Part shown: positions 1 through 54,342 of the stretch, piece after piece
How positions within the stretch are numbered: position 1 is the first letter of the stretch
Layout of the letters: each line of letters begins with the position of its first letter
IMG/VR virus record: IMGVR_UViG_3300028025_003683
Span: 1-54,342 of that record
DNA: 54,342 nt
Direction: 5' to 3' (one strand)
DNA from: a virus
The notes under the pieces: model-generated
What the model was told of the DNA's origin: nothing
Database searches by the model: none
The model's input: the letters and a program-made list of their open reading frames with translations, nothing else
Translations under genes and position numbers: made by a program

Positions 1-381
1 TGTCCAGTCGTTGCCGAGGTAAATCAGGGTGGTGCGCTAGTAAAAAACGCTATTCACACCATCGACCCGAGCATTACAGTGCTAGAAGTGCACTCAAAAC
101 AGGGAAAACAGCTCCGTGCAGAGCCAATTACACTCGCATACGAGCAAGGACGTGTTCACCACGTTGGATACCTTGCCGACCTAGAAACTCAGATGATTTC
201 GTGGGTTCCAGGCGAAGGAAAGTCCCCAGACCGCGTTGACGCACTCGTTCACGCCCTCACAGCCCTCCTAATTAAGCCTCCACCAGGGTTTACAGGCGGA
301 AAATTGCGTGCAAAGTCCTTTGCAAGCCGAAAAATAGACACTGGACGCGGTCACAGTGGCGGAATGTTTAGGGTTCGATGA
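1..381 (+). CDS. terL: Terminase large subunit, C-terminal part (5' truncated by window edge)
   Basis: The frame is open from base 1 and ends at 381, so only the last 126 residues are present. It begins CPVVAEVNQGGALVKNAI and continues through EQGRVHHVGYLADLETQM and SPDRVDALVHALTALL. This pattern (EVNQGG, then a RVHHVG segment, then SPDRVDAL) is typical of the RNase H-like nuclease domain of actinophage large terminases, which cuts concatemeric DNA during packaging into the prohead. The D of SPDRVDAL is in the position of a late nuclease acidic residue. The ATPase half lies upstream, outside the window. The first ATG-like start in the frame (79, a GTG) is internal to the domain and is not the real start. 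The portal gene follows two small genes later, the usual order. Family call is secure; the exact cleavage residues are inferred. Confidence 0.88.
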   Translation, partial: CPVVAEVNQGGALVKNAIHTIDPSITVLEVHSKQGKQLRAEPITLAYEQGRVHHVGYLADLETQMISWVPGEGKSPDRVDALVHALTALLIKPPPGFTGGKLRAKSFASRKIDTGRGHSGGMFRVR

Positions 382-743
382 AAATTCACATGGATGTATT
401 CCCTGCGCACCTAGTTGTAGCCGCTGCAGGGCAATTTGACGACGTTTTGAAGCTAAAAAGCTCTCCTCCGACCGAAGGAGCGCATTATGTGGCTACAACT
501 AGGGTAATTTTGGCCGATGACGTCGTTGTTGTAGCTGCAGATAGCCCTACTGGACCCGCAATTATCTTTCGAGAGCGTTTTGTAGAGCTAGAAAAAGCCG
601 ACCAAGTCACAAATGACACTCGTTTGGTCACAGTTAGCGGAAAAATGCTCGTTTTTAAGAAGGACACTAACTGCGGATGCGGTTCTCGACTCCGAGGATG
701 GAACGCATACAAGACAATCAACTCGATGAAGGACCCAGAATGA
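378..743 (+). CDS. Hypothetical protein with C-terminal CGCGSRLRGW motif
   Basis: 121 residues, overlapping the terminase stop by 4 bases (ATGA), so it is probably translationally coupled. The protein begins MKIHMDVFPAHLVVAAAGQF and has a beta-rich body. Near the C-terminus it carries a short Cys-Gly cluster (NCGCGSRLRGWNAY). The spacing resembles a small metal-binding or structural knuckle, but two Cys alone do not define a site. Small proteins of this kind between terminase and portal are common in actinophages. No function is recognised. The antisense frame over the same DNA is a shadow. Confidence 0.7.
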   Translation: MKIHMDVFPAHLVVAAAGQFDDVLKLKSSPPTEGAHYVATTRVILADDVVVVAADSPTGPAIIFRERFVELEKADQVTNDTRLVTVSGKMLVFKKDTNCGCGSRLRGWNAYKTINSMKDPE

Positions 744-1030
744 CATTAGATGCGCTTACATACATCGTTTTAACCCTAGCAACGTTTAGAGTCACGCGTT
801 TTATCACTACTGACTTTCTTTTTGACCCGATGCGACAGTGGATTTGGAAAAAATTTCCACCAGAGACTACAAAAATCGGCTATCTGATTACGTGTAGTTG
901 GTGCTCGAGCTTCTGGGTCGCCGCTATTATTATCGCAGCATACTTGCTAGCTCCTAGCATCACATTTGTGGTATCATTAGTACTGTCAATATCTAGTATT
1001 GTCGGATACATAGCCGCACGGGTAGACTAG
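740..1030 (+). CDS. DUF1360-like small membrane protein
   Basis: 96 residues from the ATG at 740, which overlaps the previous stop as ATGA. An upstream ATG at 677 would add 21 residues lying entirely inside the preceding gene, and is less likely. The N-terminus MTLDALTYIVLTLATFRVTR is hydrophobic, followed by a WIWKKF segment, a TCSWCSSFWVA motif and a long hydrophobic C-terminal half (two likely transmembrane helices). The RVTRFITTDFLFDPMR and CxxC-SFW pattern fits DUF1360 proteins, found in Firmicutes and many phages. Its role is unknown. It is too far from any lysin to be called a holin on context. Confidence 0.72.
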   Translation: MTLDALTYIVLTLATFRVTRFITTDFLFDPMRQWIWKKFPPETTKIGYLITCSWCSSFWVAAIIIAAYLLAPSITFVVSLVLSISSIVGYIAARVD

Positions 1031-1063
1031 ACTCGTTCCGTTATTTAAAGACAGGGAGTCCCC

Positions 1064-2863
1064 TTGGGCATTTTTAGACGTGAAGCTGACAATCAGCCAC
1101 GCAACTCGAACAACGGCGGCGTTCGCGCTTCATCGCCAGGCGTTCGACCTATCCGCCCTCCTCAGCCAACTCAGTTTACTGACTCGTTTGGTATCGCTTC
1201 TGCTCAGCCAGTTGCGTACAACGCACCACGCGCCCTAACTGCAGCCGCCGTTCAAATCAAGATGAACGACAAAGGCGAGGCTGCTCTATTCAAGAGTCGC
1301 CGTCAGTCTGCATCTTCTGCGTGGCAGAAGGAAGCCTGGGAATACTACGACGCAATCGGTGAAGTGAAGTATGCCTTCAACCTAGTTGCGTCTGTTGTTT
1401 CTCGCATTCGCATTTACGCAGCTAGCGTTGACGACCCAGCCGAGGCACCAGTACCAATTGACAAGTCTACAATCATTGACGAAAAACTTGCTGCTGCTGC
1501 AGCCCGCGCACTTGACCGTCTTGACAGTGCATACGGAGGCCAGGCTGGTCTGCTCAAGGACGCTGCTCTAAACCTTCAGGTTACTGGCGAGTGCTACCTA
1601 GTTCAGGTTCCAGAGCGTATCGGTTCAGGACTTCCAGAAAGCTGGGACATCCGCTCAACTGACGAACTTCAGATTGACCAAAAAGGTAACTACATCATCA
1701 ACCCGCGCCGCGAGATTTCTTCAGGCGGCTCGATGATGTCTTCTGGAAACATCGAAGCGATTGCACTTCCATCTAGCGCATTCATTGGTCGCATTTGGAA
1801 GTCTCACCCGCGCTACTCACAGGAAGCCGACTCGAGCCTCCGCGGTCTACTAGACCTCTGCGCTGAGCTACTTCTACTCAACCGTACCTTCCGTGCTACT
1901 GCACGTTCTCGCCTCAACGCTGGTGCTCTTTACTTGCCAGATGGTTTGTCTGTTGCAGCTAGCCCAGAGGCTGATTACCCTTACGACGAAGACGGCGTCT
2001 ACAACGAGCAGTACAACCCAGAGGAAGCTGCTGACGACTTTGAGGACCAACTCATCGACGCGATGACAACTCCTATCAAGGACGAGGACTCGGCCTCTGC
2101 TGTTGTTCCACTTATCATTCGCGGACCTGCAGACCTTGGTGACAAGATTAAGCAGTTCAAGTTTGAGCGTTCATTCGACCCTGCACTTGCTCAGCGTGCG
2201 GACCGCGTGCTAGAGCGTATTATGCAGGGCCTAGACGTTCCTAAAGACATCGTGACGGGTCTTGCCAACGTTAAGTACTCAAACGCAACTCAGATTGATG
2301 AGAGCCTCTACAAGGCGCACATCGAGCCTCTGATGCTTCTTATTGCAGACGCCCTAACCATCGTTTACCTGCGCCCATACCTAATCTCGATTGGCTACAG
2401 CGAAAGCGAAGTCAACCGAATTGTTATTTGGTATGACCCAAGCCAGGTAACCACTCGCAACGACCGTGCTGCCGACGCAGACGCAGGATTTAACAACCTC
2501 GCTGTCTCATACGACACCTGGCGTCGTGCTCACGGATTCTCGGATAATGATGCTCCAAGCCCAATGGAGCTTGCCCTTCGACTAGTCATCACTAAGGGTG
2601 CCATTACTCCAGAACTAACCGAAGCCATGCTCGCTGCTGTTGCACCTGAGGTCATGGACAAGGTTAGAGGTATTGCTCAGGAGAACTCGGTTGCTCCTGT
2701 TCCACCAGAGATTCAGCAGCTACTCACCGGAGGCCAGCCAGCCGCTGCTCCGGGAGCACCTGCAGCGCCTGCCGCACCAGCAGAGGGAGCACCAGCACCA
2801 ACCCCCGCTCCGGCCCCAACTCCAGCCCCAGCGCCGCCAGGGCTAGCAGAACCTACAGCATAA
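1064..2863 (+). CDS. Portal protein
   Basis: 599 residues, starting at a TTG (1064) with an AGGGAG ribosome-binding site about 7 bases upstream. Portal proteins form the dodecameric ring at the unique capsid vertex through which DNA enters and leaves. The core pattern of actinophage portals is visible: WQKEAWEYYDAIGEVKYAFN near the N-terminus, the LVQVPER segment, the IRGPADLGDKIKQFKFERSF region, LERIMQGLDVPKDIVTGL, and a long C-terminal helix region with DPSQVTTRNDRAADADAGF. The last 50 or so residues are an Ala/Pro-rich tail (repeats of PAPTP) that is probably disordered. Position directly after terminase and before head genes supports the call. Confidence 0.9.
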   Translation: MGIFRREADNQPRNSNNGGVRASSPGVRPIRPPQPTQFTDSFGIASAQPVAYNAPRALTAAAVQIKMNDKGEAALFKSRRQSASSAWQKEAWEYYDAIGEVKYAFNLVASVVSRIRIYAASVDDPAEAPVPIDKSTIIDEKLAAAAARALDRLDSAYGGQAGLLKDAALNLQVTGECYLVQVPERIGSGLPESWDIRSTDELQIDQKGNYIINPRREISSGGSMMSSGNIEAIALPSSAFIGRIWKSHPRYSQEADSSLRGLLDLCAELLLLNRTFRATARSRLNAGALYLPDGLSVAASPEADYPYDEDGVYNEQYNPEEAADDFEDQLIDAMTTPIKDEDSASAVVPLIIRGPADLGDKIKQFKFERSFDPALAQRADRVLERIMQGLDVPKDIVTGLANVKYSNATQIDESLYKAHIEPLMLLIADALTIVYLRPYLISIGYSESEVNRIVIWYDPSQVTTRNDRAADADAGFNNLAVSYDTWRRAHGFSDNDAPSPMELALRLVITKGAITPELTEAMLAAVAPEVMDKVRGIAQENSVAPVPPEIQQLLTGGQPAAAPGAPAAPAAPAEGAPAPTPAPAPTPAPAPPGLAEPTA

Positions 2864-2873
2864 GGAAAACACT

Positions 2874-3377
2874 ATGGACATGATTGAGATGACTGAAGAT
2901 ATGCCAGTCGCAAGCACGAAGGCAGAACTTGCTCAACACCTAGCTAAAGCACTTAGTAGCTCGGTTGTTCTCAAGTTCCTAGCTCAGGGTTATCACTGGA
3001 ACGTTAAGGGCAAGGACTTCTATTCTTTGCACGAACTGTTTGGCGATGTTTACGAAGACATTGACGGCGCTATTGACCCTCTAGCAGAACTTATCCGCAA
3101 GCTCGGATTCGACGCTCCTTACTTCTTGTCTGACTTCCTAGAAATGTCATGCGTAGAAGGTGGACGCCGTCTAAGCAACAACGCAGACGAGATGCTTGTA
3201 TCTCTGCACACAGAAAACAATAAGTTGATTGACGACATCAAGAAGGCTTTCAACTACGCCAGTAACAACGCAAATGAGCAGGGAGTAGCAGATTTCCTAG
3301 CTGGCCGCATTGACATGCACCAGAAGTGGGAATGGCAGCTACGCTCTACCATTGGATTGGATTCAGTAGGATTCTAA
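2874..3377 (+). CDS. Dps-family ferritin-like protein in the virion gene block
   Basis: 167 residues, the usual Dps length, 10 bases after the portal stop with AAGG upstream. Dps proteins form 12-subunit shells that oxidise and store iron and often bind DNA. The signature runs from residue 39: GYHWNVKGKDF, SLHELFGDVYEDIDGAIDPLAELIRKLG. Of the inter-subunit ferroxidase ligands known from E. coli Dps, H41, H53, D68 and E72 (this protein's numbering) are present, but the position normally held by Asp or Glu (residue 57) is Gly, with Asp next to it. The N-terminus is short and acidic (MDMIEMTEDM), unlike the Lys-rich DNA-binding tails of some Dps. Location between portal and other head genes suggests a virion-associated or late-expressed role, which is inference. 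Family assignment is firm. Confidence 0.9.
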   Translation: MDMIEMTEDMPVASTKAELAQHLAKALSSSVVLKFLAQGYHWNVKGKDFYSLHELFGDVYEDIDGAIDPLAELIRKLGFDAPYFLSDFLEMSCVEGGRRLSNNADEMLVSLHTENNKLIDDIKKAFNYASNNANEQGVADFLAGRIDMHQKWEWQLRSTIGLDSVGF

Positions 3378-4099
3378 TGTCTGATTATTTAGCACGGGTA
3401 TTTGATGTTCAGTCTGAGGAGACTCAGGGTGAGGGAGACGTCACACTTTCGGTTACCGCTAGTGGAGGTTTTGGTGGTGCATCAGCGCCTGTCCTAAAAG
3501 AGGGCGACGTTCAGGCTCCAGCAGGCAGCAAGAAATTGCGCCTACCAATGCGCAACGAAATTGCGTTGCGTAAAAAGGTTCTCGACTACAACACCAAGAA
3601 CCCACAAACTCCATTCACTGCATCTGTAGACATGGTCAAGGCCGTCTACCGCCGTGGAGCCGGTACTTACAGAGGCGGAGAGTTTTCATCTCAGACTCGC
3701 GAAGACTGGTCTCTAAATCGCGTAGATGCATTCCTATCTCTACTCCTACACGGAGAGCCAGCAAGTTCTGCATACACTCAGGACTTTGACTTGCTTCCGT
3801 TGGAACACCCAAAGTCAACCCGAGGCATCGCCACGCTTACCGCATCTGGTGCTCCGGACTATTCTGCTGAACTATCGGTCGAACTTCTTTCTGAAGAAGA
3901 CTACGAGTCTCAGGAGCATGCAATCCACGTTCTAGCCGAGTTCTCTGGACTGGGCTATGACGTAATCCCCGCTATCCGTGCAGCCTGGTTGCGTGGACTA
4001 AAGAACGAAGAAAACCCTTATGAGCGAGCCGCTATCCTAGCCACTGCTCTATACAGCAGCCCGGACGCTGACCTGCTTCCTAAGAAAGGTACCCTATAA
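3377..4099 (+). CDS. Virion-region protein with DLLPxxHPxS motif (first of a pair)
   Basis: 240 residues from the ATG at 3377, which shares one base with the Dps stop (TAATG). An upstream in-frame ATG at 3326 would lie within the Dps gene and is unlikely. The middle carries MVKAVYRRGAGTYRGG, REDWSLNRVDAFLSLL and SSAYTQDFDLLPLEHPKS. This resembles a motif set I recall from phage proteins labelled DUF5824-like (KVYRRGxGAY, WAxxRVxAFL, DLLPxxHP), but this is unverified. The N-terminal 50 residues are Gly/Ala/Ser-rich and probably flexible. The next gene contains a weaker copy of the DLLPxxHPxS segment. A structural or internal head role is inferred from position only. Confidence 0.72.
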   Translation: MSDYLARVFDVQSEETQGEGDVTLSVTASGGFGGASAPVLKEGDVQAPAGSKKLRLPMRNEIALRKKVLDYNTKNPQTPFTASVDMVKAVYRRGAGTYRGGEFSSQTREDWSLNRVDAFLSLLLHGEPASSAYTQDFDLLPLEHPKSTRGIATLTASGAPDYSAELSVELLSEEDYESQEHAIHVLAEFSGLGYDVIPAIRAAWLRGLKNEENPYERAAILATALYSSPDADLLPKKGTL

Positions 4100-4101
4100 A
4101 A

Positions 4102-5232
4102 ATGAACAACTACGAGATTATTAACTCAGACTCGGCTGGAAAAGATATCGACAGCGTATTCACTCGTGAAGAGATGTATGCTATGGTCGCTTCAGCTAAC
4201 GCCGAGCTTCTTCCAGAGCGTCAGATTGACCCGCTTTATGTTTCGCTTGTTGCAGAGCGCACCTACGGCACTACTCACGGTATGAAGACAGCTGCTCGCA
4301 ACTTTGCTATCCGTAAGGCAGTATCTGGCCACATTGAACTTATGTCGAAGGGGTTGACTGCATCTGCTCAGGTGAACTATGACTTGCTGCCTATCCAGCA
4401 CCCGCTATCAACTGCAGCGACCGAGCTAAGCGTCGAAGAGATTCTTGACGCGCGTGCAGAGTGGATTGCAGCGGACGTTTCAGTTGACGAGAGCATCCGC
4501 CCACTTATTGCCTCAGCGTATAAGCAATCAGAAGGTACCATCGAGCGCCTGCACGCTGACATGCGTCTTATGGCACTTACTGCTGCTGGACGTATCGCAC
4601 CCGAGGTTTCTACCTACGTAACTCCTATTGTTGCATCCGCTGAGCTCCCTGCATTCACCGATGCAGATTTGGTTTACTGGCAGGCACGTAGCGAAGCCCT
4701 AGAGCTGTTTAGACGTCAGAGCGCACTCACCGCTTCGGCTGGAATCTCTATCGACCCTACTGGACTAGCTGCTCGTATGGTTCACCGAGGCGAAACCTCG
4801 GAGCACATCCTAAGCGTGCTGAAGAGCAACCCTACCTTCCGCGACAGCCTCTCGCTACTCGAGGAAGACCTAACCAGTTTTGACCCAATCTCGCGTGCGG
4901 CTAAGACTCAGTTTGAGGCATTGTATGCATCTATTTTGTCACTACCTAAAGCAGATACTCCAGTAGACCTACAAGCAATCGCTGCTAGTGCCGTTAAAAA
5001 GTATGATGACAAAAACGAGACTCTCGCTGAGGTTATTCAGGCTGGTGCATCTTCAGAATATATTTTCTCTTTGCTAGAGGACAACGAGCTTTGGGCGCAG
5101 GACTTCCAGACCTGGACCGAAAGTGATGAAGACATGCCGGTCTTTGCTTCGGCTTACTGGGCGATTGCTGACCTGGACTATGCAGACGCTAAGTTCTTCT
5201 CTTACGACAAAGTGTTCCCGCTGTCCAAATAG
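4102..5232 (+). CDS. Hypothetical virion-region protein (second of the DLLPxxHPxS pair)
   Basis: 376 residues, starting 2 bases after the previous stop, so the two genes are co-translated. The first 100 residues include TTHGMKTAARNFAIRKAVSG and VNYDLLPIQHPLSTAATEL, matching the preceding protein's DFDLLPLEHPKSTRG. The remainder is alpha-helical and Ala/Glu-rich with no recognised domain. Two segments ending in similar phrases (RGETSEHILSVLKSN and AGASSEYIFSLLEDN) look like an internal repeat of about 105 residues. It has no transmembrane segment. The function is unknown; being in the head operon suggests a minor virion component. Confidence 0.7.
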   Translation: MNNYEIINSDSAGKDIDSVFTREEMYAMVASANAELLPERQIDPLYVSLVAERTYGTTHGMKTAARNFAIRKAVSGHIELMSKGLTASAQVNYDLLPIQHPLSTAATELSVEEILDARAEWIAADVSVDESIRPLIASAYKQSEGTIERLHADMRLMALTAAGRIAPEVSTYVTPIVASAELPAFTDADLVYWQARSEALELFRRQSALTASAGISIDPTGLAARMVHRGETSEHILSVLKSNPTFRDSLSLLEEDLTSFDPISRAAKTQFEALYASILSLPKADTPVDLQAIAASAVKKYDDKNETLAEVIQAGASSEYIFSLLEDNELWAQDFQTWTESDEDMPVFASAYWAIADLDYADAKFFSYDKVFPLSK

Positions 5233-5270
5233 ACCTTCTAAAACTTCTATAAACTTTTATTAGGTCTTTT
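5230..5270 (+). terminator. Possible Rho-independent terminator after the paired genes
   Basis: AGACCT (5231-5236) pairs with AGGTCT (5262-5267), and inner TAAAA (5239-5243) can pair with TTTTA (5255-5259). A run of T follows directly (5267-5271). The stem is short and AT-rich, so it is a weak candidate. It lies at the stop of the 4102 gene, in the first sizeable intergenic gap of the head block. Confidence 0.4.
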
Positions 5271-5273
5271 TAT

Positions 5274-5291
5274 TGAGATAAACTTATCTCA
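5274..5291. repeat. Perfect 8-bp inverted repeat upstream of the 1464-residue gene
   Basis: TGAGATAA (5274-5281), AC, TTATCTCA (5284-5291). It is a perfect palindrome with a 2-base centre, 43 bases before the next start codon. The tiny centre argues for a dimeric protein-binding site over an RNA hairpin. No known operator was matched. Confidence 0.45.
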
Positions 5292-5333
5292 CAAACTACA
5301 AAATGCAACCACGCAGGTTACAGAAGGATTAAG

Positions 5334-8300
5334 ATGTCTACCTCTTCGTTCAAACGCGAAAACAATGAGCCCACCCCAATCACTGCATCTCTCAGCTATA
5401 ACGATGGTGCTAATAAAGGCTTCTGGCGAATTCAGCCACGCGCTCTTGTAGGCAAGGACCGCGGAGAGTGGGTCGAGATGGGTGCGGAAATCCGCACTTG
5501 GATTAAGAACAATCTAGGACTTGCAGAGAGTATTATTGGACGCGCTCTAGGTTCGACTGGTAGCCCTAATGGTATCAGATTTAGACCTAACCCTGGGTAC
5601 GAAAGTCTAGGACTATCTCCAGATAAAATCTACGGTGTCGACACCAACCACGTAGAAAAACTAGAGGGCTCTCTTTCTGAAGAGTATCTAAAAAGTCAGG
5701 GCATTGAAGTCCCGAAGAACTCTACGGGGGATATGACAGCTGCTCAGATTGCTACAGTTCCTACGGTAGACCAGCTCGATAGTACCGACATCACTTCTGA
5801 CGACATTCGCCTTGCTAATGAAGGTATCGACTCTCCAGAGGGTCAAGAGATGTCTAAGTTCAAGGACTCTGAAGAAGGTCAGGCAATCGCCCGCCTCGAC
5901 GAAGAGACTGCCGCAACTGTTCAGCAGGGTGTGGCCCCTGGTGGCTCTTTCTCACCTGAGCAACTCGCAGCTGGCTACGGCTTTACCGAAACTGAAAAAG
6001 GTTCAGGTAAATACGAGACCAGCATTCCAGACGAGGGTGCTGGAACCGAAACTGTCTACACCGTTCCAACTACTCCAGACGCTAACGGCAAGTACAATGT
6101 ACTCCGAACCGAATGGACTGGACTAAATGACCGGAGCGGTATTCGTCAGGATTCAAACGACTACGATGCAGGCAGCTATGACTCTCTAGCTGACGCTTTC
6201 AAGGCTCACGCTCAGCAAAACTGGGACCTTGCCTCTGCCATGGATGCAGACGCGGCAGATAGTGCAAACCCGTTTAGTGCCAACCCTCCGAGGCTCAACC
6301 GAGACACCGACGTCCGCACTCCTGAAGGTGCTGCTCTTCTTGAAGGTTTCTTGCGTAAGCGTCTGGCTGGCTGGGATGCAAATTATGACGAATCCCCTGA
6401 AGTGTTTGACGGTCTTAAGGCTGTCTTAGATGACCCAAACCTTTCAGGTGACGAGCGCCTACAAGCTATTGCTGATGCTATTTCTGATGCTCGAATTGCC
6501 CGCAGGGGGAAGTTTACGGAGGGCCAGAAAACTCAAGAGGCTGTCTATGGTATTTATGGTATGCAGTCAAAGTTAGAGAAGGCCGGTTTTGAAACCGAGT
6601 TTACGCGTATTCAGAACGCTCAAAAAGCTCGTGAGCAAGAAATTATGGACCGCGCTGTGCGAGAAGCCATGGACATCACCTCGGAAAGCAAAGACATAAC
6701 CGTTGATGACCTTATCGATGAAGTAGCCACCCCAGAGCCTGGAGACGACATCCTAGATGGTCTTGAAATTCCTGAAGACGACCTTCTAGATGATGTCATT
6801 GACTCTGACCTTTCTGACCCAGAATTTGACCTAGTTCCTACTAGAAAAGAAAACACCTTTGCAAACGAACTTTTCGGTGATGAGTTTATTAGCAGAGAAG
6901 GCGTAACCTACAAAGTACTCGGAACAGAAGAAGACGAAGACGGCAATGTTTCAGTCACTGCCGTAGACCGCAATGGCGAGCGTCAGACTTTTAACGATGA
7001 CTCTTACCCAGTAATCACTAAGTTTGGCAAGCCTAAAGAGGCTCCTAGAGCAACTCCTGCCCCAGCGCCAGCCCCTAAAGCAGCGCCAAGACCGGCTACT
7101 CCAGCAGCTAGGCCAACGCCTGCGCCAGCGGCAACCCCGGTAGCTACTCCAGCAGCTAGGCCAACACCTACTCCTACTCCTGCTCCTGTAACTAGCATGC
7201 CACTGCCAGAAAACGCAACCAAGGTCAAAGATGTAAATGAACTTCAGTACGGTGACATCATTTACAACAAGGATGGTGTAGAGATGGGTAAGTTCCTTAG
7301 CATCCAATCAAAGGGTGAAGGTAACGCTGTAACCATCAAGGTAAGTAAAAACGGTACAGTACTCCCTGTCAGGTTTGACTTTATCGTTCCGGCATATAGA
7401 ACTCGCGAAGGGGAAGCGGCTACTCCTACCCCGAGCGCAACTCCACGCCGAGCAAAGCCTGCTACCCCGCCTAAAACCCCTGAGACAGCAGTTGCCGGTC
7501 AGAAGAAGGCTCAGGACCTAGTTGATGGCGACTACATCCTAGACAGCGAAGGTAGCCCGTTCGGCTCTGGTGCAGGTCTAGTGAATAGCGTATCTGTGGC
7601 TAATGGCCGCGTTACCGTAAACTACACCGATTCAGATGGTCAAGTACGAACTAAGCTATTCCGCGAAGGCAAAGACGTTAGTCTTGACCTTGGAGATTCC
7701 GCTGAGCCTAAGGACATTGTTTCCAAGTCTGAATCTGGAGGCGGCAAAAAAGCAAGCAAAGCCGACCTCGACAAGATTGCAGAGCTCGATGCTCGCGACG
7801 CCGCGGATAACATTCCGGATGAAGACCTTCGCGACGAACTATTCGACATGATTAACCGCATTGCCGAAGGCGACAACCCGTCTGCTAAAGAAGCTCGCGA
7901 CCTAATCAAGCGTATTGAAGATGCTTACGGCCCGGATGAAGATGAAACTCCTGAAGATGGAGAGGGTGGCGGTCTAGACGAGGAAGAGATTCCTCTAGAA
8001 GAGACTCCGGAGTTTGCTGACCGTCGTACCGATGACGGCCAAAACAAGTCAAACAAACCTGTCCGCTCGGTAGACGCAATGCGTAAAACTAAGCTCAGGA
8101 ACCTTCTTGATAAGTTTGGAAAGCGTCACTACGTTGTCGGACCTGATGGCAAGAGAGTCAACCCTAGCGACCCATCGCAAACCCTCAGCCAGACTGCTGC
8201 CGACTACCCAGACGGCCACTTCATCGACAATCCTGCCGATGAACTACACAACGCATACATGACCCACCGCGCAGACATTGACGGTGGAAACACCAAGCTG

Positions 8301-9728
8301 GAGATGGGTGTTATTCGTACCACCAACAACCAGTACAAGGTGTTCATGCGATTTACAGACAAGAACACCGGTGAAGTTAGGACCCTCTACTCGCACGACC
8401 CTCGTGACACCTACATGGCAATTCACGGTAAGAAAAACGGTCTAGAAAACTTCTATGCCTACTTTAGTGGTAAAGCTGCTCCTCTACAGAATAAAGAATC
8501 TCGTGAGTACAAAAAGTACTTTGGCGAAGGACGCACGTACCAGGACCGACTAAAATACTGGCGCGACAAGTTCAACAAGAACTTCTCTGAAGACGACCTA
8601 AGTGATGAAGAGCTAGAGGTTCTCGAAAACCGCTTTGACGGCGATATCGATGCCTACAACGAGGCAAAGAGCTTGGAAGACTTCCGTATTCTAAGTCTAG
8701 AAGAGCGCGTCAAGCTAACTGCAAATGGTGAAGCCGAACGTCTAGAAGAGGTTGTAGAGAAGAACCTAGGGCGCGTGCTTCGCAAAAAGGTTGCCAGCTT
8801 CTACGAGGCATTCGAAAGCGACGACCGAGTGTCGGCACGTCAGCGTTACAACGCCATGCTATCGCTTTTGCCTGACAACGCAGAATCTCGCGCTACGGTT
8901 CGTAGAGTAATTAGTGCTGAGATTAAGCGTCGAATCAATGCTTCAGGTGTTGACGGCGAAGAAAGAACCGCAGCCCTACAGCGTATGTCTGGTTTCGTAA
9001 CAGCGTTCTCGAACTTTGCTAACAAGCAGTTCTCGCTCGACAATGAGCTAGCAATCCCTTACGCGAATGGCGAAGGTATTAAGGTTGTAAAGCCTGGTGA
9101 CCTAGTCATTGCTCAGGACAACATGGGCCGTGACGTTGTCGCTCGAGTCTACAAACTACTCAAGGGTAGTGGTAAAACTCAAAACGATGACTTTGTTCGT
9201 CTAATTGTTCGTGACTCTGACGGTAATCTGCGTTCTCTTCGTGCCGACATTGCCTCGAAGAGCCTACGCGCCATTCCTGCTGGAGAGACTCCAGAAATTG
9301 GCGAGTGGGAAGGCTGGGACCGCTTGATTCCTATGACCGAGCAGCGCCTCGGCGCGGAAGCCGCTGCCCGTCGTGCAAAGGCTCTTGGTATTGCATACAA
9401 GGGTCCGGACGATGATGACCCTCCAGGCGGTAGCGGTGGCGACGGAGATGGTCCTCCTCCTCCACCTCCAGGCGGTGGTGGCGACGCGGTGGCTGAACCA
9501 GAACCAGAGCCTGAAGTTGTAGGTAAGCCTGCTGCTGCTCTACAGGGCGGCGACGAGGTGTTTGGTGCTGATGGTCTACCTCTAGGTACAGTTACAAAGG
9601 TTGTTTTCCGTGAAGTAAACGGACAGCCAATGGCCCTAGTGCAGTATCGCACTCCAGATGGTAAAACTGGCCGAGTAGCTTACTCGCCTGACCAGCTGGT
9701 GGGTGGCTCGGATAGCCCAAAAGCGTAA
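5334..9728 (+). CDS. Giant multidomain virion-region protein with SH3-like barrels and Pro/Ala linkers (zero-frame product)
   Basis: 1464 residues from the ATG at 5334, preceded by AGAAGGA. Residues 28-60 hold a compact segment (FWRIQPRALVGKDRGEWVEMG). Residues 300-500 are helical, then strongly acidic. Residues about 510-560 (DEFISREGVTYKVLG), 630-690 (LQYGDIIYNKDGVEMGKF), 725-785 (LVDGDYILDSEG), 1250-1320 (VKPGDLVIAQDNMGRDVVARV) and the last 65 residues (LQGGDEVFGADGLPLGTV) all share a hydrophobic-GD-xxhh start followed by short strands. They look like repeated SH3/KOW-type small barrels. These are separated by Pro/Ala/Thr linkers (570-620) and a Gly/Pro tract near 1405. A conserved-looking helical block occupies about 915-1200. 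No enzyme motif was seen. The end of the gene carries a -1 frameshift signal leading into a metallopeptidase domain. A head-interior or ejected protein is inferred. Confidence 0.8.
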   Translation: MSTSSFKRENNEPTPITASLSYNDGANKGFWRIQPRALVGKDRGEWVEMGAEIRTWIKNNLGLAESIIGRALGSTGSPNGIRFRPNPGYESLGLSPDKIYGVDTNHVEKLEGSLSEEYLKSQGIEVPKNSTGDMTAAQIATVPTVDQLDSTDITSDDIRLANEGIDSPEGQEMSKFKDSEEGQAIARLDEETAATVQQGVAPGGSFSPEQLAAGYGFTETEKGSGKYETSIPDEGAGTETVYTVPTTPDANGKYNVLRTEWTGLNDRSGIRQDSNDYDAGSYDSLADAFKAHAQQNWDLASAMDADAADSANPFSANPPRLNRDTDVRTPEGAALLEGFLRKRLAGWDANYDESPEVFDGLKAVLDDPNLSGDERLQAIADAISDARIARRGKFTEGQKTQEAVYGIYGMQSKLEKAGFETEFTRIQNAQKAREQEIMDRAVREAMDITSESKDITVDDLIDEVATPEPGDDILDGLEIPEDDLLDDVIDSDLSDPEFDLVPTRKENTFANELFGDEFISREGVTYKVLGTEEDEDGNVSVTAVDRNGERQTFNDDSYPVITKFGKPKEAPRATPAPAPAPKAAPRPATPAARPTPAPAATPVATPAARPTPTPTPAPVTSMPLPENATKVKDVNELQYGDIIYNKDGVEMGKFLSIQSKGEGNAVTIKVSKNGTVLPVRFDFIVPAYRTREGEAATPTPSATPRRAKPATPPKTPETAVAGQKKAQDLVDGDYILDSEGSPFGSGAGLVNSVSVANGRVTVNYTDSDGQVRTKLFREGKDVSLDLGDSAEPKDIVSKSESGGGKKASKADLDKIAELDARDAADNIPDEDLRDELFDMINRIAEGDNPSAKEARDLIKRIEDAYGPDEDETPEDGEGGGLDEEEIPLEETPEFADRRTDDGQNKSNKPVRSVDAMRKTKLRNLLDKFGKRHYVVGPDGKRVNPSDPSQTLSQTAADYPDGHFIDNPADELHNAYMTHRADIDGGNTKLEMGVIRTTNNQYKVFMRFTDKNTGEVRTLYSHDPRDTYMAIHGKKNGLENFYAYFSGKAAPLQNKESREYKKYFGEGRTYQDRLKYWRDKFNKNFSEDDLSDEELEVLENRFDGDIDAYNEAKSLEDFRILSLEERVKLTANGEAERLEEVVEKNLGRVLRKKVASFYEAFESDDRVSARQRYNAMLSLLPDNAESRATVRRVISAEIKRRINASGVDGEERTAALQRMSGFVTAFSNFANKQFSLDNELAIPYANGEGIKVVKPGDLVIAQDNMGRDVVARVYKLLKGSGKTQNDDFVRLIVRDSDGNLRSLRADIASKSLRAIPAGETPEIGEWEGWDRLIPMTEQRLGAEAAARRAKALGIAYKGPDDDDPPGGSGGDGDGPPPPPPGGGGDAVAEPEPEPEVVGKPAAALQGGDEVFGADGLPLGTVTKVVFREVNGQPMALVQYRTPDGKTGRVAYSPDQLVGGSDSPKA

Positions 9729-9760
9729 CCTCCGAGTCGACAACTAAACCGACCTCGGGG
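9716..9760 (+). promoter_or_regulatory. Programmed -1 ribosomal frameshift signal (CCCAAAA plus stem-loop)
   Basis: The heptamer C CCA AAA (9716-9722) fits X XXY YYZ in the reading frame of the upstream gene, one codon before its TAA. After a 7-base spacer, CTCCGAG (9730-9736) pairs with CTCGGGG (9754-9760), a 7-bp stem with one G-U pair. Beyond a bulged C at 9753, TCG (9737-9739) can pair with CGA (9750-9752), leaving a 10-base loop. A -1 slip enters the open frame that encodes the metallopeptidase domain, read from 9722. Confidence 0.8.
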
Positions 9761-11197
9761 GGTAGAGCAGAATCTATCACCAGTGAATCATCAACGGCAG
9801 TGAACAACACCCCACTTGATGTCAACTGGGACGACATAGATTTTGATGATGATGGCACAGCCGGTGGCGTAGCCGACATTCCTACCCCTGCTGAATTAGA
9901 CGCTGCTCGAAAAGCTAGAAAAGCTCAAGCTGCTGGCAATATTGCTGGGATTGGCCCGCTGACTGCTGGTCGCAAGGTTGATGATTCACTTCTAGGCATA
10001 TTCTTTAGCAGAGATGCTGACACACTAGATAGATTAGAATCGGAATCCTTAGAGGCTAGAGGTCGACTTGAAGACGCCATTAAAAAAGGCTACAGTGACT
10101 CGATAATTAAGGCTTTCCGTCAGTCATACGTTGAGGCGCTAAGCAGACAAGTTGGATTCCAACGTTTCCTAGAGCGAGTTTATCGCTCGGCCGGTAAGTT
10201 TGACTTTAGCTTATCTGACGACTCACTCCTGAGCCCGGAGGAGATTAAAAAAGTTAATGCTGCGCCAGTACGAGACAGCAGTGGCACTGCTATAGGTGGG
10301 TATGACGCTAAATACAACTTAGGTCGAGGGATTGCTAGCTCTACGCTGCCTAAGCTCCGTAAACGGGTAGCAGTTGCAGACAGGATAAATAGTAAACTTA
10401 CTATCCCAGATGGTTGGAGTCTGGAGTCTGCATCGTCGGTTCTCGATGACATCCAAAACTCTAAGAGCTCTAGGACTTCTAAAAATGCTAGAATGCAGGC
10501 TAGACTTGCAGAAGCTAAAAACATGTTCTACGGAACTATCCTGCGTAAACAGGGTTCTCCAGCTATTGTTAGGTTCCAGCACAGTAAAGACACCATAGAT
10601 GCTACCCCGGCTGAAATGAAAAAAACCGTAGAAGCAATTAAGGCAGTAGAAGATGCTGGAATTAGTTTAGAAGCTCTTAGGACTACAGCACTGTTCAATG
10701 GCAGGCAGTCAGCAGAGGCGGGTAAGAAAGACCCCGATGCCGTAGCTCCATTCACTATTGACGTTGGTGACCATGCAAAGAGTGCTGGGTTTAAGGACAC
10801 TTCTACAATTGCTTACGCCTCTAGCAACGGACTCGTAAAACTAAAGTTGTCAAAAACTAGAATGTATGATTCAGAAGATTTTAGAAAGAGTCAGGCAGGG
10901 CACCATGCTGTAGAAGCTACTAGTGCATTAGATTCTATATTTAACACGCTAGTTCACGAAATTGGCCACATTGTGCAATACCGCTCTTTTACTTACTCAG
11001 AATTTGACGAATATAAGTCTTCCGGCAGACGCGGTAAACTGAACATAGTTGACGGTCAGGACAGGGTTGCTGGGAGATATAATGAAGAAAACGGTTCCGA
11101 GCACTGGGCCGAGGCCTTCGCTGAGTTTGTGATACGAAACAAGATATCTCCTAGAATGAGACAAATTCTTGTAACTAGAGGTATTCTCCTAAAGTAG
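9722..11197 (+). CDS. Zinc metallopeptidase (HExxH gluzincin-like) domain, reached by -1 frameshift
   Basis: The frame is open from 9716. Entered by slippage it adds 491 residues to the preceding protein. The first possible independent start is a GTG at 9800 (465 residues), with no Shine-Dalgarno before it, so fusion is preferred. The stretch before 9800 is Ser/Thr-rich (SVTSESTTKPTSGG), like a linker. After an acidic patch and a helical region comes TLVHEIGHIVQYRS: H386, E387 and H390 (counted from 9800) are the zinc ligands and catalytic Glu of a HExxH zincin. About 45-50 residues later GSEHWAEAFAEF supplies E434 or E438 as the likely third ligand, as in gluzincins. It would cleave peptides, either a virion component or a host target. 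Substrate and timing are unknown. The 60-residue gene downstream starts 13 bases after the stop. Confidence 0.78.
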   Translation, partial: SVTSESTTKPTSGGRAESITSESSTAVNNTPLDVNWDDIDFDDDGTAGGVADIPTPAELDAARKARKAQAAGNIAGIGPLTAGRKVDDSLLGIFFSRDADTLDRLESESLEARGRLEDAIKKGYSDSIIKAFRQSYVEALSRQVGFQRFLERVYRSAGKFDFSLSDDSLLSPEEIKKVNAAPVRDSSGTAIGGYDAKYNLGRGIASSTLPKLRKRVAVADRINSKLTIPDGWSLESASSVLDDIQNSKSSRTSKNARMQARLAEAKNMFYGTILRKQGSPAIVRFQHSKDTIDATPAEMKKTVEAIKAVEDAGISLEALRTTALFNGRQSAEAGKKDPDAVAPFTIDVGDHAKSAGFKDTSTIAYASSNGLVKLKLSKTRMYDSEDFRKSQAGHHAVEATSALDSIFNTLVHEIGHIVQYRSFTYSEFDEYKSSGRRGKLNIVDGQDRVAGRYNEENGSEHWAEAFAEFVIRNKISPRMRQILVTRGILLK

Positions 11198-11210
11198 GTA
11201 GGATTAAAGT

Positions 11211-11393
11211 ATGGAAAATCAATCAGAAGACAGCGTAACGTACATCATTGATGGCGATAGAGAAGGCGAAGTGCGTACTGTAAAGTATGTAGATATGCCT
11301 GACTCCGAGCTAATCATGTACACAGAAACCTCTGACTATGCTTTAGCCGTCTGGATGAAGCGTCTAAAAAACAGAGAAGCCAGCCAAGAGTAA
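11211..11393 (+). CDS. Small acidic hypothetical protein
   Basis: 60 residues, start 13 bases after the metallopeptidase stop with GTAGGA upstream. It is acidic overall (MENQSEDSVTYIIDGDREG) with a predicted strand-strand-helix pattern ending in WMKRLKNREASQE. There are no Cys or recognised motifs. It probably belongs to the same transcript. No function is assigned. Confidence 0.6.
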   Translation: MENQSEDSVTYIIDGDREGEVRTVKYVDMPDSELIMYTETSDYALAVWMKRLKNREASQE

Positions 11394-11409
11394 ACAACCC
11401 TTGGTTTTT
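11384..11409 (+). terminator. Possible Rho-independent terminator overlapping the stop of the 60-residue gene
   Basis: CCAAG (11384-11388) pairs with CTTGG (11400-11404) around an 11-base loop, followed at once by TTTTTATT. The stem has only 5 bp, so efficiency would be low. The position at an operon break favours it. Confidence 0.4.
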
Positions 11410-11432
11410 ATTGTAAAATTATATTAGGATTT

Positions 11433-11456
11433 ATTTGTTAGAGATATCTAGCAAAT
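11433..11456. repeat. 10-bp stem-loop with GATA loop in the leader of the 11475 gene
   Basis: ATTTGTTAGA (11433-11442) and TCTAGCAAAT (11447-11456) pair over 10 positions with one G-U, around GATA. It lies 18 bases before the ATG at 11475 and could act as an RNA leader hairpin or an operator. No matching family is known to me. Confidence 0.45.
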
Positions 11457-11474
11457 TAACCGGTAAGGAATCTA

Positions 11475-11828
11475 ATGAACATCCCTTTTGAAGTCTACAG
11501 CTACGTTGACCCTAATACAGGAGACGTTACTGGCATGCTCGCTTCACACATCCTTGGTGTATCTAAACGTGAAAACGACACCTGGGAACCAGTATTCAAC
11601 AAGCAGGAAGTTCTTGACCTGACTGATGGAAAAATCATGTACGAAATCAACTGGACTAAGCGCCTACCTACAGACTATGTAGCCGCTCCAGATGAGGATT
11701 ACGACGAAGAACACCCGTTGGTGTTGATGTTTGATGCCGGAACCGCAACCAAAGAAGATGTAGAAGACTACTCGGACATGGTTGTAGATGAAAACGGCGA
11801 ACGACCTGACCTCGACTTCGGAATTTAG
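11475..11828 (+). CDS. Acidic hypothetical protein
   Basis: 117 residues starting at ATG 11475 with GTAAGGA about 8 bases upstream. It opens MNIPFEVYSYVDPNTGDVTG, has a beta-rich first half and a strongly acidic C-terminal third (PDEDYDEEHP, VDENGERPDLDFGI). There are no Cys, transmembrane segments or known motifs. It is followed 11 bases later by the LysM/repeat gene, whose AGGAGA ribosome-binding site overlaps this stop, so the two are probably co-expressed. No function is recognised. Confidence 0.65.
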   Translation: MNIPFEVYSYVDPNTGDVTGMLASHILGVSKRENDTWEPVFNKQEVLDLTDGKIMYEINWTKRLPTDYVAAPDEDYDEEHPLVLMFDAGTATKEDVEDYSDMVVDENGERPDLDFGI

Positions 11829-11839
11829 GAGAATCCACT

Positions 11840-14629
11840 ATGGTGGAGTACGCTGGCCGTAAAGGCAACTTGAAGCTGCTTGTCGATAGAGACAGTGCAG
11901 TAGTTGTCGACACATCACTCAACTTAATCATTGGTGTTGGTGATGCAAGTGCCGCGTTCGCTGCCTACAACTGGGAAGCACCGTCTGGCTCAATTGAACC
12001 AAACATCCTAGAACTTGCATCTAGCGCACTCACCACTCTCGACATCAACGTCATCACCGCCTCTGGCCGTATGTATACAATTCCAGACGGCGTTAAATCA
12101 GAGGCTCAGAAGGCTCTGAACTGGCGTAAAGAAGAGAAGCGCGGTGGCACTCCCGTTGGGTTGAACACTGCTCGCACTCTTGCTAAGGGCGGCCAGATTG
12201 GTATCGAAAAAGTTCGCCACATTGCAAAGTATTTCCCTCGTCACGAAGTTGACAAAAAGGGCAAAGGCTGGGAGCCAGGCGAAGACAACTTCCCTAGCAA
12301 CGGCCGCATTGCCTGGGCCCTGTGGGGTGGCGACGCCGCTCGCCGCTGGGCGTCTGCAATCGTAGAGCGCGAGAACAAGAAGGCAGTTACTGCTGGCGGT
12401 TATGCCCTTCCAAGCTATCTCGAGAACTCTGACGCTTACAGAACCAGAGACTCTTACACTCCTGACGTAAATGCCTTCAAGGACGCTTTTGAACTTGACG
12501 TGCACTCTGGTCCAGAGTTCTTAGCACGCGTACGCCTCGACGGCTCTGGCCTTGACCGCCTCTACAAAGTTGAGCCGGATGGTTCAGTCTACGTTTGGGA
12601 CAACATGGGCTGGGACAACCTAGGCCACGTCAATGGTGACATTTGGACTTACGACAAAGAACTAGATAACGAGGATGACGACTGCGTCAAAGACCACGTT
12701 CTTATCGACCCTAGCTCTGCAATGATTATCTCGGCTCTCATGCAAGAAGACCCGTACCGAAAAGTGTCTATCGAAGACATCGACCCTGAAGAGGCTTACC
12801 TTGTCTCGGGTGGACTACCTGGCGAAGACTGGGCAATGGCGGACTACGCTATGACCGCAGCCGGTGAAGGTGCTTCAGATGGAAACATCAAACCAGCCGC
12901 TGTAAACCAGGACGGTAACTACACCCCTGAAGAGCGTTCTGCACTTGCTAAGGCTCAGACCCGTGACGCAACCGGAAAGTTTGCAGCAGCAGGCTCTCGA
13001 GTTGTAGTTGGTAACGACACCACAAACGGTCGAGGACTTATCACCGGACTAGACAAAGCTACTGGTGCAGCTACTGTTCAGCTAGACAATGGAAACACTG
13101 TAACTGTTCCTTCTAAGTTGACTGCACCTGAAGAAGGCTTCCAGGACACAATGCCAGCAGCTAATCCGACTGCTCCAGGCAAGCCTCTAGATGTTGAAGG
13201 AATTCTTGGCGAGCCTAAGAGTCCTGTTAACCGACCTAACGTTCAGCTTCCAGGCACCCTTCCTCCAATGTCAGCTGCTGACCTTAAGAGCGTAGTCAAC
13301 GACTGGTCTGGGTATGTTGCATCTCAGCGTGCAGGTTTCAAACCACTTGATGGACAAGCTCCAGACTCGGGTAGCAAAATTGCTACTGTTAAAGACGGCA
13401 AAATTGTCACCCAGAAAATGAGCCCGACCGCAGCCGACAAAGCAAACGCTGGAAAGCCAGTAATTAACCCTGCTGCTCGGACGGCAAAAGCCGAGGCCCG
13501 CAGGGATGGTGCTGCTTCGGGAAGAGCGCCAGTAATACCCGCCGCTCCAACCCCGAAGCCAGCCGTACCAGCAGCCGAAGCTAAAAAAGATAAAGCAACA
13601 GCGGGTAGAGCTCCAGTTGTCACAGCTGAACAGAGAAAAGACAAGGCCGCCGCGGGTAGAGCCCCCGCACCTAAGCCCGGGGGCAAAAACATTATTCAGC
13701 AGGCCGGAGAAAACTTCGCAAAGACCTGGGACAAAGTCAACCGTGAAGGTATATTCGCTCCACCTCCAATTGTTAAAAAAGCTGTAGGCGACATTGCTAA
13801 GAAATTTACTGGCACTGCTCCGGGGCAGAAAAAATCTAGCGGTGGAACATCTCCGGACGCTGCAGAGCGTCGTCAGCAGGACAAGGACAAAGTTGTATCG
13901 GCTAACCGAGACAGTCTTCGTCAGGTAAGAAATGCCGACCGCAAGGCTGAAGGAACCAGCAAGACCGGAAACTTTGACGACGAAGGTCGATACGTTATTC
14001 AAAAGGGCGACAGCCTATGGTCTATCGCTGAGAAGAACAAGCCAGCCGATAAGTCAACTGCTGAATACTGGAACGAAGTTATGAAGGCTAACCCTAAGGA
14101 CAGATTCAAGTCCGGCAATCCTAGCCTCATCTACTCGGGTGAAAAGGTAGACCTTCCTGGAGTGACTGGTCGACCGGCTCCAAAGAAGCCAGACAACCAA
14201 GGCTCGCTACGTAATGCTAGAAATGCAGACCGAAAGGCCGAGACTGCCAAGGCTGCAGCCGAGGCAAAGACTAAGGCCGATGCAACTAAATCTGAAGCGC
14301 GTAGAGACAAGGCTACAGCAGGCAGAGCTCCGGCCTCAAAGCCAGCATCGCAGGGTGGTCCAACCCCTAGAGCAGCAGACAAAGCTAACGAGGGCAAGCC
14401 AAGGATTAACACTGGCGCTCAAACTGCAAAAGCTGAAGCCAGACGAGACAAAGCCACGGCAGGTAGACCATCAGCACCTAAGCCATCAGGAACTCAAAAA
14501 CCTAGCCCTAGAGCAGCTGATAAGGCAAACGAAGGGAAGCCAGTAATCAACACTGGCGCTCAGACAGCAAAGACTGAAGCCAAGAGAGACAGAACCCGTG
14601 GCTCTTCAGGAGCTCGTAAGCGCAAATAA
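11840..14629 (+). CDS. LysM-containing repeat protein with phage KxGKGWxPGEDxFPSxGRIAWxxWGG domain
   Basis: 929 residues from ATG 11840 with AGGAGA upstream. Residues about 73-175 hold a conserved actinophage virion segment: DGVKSEAQKALNWRKEEKRG, then HIAKYFPRHEVDKKGKGW, then GRIAWALWGGDAARRWA. Around 375-430 is RDATGKFAAAGSRVVVG plus a small barrel (TVQLDNGNTVTVP). Residues about 715-775 form a LysM domain (YVIQKGDSLWSIAEKN, then VMKANPK), which in other proteins binds peptidoglycan. Surrounding and following it are basic repeats: AADKAN-GKP-IN-A-TAKAEARRDKATAGR occurs three times with variation, plus shorter DKATAGRAP copies. The C-terminus is very basic (SSGARKRK) and may touch nucleic acid. 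A minor virion protein is inferred. Confidence 0.75.
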   Translation: MVEYAGRKGNLKLLVDRDSAVVVDTSLNLIIGVGDASAAFAAYNWEAPSGSIEPNILELASSALTTLDINVITASGRMYTIPDGVKSEAQKALNWRKEEKRGGTPVGLNTARTLAKGGQIGIEKVRHIAKYFPRHEVDKKGKGWEPGEDNFPSNGRIAWALWGGDAARRWASAIVERENKKAVTAGGYALPSYLENSDAYRTRDSYTPDVNAFKDAFELDVHSGPEFLARVRLDGSGLDRLYKVEPDGSVYVWDNMGWDNLGHVNGDIWTYDKELDNEDDDCVKDHVLIDPSSAMIISALMQEDPYRKVSIEDIDPEEAYLVSGGLPGEDWAMADYAMTAAGEGASDGNIKPAAVNQDGNYTPEERSALAKAQTRDATGKFAAAGSRVVVGNDTTNGRGLITGLDKATGAATVQLDNGNTVTVPSKLTAPEEGFQDTMPAANPTAPGKPLDVEGILGEPKSPVNRPNVQLPGTLPPMSAADLKSVVNDWSGYVASQRAGFKPLDGQAPDSGSKIATVKDGKIVTQKMSPTAADKANAGKPVINPAARTAKAEARRDGAASGRAPVIPAAPTPKPAVPAAEAKKDKATAGRAPVVTAEQRKDKAAAGRAPAPKPGGKNIIQQAGENFAKTWDKVNREGIFAPPPIVKKAVGDIAKKFTGTAPGQKKSSGGTSPDAAERRQQDKDKVVSANRDSLRQVRNADRKAEGTSKTGNFDDEGRYVIQKGDSLWSIAEKNKPADKSTAEYWNEVMKANPKDRFKSGNPSLIYSGEKVDLPGVTGRPAPKKPDNQGSLRNARNADRKAETAKAAAEAKTKADATKSEARRDKATAGRAPASKPASQGGPTPRAADKANEGKPRINTGAQTAKAEARRDKATAGRPSAPKPSGTQKPSPRAADKANEGKPVINTGAQTAKTEAKRDRTRGSSGARKRK

Positions 14630-14665
14630 GCACTATCCGTCCAAAGTATACTAGTTATAGTGTTT
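14628..14665 (+). promoter_or_regulatory. Intergenic stem-loop with an embedded -10-like TATACT
   Basis: AAGCACTAT (14628-14636) pairs with ATAGTGTTT (14657-14665), 9 bp with one G-U, and the 20-base loop contains TATACT (14647-14652). No good -35 box is seen at normal spacing. It could be a weak terminator for the LysM gene, a promoter for the protease gene, or both. Confidence 0.35.
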
Positions 14666-14683
14666 AAACAGAAGGTATAACAA

Positions 14684-17600
14684 ATGGCAGAAGCTCCTAA
14701 GGTTACCCCTCAGGCTGAGAGTGGCGCTCCGCTCACTCCGAAGACGTCAGACGTACCTCCTCTATATTTTGCTGTCGTTTCGCCTGACGACCCTCGCGCC
14801 GTCATGGACGTTATTGCTATGGTTCCAGCGTCTGCAACCAGCACCGAGCCTTCAGCCTTCCGTCGTGAAGACAAGCAGTGGGTTCCTGACGAGCAGGTTC
14901 TCAAGGACCTCAAGTCAGCGACTCCTCCACCTGTAGTTGCGTTGGACAGCAGCGTTCTTGATGGAGTTCTAAAGCAGGTTGACGGTATCGACCCTGTTGT
15001 TGCGAGCATTAAGCACGCCGATGCCATCGTTGCATCTATGTGGTCACCTAAAGCTCCATCAGCGGGAGACTTCGCTCTTGAAGAAGACGTCTTCTCACTA
15101 CTCTCTGATGAAGAATACGAAATGCTATCTGGCGAAGGTCTCCTAGAGCACTTCTCTATTCAGGCTGCTGGTGGACTAGACCGCAACCGCGGCAACGCAG
15201 AAGAACTTCGCCGCTACTGGACTCGTGGTAAGGGTGCTGCCAAGATTCGCTGGGGCACTCCTGGCGACTGGACCCGTTGTGTTCGTCAGCTTTCAAAGTA
15301 CATGGGCCCACGCGCGAAGGGGTACTGCCAGCTCCGCCACAAGGACGCGACTGGTGTCTACACCGGCAGCCGACTAAACCCAGGGAGAAACAAATCTTTC
15401 TCTAACGACGAGTTCGCTCAGTTGGTAATCGACACTGCTGTTCTAAACGCTCGTGCCGCTGAAGTTCGTAACCGCTTTGCTCTTACAGCTGCTGCTGGTA
15501 TTCCTACCGTTGGAGACACTACAGCGCAGAATGTAAAACCAACCATGGAGTTTGGCTCTGAGTTCTCAATTCCGCTAGTTCTACCTGAAGACCTCGAGTC
15601 TGGTGACAAGCGCAAGTTTAAGCCAGAATCTGTGGAAATTAGAGAACTTCCTCTACCACTACTCTGGCAGATTAAAACTGCTGACGGCCACCAGGGCTCT
15701 GTAGTTGTTGGACGTATTGACTTTATGGAACGCATCAGCGGTGGCATTGGCAACGCTCGCGGTGTATTTGATACCGGAGAGTATGGCAAGGAAGCAGAGC
15801 GCCTAGTACGTAACGGATTTATCCGTGGAGTATCTGCTGACTTGGACCAGTTCGAAGCTAAGGAACAAAAGCTTGGAGTTGATGTACTACAAGACGAGGA
15901 TGACGAAGTTGAGAAAAAGAGTCTCCTAATTAACCGTGCACGAATTATGGCTGTAACAATCGTACCTAAGCCTGCTTTTCAAGAGTGTGTAATCATGCTC
16001 GTTGATGGTACTACCCCTTCCGAGGAGGAAGAAATGAACACTGAAGATGGTCTATACGAGGAGACAGTGGAGCCTACTGCCGAGCAAACCAGCCTCGTCG
16101 CATCTGGATTCCTAAGTCACCCAATTCCTGTAACCCCTCCCCGTGATTGGTTCTTGAATCCTGACTTGAAGAAGCCTACCCCGCTAACTATTGACGACTC
16201 GGGACGAGTCTACGGTCACATTGCTGCATGGCACGTGAACCACATTGGTATGCCTCGCGCAACCAAGCCACCTCGCTCGCGTAGCAAGTATGCCTACTTC
16301 CACACTGGCGTCTGCAGAACTGCAGAAGGTGTCGATGTTCCAGTAGGTCAGCTAACTCTTGCTGGTGGACACGCTCCACTACAGGCTGATGCAAACGCTG
16401 CATCTCGCCACTACGATGACACTGCATCTGCAATCGCTGACGTTCACGCTGGCGAAGACTCTTACGGTATCTGGGTAGCTGGTTCGCTACGTCCAGAGGC
16501 AACCGAAACGCAGATTCGTGCTCTACGTGCATCTTCTCCTTCGGGCGACTGGCGTCCAATCGGCGGCTCGCTTGAGCTTGTTGCAGTTTGCCAGGTAAAC
16601 GTTCCAGGCTTCCCTATCGCTCGTGCGATGGTTGCTGGTGGGCAGGTTATGGCTCTTGTTGCAGCTGGTGCTCACGAGATGGCATTGCTTCGCAGTGACA
16701 TCTCGGGTCAGCTTTCGGCTAAGGCACGACTACTCTCTGAGCTGAACTCAAGCGTGGACACCTTGGACATTCGTGGACGCGTTGCTCGCGCACGCGTTGA
16801 TGCAGAGTTTGGCTACATTTCTCGTGACGAGCGCGAAAAGCTTGCTGGCAAGGGCTTCGCTCTTCCAGATGGCTCATACCCAATCCGCAACGTCGAAGAC
16901 CTAAAGAACGCTATTCAGGCTTACGGCCGCTCGAAAGAGTCAGACCGCGCTAAGGTTCGCAAGCACATTGCAAAGCGTGCCAACGCTCTCAAGGTTCGCC
17001 ACATGGTTCCTGAAGAGTGGAAGAGTCTTTCTAGCCTAGAAGCAGCCACTGCGCTCTCGACCATGCGCGACCGAATTGCAGCCCTAACTGCAGCAGCTCC
17101 GGTTGAAGAAATTTCTGACGAGGACCTAAAGCTTCTCGAAGAGTCAAAAACCGAAGCCGATAAAGAGCGTCAAGACGCCATCGACCTAGTTGAGGCTCAG
17201 AAGAGCGGCGAGAGTGTTGTTGACACCTACGGACCTGATGGCCGTTTGAAGTACACTCCAAAGACCCAGCCTCGTGATGCTCGCGGTAAGTTCCGTAAAG
17301 TTCTTGCCCGTCTAAAGCAGGACCTCGGTGTTGCTGGTCTACAGCGAGCACTTGTCAAAGTACAGACAGCCGAAGACATGGAGTTTGCTGGTAACTACGC
17401 TGGAGCAGCCGCAGCCGCTGGTGACCTTATCAACACCATCGACCGCCTCGACACAGGTGCGCTAGACGCAACTAAACTTGAAAACGTTCGTAACACTGCC
17501 GCAGACCTAGGAAGGGTAATTGCAAACTTGCCACTACCTTTCACTAACCAGGCTCAGAAGGTGCGTTACAGCGATTTACCACCGGCACTAAAGAATCTTA

Positions 17601-17755
17601 TTGATGACATGGTTACCCGCGTGGAAAGCAAGATTGGAAAGAAGGATGCAGACATTGCGACTGCCAACCTTCGTTCCTTTAAAGCCGGTGCAGACGTATA
17701 TTCTCAGTCGGAGATTTCCTCTGAGATGACTACCCTGCTCCGACTCCTTACCTAA
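14684..17755 (+). CDS. Capsid maturation protease, fused multidomain form
   Basis: 1023 residues from ATG 14684, preceded by AGAAGG. Residues about 163-225 (NAEELRRYWTRGKGAAKIRWG, then CVRQLSKYMG and KGYCQLRH) are a segment common in actinophage head proteins. Residues about 315-400 (IRELPLPLLWQIKTADGHQG, then GFIRGVSADLD) match prohead-protease-like proteins. A second conserved block at about 480-660 includes VTPPRDWFLNPDL, GRVYGHIAAWHVNHIG, YAYFHTGVCRTAEG, HYDDTASAIADVHAGED and SGDWRPIGGSLELVAVCQVN; this is the pattern I know from actinophage capsid maturation proteases. A FALPDGSYPIRNVEDLKNAI module follows near 730. The C-terminal 160 residues are helical and could scaffold assembly. The product would cleave the capsid protein's N-terminal region. 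An internal start at 16034 may give a second product. Confidence 0.82.
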   Translation: MAEAPKVTPQAESGAPLTPKTSDVPPLYFAVVSPDDPRAVMDVIAMVPASATSTEPSAFRREDKQWVPDEQVLKDLKSATPPPVVALDSSVLDGVLKQVDGIDPVVASIKHADAIVASMWSPKAPSAGDFALEEDVFSLLSDEEYEMLSGEGLLEHFSIQAAGGLDRNRGNAEELRRYWTRGKGAAKIRWGTPGDWTRCVRQLSKYMGPRAKGYCQLRHKDATGVYTGSRLNPGRNKSFSNDEFAQLVIDTAVLNARAAEVRNRFALTAAAGIPTVGDTTAQNVKPTMEFGSEFSIPLVLPEDLESGDKRKFKPESVEIRELPLPLLWQIKTADGHQGSVVVGRIDFMERISGGIGNARGVFDTGEYGKEAERLVRNGFIRGVSADLDQFEAKEQKLGVDVLQDEDDEVEKKSLLINRARIMAVTIVPKPAFQECVIMLVDGTTPSEEEEMNTEDGLYEETVEPTAEQTSLVASGFLSHPIPVTPPRDWFLNPDLKKPTPLTIDDSGRVYGHIAAWHVNHIGMPRATKPPRSRSKYAYFHTGVCRTAEGVDVPVGQLTLAGGHAPLQADANAASRHYDDTASAIADVHAGEDSYGIWVAGSLRPEATETQIRALRASSPSGDWRPIGGSLELVAVCQVNVPGFPIARAMVAGGQVMALVAAGAHEMALLRSDISGQLSAKARLLSELNSSVDTLDIRGRVARARVDAEFGYISRDEREKLAGKGFALPDGSYPIRNVEDLKNAIQAYGRSKESDRAKVRKHIAKRANALKVRHMVPEEWKSLSSLEAATALSTMRDRIAALTAAAPVEEISDEDLKLLEESKTEADKERQDAIDLVEAQKSGESVVDTYGPDGRLKYTPKTQPRDARGKFRKVLARLKQDLGVAGLQRALVKVQTAEDMEFAGNYAGAAAAAGDLINTIDRLDTGALDATKLENVRNTAADLGRVIANLPLPFTNQAQKVRYSDLPPALKNLIDDMVTRVESKIGKKDADIATANLRSFKAGADVYSQSEISSEMTTLLRLLT
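16022..16036 (+). promoter_or_regulatory. Strong internal Shine-Dalgarno and in-frame ATG inside the capsid protease gene
   Basis: AGGAGG (16023-16028) sits 5 bases before ATG 16034, which is in the same frame as the 14684 gene. Initiation here would give a 573-residue C-terminal protein (16034-17755) starting MNTEDGLYEETVEP, just ahead of the second conserved block. The AGGAGG could be just the codons of a Glu-rich linker, so this is a candidate. Confidence 0.5.
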
Positions 17756-17764
17756 AAAATAAGG

Positions 17765-17856
17765 TACAATTAATGATAGGTGGAGTGCCTCCACGCCATG
17801 TTGCGTGATGAGTCCCTCAGCCTTGACTGTTCACCAATAGGTGCAATCCTGCACTT
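17765..17856 (+). promoter_or_regulatory. Candidate promoter and structured 5' leader of the major capsid gene
   Basis: A -10-like TACAAT (17765-17770) is followed by several hairpins: GTGGAG/CTCCAC (17780-17794, 3-base loop), ACGC/GCGT (17793-17806), TGAG/CTCA (17809-17819) and AGGTGCA/TGCACTT (17839-17856, loop ATCC). A strong AAGGAGG precedes the GTG at 17886. No clear -35 box is visible. A similar TACAATT plus hairpin layout lies before the tail chaperone gene. A known riboswitch fold was not recognised. Confidence 0.45.
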
Positions 17857-17885
17857 ATTAATTAAAACTGGCCTAAGGAGGTACA

Positions 17886-19793
17886 GTGGACCACATCAAA
17901 TCGCAGCTAGATAACCTGGCTGAGCTTAGTGACGAACAAGTCACCGAGCTTCAGAGCAGCATTATCAGCCAATTTGAGTCGGTCGAGGGTGAAGACCCTA
18001 CTCCTGAGACAGTTGATGTTATGACATCTCTCGCAGATAGTCTTGACACTGTTCGCGGTGAGCTTTCACGTCGCGAGGTACAAGCTGAAGAGCTTGCTGC
18101 CCGCGCAGCTGAGGCGACCGCACGTGTTAAGGGTGCAGAAGATGTTCAAGAAGACGGAGAGGCTATGGCCGACTATACAGAAGAGGATGCTCCAATGGAG
18201 GATGCTCCAGTAGAAGAAGTTCCTACAGAAGAAGTTCCTGCAGAGGAAGTTCCTATGGAAGAGGTTGGCGAAACCCCTGACGAGGAAGACGAAGACAAGT
18301 TGAAGGCTTATTCAGCCGAAAGCTTTGCTTCAGAAACTGAGACAACATCAACTACCGACGGAGAAGGCTCAGAGCTTTCAACCGAAACCGAGGTTTCTGC
18401 AGACGCAGAGCTTTCAGCCGAAGAGACCACCGAAGCAGCTGTTGAAGCTGTCGAGGGCTCAGAGGCATCAACCCAAGAAACATCATCTATTGCTCCAGAA
18501 GAGCAGGAAGAGCAGGCACCCGTGACCGCCGCAGCAGAACAGCCTTTCGAGGCTCCAGCTGACCGTCAGCCTGTAGTTCAGGTAGTCGAGACCGCTCCAG
18601 TGGCAATCACTGCGGGCGCTGACATCCCTGGCTACACAGCCGGCAGCACCATCAACGACATGAGCGAAGTAGCTTCAGCAATGGAGAAGCGCATTCACTC
18701 ACTACGTCGTGTCAACGGTGGAGATGGAGAGCAGCACATCGTTGCATCTATCACCACTCAGTACGGTGAAAACCGCACTCTATCAACCGACGCAGAGTCG
18801 AACTCAGCTAAGATTAACGCTGTTGTTGGCCAGGAGGCACTTGTTGCTTCTGGTGGTCACGCTGCACCTTTCGAGGTTAAGTACGACATCTTCGGTCTTG
18901 GTTCAACCACCAACCGTCCAGTCCGTGACTCGCTTCCTAAGTTCCAGGCTGACCGCGGCGGTATCCGCTTCGTAACTCCACCTAGCTTTGCTTCAGGTGA
19001 CTACGCAAATGCTGTTGGCATTTGGACCGCGGCAACCGACACCTTGCCATACAGCAACACCAAGACCAGCTTGACTGTGACCGCTGCTGCTGAGCAGACC
19101 GTGTCAACTGACGCTGTAACCTTGCAGCTACAGTTCGGTAACCTAATGACCCGTGCGTACCCAGAGCTAATTGCCCGTCACAACGAGCTAGCCCTAGTAC
19201 AGCACGCGCGTGAGGCAGAGCAGAACCTTCTAACCAAGATTGGTGACGCTTCAACCGCAGTAACCACCACCTCGACCATCGGTTTCGGCCGTGACTTCTT
19301 GGTACAGGTTCGTCGTGCAGCAGTTGCTTACCGCTCACGTCACCGCATTGACCCTAAGACTCAGCTAAAGGCGATTATTCCTGCATGGGTATATGACGCT
19401 ATGGCTGCCGACCTCACCTTGGCTATGCCTGGTGACGGCACCCTTGCTGTTTCAGAGTCAGAAATCAACGGCTACCTAGCACTAAGCAACGTAACCCTGA
19501 CCCCATCGCCAGACCTAACCGTCTTCGGTGCTCAGGGTGCGACTGCATTGTTGGAGTTCCCAGACAGCTTTGTCTGGTACCTATTCGCAGAGGGCTCGTT
19601 CTTGTTCCTCGACGGTGGTACTTTGGACCTAGGAATTATCCGCGACAGCACCCTAGTCGGCACCAACGACTACAAGATGTTTGTTGAGACCTTCGAGAAC
19701 GTTGCCTTCGTTGGCATCGAGGCTTTGAAGATTACTTCAACCATCACCGTAGCTGGTACCGCTGCAGCACTTGTAAGCGCTGTAGACTACTAA
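17886..19793 (+). CDS. Major capsid protein with N-terminal acidic scaffold-like domain
   Basis: 635 residues from a GTG at 17886 with an excellent AAGGAGG. The N-terminal 80 residues are helical (ELSDEQVTELQSSIISQF, ELSRREVQAEELAARAAEA). Residues 97-127 are an acidic repeat of EDAP and EEVP units, and an acidic Ser/Thr/Glu stretch runs to about 210; together they look like a delta or scaffold domain removed at maturation. From about 240 the HK97-type capsid fold begins: ITAGADIPGYTAGSTINDM, GGIRFVTPPSF, HNELALVQHAREAEQNLL, IGFGRDFLVQVRRAAVAYR, FPDSFVWYLFAEGSFLFLDG. It assembles the icosahedral shell. Codon choice is strongly biased, as expected for a highly expressed gene. It follows the protease gene and is followed by a GC-rich hairpin. 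Confidence 0.92.
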   Translation: MDHIKSQLDNLAELSDEQVTELQSSIISQFESVEGEDPTPETVDVMTSLADSLDTVRGELSRREVQAEELAARAAEATARVKGAEDVQEDGEAMADYTEEDAPMEDAPVEEVPTEEVPAEEVPMEEVGETPDEEDEDKLKAYSAESFASETETTSTTDGEGSELSTETEVSADAELSAEETTEAAVEAVEGSEASTQETSSIAPEEQEEQAPVTAAAEQPFEAPADRQPVVQVVETAPVAITAGADIPGYTAGSTINDMSEVASAMEKRIHSLRRVNGGDGEQHIVASITTQYGENRTLSTDAESNSAKINAVVGQEALVASGGHAAPFEVKYDIFGLGSTTNRPVRDSLPKFQADRGGIRFVTPPSFASGDYANAVGIWTAATDTLPYSNTKTSLTVTAAAEQTVSTDAVTLQLQFGNLMTRAYPELIARHNELALVQHAREAEQNLLTKIGDASTAVTTTSTIGFGRDFLVQVRRAAVAYRSRHRIDPKTQLKAIIPAWVYDAMAADLTLAMPGDGTLAVSESEINGYLALSNVTLTPSPDLTVFGAQGATALLEFPDSFVWYLFAEGSFLFLDGGTLDLGIIRDSTLVGTNDYKMFVETFENVAFVGIEALKITSTITVAGTAAALVSAVDY

Positions 19794-19805
19794 AAAAATT
19801 GTAGC

Positions 19806-19829
19806 GGGGGGCTCGGAAACGGGCCCCCC
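19806..19829 (+). terminator. GC-rich hairpin with GAAA tetraloop after the major capsid gene
   Basis: GGGGGGCTCG (19806-19815) pairs with CGGGCCCCCC (19820-19829) over 10 bp with one G-U, closed by a GAAA loop. No T run follows on the plus strand, so it may be a U-less terminator, an attenuator, or an mRNA-stabilising structure that keeps capsid mRNA abundant relative to downstream genes. Confidence 0.65.
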
Positions 19830-19871
19830 AATACAACAAAACAAACTTAAACTTTAATCTAAGGATTTCAG

Positions 19872-20747
19872 ATGGCTTTCCCAAAGAATGGCGTTGTAGA
19901 GGCACCAAAGATTGTGCCCTCCGCTTTTGGCCTACTCGCTGTAGTCAAGCCAGAGAATTCAGCCGACGAAGACCAGTGGGTCCGAGGCTTCTCACAAGAG
20001 TGGGAAACAACACTTTACTCAGCTACTAACTGGGATGACACAGATTCTACTGACGGCGAAGTTGTCGCTGCAGGAGTGCCAACTTATTACACAGAAATCA
20101 AGCCTTTCTTCATTGAAACAGAAGAGCTACGTTCTGGCCTAGGTTTTCTTGGCCTCGACCGTATTGCAAGACTAGAGCGTCAGATTGAGGGTGTAACTCA
20201 GCACGCTCTAGAGGTCGAGCTTTGGGACGGCGCTGTTCGCAAAGGTGAGAGTCACGCGAACAAAGCTCTCTCATCTTCTACCGCAACTATTCTTAACAGC
20301 GGAACAGCTCTAACAGCACGCCGTGCACTTGCACTTTTGGAGCATGCAATCGGTCAGGCATCTGACGGAGGCGAGCAGGGAATCATTCACATGACTCGAG
20401 ACGTTGCTGCTCTTCTATCGAGCAGCAGCCAAATGCTTCTTCACGAAAAAGAAAAAGACCACCTACAAACTCTAGGTGGCACTCCAGTTATCGTTGGCTC
20501 AGGCTATTCAGGTAACGGACCTACCGGCGCAACTGGCGCGACCGCCACTGACGCCAACAAATGGATTTACGCCACCGGCACTGTCCGCACTTATGTGGGC
20601 AATATCGATGTCGTGAACGACAGTCTAGCGCAAGCTTATGACGTGTCGGGTAACACGAATGACATGCGTCTCAAGGCAATCCGCCCAGCGGCAGTTTACT
20701 TTGATACATCAATCCACCTCGCTGTTCGGGTCGACCTAACAGCTTAA
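19872..20747 (+). CDS. Head-region virion protein, possibly a minor capsid component
   Basis: 291 residues from ATG 19872 with AAGGA upstream. It begins MAFPKNGVVEAPKIVPSAFG and contains EELRSGLGFLGLDRIARLER, ARRALALLEHAIGQASDGG and GIIHMTRDVAALL. The latter half has a short Gly-rich triplet run (GPTGATGATAT) and ends KAIRPAAVYFDTSIHLAVRV. The helix-strand layout ending in a strand-rich VYFDTSIHLAVRV resembles the end of capsid-like proteins, so an HK97-fold relative or vertex component is possible but unproven. Its place between major capsid and tail tube genes supports a virion role. Confidence 0.65.
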   Translation: MAFPKNGVVEAPKIVPSAFGLLAVVKPENSADEDQWVRGFSQEWETTLYSATNWDDTDSTDGEVVAAGVPTYYTEIKPFFIETEELRSGLGFLGLDRIARLERQIEGVTQHALEVELWDGAVRKGESHANKALSSSTATILNSGTALTARRALALLEHAIGQASDGGEQGIIHMTRDVAALLSSSSQMLLHEKEKDHLQTLGGTPVIVGSGYSGNGPTGATGATATDANKWIYATGTVRTYVGNIDVVNDSLAQAYDVSGNTNDMRLKAIRPAAVYFDTSIHLAVRVDLTA

Positions 20748-20771
20748 TAACTACCTAAGGAGAATAGCTAA

Positions 20772-21881
20772 ATGGCTACTCAAGAATATGCTGCTAGCAT
20801 CCAGGGTGTGTCAATTCGTGTCACCCGCTTGGACGCTGCTGGCAACCTACTGACTGGTGCTGGTAACAGCTACACCACCTCAGCATTTATGCGTATTTCG
20901 TTTACCCCTGAATATGAAGAGGGCGACGAAATCACCGAGAAGGGTGCAAACGGTGTTGTATGCGTAACATACAAGGCTCCGGACACTCTAAAGCGTATTA
21001 CCATGGAGCTCGCTATCTGTGAGCCAGACCCGGAGCTTTCAGCTCTTCTATCTGGTGGTCTATTGCTTCGCAAGAACCTCGGAACCGCTGGAGACCCTAA
21101 CGAGAAGTCAATCGGTTGGGCAGCTCCTGGCGTTGGTGACGACCCTGCTGGTAACGGTGTTGCCGTTGAAGCTTGGTCACACGCAGTTAAGGACGGAAAG
21201 CGCGGAGGCGTTCTTCCTTACTTCCACTGGGTATTCCCATACGCTAAATTCCGTCAGTCTGGCGACCGCGTTATCGAGAACGGCCTAATGGCTAACACCT
21301 TCGAAGGCTACGGTCTTGGAAACGTTAACTTCAAGTCAGGCATCGACGGCCGCTGGGAGTTCCCAACTGCTGCAGAGCGCCCATACGCTTACGCACGCAC
21401 CACTTGGGCTCCAACTGGTCTAAACGGCTTCTACACTTGGACCGACAACTCGACTGACCAGACTGTATTTACCGCTGCTGGCGTTCTAAACGCAAGCACT
21501 GTAACTGTAAGCACTGCTCAGGCATGGGTCGGTAACACCACTGCTCAGCTTGTATTCTCTGGCGACCCTAAGCTAGAGGTTGGCGACGTTCTATTCGTTA
21601 AGAACGCTGGTACTTCGTTCGACGGAACCGTTACTGTTACTGCAGCTAACACCAGCGCGATTAGCTACACCAACGCATCAATCACTGCTAACGTTGCTTC
21701 GGCTACTGTTGCTACTGCTACACGTATCCAGGTTGTTAACTCGGTCACTGAGAGCTACCCAAGCCCGATTGCTGTGACTACCCTAGGCACTGCTGGAGAC
21801 ACCTTCAACGTTCCAGGTAACATCAACTACAACGCTGATGCTGCTATCGACAACATCATTGCTGCTAACGAAATCGGTTAA
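20772..21881 (+). CDS. Major tail (tube) protein with C-terminal Ig-like extension
   Basis: 369 residues from ATG 20772 with AAGGAGA upstream. The first 220 residues match actinophage tail tube proteins: SIRVTRLDAAGNLLTGAGNS, FTPEYEEGDEITEKGANG, LKRITMELAICEPDPELSAL, and YFHWVFPYAKFRQSGDRVI. Subunits polymerise into the hollow tube through which DNA passes. After PTGLNGFYTW a C-terminal domain of about 140 residues begins, with alternating V/T/A strands and a KLEVGDVLFVKNAG segment that resembles the HGL-x2-GD repeats of the tail-tip proteins. It would be displayed on the tail surface. The gene precedes the head-tail connectors, and a strong stem-loop follows. Confidence 0.85.
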   Translation: MATQEYAASIQGVSIRVTRLDAAGNLLTGAGNSYTTSAFMRISFTPEYEEGDEITEKGANGVVCVTYKAPDTLKRITMELAICEPDPELSALLSGGLLLRKNLGTAGDPNEKSIGWAAPGVGDDPAGNGVAVEAWSHAVKDGKRGGVLPYFHWVFPYAKFRQSGDRVIENGLMANTFEGYGLGNVNFKSGIDGRWEFPTAAERPYAYARTTWAPTGLNGFYTWTDNSTDQTVFTAAGVLNASTVTVSTAQAWVGNTTAQLVFSGDPKLEVGDVLFVKNAGTSFDGTVTVTAANTSAISYTNASITANVASATVATATRIQVVNSVTESYPSPIAVTTLGTAGDTFNVPGNINYNADAAIDNIIAANEIG

Positions 21882-21893
21882 TAGTAATTAGAT

Positions 21894-21940
21894 AACGGGT
21901 GGTGCGTAGACTGTAGCAATACACCTACGTACCACCCGTT
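21894..21940 (+). terminator. 16-bp stem-loop after the major tail gene
   Basis: AACGGGTGGTGCGTAG (21894-21909) pairs with CTACGTACCACCCGTT (21925-21940) over all 16 positions with one G-U. The loop is 15 bases. It is followed by TATACTTAG rather than a T run. A terminator or attenuator separating highly expressed virion genes from the connector genes is likely. Confidence 0.65.
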
Positions 21941-21961
21941 TATACTTAGTAAGAGGTTTAA

Positions 21962-23068
21962 ATGAGTAACAATCTGTGGGTACAGCCCGAAGAACTTGGA
22001 GCATATTCTGATACTGAATATGCGCTAGAGGCTTGCCAGGTTGCTTCACAACTTCTTTGGTCTATGTCTGGTCGTAAGTATACGGGCGAGACAATTGTGA
22101 CCGAGCGTTACACATGTGTACTAAGAAACAACCGAATGGGCCCGTCTACTAAGACCAACAGCCCTGTACTTTTTGGTGGAGATGTCTACAACATCCCATC
22201 TGGAGACTATGACGAGTACTCAGAACTCGTTGCAGACGGCCTCTCTCCCGACGCACGCATCCGCTTGCGTGGCCGACCTGTCATTAAAATCCACACGATG
22301 CGCAACAAGACTGGAAAAATTCTTGACCCATCGAGCTACTACCTAGTAGACCACTCGACTATCCACGTTGTTGCTGGAACTCCTTGGACTCCTTGCAACA
22401 CTGAAATTACCTATTCTTACGGCACTCCAGTTCCAATTAGCGGCAAGATGGCTGCTCGCACCCTTGCTATGGAGTTTGCAAAACTTTGGGCTGGCGATGA
22501 CGACTGTGCCCTTCCTCAGCGTGTGACCTCTGTATCGCGTCAGGGCGTCTCCTACACCATCCTAGACAACCAAGAGTTTATCCAAGAGCTTCGCACTGGT
22601 ATCTATGTAATCGACCTGTTCCTAAAGACCGTAAACCCAGACAACGCCCGCAAGAAGGCTAAAGTCTTTACCCCGGACGTTCCGCGTGCTCGCCGCTACA
22701 CTGCTAAGCCTTTGGCATTAACTGCGAACACCAGCTTCGACTTAGTTGGGGTTAAGGGCGCGAATGTTGTCTGGAACTCTGCTAACGTTGCGAACGTTAG
22801 CATATTCTTTGCTAACACTGGCTACACCCCTCAGGTAAAGATTAACAATTACGGCGGCACTAAGTCCATAACTATAGACTCATCCAACATCTCTCTTAAC
22901 AATGCCGCCAGCACCATGACTTTTACAGCAACCTACGAAGATACCTTTAATGCAATTGGAATGGTTGACCCCGGCACGTGGACCCTCTATGCCACCCGCA
23001 CTGTCAACAACGTTGCAGAGGTCTCTCAGCTGGCGACGGGAAACATCAGTACTAGGATGTACAGCTAA
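21962..23068 (+). CDS. Head-to-tail adaptor (gp6/gp15-like) with C-terminal decoration domain
   Basis: 368 residues from ATG 21962 with AAGAGG upstream. The N-terminal 230 residues fit an actinophage head-tail adaptor: WVQPEELGAYSDTEYALEAC, QVASQLLWSMSGRKYTG, GRPVIKIHTMRNKTGKIL, TEITYSYGTPVP, ALPQRVTSVSRQGVSYTI, and EFIQELRTGIYVIDLFLKTV. Adaptors dock under the portal and receive the tail. From about residue 250 a separate beta domain of about 115 residues follows (TANTSFDLVGVKGANVVWNS), an unusual addition for an adaptor and probably a surface decoration. The stop overlaps the next ATG (TAATG). Confidence 0.75.
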   Translation: MSNNLWVQPEELGAYSDTEYALEACQVASQLLWSMSGRKYTGETIVTERYTCVLRNNRMGPSTKTNSPVLFGGDVYNIPSGDYDEYSELVADGLSPDARIRLRGRPVIKIHTMRNKTGKILDPSSYYLVDHSTIHVVAGTPWTPCNTEITYSYGTPVPISGKMAARTLAMEFAKLWAGDDDCALPQRVTSVSRQGVSYTILDNQEFIQELRTGIYVIDLFLKTVNPDNARKKAKVFTPDVPRARRYTAKPLALTANTSFDLVGVKGANVVWNSANVANVSIFFANTGYTPQVKINNYGGTKSITIDSSNISLNNAASTMTFTATYEDTFNAIGMVDPGTWTLYATRTVNNVAEVSQLATGNISTRMYS

Positions 23069-23568
23069 TGACTATCGACATTACCGGGGCTACCGACGAG
23101 GCAATGCACCTCACCGACATGATGGACGGTATTCTTGACCGCGTTGAAGCGGTGTTCCAGTCATACAACGTTAACCTACCCACTCGCCGCTACTGGATGA
23201 TTGGTGAGCCAGCCATTGACTGCGAGCAAGTTGTTGTCTCGTTTAATCAGATGTACCTAGGCGCTCCTGGTGACGAAGCCAGCCAGCCTCAGCGTTGCAA
23301 CGTTCCGCGTAGCGCCACTGTTACTATTTATATCTCACGCGAAGTGGCTACCGTTGGCGTGAACGGTCGCCCGCCAAGCCCTGAGAAGATTCAGCAGACC
23401 TCTGCTCGCTCGACCACTGACGCCTGGGTCCTTATGGAAACTGTTCGAGAGTTTGACATGTGGGACGGTACAGGATATGGTCTTGGTGTCGTGGCTAACC
23501 TAGAGATTAGTGGTCCGGACGGTGGATTTCAGACTGTAGGGCTACAAGTTACTATGGCGGTTCCATAA
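23068..23568 (+). CDS. Head-tail connector or tail terminator protein
   Basis: 166 residues starting at the TAATG junction with the adaptor gene. Sequence includes TDMMDGILDRVEAVFQSYNV, EQVVVSFNQMYLGAPGDEAS, PRSATVTIYISREVATVG, TTDAWVLMETVREFDMW and VANLEISGPDGGFQTVGLQV. The pattern of an N-terminal helix, then alternating strands and a final strand pair is typical of the small proteins that finish the tail tube or neck in siphoviruses. Order (adaptor, this, gp10-like, chaperones) supports this. Whether it is neck or terminator cannot be decided by eye. Confidence 0.65.
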   Translation: MTIDITGATDEAMHLTDMMDGILDRVEAVFQSYNVNLPTRRYWMIGEPAIDCEQVVVSFNQMYLGAPGDEASQPQRCNVPRSATVTIYISREVATVGVNGRPPSPEKIQQTSARSTTDAWVLMETVREFDMWDGTGYGLGVVANLEISGPDGGFQTVGLQVTMAVP

Positions 23569-23569
23569 A

Positions 23570-24016
23570 ATGAGCAATGGTGTTCCTGCGGTAGTCTCAT
23601 TTAAGTTTAGAAAAGTAGAGTTTATCGAGCCTCAATACACCAACATGGTTAAGGGCCCAACTGGAACTGTTGCACGCTGGCTGAGAGGTCGCGCTAGGTC
23701 TGCCGTATTTCAGGCAAGAATTCAGGTCGGTAAAGACACCGGAAGATTGGCAAAGTCAATCAAGTTCTCGATGAGGGCTTACCGTAGCGGTCAGGAAGTC
23801 TCTATATTTTCCAACAACAAGATTGCCTACATCCACCACGAAGGTACTAGACCTCACCTCATCTTCCCTAAAAAAGCGGGAAGTAATCTTGTGTTTTTTG
23901 GTAGCAAGACTAAAAGCATTGTTTTCACTCCTATGGTCCGCCACCCTGGAACCAAGCCAAACAGGTACCTATCTGACCAACTAAAGATATTCACTAAAGA
24001 CCTCAAGCCTCTGTAG
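23570..24016 (+). CDS. HK97 gp10-like tail completion protein
   Basis: 148 residues, ATG one base after the previous stop. It is basic, with TGTVARWLRGRARSAVFQAR, VGKDTGRLAKSIKFSMRAY, NKIAYIHHEGTRPHLIFPKK and RHPGTKPNRYLSDQLKIF. The G-x-L-xxSI, Y-xxxxHEG-xPH and HPGTKPxxFL elements are those of HK97 gp10-like proteins, which act at the head-tail joint or in tail assembly. Length and position match the family. Confidence 0.78.
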   Translation: MSNGVPAVVSFKFRKVEFIEPQYTNMVKGPTGTVARWLRGRARSAVFQARIQVGKDTGRLAKSIKFSMRAYRSGQEVSIFSNNKIAYIHHEGTRPHLIFPKKAGSNLVFFGSKTKSIVFTPMVRHPGTKPNRYLSDQLKIFTKDLKPL

Positions 24017-24043
24017 GCCAAACTAGCCCTCTTTCTGCCATAG

Positions 24044-24072
24044 TACAATTGATAGTGGTGCATGCGCACCGC
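24044..24072 (+). promoter_or_regulatory. Candidate promoter with 5' stem-loop before the tail chaperone genes
   Basis: TACAAT (24044-24049) is followed 5 bases later by a 7-bp hairpin, GTGGTGC (24055-24061) with GCACCGC (24066-24072), loop ATGC, one G-U pair. If TACAAT is a -10 element the transcript would start at or inside this hairpin. No -35 match is seen. The arrangement parallels the one before the major capsid gene. Confidence 0.45.
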
Positions 24073-24106
24073 TAAGACGAATATCTAAAAGAAAGAACTA
24101 AATAAG

Positions 24107-24445
24107 ATGGCAAGATTTAAAGATTTTGGCAAGGGCAAGGAAGACAACGCGTCAGCCGAGCCAATCAGTTTTACACTTCACGGAGAGAACTTTGAGTGTC
24201 TCCCGCGCCTTCAGGGTAAAGTTTTGCTCGAGTTTGTTGAGCTAGCTAACTCTGAAAACGCCTCAGACTCGGCAAAGGTTACCCGTACTTTCTTCAAGAA
24301 GGTATTGCCTGCAGAAAGTTACGCACGATTTGATGCGCTTCTAGAGGACGAGAAGAAAATTGTTTCTGTGGAAACTTTGGGAGAAATCATTGGCTGGCTC
24401 ATCGAGGAGTACAGTGACCGCCCAAATCCGCAGCCAGAGGCTTAG
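24107..24445 (+). CDS. Tail assembly chaperone (gpG-like, zero-frame product)
   Basis: 112 residues from ATG 24107. It has PISFTLHGENFECLPRLQGK, VLLEFVELANSEN, FFKKVLPAESYARFDALLED, VSVETLGEIIGWLIEEYSDR, the pattern of siphovirus tail assembly chaperones that hold the tape measure protein during tail building. Such genes usually give a short form and a frameshifted long form. Here the heptamer C CCA AAT (24421-24427) lies 16 bases before the TAG, and the tape measure gene follows after the second chaperone frame. Assignment is strong on sequence, position and frameshift together. Confidence 0.87.
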   Translation: MARFKDFGKGKEDNASAEPISFTLHGENFECLPRLQGKVLLEFVELANSENASDSAKVTRTFFKKVLPAESYARFDALLEDEKKIVSVETLGEIIGWLIEEYSDRPNPQPEA

Positions 24446-24469
24446 CAACCTGGGCGGTTGACCTCTGGC
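24421..24469 (+). promoter_or_regulatory. Programmed -1 ribosomal frameshift signal in the tail chaperone genes
   Basis: Heptamer C CCA AAT (24421-24427) fits X XXY YYZ in frame. After 5 bases, GCCAGAGG (24433-24440) pairs perfectly with CCTCTGGC (24462-24469). Inside, CAACC (24446-24450) pairs with GGTTG (24456-24460) around TGGGC. The -1 frame is open and reads SAARGLATWAVDLWPYVHGK into the second chaperone frame. Confidence 0.87.
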
Positions 24470-24813
24470 CGTACGTACATGGAAAGGCAATAGTGAATAA
24501 GTTAGAGCTCACGGAGATGAACGTCTCCGACATGCTCGACGTTATTCACTATTTCTATGAAGAAGATATGAATTACGCAACTGTAGAGCAGGCTCAGATG
24601 GCCGAAGCTAGGCGTACTTTTGTCTTCGAAGAAATGTATCAGACCAAGTATGATTACAAATCTTTTAACAAAAATAGCAATAATTCAGCCGATGACGGTA
24701 TAACTCCGTTTGACCCGCTAAATAAAGATGTAAAGCCATACATTCCGCCTACAGAAGTAAACCCCGATTCGTATAGCCCGTTTGGAAGCGTCTTAGACGC
24801 TCCGATAGGTTAG
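24427..24813 (+). CDS. Tail assembly chaperone, frameshift extension (gpT-like)
   Basis: This frame is reached by -1 slippage from the 24107 gene, giving a long product of about 235 residues. The extension reads WAVDLWPYVHGKAIVNKLEL, NVSDMLDVIHYFYEEDMNY, QMAEARRTFVFEEMYQTKYD, then a flexible Pro/Asp/Ser tail. The coding-like stretch before the GTG at 24493 and the lack of a ribosome-binding site there argue against an independent start. The long form is expected to bind the tape measure protein, as lambda gpGT does. The tape measure gene starts 31 bases downstream. Confidence 0.83.
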   Translation, partial: SAARGLATWAVDLWPYVHGKAIVNKLELTEMNVSDMLDVIHYFYEEDMNYATVEQAQMAEARRTFVFEEMYQTKYDYKSFNKNSNNSADDGITPFDPLNKDVKPYIPPTEVNPDSYSPFGSVLDAPIG

Positions 24814-24844
24814 TCCGGTTTAGTAACAGTTAGGAGGTGAGAAT

Positions 24845-27800
24845 ATGGCCGTCGTCGGTAGAGCAGAAATTATTGTTCGCGCAGTCACAACTGGAATCAA
24901 AGATGACATACGCAAAGGGCTAGCTGGTTCGGCTGGCGTTGCGGAGACTGCTGGTAGTGATGTTTCTAGAAGTTTTAATAGAGGACTAAGAAGCAATGAT
25001 ATCAGTAAGTCTTTTAACAAATTTAAACAAGAAACCGAGCAACTAGGTAAGGCATTCTTCCAAGCTATTCGAACCAGTTACAAGTTCCAAGCTGCAGCTG
25101 GTGCGCTTTTGCAATCTATTATGGCGCTCGGTGGCGGTATTCTCGCCCTTAGCGGTAACATGCTGGGAGCCGCTGCCTCGGGTGTGGCTCTTATAGGTCT
25201 TATGGCCCAGATGAAGCTGGCTAGCGTAGTGGCTAAACAAGCGTTTAGCGGCATTATGCAAGCCGTAAAAGCCTCCAGCTCCGGAAGCCAAAAAAGCATT
25301 AGAGAGCTACGCGAAGAAATGCAGCAACTTGCATTTGACGCGGAAGAAGCTGCACTTGCAGAAGAGGGAGCAGCTCTAAGCCTAGAGAAGGCTAGAGAAG
25401 AGCTAGCCCGTTCGCAGAGTCTGCCACCTGACAACCGAGCACGCCGCGAAGCAGAACTTGCATACCAAAAAGCAGAGCTTGCGTATCGTAAAGCAAAAGA
25501 CAAAAACAAAGACCTTCAAGAAGAGATAGACAATCCTAAGAAAAAGTCTGGAACAGACCCCTACGCTGACCTAACCAAGACTCAAAAGGTCTTTGCTGTC
25601 TATCTCAAGAGCGTAATGCCTAGGATGAAAGACTTGAAGGAAGCCGCTGCAAGCAGCTTCCTACCAGAGCTACAGACGCAGATGGAAACCCTGTTTAAGA
25701 GCGGGTACTTTGACATGCTTGTGGGGGGATTCAGAGAAGTTAGCGGTGGTCTGGCTAAAGCAGTAAAGAGTTTTGCAGGAACTCTTTTTGACCCTAAAAA
25801 CAAGGGTAACCTAGCAGACTTCTTCAAATCAACGGCTACTAACCTTGGCAGCTTTGGCTCTATTATTGGAAATGTTTTTGCTGGCTTCCTAGGTCTAATG
25901 AAAAACATTGACCCGCTCATTGGGCGACTAGCAATATTCTTAAACCGCAAAAGCTCTAACTTTGCAAAGGAGATGACCGCTAACAGCGCGTCAATCACTT
26001 CTTTCTTTAAGCTAGCAGGGGATGCTGCCGCCGGTTGGGGTAAAATTCTTGGTAACTTGTGGAGCAGATTTAAAGGCTTCATAAAAGCTAACATCGGACC
26101 GGGGACTGGAGGTCAGCTACTTCTTGACTGGCTCAAAGGCGGTACCGATGCGTTTCGTGGCTTAGACGGGGCTGCAGGGGAATACGCTCGTAAAAACCAC
26201 TTCCTAGCTTCGGCTGAAAACCTAAAAGCAATGCTTCAAAGCATTGGTAAAATTTTTGGGTTCCTATCGGACATTGGAACCTCTCCTGAAGTAATGGTTT
26301 TTTGGAAAACTCTGGAAGGTCTAGAAGAGCCATTTAAGAGAATCTTTGAAGGCATTACTGGTTCAGCAGACGAGCTTGCAAAGCTTTTAGTCTCTGTTGT
26401 AGAAATTTTTGCCTCGTTTGCTGACTCAGCGCAGTTAAATGCTTATTTGTCGATACTAGCAACTATAGCGAATGTTGCAGCAAACACCCTAGAAGCCCTC
26501 AGGCCTCTATTCCAATTGTTTGGCCCACTTGTTGGTGCTATTGGCGCTTTTATATCTATTCTTTTAATTTCCAAAAAAGTACTGCAACTGCTGGTCTATC
26601 CAATACTACTTATAACAAACGGATACGTGGCTCTTACTAAAGTAATATTAGTCCTTCGCGGTGCGTTTGTAGCGTATAACGTGATAAAGGGTATTGCACT
26701 AGCTCAGGAAAAATCTGGCATAATTTTATCCGCAGTCCAAAGAGCCGGTATTTACAAAGAAATTATTGCTAAAACCTTAGCAACAAAGGCAACTTTGGCT
26801 CAGTCGATTGCTATTGGCATGAACACCGCCAGAACTAGTGCAGCTGCAATTGCAGGCGGTACCCTAGCAACAACTAACGCGGCTGTTGGCGCTACGGCAA
26901 CCGCATCCATCGGCCCTATAGCTACTATGGGTGCAGCCCTTCTAACATCTTTGGCTCCTATTCTTCCTATTGTTCTTGCTATTGCTGCTGTAATTGCTGC
27001 AATCACTGCTGGAATAATTATCTATAACAGCATAAAGACGGACAACGCTAAGAGAGCTTTAAAATCTCTAAGTACCTCTTTTGAAGAAAACAAACAAAAA
27101 TCGATGGGCGCGGCCGAGGCTCAGAAATCTTGGCAGTCCTCTCTAATTGCAGTAGACGGCGCGGCGCGAAACGGGATTGAAAACGTTAAAGACTTAGGTA
27201 AAGTGCTCAACGAAACCCAGGTCGGGGCAAGGGGGATGACCGTTGTCAGCAACGAGGCCGGAGCTGCGTCAGAAGCCTTAGGCACCTACATGAAGGGTCT
27301 ATCTAAGCTGGCTAAGAAGAGCTTGCCTGATGCTCAGCGTGAGTTCCGCAACTTAGTTGTTGTTGGAAAACTCAATCGTAAAGCCACTACTGATGCAATT
27401 TTAAAGAATGAAGAATATGTAGCAATTTTGGAAAAGCAAGCCAAGGCAATGGGCGACACCATTATGGCTGCTGATGGTTCTGTAGACGCTATTAAAGCTG
27501 TCGACTACGCTCTGGGTGAGGGAAGTTATCTACGTAGAATAGCAGCTCTAGAAAATGAAAAACTAGCGCAGTCCTATAAAGATGCTACTGCTAGCTTTAT
27601 TGACACTAACTCTGCCATGCAAAAAGCTACGGATGGTAATAAGTTCAGCCTAAAAACCTATCTAAATGAGCTTAAAACCCAGAGTAGCAAGCTAACTGAT
27701 TGGCGCAATAATTTAACTGACATTAGAAAACTATTCACCGACCCTAAGCTATACAATGACATTGTTAAGATGGGTGCCGCTGGTGCTGACCTAGTAAACA

Positions 27801-28660
27801 GCCTAGCAAGCGGTGATATGAAGCAAAACATAAAAGACTATGAAGCCACTCTCGGGATACTCGGTGGAGATAATGCACGTGTAGACGCGATTAACAGGGC
27901 AACAACAGACACGGCAGCTGTTATAAAAGCCGCTGCAGGCATTAGTGGCACGGCTGCCCGTCTTGCTCAGCGGCTCTCTGACCAAGGGTATAGCTCTCTA
28001 GAAATCCAAACTAAACTTAAAATCTCTGACGACGCTTTGGTTAAGGCTCAGGGGATTCTTGACAAAGTAGTTCCTGACCTAGCTGCTAACGTAAATATTC
28101 AGGCCGGCTGGGACCCTACGACTATTGACGGCCTAAAAAGTGAACTTGTCGACAAATTTGGCAGCACCACCGTACAACTTAAAGTAGCTGGAGTCACGTC
28201 AACCCCGACAGGCGGCAAACCTAAACCCGACAACTGGGCCTTCTATACCCCGGCTCAGAGGGCGGCTTTTAATAAGGCAAACGGCACCAACTACGCAAAC
28301 GGCGGTCTTGTTGGCCTAAACAGATACGCACTAGGCGGAGTAATCCCTCGCTTTGCCCTCGGCGGAGACACTCAAATGTACCCTAACGGAATGCTAAGTG
28401 GGCCTGGTGGGCCTCGCACCGACAGTATTCTTGCTCGCGTATCTACCGGTGAGTTTATTGTGAACGCTGCAGCTACCCGTCGCAACCTAGACTTGCTTCA
28501 GGCCATTAACAGCAACAAAACTATCTCGGGCGAAACCTCGACTACCAACAACAACATCAGCATCAACGTAAACGCTGCGCCAGGTATGAACGAGCAAGAA
28601 GTTGCTAGCTTGGTCTCGCAGCGACTTAACTTTGAACTTTCTAGAGGTATGAACGCATAA
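24845..28660 (+). CDS. Tape measure protein
   Basis: 1271 residues from ATG 24845 with TAGGAGGTGAG upstream. It sets tail length; at about 0.15 nm per residue the tail would be near 190 nm. The N-terminal part (AEIIVRAVTTGIKDDIRKGL) is typical. A long coiled-coil zone at about 150-230 (REEMQQLAFDAEEAALAEEG) follows a hydrophobic stretch. Hydrophobic segments occur at about 560-620 and 690-725 (PILPIVLAIAAVIAAITAG), possibly inserted into the host membrane at DNA entry. The C-terminus has the usual pattern: NGGLVGLNRYALGGVIPRF, GPGGPRTDSILARVSTGEFI and VNAAATRRNLDLLQAIN. No peptidase motif was seen. The stop overlaps the next ATG. Confidence 0.92.
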   Translation: MAVVGRAEIIVRAVTTGIKDDIRKGLAGSAGVAETAGSDVSRSFNRGLRSNDISKSFNKFKQETEQLGKAFFQAIRTSYKFQAAAGALLQSIMALGGGILALSGNMLGAAASGVALIGLMAQMKLASVVAKQAFSGIMQAVKASSSGSQKSIRELREEMQQLAFDAEEAALAEEGAALSLEKAREELARSQSLPPDNRARREAELAYQKAELAYRKAKDKNKDLQEEIDNPKKKSGTDPYADLTKTQKVFAVYLKSVMPRMKDLKEAAASSFLPELQTQMETLFKSGYFDMLVGGFREVSGGLAKAVKSFAGTLFDPKNKGNLADFFKSTATNLGSFGSIIGNVFAGFLGLMKNIDPLIGRLAIFLNRKSSNFAKEMTANSASITSFFKLAGDAAAGWGKILGNLWSRFKGFIKANIGPGTGGQLLLDWLKGGTDAFRGLDGAAGEYARKNHFLASAENLKAMLQSIGKIFGFLSDIGTSPEVMVFWKTLEGLEEPFKRIFEGITGSADELAKLLVSVVEIFASFADSAQLNAYLSILATIANVAANTLEALRPLFQLFGPLVGAIGAFISILLISKKVLQLLVYPILLITNGYVALTKVILVLRGAFVAYNVIKGIALAQEKSGIILSAVQRAGIYKEIIAKTLATKATLAQSIAIGMNTARTSAAAIAGGTLATTNAAVGATATASIGPIATMGAALLTSLAPILPIVLAIAAVIAAITAGIIIYNSIKTDNAKRALKSLSTSFEENKQKSMGAAEAQKSWQSSLIAVDGAARNGIENVKDLGKVLNETQVGARGMTVVSNEAGAASEALGTYMKGLSKLAKKSLPDAQREFRNLVVVGKLNRKATTDAILKNEEYVAILEKQAKAMGDTIMAADGSVDAIKAVDYALGEGSYLRRIAALENEKLAQSYKDATASFIDTNSAMQKATDGNKFSLKTYLNELKTQSSKLTDWRNNLTDIRKLFTDPKLYNDIVKMGAAGADLVNSLASGDMKQNIKDYEATLGILGGDNARVDAINRATTDTAAVIKAAAGISGTAARLAQRLSDQGYSSLEIQTKLKISDDALVKAQGILDKVVPDLAANVNIQAGWDPTTIDGLKSELVDKFGSTTVQLKVAGVTSTPTGGKPKPDNWAFYTPAQRAAFNKANGTNYANGGLVGLNRYALGGVIPRFALGGDTQMYPNGMLSGPGGPRTDSILARVSTGEFIVNAAATRRNLDLLQAINSNKTISGETSTTNNNISINVNAAPGMNEQEVASLVSQRLNFELSRGMNA

Positions 28661-30003
28661 TGGCAACCGAACTTCCACTAAATCAAGCGCAAGAGAATGA
28701 CCTCGTCAATAGAGCTCTCTCTAAGGTCCCTTATCCACATCTCACCGGTCTTCGTCTATCTAGCGATATCCGCATCAACGGACTTACACTCAACACCATC
28801 GACGAGTACGACGTTCTCTGGGTGTGTACTGATATCGATGGCTGGTGGAACATGGCCCCGTCTGAGATTCCAGACATCCCTCGCGGTCTTGACGACGGTT
28901 CGTATGATGTTCGAGGAAGACGCTCTGCTCGTATTCTTAGCTTGACCGGGTCTATCATCCCTCAGAGGCCAGAAGATGCCCCTGCTGCTCGCGAACGTCT
29001 TATGGAAGCAATAGACCTCACCTACTCAGGGGGTTGGCTGTATGTAGACGAGGAGCCTACCAAAGCTGCTTACGTGCGCCTATCAGGTCAGCCAATGATT
29101 TCTAACGTAAACCGCCGTGGTCGCATTGATTTCTCTATCCCTCTCAAAGTCGCGGACCCAATCAAATACAGTTGGAATTATTCAGATGGCAACGGCTACA
29201 CCTCAGCAGCCCTCACCTCAGGCACCACGGTAACTAACTCAGGTAACGCTCTTGTAGCTGGAGTCTTTACAGTTACCGGACCGGTCACCGCGCCTGCTTA
29301 CATTGTGAACACCGGCCCTGATGCCAGCGTTCAGACGATAAAGATTGTTAAAAATCTTCGCACTAATGCGTATCTAGCTAACGTAGCTAACTCGGAGCTA
29401 TCTTCCGGAATTGCCACCCTTACAGCTGCCGGGCATACTTTTTATGTTGGAGACGTGGTAAACGTTGCAAACGTATCTAGCAACTATAACGCTACTGATG
29501 CAGTAGTTACGGCAGTCAGTACCAGTACGGTTAGCTATGCAAAAACTGTGGCTAATATTGTAAGCATTACGCACACATCAAACACTGCAACTATTACTAC
29601 CGCAACCAACCACGGGCTAACTAATGGCACGACTATCTATGTCGGTGGCTCTAGCAACCCATTCTTGGACGGTGCCGGAGTAGTTGCAAATACGGCTAAT
29701 ACCACCTTTACAATCACTAAGACCTTAGCTAACCAGGAAACTGGCTATGGCGGCGCTGTCTCTAGACAAATCTCCTCTGCGGTTGCTACTGGCACCATTA
29801 CCTTGAGCACTACCGACACCCTCGAAATTGACACGTACAACGGTACAGTTTTGTATAGAGGTCTGCCGGACAACTCTCGCTCGACGCTGGCTGTCAATGT
29901 TGACTGGATTAAGTTGCTTCCTGGCACTAACACGTTTACCTTCTCGAAGCAGGCCGGCGCTGGAACCTGTACCATCAAATACCGCTCTGGCTGGATAGGG
30001 TAA
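28660..30003 (+). CDS. Distal tail (Dit-like) minor tail protein with C-terminal beta repeats
   Basis: 447 residues, ATG overlapping the tape measure stop (TAATG). The first 180 residues match actinophage Dit-type proteins: GLRLSSDIRINGLTLNTIDE, VCTDIDGWWNMAPSEIPDIP, YDVRGRRSARILSLTGSIIP, PAARERLMEAIDLTYSGGWL and GRIDFSIPLKVADPIKYSW. Dit forms the hexameric ring between tube and tip. The rest is beta-rich, with two copies of the tail repeat (GHTFYVGDVVNVANV and NHGLTNGTTIYVGG) and a final jelly-roll-like end (TNTFTFSKQAGAGTCTIKYR). The repeats are extra compared with a minimal Dit and may bind host surface sugars. Confidence 0.82.
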   Translation: MATELPLNQAQENDLVNRALSKVPYPHLTGLRLSSDIRINGLTLNTIDEYDVLWVCTDIDGWWNMAPSEIPDIPRGLDDGSYDVRGRRSARILSLTGSIIPQRPEDAPAARERLMEAIDLTYSGGWLYVDEEPTKAAYVRLSGQPMISNVNRRGRIDFSIPLKVADPIKYSWNYSDGNGYTSAALTSGTTVTNSGNALVAGVFTVTGPVTAPAYIVNTGPDASVQTIKIVKNLRTNAYLANVANSELSSGIATLTAAGHTFYVGDVVNVANVSSNYNATDAVVTAVSTSTVSYAKTVANIVSITHTSNTATITTATNHGLTNGTTIYVGGSSNPFLDGAGVVANTANTTFTITKTLANQETGYGGAVSRQISSAVATGTITLSTTDTLEIDTYNGTVLYRGLPDNSRSTLAVNVDWIKLLPGTNTFTFSKQAGAGTCTIKYRSGWIG

Positions 30004-30007
30004 AATA

Positions 30008-30020
30008 GTCTTATAAAGAC
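30008..30020 (+). repeat. Small hairpin in the leader of the tail hub gene
   Basis: GTCTT and AAGAC (within 30008-30020) pair over 5 bp around ATA, between the Dit and hub genes. It is short, without a T tract, and its significance is doubtful. Confidence 0.25.
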
Positions 30021-30038
30021 GACCGACGTGAGGAAACT

Positions 30039-33000
30039 ATGCCAGACGCATTACAGCCGATAACTAGCGCAAACGCGCCTAGGTATCGCTACTACATGGT
30101 CGACATTGTTACCAATAAAATTGTTGGTGAAATCCCTCTTGAAGACGTATCTTACGAGCGTTCCCTAAAACAGCCTGGCTCGTTCGAGGGCAAGATTACT
30201 GTCTCGGAGCAGACCAATGCTTTGGACCTATACAACGCTACTATGCCGGGTAAGACTGCCTTATATGTGGTCCGCGACACTGAAGCCGTCTGGGGTGGCA
30301 TTATCTGGGGGCGTACCTATGACTTGGTTGGTCGTAGTTTGGCCATCTCGGCCAGCGAGTTTACTAGCTACCTAAACCACAGAATTATTTGGAAAACTTT
30401 TTCTCACAGCTACTCTGTCAGCCTTGCTAAAAACGCAAGCTCCCCTACTCCTTATTTTTATGTTGCAATTAGCAATGCAACTCTTAGGGAGGCTTACTCG
30501 CTCACTGATAATTTTGGAAAACCAACTAAAGTAGAGATTACTTTTGTTGACCCTAAGCTTCGCAAATATAGCGGATTTTACGAAATTCGAGGAACAACTT
30601 CGAGCCCTGCAGCCTTAGGCAACCCTACTAAAAAAGGTTTCTATGTACACATCCCCAACCTTCCTATGCCTAGGTCTGGTATCTACCTAAACGTCGGGAT
30701 GTCAACAAAAACTGATACGTACTCGTATTTGCGCGATTTGCTAGGCAACGTGTTTAGAGACTTTGTTGACATTGATTTTGCAAATGATGTTATCGAGCCG
30801 GGCATTAAAGAAGCTATTGAAGTAAAATATATGCAGCTTACGCTGTCAAATCCGACTAATGGTGTTGCCAAAATAACAACCGAAACAGAGCACGGGCTTA
30901 TTGCGGGTCAGCGAATAGAAGTATCTAACCTTGCATCTTGGCTGGATGGGGTCCACACGGTTAGTAGTGTTCCGACTACAACTACCTTTGAATACATACT
31001 TGCCAATCCAGTAAGCCCGCTAGATAACAGCACTCCTCTAGAGTTGCAGGCTATATCGGCTAATACAGTCCCGGTGACCGAACGCACGCCTGTAACTTAT
31101 CGTCAAGTTATTGAGCAATTTACTGAGTACATTACAAGCATCAAACGTGAATCTGGATACACAACTATTAAGTTTAATTCAATTCACCCATTTAGCGTGG
31201 GACAGCGAGTCATTGTTACCATAGCTAACCAAAAGCCTGCAATGAGAACTATTAATGGAAAACTAGTTAATATTTTTGATTACAAAAAAAGCCAAGGTGT
31301 TGTAAAAATTGACTCGCTAACTGCATACACAATTAGTTTTGAAGAGACACTAGCAAGCGGGTACACGTCAACAGCATTTGACTTAAAAGAGTCTAATGTT
31401 CTTAAGCCTGCTGAAAACTTTGTAAAAAATGCTGGAGATGCAAAACTACTCCAACTTTCAACAAAGACAGACTTGAGCGGAGCAACCGGCACTCAGTCTC
31501 GCGGGTACAACATTGGAAACAAGATTCGTGTTGTAGGTGTAGATGCGCCCTCCTGGGATTACCCTATCTACAACGGCTATCACTCGGTGCTCGATGTGAG
31601 TCCCGGTACCCCCCGGGCAATTAGCACTTATCTGGTATCTACAGCTGTTAATGAGTCTGGAGACACCTACAGCTATGCTCAGTTGACATTTAGCGGTAAT
31701 GCTGGTTTTACCGAAGGTGACTTTATTCTTGTTGACGGTATTACTAATGACCCTCAGCTGGAGGGGGAGTACCAGCTTTACTATGCCGAGTATGCCTCTA
31801 ACGTCACTACTGTTCGATACTACAAGAACGCTGCCGCTATTGTATCCACTCCCGGTCCGACAGGAGCTACTGCAAGCTTAAACGGCAATGCTTGGGTAAT
31901 CTATCAACCTTCTGATAGCGACCTTCGCTACAACCTAAAGTCCGAGCCTGATTCTGTGTCTGCAATCGCCAGCTTAAGATTTACCCCGGCAACGGCTACT
32001 AAGAAAAATAGCGTCACTATCACTACCCAAGCGAGGCACTCGCTTTCAGTTGGTGACACTGTTGTAGTTGATTTTGGGTCAGCGGAAAAAAGTAAGGACA
32101 CTAAAACATATGGTGGCCGTGTAGTTGTCACTGGCGTAGGAGACTTAGACCAGATTAGTTACACTCTGTCAGGTAAACGCGAACTTCCAATACCAAAAAT
32201 TAAACTTGACGAAACCCCTAAAACAGGTTCAGTAACTAGAAAAATTAAAAGCGTTCAATCTACTCCATCTGTAGAAGCAAGAATTACATCTATTTCTTCA
32301 GAAGCAGATGCCAATGGCGGTGTATTGGTGACTGCCTACGGCACAGACCATGATTTAAATGCTGGTGACTACATTGTCGTTGAGCTAGATGACCCTAATC
32401 TATCCGTATTTGAAAATAATAATATTCCTACGCAAATTGAAGCGGTTACTGATAGTAGTTTCACATACACTGCTAATTTTGCTTCCAAACTTAATCCAAT
32501 TCCAAGTTCTGAAATTACAAAGGTAGTTTCCAGACTTTCTGGTGCCATACCTATTTTAGAGTTAGATATAAAAGGTGTTACTGAATCTGAAACTTATCCA
32601 GCGCAAACCGCTAAAATTACAACAGTTGACCTAACAGAAGCAGACGCTGCAGGACGCGTGGTTTATACATACGCTGCAACAACTACTACAACTCTAGCTT
32701 CTGGTGGTGCATCTGGAACTAGTACTTTTGTAATTCCTGCCCCTAATGCTTTGATTACTAAGGGCCTTACAATGACTGGCACCGGAATCCCGGCAAACAC
32801 TCTAGTTCTTGACGTTACTGGAACAACAATCACGGCTAACAAGGCATTTACTGCGCAGGTTTCAGGTACCGTTACTTTTGACCCGACTATCAATAGTAGG
32901 TATGATGCACTTATTAGCGGTTTTGTAAACCCAGCTGCAACCACCCTACCCGCGGTGCCTGGAAGCGGAACAATAGCGTCAATTAGTGTAGACGGTAGGT

Positions 33001-35339
33001 CCGGCGACGCTACAATTCAATTTACAGACGTACACACTCTAGATGTTGAAAGTGATAAAAACTTTAACGTCAGCAATGACCACGGTATGAGCATCAGTAT
33101 TAGCGGCCTTGCGGATATGTCTATTACCGAAATCTGGTGGCGACACCAAACTTTTCCTAATAGATTCCCCGACATATCGTCATCCGAGCTATATGAAGAA
33201 GACAGCATCCCTATGGGATATAGCTCCTACAAAAAAGTGCTTAGCACCCAGCTTTCGTATATAAATGGCACTAGATTTGTTACCGGAGTTCCTAACGCTT
33301 ATACCGTTAAAGTCCACGTTGGATTTGGAGTACCTACTACTTTTAGTAGCAATACAGGTGGCGCAAGCGCCTCCTGGGCCGGAACAGCAAAAAGACTATA
33401 CCCGGAAGGTAACACATACTGGGAGACCTTAAATGGACGTTCAGATGTTACTACAGTAGATAAAATTAATAGAAAAATATATGTCAATTATACCAATATA
33501 GCTGGTTACGGCGTAGACTTGGGGTTGCTAGGTGTCCTAAACGTATCGGCAAATAATATTACTGCCGTATTCCCTGAGTTCACTCAAGACGAGACAGAAT
33601 TTCCTGACATTGGAGTTGGAGATTTTATAGATATAGACGGCTTTATTAATCCTGAATATATAATTTTAAATAGAAAAAAGGCGCATCAAGTCATCTCAAA
33701 CACTGCTGACCTGGTAGACCCTACTATTAGAAAAATTACATTCCGCAACCCACTTGACATTGTTAAAGGCGTTCAGCAAACAATAACTTATACAAAAACC
33801 GCTGCTTCAACCGATACACCTAAGCTTTTAATATTAAAACCCGCTACTGGAACTGCCTATCTTGACTACTCTAAAGAGAATGACCAAGTATTTAGGGTTA
33901 CAACAGCTAGTCGTTCATCTTCTACTCCTGCGCTAGCCACTATTACCACGGCAGACGAGCACGGATTAGAAACAGGAGACTATGCCAATGTTTGGGTATA
34001 CGGTAAAGGCTTAGCAGCATTTAATCAAAAAAATACCACGGTTGCTGTAACAAAGCTAAGTGCCACCCAGTTCAGCTATGCCCTAAATGCGCCGACAAAA
34101 ATCCAGTATTACTCGGTATTTAGAAAAGTAGCCACAATATCTTTCAATGAATTTGCTCCGCACAATTTCTTTATTGGGGATACAGTATCTATCTCAAACG
34201 TAGCTACCAACGTTAACGGCAGCCGAGTCATTACCTCCGTTGGACCAGCCAGCATTACTTTTGCAGTGCCTAACATAACTACAACTGTCAGCACTACAGC
34301 AGTTAAGGGCACTATTAGCCTAGCTACTGCGGTGTCAAAGTCAACAACCATAGACATTACTAAAAACGCCGCCAGCATTGGACAGGTTCTACAAGCGCCT
34401 ACCATATACCGTGAGCCTGCAGTTTTTGTTCGCAGCTGGGGAGAGTTTCCGGGCAGTGCGGATATTGGCGGTCTGACTTTTTCTACCAATGAGTACAGCG
34501 GTGAAGACTCAACCAACAGCCCGCTTTACGGTAGTGCTCTTGCTACCGTTGCTGATGTTTTAGATAAATATTCAAACACTCTTACGGGTTTTGAGTACAG
34601 AATTGACGTCAGCCTAGGGCTATCTCAAAGTGGAGAAAAAGAGTTCAAGCGTCAGTTTGTCCTCATCCCTCTCTACCCGCCAACCCTCACTGACTATCTA
34701 AAAAGCCTTCCAGGTCAAAAACTAGCTAAAGGCCAAGCTGCGGACCCAGCGGCATTTGGTGCAGATAAAACTATATTTGAATACCCAGGGAACATTACTA
34801 ACGTAAGCGTTGCAGAGAATGCCCAAAACTCGGCAACAAGAATTTTTGTCAACAACAAAAATAACAAAGCCGGTGAGGGAATTGAAGCAGCCTACTCTGC
34901 TGCAACATCTACCGAACTTCTAGCTGAGGGCTGGCCACTGCTAGACCGAGCGGACGCTGTCGACTGGCCTCAGGGCGGAGCAGCTGGCAGTGCAGCAAAC
35001 ATAGACAAGTATGGCAACCTCGACGACGAAAAAGATTTCCACAAGTCTGCCCAGCGATTCCTTCAAGAATCTAGACCTCCGTCAGGTGATATTGTTATTA
35101 CTGTAAACGGCTCGCTAAATCCGGTGGTGGGAACTTATAACCCTGGCGAATGGTGTTCAATCATTGTTCGTGACAACTTCCTCAAGAACCGACTAGGAAC
35201 TGCTCTAGAGCCTAGAAAAGACATGTTTGTTCGACGAATTGATGCCATCAAGGTTAAGGTTCCAAACAATCCCGCGTTCCCGGAGCAAATTGATTTGACT
35301 CTAGTACCAGATTGGCAGGTCGACAAAGTTGGCGAATAG
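30039..35339 (+). CDS. Tail hub / tail-associated minor tail protein with large beta-repeat insertion
   Basis: 1766 residues from ATG 30039 with GTGAGGA upstream. The N-terminal 150 residues (YRYYMVDIVTNKIVGEIPLE, PGSFEGKITVSEQT, WGGIIWGRTYDLVGRSLAIS) and the C-terminal 300 (VADVLDKYSNTLTGFEYRID, FLQESRPPSGDIVITVNG, PGEWCSIIVRDNFL, VRRIDAIKVKVPNNP) fit actinophage hub proteins of about 550-700 residues. Between them lie some 1100 residues of beta repeats with HGL-x2-GQ/GD-like starts near residues 285, 385, 668, 772, 1306 and 1376. The insertion reads more AT-rich than the flanks. The hub caps the tube and carries the tip. No peptidoglycan hydrolase motif was recognised. Confidence 0.8.
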   Translation: MPDALQPITSANAPRYRYYMVDIVTNKIVGEIPLEDVSYERSLKQPGSFEGKITVSEQTNALDLYNATMPGKTALYVVRDTEAVWGGIIWGRTYDLVGRSLAISASEFTSYLNHRIIWKTFSHSYSVSLAKNASSPTPYFYVAISNATLREAYSLTDNFGKPTKVEITFVDPKLRKYSGFYEIRGTTSSPAALGNPTKKGFYVHIPNLPMPRSGIYLNVGMSTKTDTYSYLRDLLGNVFRDFVDIDFANDVIEPGIKEAIEVKYMQLTLSNPTNGVAKITTETEHGLIAGQRIEVSNLASWLDGVHTVSSVPTTTTFEYILANPVSPLDNSTPLELQAISANTVPVTERTPVTYRQVIEQFTEYITSIKRESGYTTIKFNSIHPFSVGQRVIVTIANQKPAMRTINGKLVNIFDYKKSQGVVKIDSLTAYTISFEETLASGYTSTAFDLKESNVLKPAENFVKNAGDAKLLQLSTKTDLSGATGTQSRGYNIGNKIRVVGVDAPSWDYPIYNGYHSVLDVSPGTPRAISTYLVSTAVNESGDTYSYAQLTFSGNAGFTEGDFILVDGITNDPQLEGEYQLYYAEYASNVTTVRYYKNAAAIVSTPGPTGATASLNGNAWVIYQPSDSDLRYNLKSEPDSVSAIASLRFTPATATKKNSVTITTQARHSLSVGDTVVVDFGSAEKSKDTKTYGGRVVVTGVGDLDQISYTLSGKRELPIPKIKLDETPKTGSVTRKIKSVQSTPSVEARITSISSEADANGGVLVTAYGTDHDLNAGDYIVVELDDPNLSVFENNNIPTQIEAVTDSSFTYTANFASKLNPIPSSEITKVVSRLSGAIPILELDIKGVTESETYPAQTAKITTVDLTEADAAGRVVYTYAATTTTTLASGGASGTSTFVIPAPNALITKGLTMTGTGIPANTLVLDVTGTTITANKAFTAQVSGTVTFDPTINSRYDALISGFVNPAATTLPAVPGSGTIASISVDGRSGDATIQFTDVHTLDVESDKNFNVSNDHGMSISISGLADMSITEIWWRHQTFPNRFPDISSSELYEEDSIPMGYSSYKKVLSTQLSYINGTRFVTGVPNAYTVKVHVGFGVPTTFSSNTGGASASWAGTAKRLYPEGNTYWETLNGRSDVTTVDKINRKIYVNYTNIAGYGVDLGLLGVLNVSANNITAVFPEFTQDETEFPDIGVGDFIDIDGFINPEYIILNRKKAHQVISNTADLVDPTIRKITFRNPLDIVKGVQQTITYTKTAASTDTPKLLILKPATGTAYLDYSKENDQVFRVTTASRSSSTPALATITTADEHGLETGDYANVWVYGKGLAAFNQKNTTVAVTKLSATQFSYALNAPTKIQYYSVFRKVATISFNEFAPHNFFIGDTVSISNVATNVNGSRVITSVGPASITFAVPNITTTVSTTAVKGTISLATAVSKSTTIDITKNAASIGQVLQAPTIYREPAVFVRSWGEFPGSADIGGLTFSTNEYSGEDSTNSPLYGSALATVADVLDKYSNTLTGFEYRIDVSLGLSQSGEKEFKRQFVLIPLYPPTLTDYLKSLPGQKLAKGQAADPAAFGADKTIFEYPGNITNVSVAENAQNSATRIFVNNKNNKAGEGIEAAYSAATSTELLAEGWPLLDRADAVDWPQGGAAGSAANIDKYGNLDDEKDFHKSAQRFLQESRPPSGDIVITVNGSLNPVVGTYNPGEWCSIIVRDNFLKNRLGTALEPRKDMFVRRIDAIKVKVPNNPAFPEQIDLTLVPDWQVDKVGE

Positions 35340-38010
35340 AAGAATAAAACGCACAAAAAGTTTTAGCTCCTACATACGTTCTATTGAAAACAGAATGGCT
35401 ACGCTTCGCGCAGAAGCAGGGGTTAGTGGCGGTATTGCGCCCGGAGCCGTTAGTGCAGACAACCTTGCTCAGGAAGTTACTCTTGTAACGAACAGCATTA
35501 AAAGCGCTGACTATGTTCCGGGAGTTCTGGGCTGGAATATTTCTGGAACGGGAGTTGCAGAGTTTTCAAACATTTTTGTTCGTGGAGACATTAACGCTGA
35601 GACCGGAACTATCGGCTACTGGAACATCAGCTCGCCTGGTGTAGAGCGCACCATCGGCTCGAGGAAGCTGTTTGGTACATTCCTTGAAAGCGCGGATTTT
35701 GGCGCTAATGACGATGACGTAGATTCTGGCGTCTACGTTGGCCTATTCAAGTCTTACTTTGAGGACTCGGTTCCGGTAACCGGAGCAACTCGTCTTAACA
35801 ACGTAGTCACAATTACCGCACCTAACCACGGTTATCTAAACGGCGACTCTGTTATTGTCTCAATTGACAATGACTCCACTGACTTGTACGGCACTGGAAC
35901 GGTTCCTACTCTAATTATCGAGGTCTCGAAGGATACTTTTAAGTATCAGAACTCGGGGGAAGATACGGATTACGTTGACGGAAGTGGCAACTTTGTAGAC
36001 CACAGCGTTACCGGAACTGCCACCCTATACGTTAAAGATGTTGCTGGTCTTTACCTGCAAGACTACGGCAAAAAAGTTTTTGACTACGGGTACTTCTCTA
36101 ACGAGGGTGTTGCCTACGTTTCAGCCGAGACCTTTAACCTGATACACAACCCTAGCTTCGAGCTGGAGGTTAGCGGGGTACCTACTGCCAACACTGTTGG
36201 TTGGACGACAGCTAATGCTACGGCTGTAACCATAAGTTCTGTGGCTTTCAACGATGTAGCTTCGCCAATCGATGGCATATATCAAGCCGTCAGTGATTAC
36301 GGTCTCAACGTTGCGTGGACATCTATACCTTCTAATGGAGATGTTTTTGCTACAGCAAACTACGAGCTAGTAGACGACCTGGTTGCCGATGACCCGACGC
36401 TCTATCTTCACGCTAACATATTTGCCGCTCCGTTTAACAATACGGCTTCCGTGCAAGTTAATGGGTATACTGCCAACGACGCTACGGTTGTTGTCACTAC
36501 TGCTACGGCGCACGGGCTGGCTACTGACGACTACATCTATGAAACATTTTTAGTCCCCGCTACCTCCGACAGTATCGTAACTGTTCCTGGTGGTAGTAGT
36601 TATGTTATGACAGTTTCCAACGTAATCTCTAACACTGTATTCCACGTTAATAACGTTTTTGACGCTTCGACGATGCCTCAGGATACTTCGACTGAACCAG
36701 AGGTTATTGTTGCTAAAGTAAACGTGCCAGAATTTAGAGTTTCTGAAATCGAAGTAGATTTTGGAAATGGAAGTGACTATGTCCAGCTCACTAGTCTTAT
36801 GACCGACGGTTGGATAGCTAAAACTGCTTTAAATATCTACAATGGAAGACTGTCCCTCACTGAAGCAGAGCTAAACTCGAGCATTTACAACGATTACACA
36901 AATAATAGAATTTTGGCTGTAAATACTCCGCCACTGGGGATTATTCATCGACCCGCATCCGGCGCTCATCGAGTCGATTTAGAGCTTGAAATTAGCCTAT
37001 CCAAACTATATAAAGCTTATCGACAGAAAAATCCAACCGGGCTTGCAAATAAAAGCCCATTCAAAATTGTATTTCCCGCTAAACTAAATATTTTTCCGTC
37101 AGCCACCTCTGCTACATCCGGGTCATATGTTTTAGATAATGTTTCTCTATCTACAGAAAAACGATTCTTCTATGCCGAGTCTTCTCCTATTTCATACTCT
37201 TGGTATTCTGTAGCGGATAAACCAAACACACCTTCAGTGCAAAGTACTAAGCAGTGGTTGGATATTGACCTAACAAATCAAACTGCCAGCTATAAATACA
37301 CAGATTCATTGGAATTTAAGAGCCCGTCTTTTAGCAATGACCTGACTATCAACTCTGGCGTATATACAGTAAATACTCTAGAAAATGAAGAAATTGTATG
37401 GCAAGGGCTGCACTCTGACACGACCTCTAGCAATTTATTTATTTCTTCGGGTGCTTACACAAAAACTTCAGAAATAACAGCTAACTCTGAAATTACAATG
37501 CAGAGTTATGCATTAAGTATTGTTAGCCCAGCGCACACTTCATACCAAATTAGTAGCGACCTAAGCTATGCCAATACCTCAACTGGTGAGTATATTCGAA
37601 CCCACGCTGCCAGCATAGCTTTGGACTCATATGAAGATGACACGCTTGTCGACGCCGTGAAGCGAGACCGTGGCTCTCAGATTTGGGCTAGTGCCGACAA
37701 CATCATCTTTAGCACTAGAAATGAGATTGTAGGTACTGAGAAAGATTTAACGTTTAGTGTTTACGGAAATACAGAACTTACTGGTAACTTGGAGGTCTCA
37801 CCTGGTTACACAGTTACAGTCCCCACCGTGAGCGCGGCGAGCTCGGACCTCCACGCTTCTACAGTCAAATTTGTTAAAGACAATAGACAGGTGTACTATC
37901 TGCCTACCGGTAACGTAAGTTCAGCAACATATACCAACTCTAAAAAAATCTACGTTAGTCCTACGCAACCTAATGCAGGTACTCTAGGCGATATCTGGAT
38001 TAAGATTTAA
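35329..38010 (+). CDS. Minor tail protein, probable tail-tip or receptor-binding component
   Basis: 893 residues from a TTG at 35329 overlapping the hub gene by 11 bases; GGCAGGT lies about 12 bases upstream. A short N-terminal coiled coil (SYIRSIENRMATLRAEA) is followed by VLGWNISGTGVAEFSNIFVR and TIGYWNISSPGVERTIG, typical of actinophage host-specificity proteins after the hub. Residues about 160-215 (NHGYLNGDSVIVSID) and 390-450 (AHGLATDDYIYETF) hold tail repeats. Beta-rich domains with a lectin-like look (HNPSFELEVSGVPTANTVGW) occupy 270-610. The C-terminal end (YLPTGNVSSATYTNSKKIYV, TLGDIWIKI) resembles the trimer-forming ends of tail fibres. Receptor binding is inferred. Confidence 0.75.
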   Translation: MANRRIKRTKSFSSYIRSIENRMATLRAEAGVSGGIAPGAVSADNLAQEVTLVTNSIKSADYVPGVLGWNISGTGVAEFSNIFVRGDINAETGTIGYWNISSPGVERTIGSRKLFGTFLESADFGANDDDVDSGVYVGLFKSYFEDSVPVTGATRLNNVVTITAPNHGYLNGDSVIVSIDNDSTDLYGTGTVPTLIIEVSKDTFKYQNSGEDTDYVDGSGNFVDHSVTGTATLYVKDVAGLYLQDYGKKVFDYGYFSNEGVAYVSAETFNLIHNPSFELEVSGVPTANTVGWTTANATAVTISSVAFNDVASPIDGIYQAVSDYGLNVAWTSIPSNGDVFATANYELVDDLVADDPTLYLHANIFAAPFNNTASVQVNGYTANDATVVVTTATAHGLATDDYIYETFLVPATSDSIVTVPGGSSYVMTVSNVISNTVFHVNNVFDASTMPQDTSTEPEVIVAKVNVPEFRVSEIEVDFGNGSDYVQLTSLMTDGWIAKTALNIYNGRLSLTEAELNSSIYNDYTNNRILAVNTPPLGIIHRPASGAHRVDLELEISLSKLYKAYRQKNPTGLANKSPFKIVFPAKLNIFPSATSATSGSYVLDNVSLSTEKRFFYAESSPISYSWYSVADKPNTPSVQSTKQWLDIDLTNQTASYKYTDSLEFKSPSFSNDLTINSGVYTVNTLENEEIVWQGLHSDTTSSNLFISSGAYTKTSEITANSEITMQSYALSIVSPAHTSYQISSDLSYANTSTGEYIRTHAASIALDSYEDDTLVDAVKRDRGSQIWASADNIIFSTRNEIVGTEKDLTFSVYGNTELTGNLEVSPGYTVTVPTVSAASSDLHASTVKFVKDNRQVYYLPTGNVSSATYTNSKKIYVSPTQPNAGTLGDIWIKI

Positions 38011-38012
38011 TC

Positions 38013-40067
38013 ATGGCTTTCGTCCCAAGTGTAATTGGCGAAACTGTTGCCAGTGCTGGAACAATATTAGATAACGAAGGTTTTGGTTTTTCTGCTGCCT
38101 ATACCACTGTAGGAGCCACTGCTGGCAATGACGGAACTGCCGCGTCTCAGAGCCCGGGTGCAGGAACTAACCAACCTCTGTTTACTGTAGTCACAGTAAC
38201 TTTTTATCAGTATGTTCCGCCCGTTGCATCGCCAAGTGTTTCTATCTCTGCCACTAGAACTACCCCCACAAACGTTTCGATAACCTTTAGTGTCACCTCT
38301 CCGGCCGGCGGGGGAACTACTAACTGGTCCATTTCCGGAACTGGCTCTCCCTATACTTCAAATCAGACGCTTGCCGCTGGGTCAACGCAGAGTCAGACAG
38401 TAAACGCTACTGTAACTCCCTCGGCTTCTAGATATTCATACACAATCACTGCCAGTAATAATGGTGGTACCGTATCTGCAAGTGATTTTGACTTAGCCTC
38501 TAATCCGACAACACTGCCTTCAGGAACTATTACGGCTTCTACGTCAACCTCATACACCACCCTAGACGTATCTTTCCAGGTCACGGCTCCCGCCAACAGT
38601 AGTGGTAGCGACAATAATGGCGACACTTATTGGACTGTTTCAGGTACTGGATTATCGCAGTCTGGATTTTTACCGGCAGGAGTTGCAGAAACATTTGAGT
38701 ACACAACCAGCTCTACGCTATCTTATGGGTCAAGCCACACTTACACGCTAGTAGTTACAAACAACCGCGGCAGTAATACTGCTACATCTTCTGCAACTAC
38801 TAAAATTGTAGAACCTCCTACAAATCTAACCGTAAGTGCAATTACATCTAACTCGGCATTAGTGTCTTGGACCGCTTCTATCACTGCTGGAGCAACATAC
38901 AGCGTCACAGCTACGGGGGGTACGGTTAATTACTCCAGTGGGACTAGTGCAACTATTACCGGACTTGCCTCTAACACCTCTTATACCGTTACTGTTCGTG
39001 CCCTAGACTCGGGGTACCAATCAGAACCTGCGTCTCAGAGTTTCACTACTCTAGTCCAAAAAACAATTACTGCTACTATTTCTGCTACATCGAGCCTTGA
39101 CGGTACAGAAGCTACGGTTCAGTGGTTAGCTACAAAAAGCGCTGGAGTAACTTTTTCATTTGTAGAAGCTTACGGTCCCGGTATAGAGTCCGGTGGAACC
39201 GTGTCAGGTACGGTTATAATCCCGGGCCTATCCCCTGGAGGTACATATACTTGGTACGTAGATGCGTTAGGGTTCTACGAAGCTGAGCAGCTAAGTGATA
39301 GTGATTTTGTAACTTTAGTTATGAATCAGCCAGTTTCTGGAGCACCTAGTGCTCCTCAGGATTTTACAGCAGTGGCTGTAAATACAGGAACCGTTTCTTT
39401 AACTTGGAATGGCTCTACCTCGGCGGGAGGATTCCCTCCGGTTACTTATTATCTGGCTGGACCTGGAACAATAAACACTCCTATAACCACAAACAACTAT
39501 GCTACAGCGTCCGGACTTTCCCCTGGGAACACATACACCTTTTCTATTTACGCTCAAAACACTAACCCATCTGCTCCAAATACTTCTGCGACAGTGTTTG
39601 CATCTGCCGTAACGCCTAATACCAGTCTTGGTGTTGCCGCCCTAGTCCCTAACATCACTGCCAGCTCTAATGCTGCCGGGACCGAGGCAACGGTCTCTTG
39701 GTCGACTGTTAGTTATGGAGCATCCGTTTACTTTCCTGAGGCTGATGTTTCAGGTGATGGACTGTCTTTTTCTTCTAATGCCCTATCGGGTTCGCAGGTG
39801 GTGACCGGGCTTACACCTGGAAGTTCTTATATTTTTAGAATTTATGTAATTGGATTTACACTTGCTGGAATCCTTGTTGCTGCGTCAGACGTCTACGTAG
39901 TTACAATGAGTAATCCTACGCCACCCCCTCCCCCCGCTGTGATTGCCGACAAAATCTACTACCACAATGGCACTACCTACGTTCAAGCCAATGCAGTTCA
40001 GGTGTATAATGGTACTTGGGTGGCTTCATCCCTAAAGACCTCAGACGGACAAGGAAACTGGACATAA
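38013..40067 (+). CDS. Tail-tip protein with N-terminal PASTA-like domain and fibronectin III-like domains
   Basis: 684 residues from ATG 38013, two bases after the previous stop. Residues 3-65 look like a PASTA domain (VPSVIGETVASAGTILDNEG, then ASQSPGAGT), known elsewhere to bind cell-wall muropeptides. Then come serial Ig/Fn3 domains: about 70-170, 170-265, 270-345 (PPTNLTVSAITSNSALVSW), 350-440, and 445-535 (PQDFTAVAVNTGTVSLTWNG), another to about 635, and a Pro stretch. The final 40 residues (DKIYYHNGTTYVQANAVQVY) are a small beta hairpin unit common at fibre ends. Fn3 and Ig domains on phage tails are thought to hold on to host surface polymers weakly. Secure as a tail protein; the target is unknown. 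Confidence 0.78.
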   Translation: MAFVPSVIGETVASAGTILDNEGFGFSAAYTTVGATAGNDGTAASQSPGAGTNQPLFTVVTVTFYQYVPPVASPSVSISATRTTPTNVSITFSVTSPAGGGTTNWSISGTGSPYTSNQTLAAGSTQSQTVNATVTPSASRYSYTITASNNGGTVSASDFDLASNPTTLPSGTITASTSTSYTTLDVSFQVTAPANSSGSDNNGDTYWTVSGTGLSQSGFLPAGVAETFEYTTSSTLSYGSSHTYTLVVTNNRGSNTATSSATTKIVEPPTNLTVSAITSNSALVSWTASITAGATYSVTATGGTVNYSSGTSATITGLASNTSYTVTVRALDSGYQSEPASQSFTTLVQKTITATISATSSLDGTEATVQWLATKSAGVTFSFVEAYGPGIESGGTVSGTVIIPGLSPGGTYTWYVDALGFYEAEQLSDSDFVTLVMNQPVSGAPSAPQDFTAVAVNTGTVSLTWNGSTSAGGFPPVTYYLAGPGTINTPITTNNYATASGLSPGNTYTFSIYAQNTNPSAPNTSATVFASAVTPNTSLGVAALVPNITASSNAAGTEATVSWSTVSYGASVYFPEADVSGDGLSFSSNALSGSQVVTGLTPGSSYIFRIYVIGFTLAGILVAASDVYVVTMSNPTPPPPPAVIADKIYYHNGTTYVQANAVQVYNGTWVASSLKTSDGQGNWT

Positions 40068-40068
40068 A

Positions 40069-40203
40069 ATGTACAAAATTATGCCCTACGCAGACCCGTC
40101 TACTGGCCTGTTTGTATACCTAGTTGTCAATAAAACCACCGGAAAAACCGAAGGCAAATTCAACTCTCGCAAAGAGGCTCAGGCTTACATCCTGTCAAAA
40201 TAG
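40069..40203 (+). CDS. 44-residue conserved-looking small protein
   Basis: ATG 40069 lies one base after the previous stop, and the frame ends at TAG 40201-40203. The product begins MYKIMPYADPSTGLFVYLVV and ends KEAQAYILSK. It has a strand-strand-helix pattern, and the NKTTGKTEGKFNSRKEAQAY segment resembles short single-stranded-DNA or hairpin-type phage proteins. AAGGAA occurs about 12 bases upstream. It is too short for many gene callers but fits the gap exactly. Confidence 0.6.
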   Translation: MYKIMPYADPSTGLFVYLVVNKTTGKTEGKFNSRKEAQAYILSK

Positions 40204-40257
40204 GGTAAAAATCGTTTAGGTATACTTATCTATATACAAAGACAAAAAAGGAAAGAC

Positions 40258-40440
40258 ATGGCAAAAAACAACGAAGAATTTTTAAGCACTGTTCTAGCAA
40301 CTACTAGAGAGCAGCTGTCTAAGGCTGTAAACCTGTGTGCCGAGCTAGAGGCTCTTTTGATTATAGAAAAAAAGAAGAATTCCCAGCTGGAATCAATGTT
40401 AGATAAAAAAGTCTCTAATGTGATAGCTTCTGATGATTAA
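40258..40440 (+). CDS. Small coiled-coil protein
   Basis: 60 residues from ATG 40258 with AAAAGGAAAG upstream. Nearly the whole sequence is helical with leucine spacing suited to a coiled coil (LATTREQLSKAVNLCAELEA, EKKKNSQLESMLDKKVSN). A TATACT (40221-40226) lies 32 bases before the start and may be a -10 element, marking the start of a new transcription unit after the tail genes. The 3' end overlaps the next gene by 8 bases. Function unknown. Confidence 0.65.
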   Translation: MAKNNEEFLSTVLATTREQLSKAVNLCAELEALLIIEKKKNSQLESMLDKKVSNVIASDD

Positions 40441-40903
40441 CGTCAGAGACGGAGCTCGTACGCTTCAATTCAACGGCAAGATTCTGGGCCAGTCGTCTTC
40501 ATGGCGTAAAGGCTCTACTCGCTGGATTGAATTTCAACTATACAAAACCGAGAGTGGCTCTTACGTCCTTTCGCGTATCGGCGTATCAATTATCTTCCAC
40601 GGCTCGGCTTGCTCGCTTGTAAAGCGTTATGGTCTTACCGAGGTTGAGTTCAACGCCCTAGTAGATGACTCAATTCCTTGCGAAGAATGCCAGCCAGACG
40701 AAAGTGCCGCGCTAGTGTTCCCAGAGAAGCACCGTTACTGGGCTCAGGTGTCTGAGGAGCCTCAGGCTGTGCTTGACGCCCTTTACAAGTATGACGAGGG
40801 TGGTGCTCGCTACCTTACTAACGTCGCTCAACGTCTACTTGAGGACGCGTCTAAAGCTGACGACAAGATTGCAGCAATCTACAAGTTTGAAGTAATTCCT
40901 TAA
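40433..40903 (+). CDS. Hypothetical protein of the early gene block
   Basis: 156 residues from ATG 40433, overlapping the coiled-coil gene's end. It has a beta-rich N-terminal half (ARTLQFNGKILGQSSSWRKG, RWIEFQLYKTESGSYVLSRI), a CxxC pair in DDSIPCEECQPDESA, and a helical C-terminal half (VAQRLLEDASKADDKIAAIY). Similar proteins are common in actinophage early regions, but I know no function. The two cysteines alone do not make a metal site. The polymerase gene promoter follows. Confidence 0.68.
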   Translation: MINVRDGARTLQFNGKILGQSSSWRKGSTRWIEFQLYKTESGSYVLSRIGVSIIFHGSACSLVKRYGLTEVEFNALVDDSIPCEECQPDESAALVFPEKHRYWAQVSEEPQAVLDALYKYDEGGARYLTNVAQRLLEDASKADDKIAAIYKFEVIP

Positions 40904-40922
40904 ATAGACTCAGAAATAGTTC

Positions 40923-40950
40923 TTGACTAGGTAGTCAAGTGTGGTATAAC
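40923..40950 (+). promoter_or_regulatory. Sigma70-like promoter for the replication operon
   Basis: TTGACT (40923-40928) and TATAAC (40945-40950) are separated by 16 bases, with TGG directly before the -10 box. Transcription would start near 40957, 17 bases before the polymerase ATG. This is the best promoter match seen in the window and fits the switch from late to replication genes. Confidence 0.7.
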
Positions 40951-40973
40951 TGTATCTGTAGTAGAGGACAATA

Positions 40974-42794
40974 ATGACAACAGGACTTGGCGACATCAAA
41001 TTAGAATTGGTGAACAGCGCCGAACAAGCAGCTAGGTTTATTAGCTGGCTGGGTGAGCGACGCCCGCTCAACGCAATCGCGGTCGACATTGAGACCGGCG
41101 AACTTCCAGGCGGTAAGCGTGATGACGCACTCTCGCCTTGGCATGGGCAAATACGTCTAGTTCAGGTCGGTGACGGCCTTACCGGCTGGTCTATTCCCTG
41201 GGGCGAATGGTCCGGAGTTTTCTACGAGGGCATGGATAAGTTTGACGGGCAGATTGTCTGTCACAACATTGCCTTTGAAGCCCGCTGGTTTGATGTGCAG
41301 TCGCGCTGGAAAATGCCGTGGCACCGCGCTCACGACACAATGATTATGGCGCACCTTATTGACCCGCTTGGGTCAGGTGCGCTAAAGCGTCTTACCTCTC
41401 AGTATGTCGACGCCAAAGCTGCGTCTTTGCAGTCTCAGCTGGACGAAGGACTTGTAAAGAATGGTTGGACCTGGGGAACTGTTCCAATCGACTACCAGCC
41501 TTACTGGGCCTATGGTGCGCTCGACACTGTTTTGACCATGAAACTTTTTGAGTTGTTCTGGCAAAAGTGCGGACCTGGTCAGCCTTACTCTCAGGCGTAC
41601 GAGCTTGAAATGAATACACGACGTATCGTCACTCGCATGGAGCTCAACGGTGCTCGTCTCGACCTCGACTACTCGCGCCGTAAGTATGACGAACTAGTTG
41701 AATATACCGAGCAGGTTAAGACCTGGGCCAAGGACTCATACAACGGGTTATCAATCACAAGCAACATTCAGTTGGTTCGTCAATTCGAAGCCATGGGCGC
41801 ACTTATCACTGAGACAACTCCGTCTGGTGCAAAGTCTGCGTCTGCTGACCAGCTCAAGATGTTGGTTCGTGATGGCACTCCTCAGATTCAGGAATTGGCA
41901 GCTACAGTTTTGAAGCAGCGAAAAGCTGACAAACTAGCCAACACCTACTTCTCTAACTTCATCAACGACAATGTCAACGGTTTCGTACACCCGTCTGTGA
42001 AGACTCTCGGCGCTCGTACTGGCCGTATGTCTATCCAGAACCCTGCGCTACAGACCCTACCTAAGGGTGACGACACTGTTCGCCGTGCATTCCTACCTAA
42101 GGACGACGACCACGTAATCGTCACCTCGGACCTTGACCAGGTTGAGTTCCGCATGTTCGCAACCTTGTCAAAAGATGAGAACCTAATCAACCTATTCAAC
42201 ATGGCAGACGCTACCGGCTCAGACCCTTTTACTGAGATTGGTCGCGAGGTTTACGCTGACCCAGCAATGCAGAAGTCAGACAAGCGTCGTGGTCTAATCA
42301 AGGGTGTAGTTTACGGTCGCCTCTACGGTGCCGGTGTCGCGAAGCAGGCACTAACCGCTGGTGTCCCCGAAGAGCAGATGCGTGCAGTATCAAATGCATT
42401 TGACGAGCGTTTTCCTGGCATGGCTCTTTTCCAAAAGAAAGTAGAAGACGTTGGTATGCGTCGTCTGCGCTCAGAGGGTCAGGGTTACGTAAACACCTGG
42501 ACCGGGCGTCGACTACCTTGTGACGAAGACCGCGTCTACACTCTCACTAACTATTTGATTCAGGGCGGTGCCGCTGAAGTGTTTAAGTCGAACCTAGTCA
42601 AGTTGGACCAGGCTGACCTCACCGAGCTTTTGATTGTGCCTGTGCACGATGAAATTGTGTTGAATGCTCCGCGTGAAAGCGCAGCCGAGATTCAGCAGAT
42701 TGTCCGCGAGTGCATGACTACTCGCGATGGTTGGGCAGTGCCTCTTACTGCTGATGTTGACGGACCTCTAGAAAACTGGGGACAGAAATACTAA
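40974..42794 (+). CDS. polA: Family A DNA polymerase with 3'-5' exonuclease domain
   Basis: 606 residues from ATG 40974. Residues 35-200 form a DEDD-type 3'-5' exonuclease: AVDIETGE carries D38 and E40, ICHNIAFEAR-like QIVCHNIAFEARWFD supplies the second Asp region, and GALDTVLT the last motif. The polymerase domain shows motif A (VTSDLDQVEFRMFAT, D386), motif B (KSDKRRGLIKGVVYGRLYGA) and motif C (VPVHDEIVLNA, H558-D559-E560). All key residues are present, so it should be active. No 5'-3' exonuclease is included, as is usual for phage polymerases. It is the first gene after a strong promoter, and its stop overlaps the resolvase ATG (TAATG). Confidence 0.95.
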   Translation: MTTGLGDIKLELVNSAEQAARFISWLGERRPLNAIAVDIETGELPGGKRDDALSPWHGQIRLVQVGDGLTGWSIPWGEWSGVFYEGMDKFDGQIVCHNIAFEARWFDVQSRWKMPWHRAHDTMIMAHLIDPLGSGALKRLTSQYVDAKAASLQSQLDEGLVKNGWTWGTVPIDYQPYWAYGALDTVLTMKLFELFWQKCGPGQPYSQAYELEMNTRRIVTRMELNGARLDLDYSRRKYDELVEYTEQVKTWAKDSYNGLSITSNIQLVRQFEAMGALITETTPSGAKSASADQLKMLVRDGTPQIQELAATVLKQRKADKLANTYFSNFINDNVNGFVHPSVKTLGARTGRMSIQNPALQTLPKGDDTVRRAFLPKDDDHVIVTSDLDQVEFRMFATLSKDENLINLFNMADATGSDPFTEIGREVYADPAMQKSDKRRGLIKGVVYGRLYGAGVAKQALTAGVPEEQMRAVSNAFDERFPGMALFQKKVEDVGMRRLRSEGQGYVNTWTGRRLPCDEDRVYTLTNYLIQGGAAEVFKSNLVKLDQADLTELLIVPVHDEIVLNAPRESAAEIQQIVRECMTTRDGWAVPLTADVDGPLENWGQKY

Positions 42795-43261
42795 TGACTA
42801 AACTACTACTGGCTGTAGACCCCGGGAAAGCAACCGGCATTGCCTTTTTTAGTTACAACGCTGGCGAAGAGCCTGTGCTTATCGAGGCTGGTGAGTACCA
42901 GCAAGACGAGTACGCTAAGCCAATTCGACAAGCTCTCGCTCACTCGATTATGTCGGGGCAGGAACTTGAGATTGTCTGCGAGCGATTTACTATCAACTCC
43001 CAGACTGTCAAAAACTCTCAGGCTCCGTTTTCCCTTGAGCAGATTGGAATCCTCAAGCAGTGCCTTATGGACGTGGGTCGCTCTCCTGACGACATTTACT
43101 TCCAGAGCCCTGCGGACGCCAAGTCCATGTTTGACAACCCTAAGCTCAAGAAGCTAGGATATTGGCACAAGGGCGGCGAAGGACATGCACTTGACGCAAT
43201 CCGACACGGTTTGCTAAGGTTGGTAAAAAGCGGTTGGAAGCCAATTTCGCTGCTAGAATAA
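42794..43261 (+). CDS. RuvC-like Holliday junction resolvase
   Basis: 155 residues, ATG overlapping the polymerase stop. It has an RNase H-type fold: LLLAVDPGKATGIAFF with catalytic D9, a central IVCERFTI with a conserved Glu, and HALDAIRHGLLRL with the C-terminal acidic residue. Phage RuvC-like proteins resolve branched DNA before packaging or recombination. It sits between polymerase and helicase, consistent with replication. The exact class (RuvC or a related endonuclease) is not certain. Confidence 0.8.
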   Translation: MTKLLLAVDPGKATGIAFFSYNAGEEPVLIEAGEYQQDEYAKPIRQALAHSIMSGQELEIVCERFTINSQTVKNSQAPFSLEQIGILKQCLMDVGRSPDDIYFQSPADAKSMFDNPKLKKLGYWHKGGEGHALDAIRHGLLRLVKSGWKPISLLE

Positions 43262-43345
43262 TTTTAAAGATACTAACAAAATTTGCAATAAAACTAAAAA
43301 ATCTGTGTTAGTATGTATATACGAAATGACGAAAGGAAGGCTTAG

Positions 43346-45151
43346 ATGCCTGTTGATGTAGAGCTTGACGCCACTGGCAAGCACATCATTATTAACGCTG
43401 AATGGCGTTTAAAAGAGCTATGCAAGAGCATTCCAGGAGCCTCCTGGAGCGCCAAGGAGGGCATTTGGCGTTTGCCAACCTCCTGGGCCAGCTGCCTTGC
43501 GCTAAGGTCTACATTCAAGGAAGACCTTGCTATAGGACCTAATTTGAAGGCCTGGGCCGGTAAAGAAGTAGCAAGCCGAATCAACCCGTCAAATACACTT
43601 CGAGACTTAGAGGCCATCGAGGACTCAACCGAGAATGCTGACCTCTTTCCACACCAGCGTGCAGGAGTACGATTCCTAGCTACTGCACGTAGAGCACTGC
43701 TGGCTGACGAGCCCGGTCTTGGTAAGACCGCTCAGGCTATCCGTGCTCTTAAGGCGGCACACGACGCGGGTGAAGCAATATTTCCAGCCCTTGTCGTGTG
43801 CCCCAACACTTTGAAGAAAAACTGGGAGCGCGAGTTCGACAAGTGGTGGCCAGGCGTAAACGTTCAGGTTATCTCTGGCTCTGCTGTTCAGCGTCGCAAG
43901 CAGTTTGAAGAAGAGGCTGACGTCTATGTAATCAACTGGGAGTCGCTACGCACTCATTCGCGTTTGGCTCCTTACGGCTCAATTTCGCTTAGCCGTTGCG
44001 CACTTTGTGGTGGGCACGACACTCGTATCACTCCGACCAAGTGTGAGGTTCACGAGCGTGAGCTAAACGTTATTGACTTCAAGGCAGTCATTGCTGACGA
44101 AATGCACCGCTCAAAAGACCCTAAGTCAAAACAGAGTCGTGCGCTCTGGGCTGCTACTGGCGAAGCCGACATTCGTTATGCGCTTACCGGTACTCCAATT
44201 GCTAACAACGTTCTTGACATGTGGGCAATCTTGCACTGGATTTCTCCAGAAGAGTGGCCTTCAAAGACCAAGTGGATTGACCGCATGGTCAACACCATGC
44301 TCAATGCGTTTGGCGGAATGATGGTTCTCGGTGTGAAGCCTCACATGGAAGAAGAGTTCTACGCTGCCATCAACCCTCGTATGCGTCGCATGTTGAAAGC
44401 GCGTGTACTTCCTTGGCTGCCAGAGATTATCAACGACCGCCGTGACATCGAGATGTCTGCAAAGCAGGCCAAAGCCTACAAGCAGATGCGCGACAACATG
44501 ATTGCAATGCTCGAGCGTGAAGACGCTACTGGCGATGCGATTGTTGCACCTAACCCTTTGACCCAGACTATTCGTCTGCTACAACTTGCTAGCTCTTACG
44601 CAGAGGTAGTTGTTGACGACGCTGGCAACGAAAAGGTTATTCTCGCTGACCCGTCATGTAAGGTCGATGCTTTGATGGACGACATCAAGGCTGGAGACTT
44701 TGGTGACGACTCGGTTGCAGTCTGTGCCGTGTCTCGTCAGCTAATCGACCTAGTAAGCGCACACCTAACAAAGGAAGGTATCGAGCACGGTCTAATTACC
44801 GGTGCTCAGGATGCCGACCAGCGCCAGCGTGCGATTGATGATTTCCAGTCTGGACGCACTAAGTGGATTCTGTTCACCGCCCAGGCTGGTGGTGTTGGTG
44901 TTACCTTGACAGCTGCTCGTCGTCTTGTTATGCTACAGCGACCATGGTCTCTTGTTGACCACAAGCAGGCTTTGGACCGTGTCCACCGCATCGGCTCTGA
45001 GATTCACGACTCTGTGATTATCACTGACTATGTAACTCAGGACACTATTGAAGAGCGAGTTATTGACGCCCTAGATACCAAGTCAGACAATTTTGAACAA
45101 ATTGTCCGTGACAAAGCAAAACTACTTGACATGCTAAAAGAAAGTAAGTAG
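43346..45151 (+). CDS. SNF2-family DNA helicase / ATPase
   Basis: 601 residues from ATG 43346 with GAAAGGAAGG upstream. The first 60 residues (KHIIINAEWRLKELCKSIPG, then EGIWRLPTSW) resemble the substrate-recognition domain before SNF2-type phage helicases. Motif I is LLADEPGLGKTAQAI (Lys127), motif II is VIADEMHRSKD (near 250), motif III is LTGTPIANN, and motif VI is KQALDRVHRIGSE. A short Cys/His insertion (CALCGGHDTRITPTKCEVH) just before motif II could bind zinc. SNF2 enzymes translocate on duplex DNA; in phages they probably help fork remodelling or recombination. A separate promoter in the 84-base gap upstream is possible. Confidence 0.9.
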   Translation: MPVDVELDATGKHIIINAEWRLKELCKSIPGASWSAKEGIWRLPTSWASCLALRSTFKEDLAIGPNLKAWAGKEVASRINPSNTLRDLEAIEDSTENADLFPHQRAGVRFLATARRALLADEPGLGKTAQAIRALKAAHDAGEAIFPALVVCPNTLKKNWEREFDKWWPGVNVQVISGSAVQRRKQFEEEADVYVINWESLRTHSRLAPYGSISLSRCALCGGHDTRITPTKCEVHERELNVIDFKAVIADEMHRSKDPKSKQSRALWAATGEADIRYALTGTPIANNVLDMWAILHWISPEEWPSKTKWIDRMVNTMLNAFGGMMVLGVKPHMEEEFYAAINPRMRRMLKARVLPWLPEIINDRRDIEMSAKQAKAYKQMRDNMIAMLEREDATGDAIVAPNPLTQTIRLLQLASSYAEVVVDDAGNEKVILADPSCKVDALMDDIKAGDFGDDSVAVCAVSRQLIDLVSAHLTKEGIEHGLITGAQDADQRQRAIDDFQSGRTKWILFTAQAGGVGVTLTAARRLVMLQRPWSLVDHKQALDRVHRIGSEIHDSVIITDYVTQDTIEERVIDALDTKSDNFEQIVRDKAKLLDMLKESK

Positions 45152-45161
45152 GGTATTACAC

Positions 45162-46103
45162 ATGACAGATGCTCCCCTAAGAATTTCTAACTCAGAAATT
45201 CAGACATTTAAAGACTGCCGACGCAAGTGGTGGTTTAGCTACTACCGTCGTCTGCAGCCAAAGCAGAAGGATTTTACTGGTGCGCTTGCGCTAGGTTCTC
45301 GTATCCACGAAGCAATGGACCAGTACTACTCTTCGGACATGACTCTAGACCTGCTTGAGATTCACTCTGAGCTAGTCTTGACTGACCGCAAGATTCTTAT
45401 GGACGACTACCGCGACACTACCGACCTCGAAGCTGAGGCAGAGCTAGGCCACATCATGCTTGCTGGCTATCTAGAATGGGTAGAGGACGAGGGCATCGAT
45501 GTTGAGCTAGAGCGTATCTCGAACGAAGAGATTATCTCTATGCCTATGTTTGACGGCAAGGTCGAACTTCAAGGCAAGCTAGACATGCGCGTTCGTCGTA
45601 AGTCTGATGGCGCTCGTATGTTCCGTGACTTTAAAACTGTTGGTGGTTCGTTTACTGAGTTCGGTTCTACCGCTCACATGAACGAGCAGATTCTTACCTA
45701 CATGACTCTGGAGGCTGCTCAGAACAAAGATGGCGAGCGTTCTGATGGTGGTATCTTTACCATGCTTAAAAAGGTAAAGCGTTCGGCTGCAGCTAAGCCA
45801 CCGTTCTACCAGCAGATTGAAGTGCGCCACAACATCTACGCTCTCCGTAACTTTTGGCAGCGTCTTCAGGGCTCAATCGGAGACATGCTCAATGTTCGCA
45901 AGGCACTCGACGAGGGTGCTAATCACCAGCTAGTTGCATACCCACGCCCTTCGCGTGACTGCAAGTGGAAGTGTCAATTCTTCTCCGTTTGTCCACTAGT
46001 GGATGACGGTAGTGCTGCAGAGGCAGCAATTGAAGATTCGTTCGCGGTTGGTAACCCGTACGATTACTATAACAGTACCCAAGAAAAGAAAGGAAGTGAG
46101 TAG
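45162..46103 (+). CDS. Cas4/RecB-like PD-(D/E)XK exonuclease with Fe-S cluster cysteines
   Basis: 313 residues from ATG 45162, 11 bases after the helicase. The pattern is ISNSEIQTFKDCRRKWWFSY, ALGSRIHEAMDQYY, LQGKLDMRVRRKSDGA (D141), RMFRDFKTVGG (D156, K158) and EQILTYMTLE (QxxxY motif), all as in RecB-type nucleases. C-terminal SRDCKWKCQFFSVCPL together with the N-terminal Cys of FKDCRR gives the four cysteines typical of Cas4/AddB-like iron-sulfur clusters. It probably resects DNA ends for recombination, working with the Sak4-like ATPase and SSB that follow. No CRISPR array is near. Confidence 0.87.
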   Translation: MTDAPLRISNSEIQTFKDCRRKWWFSYYRRLQPKQKDFTGALALGSRIHEAMDQYYSSDMTLDLLEIHSELVLTDRKILMDDYRDTTDLEAEAELGHIMLAGYLEWVEDEGIDVELERISNEEIISMPMFDGKVELQGKLDMRVRRKSDGARMFRDFKTVGGSFTEFGSTAHMNEQILTYMTLEAAQNKDGERSDGGIFTMLKKVKRSAAAKPPFYQQIEVRHNIYALRNFWQRLQGSIGDMLNVRKALDEGANHQLVAYPRPSRDCKWKCQFFSVCPLVDDGSAAEAAIEDSFAVGNPYDYYNSTQEKKGSE

Positions 46104-46105
46104 AC

Positions 46106-46870
46106 ATGTCGAATGTTGACCGCAGTTTAACAATTATGGTTTATGGCGAGTCTAAGGTTGGTAAGTCAACCTTTGCAGTTACGGCACCATACCCACGCCT
46201 AATGCTAGATGTTGAGGGTGGACACCGTTTCCTCCCAATCAACGTAAAGTATTGGGACCCAATTCGCGAAGAGCCACCTGTTGCAGATGGTACGTGGGAC
46301 ACAGTTGTTGTCCAGGTTCGCGACTACGATGTTGTAATGAAGACATTCCAATGGCTTCAGAGCGGCAAGCACCAGTTCAAGTCCCTAATCATTGACTCAA
46401 TCTCTGAGTTGCAGGTTAAGTGCATGGACAACATTGCAGGAACCGAACAGATGAAGATGCAACAGTGGGGCGAGCTACTTCGCCACATGGGTGCACTACT
46501 TCGTGACCTTCGTGACCTAACAATGCACCCAACTCAGCCTCTCGAGGCTGTAGTATTGACTGCTATGGCTCGTAAGGGTCAGGATGGCGTATACCGTCCT
46601 TACCTACAGGGTCAGCTAGCAGTTCAAGCACCATATTTCTACGACATTCTGGGAGCAATCACAGTGGAGCAGGTTCCAAACCCTGACCCAATGCAGGCTC
46701 CATACAAGGTTCGTCGTATGTATGTGGAGCGAACTCCTGACTATGAAGCAGGAGAGCGCGTACAAGGCCGACTCGGCAAGGTTGTCGAGCAGGAAAACTT
46801 GGGCATCGAACGTATGCTCGATATGGTCTTCGGTGAGAAGACCAAAACTACAACAAAGAAAGCAGGCTAA
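46106..46870 (+). CDS. Sak4-like RecA-fold ATPase (recombinase)
   Basis: 254 residues from ATG 46106, two bases after the nuclease stop. Walker A is GESKVGKST (residues 14-22), and Walker B is LIIDSISELQ. The sequences LMLDVEGGHRF and VVLTAMARKGQDGVYRPYL fit the compact RecA-like Sak4 group (AAA_24) of phage single-strand annealing proteins. It lacks the N-terminal DNA-binding extension of full RecA. Sak4 proteins act with an SSB, and the next gene is SSB-like, which supports the call. Confidence 0.85.
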   Translation: MSNVDRSLTIMVYGESKVGKSTFAVTAPYPRLMLDVEGGHRFLPINVKYWDPIREEPPVADGTWDTVVVQVRDYDVVMKTFQWLQSGKHQFKSLIIDSISELQVKCMDNIAGTEQMKMQQWGELLRHMGALLRDLRDLTMHPTQPLEAVVLTAMARKGQDGVYRPYLQGQLAVQAPYFYDILGAITVEQVPNPDPMQAPYKVRRMYVERTPDYEAGERVQGRLGKVVEQENLGIERMLDMVFGEKTKTTTKKAG

Positions 46871-46875
46871 GGCCC

Positions 46876-47406
46876 ATGAGCTCAGTCAATTGGAGCGACC
46901 TCGTCAAAGAAGCTGGCGAGACTAACAGCTACGAAGCACTACCAGATGGTGACTACGACCTAAAGGTCCTAGAAGCTACTGCAAAGGTTTCGCAGTCAGG
47001 CAAGACCATGTTCTCGATTAAGAGCGAGGTACAGGCTGGTCCACACGCAAAGCGTTTGGTCTGGGACAACCTAGTTGTTTCTCCAGACTCATCAGCAGCA
47101 CTTGGAATGTTTTTCAAGAAGATGGCTGCTCTAGGTCTAAACCGCGCTTACTTCGACCAGAACCCAACCAACGCTCAGATTGAGCAGGCACTACTAAACC
47201 GCACCTTCCGCGGTCAGGTTGGTTCACGTACCTGGCAGGGCCAGAAGAAGAACGAAATCAAGATGTACTACGTTCTTCCTGCCGCTGGCGAGGCTGTTGC
47301 ATCTCCACCAGTAACCGCAGCAGCACCTGCGCCAGCACCAGCGCCAGCTCCGGCTCCAGCACCTGCTCCGGCAGCACCTGTGAGCTCGGAAGACGCTCCG
47401 TTCTAA
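46876..47406 (+). CDS. Single-stranded DNA-binding protein, DUF669-like, with SSB-type acidic tip
   Basis: 176 residues from ATG 46876. The body (SYEALPDGDYDLKVLEATAK, SGKTMFSIKSEVQAGPHAKR, and LLNRTFRGQVGSRTWQGQKK) fits phage DUF669-type single-strand binding proteins. Residues about 143-167 are a flexible Ala-Pro repeat linker. The final residues SSEDAPF imitate the acidic, Phe-ending C-terminal tip by which bacterial SSB recruits partner enzymes. This supports a true SSB role in replication and recombination with the polymerase, Sak4 ATPase and nuclease. A hairpin terminator follows the stop. Confidence 0.82.
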   Translation: MSSVNWSDLVKEAGETNSYEALPDGDYDLKVLEATAKVSQSGKTMFSIKSEVQAGPHAKRLVWDNLVVSPDSSAALGMFFKKMAALGLNRAYFDQNPTNAQIEQALLNRTFRGQVGSRTWQGQKKNEIKMYYVLPAAGEAVASPPVTAAAPAPAPAPAPAPAPAPAAPVSSEDAPF

Positions 47407-47419
47407 CAAACTAAACGGT

Positions 47420-47449
47420 GAGGGGGCACTACTCCGGTAGTGTCCCCTT
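47420..47449 (+). terminator. Stem-loop terminator after the SSB gene
   Basis: AGGGGGCACTAC (47421-47432) pairs with GTAGTGTCCCCT (47437-47448) over 12 bp with one G-T (U) pair, closed by TCCG. It is followed by TATCTATTAG, without a strong T tract. It ends the replication block. Confidence 0.7.
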
Positions 47450-47467
47450 ATCTATTAGTAAGGAATC

Positions 47468-48490
47468 ATGGAAATACTTCTAACAGGGATGTCCTCGGCC
47501 CACACGTCACCAAAGGTTCACGAAAAGAACTTCGGTTTTTTTGGCGTGCTTAATAAAATTTTTACCGAACTTGGTCACTCGGTGACTTGGACCAGTTCGA
47601 GTATGTCTTGGTCTGCCAATGACCTAAAGAAGTATGACGCAGTTTTTGTTGGCATTACTCCGCCAACCAGTATCAGCGCCAATCGAGCCTACGGTGCTCT
47701 TGGCGTTATTGAGTCGCTATGGGGTTCTAGCAAGTTACACCTAGTTATTGACTCTCCTCAGCAATGGCTTATCCAGCCAAGCCTAAAATCAGTTCTCGCT
47801 AACCCAAAGGCTTTAGTAAAAAGTTTCTACTCAAAGCGGGCCGAGTTTTCATTAGCCAGCGCCCCTGAGGGTTTGGATAGGCTAATCAGAGCTTGCACGC
47901 TTCTGTCTAATGAAGTTTGGCCGATAACCCTACACCCGTCGCTTCCTTGGAAGTCTGACGACGAAAACAGTAATTTTCCTGTTGGAGCCAGAGACGTAGC
48001 CATAGGAATCAGCTACGACTCGGAGCTGCTGTCCGAGGCATCAGCGCCTGACAAGTTTGACACGCGTGAGCAGAAGTGGCTCATTGATTCTAAGTCAGGT
48101 CAGTGGAATGAAATGGTTTCTCAACTGGTCCATCACCCGATTGAGCTGCTCAAAGAAAGTAAAGCTAAGACTGACTACGACGCGCTAGTGAGTTTAGTCA
48201 ACTCCACAGGACTTCTTGTTGCTCCTCAAAGACGTCAAGGTGGTACCTGGTGGTCTTATGCTATTGTTCAAGCCCTAGCTAGCCTTACCCCAATCGCGAG
48301 TGACTGGCGCGAGACTATGGCGCTGGGAGACTGCTGGAACAACCTGCCAGCAGCTATAGAAGAGATGTCGGTAGCAGACAGGTATCTGCTCGCTACCGAG
48401 CAACGAAGAACCTATCTCGAGTCGGTTCCTACAAAAGAAGAAACTCTCGAGATTATAAATAACCTACTCAATAGGGCTAAGGAGAAATAA
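47468..48490 (+). CDS. GT-B-like glycosyltransferase
   Basis: 340 residues from ATG 47468 with GTAAGGA upstream. The first half resembles a Rossmann-type domain (MEILLTGMSSAHTSPKVHEK, FTELGHSVTWTSSSMSW, KKYDAVFVGITPPTSISA, KLHLVIDSPQQW). The second half ends with LLVAPQRRQGGTWWSYAIVQ, LASLTPIASDWRETMALGD, like the C-terminal donor-binding domain of GT-B enzymes (G-xxx-WS-x-xxxEAL-xxGTPVIA). Acceptor is unknown: phage DNA bases, virion proteins or host glycans are all possible. The canonical EX7E motif is not fully met, so confidence is moderate. The next gene starts at the following base. Confidence 0.6.
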   Translation: MEILLTGMSSAHTSPKVHEKNFGFFGVLNKIFTELGHSVTWTSSSMSWSANDLKKYDAVFVGITPPTSISANRAYGALGVIESLWGSSKLHLVIDSPQQWLIQPSLKSVLANPKALVKSFYSKRAEFSLASAPEGLDRLIRACTLLSNEVWPITLHPSLPWKSDDENSNFPVGARDVAIGISYDSELLSEASAPDKFDTREQKWLIDSKSGQWNEMVSQLVHHPIELLKESKAKTDYDALVSLVNSTGLLVAPQRRQGGTWWSYAIVQALASLTPIASDWRETMALGDCWNNLPAAIEEMSVADRYLLATEQRRTYLESVPTKEETLEIINNLLNRAKEK

Positions 48491-48916
48491 ATGCCAGAAG
48501 TAAATTACGAATGGGTAAGACAGCAAATGGAAGAAGCCAAGGTTAAAGTTGGCTCCGGTAAGGCTGTACTAAGATTGCTCGCTGCCTGGGAAGAAGAGAC
48601 AAAGCTCTCTGAAAACCTATCTAAGGAAGCAATCGAAGTATTTAGCAAACTAGCACTTAATCATGCTTTGTCTTCGCCAGTTAAGGTTGACGAAGTTTGG
48701 GTGCCTGCTCAGCCGGGTCAAATCACTGTTGGCGATGAAGTCCGCGTCTTGAGCGACGCATTCACTGACCAGGCTGGAACTATCCACAACGGGCGTCGAG
48801 GTAAGGTGGCTGCTATCCGTTATGGAGATGTCATCTTTAAGTCGACTGACGGTAAGTCTCCTGAACTAGATGGTGTCCACTACTCGCCTTACAAGCTAGA
48901 GAAAAGAATCAAGTAA
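48491..48916 (+). CDS. Hypothetical protein with SH3/KOW-like C-terminal barrel
   Basis: 141 residues, ATG immediately after the glycosyltransferase stop. The first 65 residues are helical (YEWVRQQMEEAKVKVGSGKA, LSENLSKEAIEVFSKLAL). Residues about 75-138 form a small barrel (GQITVGDEVRVLSDAFTDQA, RRGKVAAIRYGDVIFKSTDG), like KOW or SH3 domains that bind nucleic acid or protein. The end overlaps the next gene's ATG by one base. Function unknown. Confidence 0.65.
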   Translation: MPEVNYEWVRQQMEEAKVKVGSGKAVLRLLAAWEEETKLSENLSKEAIEVFSKLALNHALSSPVKVDEVWVPAQPGQITVGDEVRVLSDAFTDQAGTIHNGRRGKVAAIRYGDVIFKSTDGKSPELDGVHYSPYKLEKRIK

Positions 48917-49128
48917 TGACTAGAACATCTTTTGAGCTAGAATTTCCGGCAAAAACTGCTAGTTTAGCAAAAGTACTAGCAGAGACTATGGTTGCCGACT
49001 ATCTAGAGCTTCCCCGTGAACAGATATCTGACTTGGTAGACCTAGAATTCAAAGTCAAATACTCTGTCGAGGATGGGGTTTTAGTGACCGTTTACGGAAC
49101 TGTAAAAAGAAACATTGTAAATCTCTAA
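48916..49128 (+). CDS. Small hypothetical protein
   Basis: 70 residues starting at the TAATG junction with the previous gene. It reads MTRTSFELEFPAKTASLAKV, then a helix with LELPREQISDLVD and two strands (LEFKVKYSVEDGVLVTVYGT). The strand-helix-strand-strand layout suggests a compact fold. No motif was recognised. Confidence 0.6.
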   Translation: MTRTSFELEFPAKTASLAKVLAETMVADYLELPREQISDLVDLEFKVKYSVEDGVLVTVYGTVKRNIVNL

Positions 49129-49173
49129 TTTGTAAACTCAGGTGATGCACGCCTGATACGGGACTCGTCGCGC

Positions 49174-49188
49174 TACAATCTTTATATG
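49174..49188 (+). promoter_or_regulatory. TACAAT -10 element placed for a leaderless transcript
   Basis: TACAAT (49174-49179) lies 6 bases before the ATG at 49186, so transcription would begin at or next to the start codon. No Shine-Dalgarno precedes this ATG. Leaderless genes are common in actinobacteria. No -35 match is seen. Confidence 0.45.
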
Positions 49189-49533
49189 AAAGATTCTAGA
49201 AAAGGCGAGTCCCTTTGGTTTATCTGGGAGGGCGAGGGGTTTTCTCACGCTCTTGGGGATGACTCTACAATCTTTTATACCGAAGACCATATTGATGTCG
49301 ACATTGAGCTAGTAAAACGAGCCCTAGCCTCAGGCATTCAACGCTATGGGCTGGTTGATAGTTTGTCTGAAGGTTTTAGAGCCATAGATACCGGTGTAGT
49401 TAGCACTGGATATTGCGGATATGTAGACGGAGACAATGAGTTAACCATCTGTGACAAATCAGGTCTTACCGAATACCACGACACTGTAGATAAAGCTACT
49501 CCAACTACTTTTGTCGAGGTTTATCTATTTTGA
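49186..49533 (+). CDS. Hypothetical protein, possibly leaderless
   Basis: 115 residues from ATG 49186, with no ribosome-binding site. Sequence includes KGESLWFIWEGEGFSHALGD, DHIDVDIELVKRALASGIQR and FRAIDTGVVSTGYCGYVDGD. It is acidic, mixed alpha/beta, with no known domain. The stop overlaps the TTG start of the WhiB gene, so the two are probably translationally coupled, and this gene may be the first of a short WhiB transcript. Confidence 0.65.
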   Translation: MKDSRKGESLWFIWEGEGFSHALGDDSTIFYTEDHIDVDIELVKRALASGIQRYGLVDSLSEGFRAIDTGVVSTGYCGYVDGDNELTICDKSGLTEYHDTVDKATPTTFVEVYLF

Positions 49534-50087
49534 ACGACTATCGCGAATACTGGGATGAAGACGCCGAGTGCGCTAAGGTCTCAAATAGAGATAAAATTAA
49601 TTTATTTTTCTCTAATAAGAACAATGATAAGTTCCAAGCAAAACTTATGTGCTCGCAGTGTCCTGTCCGCAGGGAGTGCGCTAAGGAAGCACTAGAGGGT
49701 AAAAAACTTCACGGTATTTGGGGAGGAATGGACGAACGAACCATTAAACGCACCCTATCTGTCAACTGGGAAGGGCAGGAGATGCGTAGAAAGCGTTTTC
49801 CTAAGTGCCCGGGATGCAATGCAAACACCTTAGACCTAGTCACTAAGACCGTAAAGCGCCCAAATGGCGGCCGTTGGGCCACTATGCGTGTAGTTGAGTG
49901 CACTGAGTGCGCTTTTGAGTGGCAAAGTCGTACTAGTGCTAATGCTGTCGATGCTTACCACGCTCAGAGGGCCGAACGAATGGTCCGCGCTGAGAAAGAA
50001 CAAGCAAAAAAGCGTGCTTTAAAGAAAAAGAATGCCGCTAAGCCTTCTCAGAAATCGCAAGACGATACCACTCAGAGTTCTTCTTAA
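49530..50087 (+). CDS. whiB: WhiB-family iron-sulfur regulator with C-terminal zinc ribbon
   Basis: 185 residues from a TTG at 49530, overlapping the previous stop. The WhiB core has four cluster cysteines (C14, C41, C44, C50), in MCSQCPVRRECAKEAL, and the GIWGG turn (62-66) that contacts the housekeeping sigma factor. After RRKRFP a second domain holds C93-P-G-C96 and C124-T-E-C127, a zinc-ribbon layout not found in the usual short WhiB. A basic tail follows (EKEQAKKRALKKKNAAK). It probably redirects host RNA polymerase. The last 50 bases overlap the end of the minus-strand glycosyltransferase gene. Confidence 0.9.
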   Translation: MNDYREYWDEDAECAKVSNRDKINLFFSNKNNDKFQAKLMCSQCPVRRECAKEALEGKKLHGIWGGMDERTIKRTLSVNWEGQEMRRKRFPKCPGCNANTLDLVTKTVKRPNGGRWATMRVVECTECAFEWQSRTSANAVDAYHAQRAERMVRAEKEQAKKRALKKKNAAKPSQKSQDDTTQSSS

Positions 50088-51114
50088 GTCTTTCATCATT
50101 TGGATTGATTTTTATAGCCTTTTTGTTGAGAACTAGGGCTTCTTCAGGTCGACCTAGGTGGTAAGCCGACAAAGCAGCATAATCGTATGGCAGTTCTGAC
50201 CACGAATCCTCTTCACACATGTAGTCAAGCTTCTTCTCAGTAATGCGAAGTGCTTCCATGGAAGATTTATAACAATTTTCCCAGTCCTGAGCGTTGTAGT
50301 GGTGCTTAGCCATGTCCATAAATGGCTCCCTACGTCCGGGGGACTCCTGGGCTGCCTTAGTGAACCATTCTATGGCTTCTGACGGGTTCATTTTGCCGAT
50401 ATGCCTCATAGAAGAGGCTCTCTCGGGGGCCCAGACGGCCGTAGGAAGCCCTAGGTGACGTTTAAACTCCTGGGTCGCCTCTTCATACCTGCCATAATAA
50501 AAGAGCTCTCTAGCGTAGTAGTAGGCGTTTCTATCGCTATATGGCTGCTCGTCTACGGCCATTTTTAACATTCCCAGGTACTGGGAGCGGGACTTTGTGG
50601 GGTCAGCTTTGTGTAAAATTTGAAAACCAACCACGCCGCGAACTTCCCTATACTCCCCGTATGTACTGATGATTTCGTGAGCCGGTTGACGCCAGGTTAC
50701 GCCCCAGCGGGAGTGGATTCGGTCTGCTCCGTACTGCAGCCCGGGGGTACCGTCTTCTCTGATATTCCAAGTGAGTGTTGCGCGAATAATTGCAGACATT
50801 CCCTCGCCTGGGGCAGCTAAATCTTCAAATTCTTTTCGCCAACCTTCAGTAAGGACCTCGTCCATATCTAAAGAAATGCAGTAGTCTATGTCGGCTGGTA
50901 GCGCAGCTAAGGCGGCGTTTCTGCTTGTGTCAAATCTAAAAGGCTTTAGCAACGCACTGACTACGTTGATGCCGAGACTTTTGGCAATCTCTACGGTTTT
51001 ATCGGTCGAGCCGGTGTCAGCGATAAGAATGTAGTCTGCGTCTTTTACAGAGTTGTACCAACGCTCGACGTGCTTCTCTTCGTTAAGAGCAATCGTGTAG
51101 ACGGCAACTTTCAC
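50038..51114 (-). CDS. GT2-family glycosyltransferase with C-terminal TPR-like region
   Basis: 358 residues read from a GTG at 51114. The GT-A domain is clear: VAVYTIALNEEKHVERWYNS, YILIADTGSTDKTVEIAKSL and YCISLDMDEVLTEGW, with a DxD metal/nucleotide-sugar motif in LDMDE. Residues about 190-358 are tetratricopeptide-like helices (YARELFYYGRYEEATQEFKR, YDYAALSAYHLGRPEEALVL). It should transfer a sugar from a nucleotide donor; the acceptor is unknown. It overlaps the cytidylyltransferase-like gene by 4 bases (GTGA) and converges with WhiB, overlapping its 3' end by 50 bases. Confidence 0.85.
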   Translation of the reverse strand: MKVAVYTIALNEEKHVERWYNSVKDADYILIADTGSTDKTVEIAKSLGINVVSALLKPFRFDTSRNAALAALPADIDYCISLDMDEVLTEGWRKEFEDLAAPGEGMSAIIRATLTWNIREDGTPGLQYGADRIHSRWGVTWRQPAHEIISTYGEYREVRGVVGFQILHKADPTKSRSQYLGMLKMAVDEQPYSDRNAYYYARELFYYGRYEEATQEFKRHLGLPTAVWAPERASSMRHIGKMNPSEAIEWFTKAAQESPGRREPFMDMAKHHYNAQDWENCYKSSMEALRITEKKLDYMCEEDSWSELPYDYAALSAYHLGRPEEALVLNKKAIKINPNDERLKKNSEWYRLAISEKA

Positions 51115-51539
51115 CGGGCTAACAACCTTTTCTTGATGTCCGTAGTGCTAATCCCAATCGTGTATGGGATATAACCAAAACCAATGTTATGCTTCTCGAG
51201 CCATTCTCTGGTAAATGACATCTGTTTCATGTAATCCCTTTCGCACCAGTCGGTGCCAACAATCACAAAGTCTACATCTGCGGCAAGTATTGATGGTCTA
51301 CTGTCTTTACCGCCAATATTTTTTATAACTTCATCGACATACATGCAAGCTTTGAGCACTGTTTCACGTTCGTCATACGACATAACTGGCTTTTTACCTT
51401 TATATTCTTCTACAAATTCGTCAGTATTTAGGGCTACAACTACCTGGCCATCTTTACCAGCCATATCTTTTATACGTCTTAGTAGTTCTACGTGCCCCCA
51501 ATGAAAGAGGTCAAACGTCCCTCCAGTGTAGATTCTCAT
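51111..51539 (-). CDS. Cytidylyltransferase-like nucleotidyltransferase (TagD type)
   Basis: 142 residues from ATG 51539, overlapping the neighbouring gene as ATGA. Signature motifs are MRIYTGGTFDLFHWGHVELL (HxGH), VVALNTDEFVEEYKGKKPVM, YDERETVLKACMYVDEVI and GISTTDIKKRLLAR (the ISTTxIKxR-type motif). The family (glycerol-3-phosphate, ethanolamine-phosphate or ADP-heptose-like cytidylyl/adenylyltransferases) activates small alcohols for polymer or lipid synthesis. Flanked by two glycosyltransferases, it probably makes an activated precursor for glycan decoration. The substrate cannot be told by eye. Confidence 0.87.
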   Translation of the reverse strand: MRIYTGGTFDLFHWGHVELLRRIKDMAGKDGQVVVALNTDEFVEEYKGKKPVMSYDERETVLKACMYVDEVIKNIGGKDSRPSILAADVDFVIVGTDWCERDYMKQMSFTREWLEKHNIGFGYIPYTIGISTTDIKKRLLAR

Positions 51540-52345
51540 GCGTCAGCTACCTTTTCTGGGTTTGAGTATATTTGTTTAATCCCTACGACTACATCTGGGT
51601 CTCTTACCTTTTTAACAGTTGCCTCGATTATGTCTGCGAGTCTGTACTCATTAAATCCTTCCGAAGCGCAAAAACTTTTAAATGCATCAATTACTTCCGA
51701 GTATTCTCGATTGCCGTCGGTGCTGTCATAGCTCTGCTCCTTAGGGTGGAACATGTCTACCCCCGCGTCTCTGTAGATTACTCTGTTCATGTAGAGAATC
51801 AGCGAGCAGTAAGACATGTCCAGGCCCCAGCCGGTTTTGGTTTCAGCAAAATCTAGAGTTTCTGTCTCTGAACACCATGCGTAAAACTTTAACATGTACT
51901 CAACGATGTCTCGATTCAATGCTAAGTACGAACCGTTGGTGTTTGTTGAAAGATAGAGATTTTTGTATTTGTTAGATTCGCGGAGCATTGACTTTTCACC
52001 AGAAAAAACATCATTAGTGTTGTTTGATGCAAAAGCACCTAGCTCTGGATTCTCTAAAAAAACTGTTTCTATGTATCTTGTGTAGCCGATGTAGTCGGGG
52101 TGTGCGATGTCTCCCGTGTTAAATATAAATACGTCAAAACCGTTATCAATAAAATCTTGCATAGCCGAAAAAAAGTGTCGGTTATATCTAATATCAGGTC
52201 GTCTGACCCAATCCGGGTTTTGGTCTTCTATGCTAGAAACGTTATAAAACACGTGAGCAATGTCGGTGCCCTCTAATTGCTTACTAATGTCTAAACAATT
52301 GTCTATAGCGCCATCCCAGGCGATGATGTAGGTCTTGCTTTTCAA
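51536..52345 (-). CDS. GT-A-like glycosyltransferase
   Basis: 269 residues from a TTG at 52345, directly after the metallophosphoesterase stop. It begins MKSKTYIIAWDGAIDNCLDI and includes FNTGDIAHPDYIGYTRYIET, AFASNNTNDVFSGEKSM, LYLSTNTNGSYLALNRDIVE and TKTGWGLDMSYCSLILYM. The FIFNTGDIAHPD, then TNGSYLALNRDIVEY, then KTGWGLDMSYC order matches GT-A type glycosyltransferase-like proteins, with GWGLD as the probable base and acceptor region. The acceptor is unknown. It is co-translated with the cytidylyltransferase-like gene. Confidence 0.68.
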   Translation of the reverse strand: MKSKTYIIAWDGAIDNCLDISKQLEGTDIAHVFYNVSSIEDQNPDWVRRPDIRYNRHFFSAMQDFIDNGFDVFIFNTGDIAHPDYIGYTRYIETVFLENPELGAFASNNTNDVFSGEKSMLRESNKYKNLYLSTNTNGSYLALNRDIVEYMLKFYAWCSETETLDFAETKTGWGLDMSYCSLILYMNRVIYRDAGVDMFHPKEQSYDSTDGNREYSEVIDAFKSFCASEGFNEYRLADIIEATVKKVRDPDVVVGIKQIYSNPEKVADA

Positions 52346-53542
52346 TTACAACCTGACAGGAATGACGTTGATATTCTCTCGAGGGTCAAAATCCCCACCC
52401 ATGGTGTAGGTGAGTAGTCCAGGCTTAGACGACATACCAGCGCGGTCGCGGAACCACTCCGAGCCCGGGTCAGTGGTTGGTGCCTGCATCCAGAATCGGT
52501 GGCCAATGTCCATACACTTAAAGTTGTGGAAGTGCCCTGAAACCCAAACGTCAGCATTACCTAGTGCTGTCTGTCCTGCAGCTTGCCCCGAGATGTATTT
52601 CATAGGGTCGCGCATCTGGTGCCCGTGGAAAAGACCTAGCATGCTGCCACAGATGTCGACAGTTAGAGTTTGGTGTCCAGAGGACGGGTAACGGAACTCT
52701 ACATGCTTAAGTGCCGGGTTTTCCGCGCAGGCATCTTGAACTGCCGCTGCAATTTCTACGTTCCAACCGTCAGCTGGGTCAGCTGCAACTTGACGAGTAA
52801 CTTCGTCGTGGTTTCCATTTACCACAGGGACTACTAGTCTTTCGCAAAGGGGCGCTAACGCTTTAATCTGCGCCATAAGCAGTCGACGTGCAACTCGTAC
52901 CTGCTCGGTAAGTCCCAAGTCAGAGGCCGCTAGTCCTTGTAGTCGTCCGCCTTGGCTGACGTTACCTTCAACGTGGTCGCCAGGAAGAGCAAGGACAATA
53001 GTCCCGATAGAAAGACCAGCCTTTTGAAGCATTTCATAACGCTTTACTGCACTCTCTGTTAGGTGAAGAATTCGGTCAATCGATTGCTGACTACCGCCAT
53101 CACTTGTTTTCTTACCAATCTGCTGGTCGCTTGGAACTACTACAAATGCTCCTGTACCAATTCCTTGTTTGATGCCGCGCTCTGGTCGCCATTTTTTTAC
53201 TTCATCAATAAGTTTTTCAGCATCTAGCTCGTCACCGTATGAAGTTGCGGCTGGGATAATGTTTACACGAAGAGACTCTAGATACTCGCCGTCATACTTC
53301 TGCCACTTACCTCGGCGCACCGAGGTGATTTCCCAGTGGCGGGGGTTTAAGTCAAACGACTCTAGAATTGCCTCGGCGTCCTGAGTCTGACCTACCGGAG
53401 CAGCCGAGGACACAACGTAACCGCCTTTGCGGTCATCAATGTCCATTCGCGAACGCCAGTCTTCTGGCGTATTAAGTTTCTTTAAATCAGAACCGCTGTT
53501 CCCTGGACTAGATAAATTTTCTAGACGTTCTGATAATCCCAT
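52346..53542 (-). CDS. Calcineurin-like metallophosphoesterase
   Basis: 398 residues from ATG 53542, which overlaps the HTH gene's stop (TAATG) and has CAGGAGA about 9 bases upstream. A start at 53569 is possible but would overlap further and lacks this site. The metal-binding motifs are in order: VVPSDQQIGK, LPGDHVEGNV, VNGNHDEVTR, LFHGHQMRD and VSGHFHNFKC, a full dinuclear phosphoesterase set. The N-terminal 100 residues are a less conserved extension. Actinophage relatives are common, with unclear substrates (nucleic acid or nucleotide). It is mid-operon. Confidence 0.87.
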   Translation of the reverse strand: MGLSERLENLSSPGNSGSDLKKLNTPEDWRSRMDIDDRKGGYVVSSAAPVGQTQDAEAILESFDLNPRHWEITSVRRGKWQKYDGEYLESLRVNIIPAATSYGDELDAEKLIDEVKKWRPERGIKQGIGTGAFVVVPSDQQIGKKTSDGGSQQSIDRILHLTESAVKRYEMLQKAGLSIGTIVLALPGDHVEGNVSQGGRLQGLAASDLGLTEQVRVARRLLMAQIKALAPLCERLVVPVVNGNHDEVTRQVAADPADGWNVEIAAAVQDACAENPALKHVEFRYPSSGHQTLTVDICGSMLGLFHGHQMRDPMKYISGQAAGQTALGNADVWVSGHFHNFKCMDIGHRFWMQAPTTDPGSEWFRDRAGMSSKPGLLTYTMGGDFDPRENINVIPVRL

Positions 53543-53808
53543 TAGGAAATTCTCCTGTAGCAGGGGCACGCCTTGCGCTTGTGTCGGTCAATAGAGCTCT
53601 TAGAGATATCGTACCCTTCTTCTCGAAGGATGACAGAAAGGGCGCTATGCGACACGCGGGTAGGGTCGTCTACTGGAACCGCTAGAATTTCCTCGAGCTG
53701 AGTCTTTTCTTTTGGAGTTAGTTGAGTGCCGTTGAGTAGAGCTCCGAGTTTGCAGGCTACATTGTTTGACTCTGCGGAGACCTTTGATAGCCGGTCAGAT
53801 AGGGACAT
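53542..53808 (-). CDS. Small helix-turn-helix-like DNA-binding protein
   Basis: 88 residues from ATG 53808 with GAAAGGA upstream. The C-terminal half (SHSALSVILREEGYDISKSS, then IDRHKRKACPCYR) has the shape of a winged or simple helix-turn-helix: a helix, a turn, a recognition helix ending in basic residues, then a Cys-x-Cys end. Similar proteins lie next to phosphoesterase genes in actinophages. It could regulate this operon or act in DNA transactions such as small terminase-like roles. Function is not certain. Confidence 0.65.
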   Translation of the reverse strand: MSLSDRLSKVSAESNNVACKLGALLNGTQLTPKEKTQLEEILAVPVDDPTRVSHSALSVILREEGYDISKSSIDRHKRKACPCYRRIS

Positions 53809-53866
53809 GAGAATCCTTTCGTCATTCGTCTTGTCGTCATTATTCTACTACACCAACCAGTATTTA

Positions 53867-54217
53867 TTATGGTGTGTCGTCAGTTTTATTTTTACGTCGT
53901 CTGACTGGTGTTTTTGATTCTACAGGAACGTATGAAGGCATGCCAATCAAAATTTCCTTGATAATTCTAAGTTCTATTGTACTTTCGGTGCTGGCTTTTT
54001 CAATTCGATTTACTCGGTCAGCTAGTGACGAGCCGCCGTTTTCCCAGAGCTGGTGCTCTACCCTATCAAGACGCTCGGCTAAAGTCCGGCCAGCTTTGTC
54101 TACTCCAATAGCATCGCCAATTTTTCGTGCTAGTCTATAGATTGCAATGACGGCACCAATAATAACTCCAACGGCCGTAATGCCCGCGGCAAGAGTGTAA
54201 ATAAGTTCTAAAGGCAT
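53867..54217 (-). CDS. Membrane-anchored coiled-coil protein (DUF2746-like)
   Basis: 116 residues from ATG 54217. A single N-terminal transmembrane segment (LIYTLAAGITAVGVIIGAVI) is followed by a charged, helical region (RTLAERLDRVEHQLWENGGS, LADRVNRIEKASTESTIELR) and a basic tail (RRRKNKTDDTP). This layout resembles DUF2746 proteins of actinophages, which some annotators call holin-like or minor virion proteins. No lysin is nearby. It may start the minus-strand unit, since the space after it (125 bases to the window end) has operator-like repeats. Confidence 0.65.
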   Translation of the reverse strand: MPLELIYTLAAGITAVGVIIGAVIAIYRLARKIGDAIGVDKAGRTLAERLDRVEHQLWENGGSSLADRVNRIEKASTESTIELRIIKEILIGMPSYVPVESKTPVRRRKNKTDDTP

Positions 54218-54269
54218 GAGTTATAATGGATTCCTAGGTAGATGCAATTAGGTTTGTATCTATAATTTT

Positions 54270-54282
54270 ACCCTATTAGGGT
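54270..54282. promoter_or_regulatory. Operator-like perfect palindrome upstream of the minus-strand genes
   Basis: ACCCTA, T, TAGGGT (54270-54282) is a perfect 6-bp inverted repeat. Beside it on the plus strand is TATAAT (54261-54266), and the minus-strand reading gives TAAAAT. It lies 53 bases before the membrane protein start and is a candidate repressor site. A second short repeat, GTTAG/CTAAC, lies at about 54302-54316. Confidence 0.4.
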
Positions 54283-54342
54283 CGCCCTGATTCGGCAGGT
54301 TGTTAGGTCAACTAACTCGGTCAGTTCACGCAATCGCGTAAA

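What the first reader, a model, noticed from the sequence alone, without database searches (positions are those of the whole stretch)
9716..9800. A second programmed -1 frameshift fuses a 1464-residue virion-region protein to a zinc metallopeptidase
Seen: C CCA AAA sits in frame one codon before the TAA of the giant gene, with a 7-base spacer and a 7-bp stem extended by 3 bp past a bulge. The -1 frame is open across the junction and reads as a Ser/Thr-rich linker into a HExxH domain. The only independent start (GTG 9800) has no ribosome-binding site. Known: X XXY YYZ plus a stem-loop 5-9 bases on is the standard -1 signal; in tailed phages the well-known case is the tail chaperone. Inference: a minority of this protein carries a protease domain of 491 residues, total about 1954.
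Basis: partly seen in the sequence, partly recalled or inferred. Interest (0 to 1): 0.88.

Follow-up and report, generated by a model that had tools for sequence, protein, structure and literature searches.

The report
Frameshift adds protease to head protein
In a large family of actinobacterial phages, many from freshwater, ribosomes slip back one base at the end of a giant head-region gene and fuse a zinc-protease or anti-defence "payload" to its protein; relatives encode the same fusion without slipping, so it looks like a controlled way to arm some copies of a protein probably carried in the virion.

Summary
C CCA AAA lies in frame at 9716-9722, one codon before the TAA of the 1464-aa gene, 6 nt ahead of an 8+3-bp stem-loop. 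The -1 frame is open from the heptamer to 11197. Comparison turns one site into a family trait. In 32 distinct junctions from IMG/VR relatives, the giant gene between portal and capsid maturation protease ends with CCCAAAA or AAAAAAA 0-1 codon before its stop, then a stable but sequence-divergent stem (mean z -2.5; controls -0.6; p 8e-10). None of 198 other -1 overlaps in these loci has such a site. Third-position changes dominate in the -1 frame before any possible start codon, so that stretch is translated. Most decisive, 10 relatives encode the giant protein and an HExxH domain in one uninterrupted ORF, and the two modes alternate on the portal tree (at least 5 changes). Payloads differ: one zincin here, two ArdC-N + MPTase-PolyVal units, zincin with PARP-like and kinase-like regions, or exonuclease. 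This matches phage 'polyvalent proteins'; the paper that defines them does not mention frameshifting. Packaging in the virion, injection and the protease target remain inferred. New variant of a known kind.

The parts
5334..9728 (+). 0-frame giant gene, 1464 aa, mostly low-complexity with small beta (SH3-like) units; in the head gene block between portal and capsid maturation protease
   Evidence: syntenic giant genes in Microbacterium, Arthrobacter and Gordonia phages and IMG/VR loci
5334..6023 (+). conserved N-terminal header domain (GANKGFWRIQPRD..GQWIEMG), shared by all giants with an intact N-terminus in this group
   Evidence: alignment of 31 loci; AF2 model with a small beta domain at about residues 50-110; no confident PDB match
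9716..9722 (+). slippery heptamer C CCA AAA
9726..9728 (+). 0-frame stop codon TAA, one codon after the heptamer
9729..9761 (+). stimulatory stem-loop: 8 bp, 1-nt bulge, 3 bp, 10-nt loop, starting 6 nt after the heptamer
9716..11197 (+). -1 frame ORF (translated from 9722 after the slip, 491 residues): Ser/Thr-rich linker, helical region and C-terminal zincin
9800..9802 (+). only early candidate start in the -1 frame (GTG), without a ribosome-binding site; not the preferred reading
10955..10969 (+). HEIGH zinc-binding motif (ORF residues 414-418); invariant E462 (11099-11101) is the candidate third ligand
   Evidence: H414, E415, H418, Y455, E462, E466 invariant in 13 sequences
1064..2863 (+). 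portal protein gene (context)
   Evidence: phrog_776 portal, E 1.6e-103
14684..17755 (+). capsid maturation protease / MuF-type head protein gene (context)
17886..19793 (+). major capsid protein gene (context)
   Evidence: synteny with annotated major capsid genes; conserved alignment

Best explanation
The site is a genuine programmed -1 ribosomal frameshift. Most ribosomes stop at TAA 9726 and make the 1464-residue head-block protein. Some slip back by one base on C CCA AAA, helped by the stem-loop at 9729-9761, and add a 491-residue tail ending in a zincin metallopeptidase (1954 residues in all). Shown here: heptamer, structure, conservation in 32 distinct junctions, coding constraint in the -1 frame, and existence of the same fusion without frameshift in relatives. 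Inferred: the giant protein is a polyvalent-type protein packaged in the head and injected with the DNA; frameshifting arms only a fraction of the copies with the payload; the payload cleaves a host (defence or housekeeping) protein or releases parts of its own carrier early in infection.
For: Heptamer, frame and stem in the window. 32 distinct junctions with CCCAAAA (most) or AAAAAAA 0-1 codon before the stop and a stem just after; mean z -2.46 against -0.61 for 200 control gene ends, Mann-Whitney p 7.5e-10. Same-position stems with unrelated sequences: CCCCC-N5-GGGGG in L006-type, GGGCUG...CAGCCC around different inner stems in L027/L032/L036. 0 of 198 other -1 overlaps carry these heptamers near the stop. 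Before the first possible start in the -1 frame, substitutions fall 120/77/210 on codon positions 1/2/3; L131 vs L092 1/0/8, L176 vs L196 2/0/9. Of 32 -1 ORFs, 28 carry HExxH. Ten complete giants carry the HExxH domain in frame (L018, L022, L028, L030, L031, L034, L134, L138, L170, L177), the L018/L030 domain being homologous to the -1 domains. PRF and in-frame states need at least 5 changes on the portal tree. Zincin: invariant HExxH...E and fold match Z 10.9 to M34, 9.8 to PPEP zincins. L006-type payload: ArdcN E 1e-49 and MPTase-PolyVal E 5e-48, two copies each.
Against: No protein data: fusion product, ratio and virion location are unmeasured. In-frame relatives make every copy armed, and no slippery site conserved near their junction was found, so a strict ratio is not essential in all lineages. 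The window's zincin lacks a curated Pfam match (ATLF 14.2 bits against a cut-off of 27.4) and its catalysis is untested. CCCAAAA is less slippery in E. coli than heptamers ending AAG (general knowledge; PMC5009743 lists C CCA AAG), so efficiency in the host may be low. The codon-position counts pool pairs that share sequences.
Confidence: 0.9

Rival explanations
1. No frameshift: the protease frame is a separate gene started at GTG 9800 (or by reinitiation after the TAA), and the heptamer and stem are incidental.
For: A GTG lies at codon 28 of the -1 frame; the stop is close by, so coupling is imaginable.
Against: No ribosome-binding site; in relatives the first ATG/GTG/TTG of the -1 frame is as far as codon 101-180 (L137 101, L163 108, L196 104, L036 108, L065 180), yet the frame stays open from the heptamer and shows third-position bias before any start. 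Heptamer and stem are kept in all junctions.
Confidence: 0.04
2. A sequencing or assembly indel has broken one long ORF; the true gene is in frame as in L018 and L030.
For: In-frame relatives exist; the window contig is a single metagenome assembly and the exact junction was not found in another contig.
Against: The same site with heptamer, stop and stem recurs in 32 distinct junctions from many independent metagenomes; random indels would not put CCCAAAA or AAAAAAA before the stop every time.
Confidence: 0.02
3. The -1 product arises by transcriptional slippage rather than ribosomal frameshifting.
For: A minority of the 32 junctions use A7 runs, on which RNA polymerase can stutter.
Against: Most junctions, the window included, use CCCAAAA with only four A, too short for efficient slippage (general knowledge); the stems at ribosome distance fit ribosomal frameshifting.
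Confidence: 0.03
4. The frameshift is real, but the fused zincin serves virion maturation (cleaving head or scaffold proteins, or its own carrier) inside the producing cell and is not an injected effector.
For: The gene lies in the head block next to the maturation protease; zincin-like maturation proteases are proposed in jumbo phages (PMC7824862); Iyer et al. propose self-cleavage by MPTase domains (PMC5512222).
Against: The payload varies between relatives (two ArdC-N/MPTase units, PARP- and kinase-like regions, exonuclease), and giants at the same place in isolated phages carry helicase, ADP-ribosyltransferase or kinase-like domains. That is typical of effectors, not of a conserved maturation step; the phage also has a dedicated maturation protease.
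Confidence: 0.25

Closest known systems
Phage polyvalent proteins (Iyer et al. 2017, PMC5512222)
   Same: Giant multidomain proteins of portal-terminase phages; relatives of this one carry ArdC-N and MPTase-PolyVal (significant Pfam matches), a PARP-family ADP-ribosyltransferase (weak match), UvrD helicase and exonuclease domains.
   Different: There all domains are described within one ORF and the text has no word 'frameshift'; here the effector module is appended by -1 frameshifting in most relatives. The window's own zincin does not match the MPTase-PolyVal model.
Frameshift-derived C-terminal extensions of phage coat and tail proteins (T3/T7 gene 10, A2, A118, PSA; reviewed in PMC5009743)
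   Same: Slippage near the 3' end of a virion-block gene adds an optional C-terminal domain to a fraction of the copies; relatives can use frameshift or in-frame fusion interchangeably.
   Different: Those extensions are mostly Ig-like decoration domains on major coat or tail proteins; here they are 265-1004-residue modules, mostly enzymatic, on a giant non-major protein.
Tail assembly chaperones G/GT of lambda and relatives
   Same: Conserved -1 frameshift with strict heptamer; this phage also seems to have one (CCCAAAT at 24421).
   Different: Different gene, place and product; the chaperones are not in the virion and carry no protease.
M34/PPEP-type zincin metallopeptidases and 'ATLF' domain phage proteins
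   Same: HExxH...E zincin fold; VIA Z 10.9 (M34) and 9.8 (PPEP); best viral fold matches are two phage proteins with that domain name.
   Different: Sequence identity 9-20%, below the Pfam cut-off; substrate unknown; found only as a fusion to a phage head-block protein.

Membership tests
[quoted passage not shown]
   9716-9722 C CCA AAA; conserved in 32 junctions
Programmed -1 ribosomal frameshift (X XXY YYZ class) | RNA structure about 5-9 nt downstream | tested here: met
   Stem 6 nt after the heptamer; family z-scores below controls, p 7.5e-10; predicted only, not probed
Programmed -1 ribosomal frameshift (X XXY YYZ class) | -1 frame open across the junction and under coding constraint before any start codon | tested here: met
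   (120/77/210 differences at positions 1/2/3)
Programmed -1 ribosomal frameshift (X XXY YYZ class) | Trans-frame protein made in a definite proportion | not testable with these tools
   No proteomics or reporter data
Phage polyvalent protein | Several effector or conflict domains joined in one large polypeptide of a portal-terminase phage | tested here: inconclusive
   Met for relatives (ArdcN and MPTase-PolyVal twice in L006; UvrD in L022/L024/L031; RNase_T in L155); the window itself shows only one recognisable enzymatic domain, the zincin
Phage polyvalent protein | Recognised polyvalent domain (e.g. PF18818 MPTase-PolyVal, PF08401 ArdcN) in the window protein | tested here: not met
   No such match
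Phage polyvalent protein | Packaged in the capsid and injected with DNA | not testable with these tools
   Only gene position (head block) supports it
Zincin metallopeptidase (M34/PPEP-like) | HExxH with a downstream Glu ligand, conserved | tested here: met
Zincin metallopeptidase (M34/PPEP-like) | Zincin fold | tested here: met
   AF2 model (mean pLDDT 69; HExxH helix about 92-94); VIA Z 10.9 and 9.8; profile match to an M34 zincin E 5.8e-5. Plain Foldseek against PDB gave nothing significant
Pfam ATLF (PF07737) | Score above the curated cut-off | tested here: not met
   14.2 bits against 27.4
Tail assembly chaperone G/GT | Lies directly upstream of the tape measure gene | tested here: not met
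   The gene lies between portal and capsid maturation protease; the chaperone-like pair is at 24089-24813
Ig-like frameshift extension | Ig-like domain on a major coat or tail protein | tested here: not met
   Extension is a helical region plus zincin; gene is not the major capsid or tail gene

The most novel reading that the evidence does not exclude
Dose-controlled payload loading: many unarmed copies of a giant head protein act as carriers, and programmed frameshifting arms a set fraction with interchangeable enzymes (zincin, ArdC/MPTase, ADP-ribosyltransferase, kinase, exonuclease) that enter the cell with the DNA to disable its defences; the slip site is a conserved docking point at which payloads are exchanged.
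Probability: 0.45. Interest if true: 0.85.

Novelty: new variant of a known kind. Interest (0 to 1): 0.74.

Why it matters
Frameshifting in tailed phages is known mainly from tail chaperones and from small decoration domains. Here one conserved slip site, spread over a large family of actinobacterial phages, attaches enzymatic modules to a giant head-block protein, and different modules hang on the same site. If the proteins are packaged, it would be a translational control of how many effector molecules a virion carries, and the in-frame relatives give a natural comparison. Gene callers will have split these proteins in most genomes, so protease and anti-restriction parts now look like separate unassigned ORFs without start sites.

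Tried and rejected
Close-relative searches with the window's -1 ORF or giant protein found nothing in IMG/VR, and tblastn of the -1 ORF found nothing in phages; the way in was the neighbouring maturation protease, major capsid and portal genes. DNA search in phages: no match. Foldseek against PDB with the whole -1 ORF model gave only noise; the VIA second look gave the zincin match. The N-terminal header domain gave no confident fold match. PADLOC: no match; NCBIfam and PHROGs: none for the -1 ORF. The exact window junction was not found in another contig, so no second assembly of this very phage covers it. No slippery site conserved near the junction was found in the in-frame relatives that would make a shorter product. 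The capsid maturation protease is split in overlapping frames in several relatives, but mostly without heptamers near the stop and with ordinary start sites, so I do not claim frameshifting there. L021/L033 overlap by -1 without a slippery site and with an ATG just after the stop: ordinary gene overlap.
Full report
1. What the sequence shows. ORF 5334-9728 (1464 aa) ends ...AGC CCA AAA GCG TAA. The heptamer C CCA AAA (9716-9722) is in the 0 frame, one codon before the stop. The -1 frame has a TAG immediately before the heptamer and is then open to 11197 (493 codons counted from 9716; 491 residues after the slip; 1954 in the fusion). The predicted stem-loop begins 6 nt after the heptamer: 9729-9736 with 9754-9761 (8 bp, one G-U), a 1-nt bulge, then 3 bp and a 10-nt loop. 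The only early start in the -1 frame, GTG 9800, has no ribosome-binding site; the next ATG is codon 259.

2. Where it lies. The window is an unannotated 54-kb virus record. The gene sits in the head block: portal at 1064-2863 (phrog_776, E 1.6e-103) and capsid maturation protease / MuF-type protein at 14684-17755, major capsid gene at 17886-19793 by synteny. The closest annotated phages are actinobacterial: Microbacterium phages Pumpernickel, Cece, Big4 and Zooman, the lake phage DSL-LC01, Arthrobacter phage Mimi and Gordonia phage Sixama. All have a giant gene at the same position, with C-terminal domains that differ: kinase-like in Pumpernickel (PI3_PI4_kinase, E 7e-5, below its cut-off), annotated 'DNA helicase' in Mimi, annotated 'ADP-ribosyltransferase' in Sixama.

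3. Comparative test. Conserved neighbours brought in 192 IMG/VR loci. I searched all loci for ORFs that overlap the end of an upstream ORF in the -1 frame. At the giant gene there are 32 distinct junctions (no two identical over 61 nt), and all have CCCAAAA (most) or AAAAAAA with 0 or 1 codon between it and the stop. As that list was conditioned on the heptamer, I also counted without the condition. Of 27 deduplicated -1 overlaps labelled giant by marker, 24 have the site; the 3 without are two with a short downstream ORF (128-134 codons) and one probable indel inside a giant (L192). Of 206 other -1 overlaps, 8 have it, and all 8 proved by position to be giant genes the marker search missed (L006, L007, L010, L065, L088, L145, L160, L166). 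That leaves 0 of 198. The best stem after the heptamer is more stable than shuffles (mean z -2.46, 84% under -1) and than 200 control gene ends (mean z -0.61), p 7.5e-10. Stem sequences differ widely while pairing is kept: CCCCC-N5-GGGGG in the L006 group, GGGCUG...CAGCCC enclosing different inner stems in L027, L032 and L036, GGGCC...GGCCC in L008/L016. I did not run a formal covariation test, because the regions are not alignable across the family.

4. The -1 frame is translated before any start codon. In pairs of relatives, over codons between the heptamer and the first possible ATG/GTG/TTG, differences fall 120/77/210 on positions 1/2/3 of the -1 frame; in close pairs 1/0/8 (L131-L092) and 2/0/9 (L176-L196). 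Some pairs share a sequence, so the pooled numbers are not independent. In several loci the first start codon is more than 100 codons downstream. Independent initiation cannot account for this.

5. The same fusion without frameshift. Ten complete giants have the HExxH domain in frame. In L018/L019 and L030/L138 it is the same kind of domain as in the -1 ORFs (blastp of L030 to L016 E 5e-23, L018 to L012 E 2e-12; the -1 ORFs of L014 and the window match each other at E 6e-15). On a portal tree of 45 rows (34 different) the two states need at least 5 changes, 3 forced by well-supported branches. Fusion is thus the conserved outcome and frameshifting one of two ways to reach it.

6. The payload. 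The window's tail is a Ser/Thr-rich linker, a helical region and a zincin with invariant H414, E415, H418, Y455, E462 and E466. The AlphaFold2 model has mean pLDDT 69, with about 92-94 around the HExxH helix. The VIA second look aligns residues 199-489 to M34 zincins (Z 10.9) and 271-493 to PPEP zincins (Z 9.8); other zincins follow at 7-8. Plain Foldseek against PDB gave no significant match; against viral models its two best hits are phage proteins of the same domain type (E 0.02 and 0.06). Profile search agrees (E 5.8e-5), but the Pfam ATLF score is under the cut-off, so I call it a zincin of this clan, not a member of that family. Of the 32 -1 ORFs, 28 carry HExxH; L065 and L139 lack it, L145 and L155 are cut by contig ends. 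L006-type payloads are two tandem ArdcN + MPTase-PolyVal units (E 1e-49 and 5e-48). L036 adds a PARP-like match (E 3.5e-4, under the cut-off) and a kinase-like stretch judged by eye; L155 has RNase_T (E 6e-13).

7. How it most likely works. Shown: signal, conservation, coding of the -1 frame, equivalence with in-frame fusions, variable payload. Inferred from polyvalent proteins (PMC5512222) and from gene position: the giant protein is packaged through its conserved N-terminal part (header domain) and long flexible body, and enters the host with the DNA; the frameshift leaves most copies unarmed and arms some. Two reasons for limiting it are plausible and not separated here: stoichiometry in the head, or limiting protease activity in the producing cell. 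The in-frame relatives argue that a fixed ratio is not universally needed.

8. Novelty. Frameshift extensions of phage virion proteins are known (T3/T7 gene 10, A2, A118, PSA; PMC5009743), as is indifference between frameshift and in-frame decoding for Ig-like domains. Polyvalent proteins are known, but the defining paper does not mention frameshifting, nor do the jumbo-phage survey or the DSL-LC01 paper; full-text searches found no report of the combination. The library holds open-licence papers only, so an earlier report elsewhere cannot be excluded. I rate it a new variant of a known kind.

Noticed in passing
window 24089-24813: Tail-chaperone-like pair upstream of the presumed tape measure gene: ORFs 24089-24445 and 24418-24813 overlap by -1 with CCCAAAT at 24421, 15 nt before the stop.
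   Followed up: partly
L205, L207, L208, L209: The string CCCAAAAGCNTAGCCCCC also occurs at the 3' end of unrelated genes of about 300-325 codons in four other IMG/VR contigs; the -1 extension starts PKSVAP and reads as a BIG2/Ig-like domain or a 45-aa tail, like the known Ig-extension frameshifts.
   Followed up: partly
L022 154-7917, L024 3-7760, L031 19-7671: Giants of about 2,550-2,590 aa with a UvrD-type helicase in the middle and an HExxH domain near the C-terminus, all in one ORF.
   Followed up: partly
L003 15962-22669 (Pumpernickel gp82): Giant gene at the same position ends in a kinase-like domain (PI3_PI4_kinase, E 7e-5, below the Pfam cut-off).
   Followed up: no
L192 4915-7763: The giant gene is split by a -1 overlap without slippery site, while the closely related L191 and L193 are intact; probably an indel.
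   Followed up: no
window 11840-14629: 929-aa protein between giant gene and maturation protease with a LysM-like stretch (E 4.5e-4, just under the cut-off) and an endolysin-family match (phrog_380, E 9e-7); possibly a cell-wall enzyme in the head block.
   Followed up: no
L008 8357-12952 and L016 6369-10967: The maturation-protease reading frame is interrupted by a single in-frame stop, with both halves in the same frame.
   Followed up: no
L119: A separate 5-kb IMG/VR contig carries a portal protein 100% identical to the window's, so the phage or a very close one was assembled from another sample; it is too short to reach the frameshift site.
   Followed up: no
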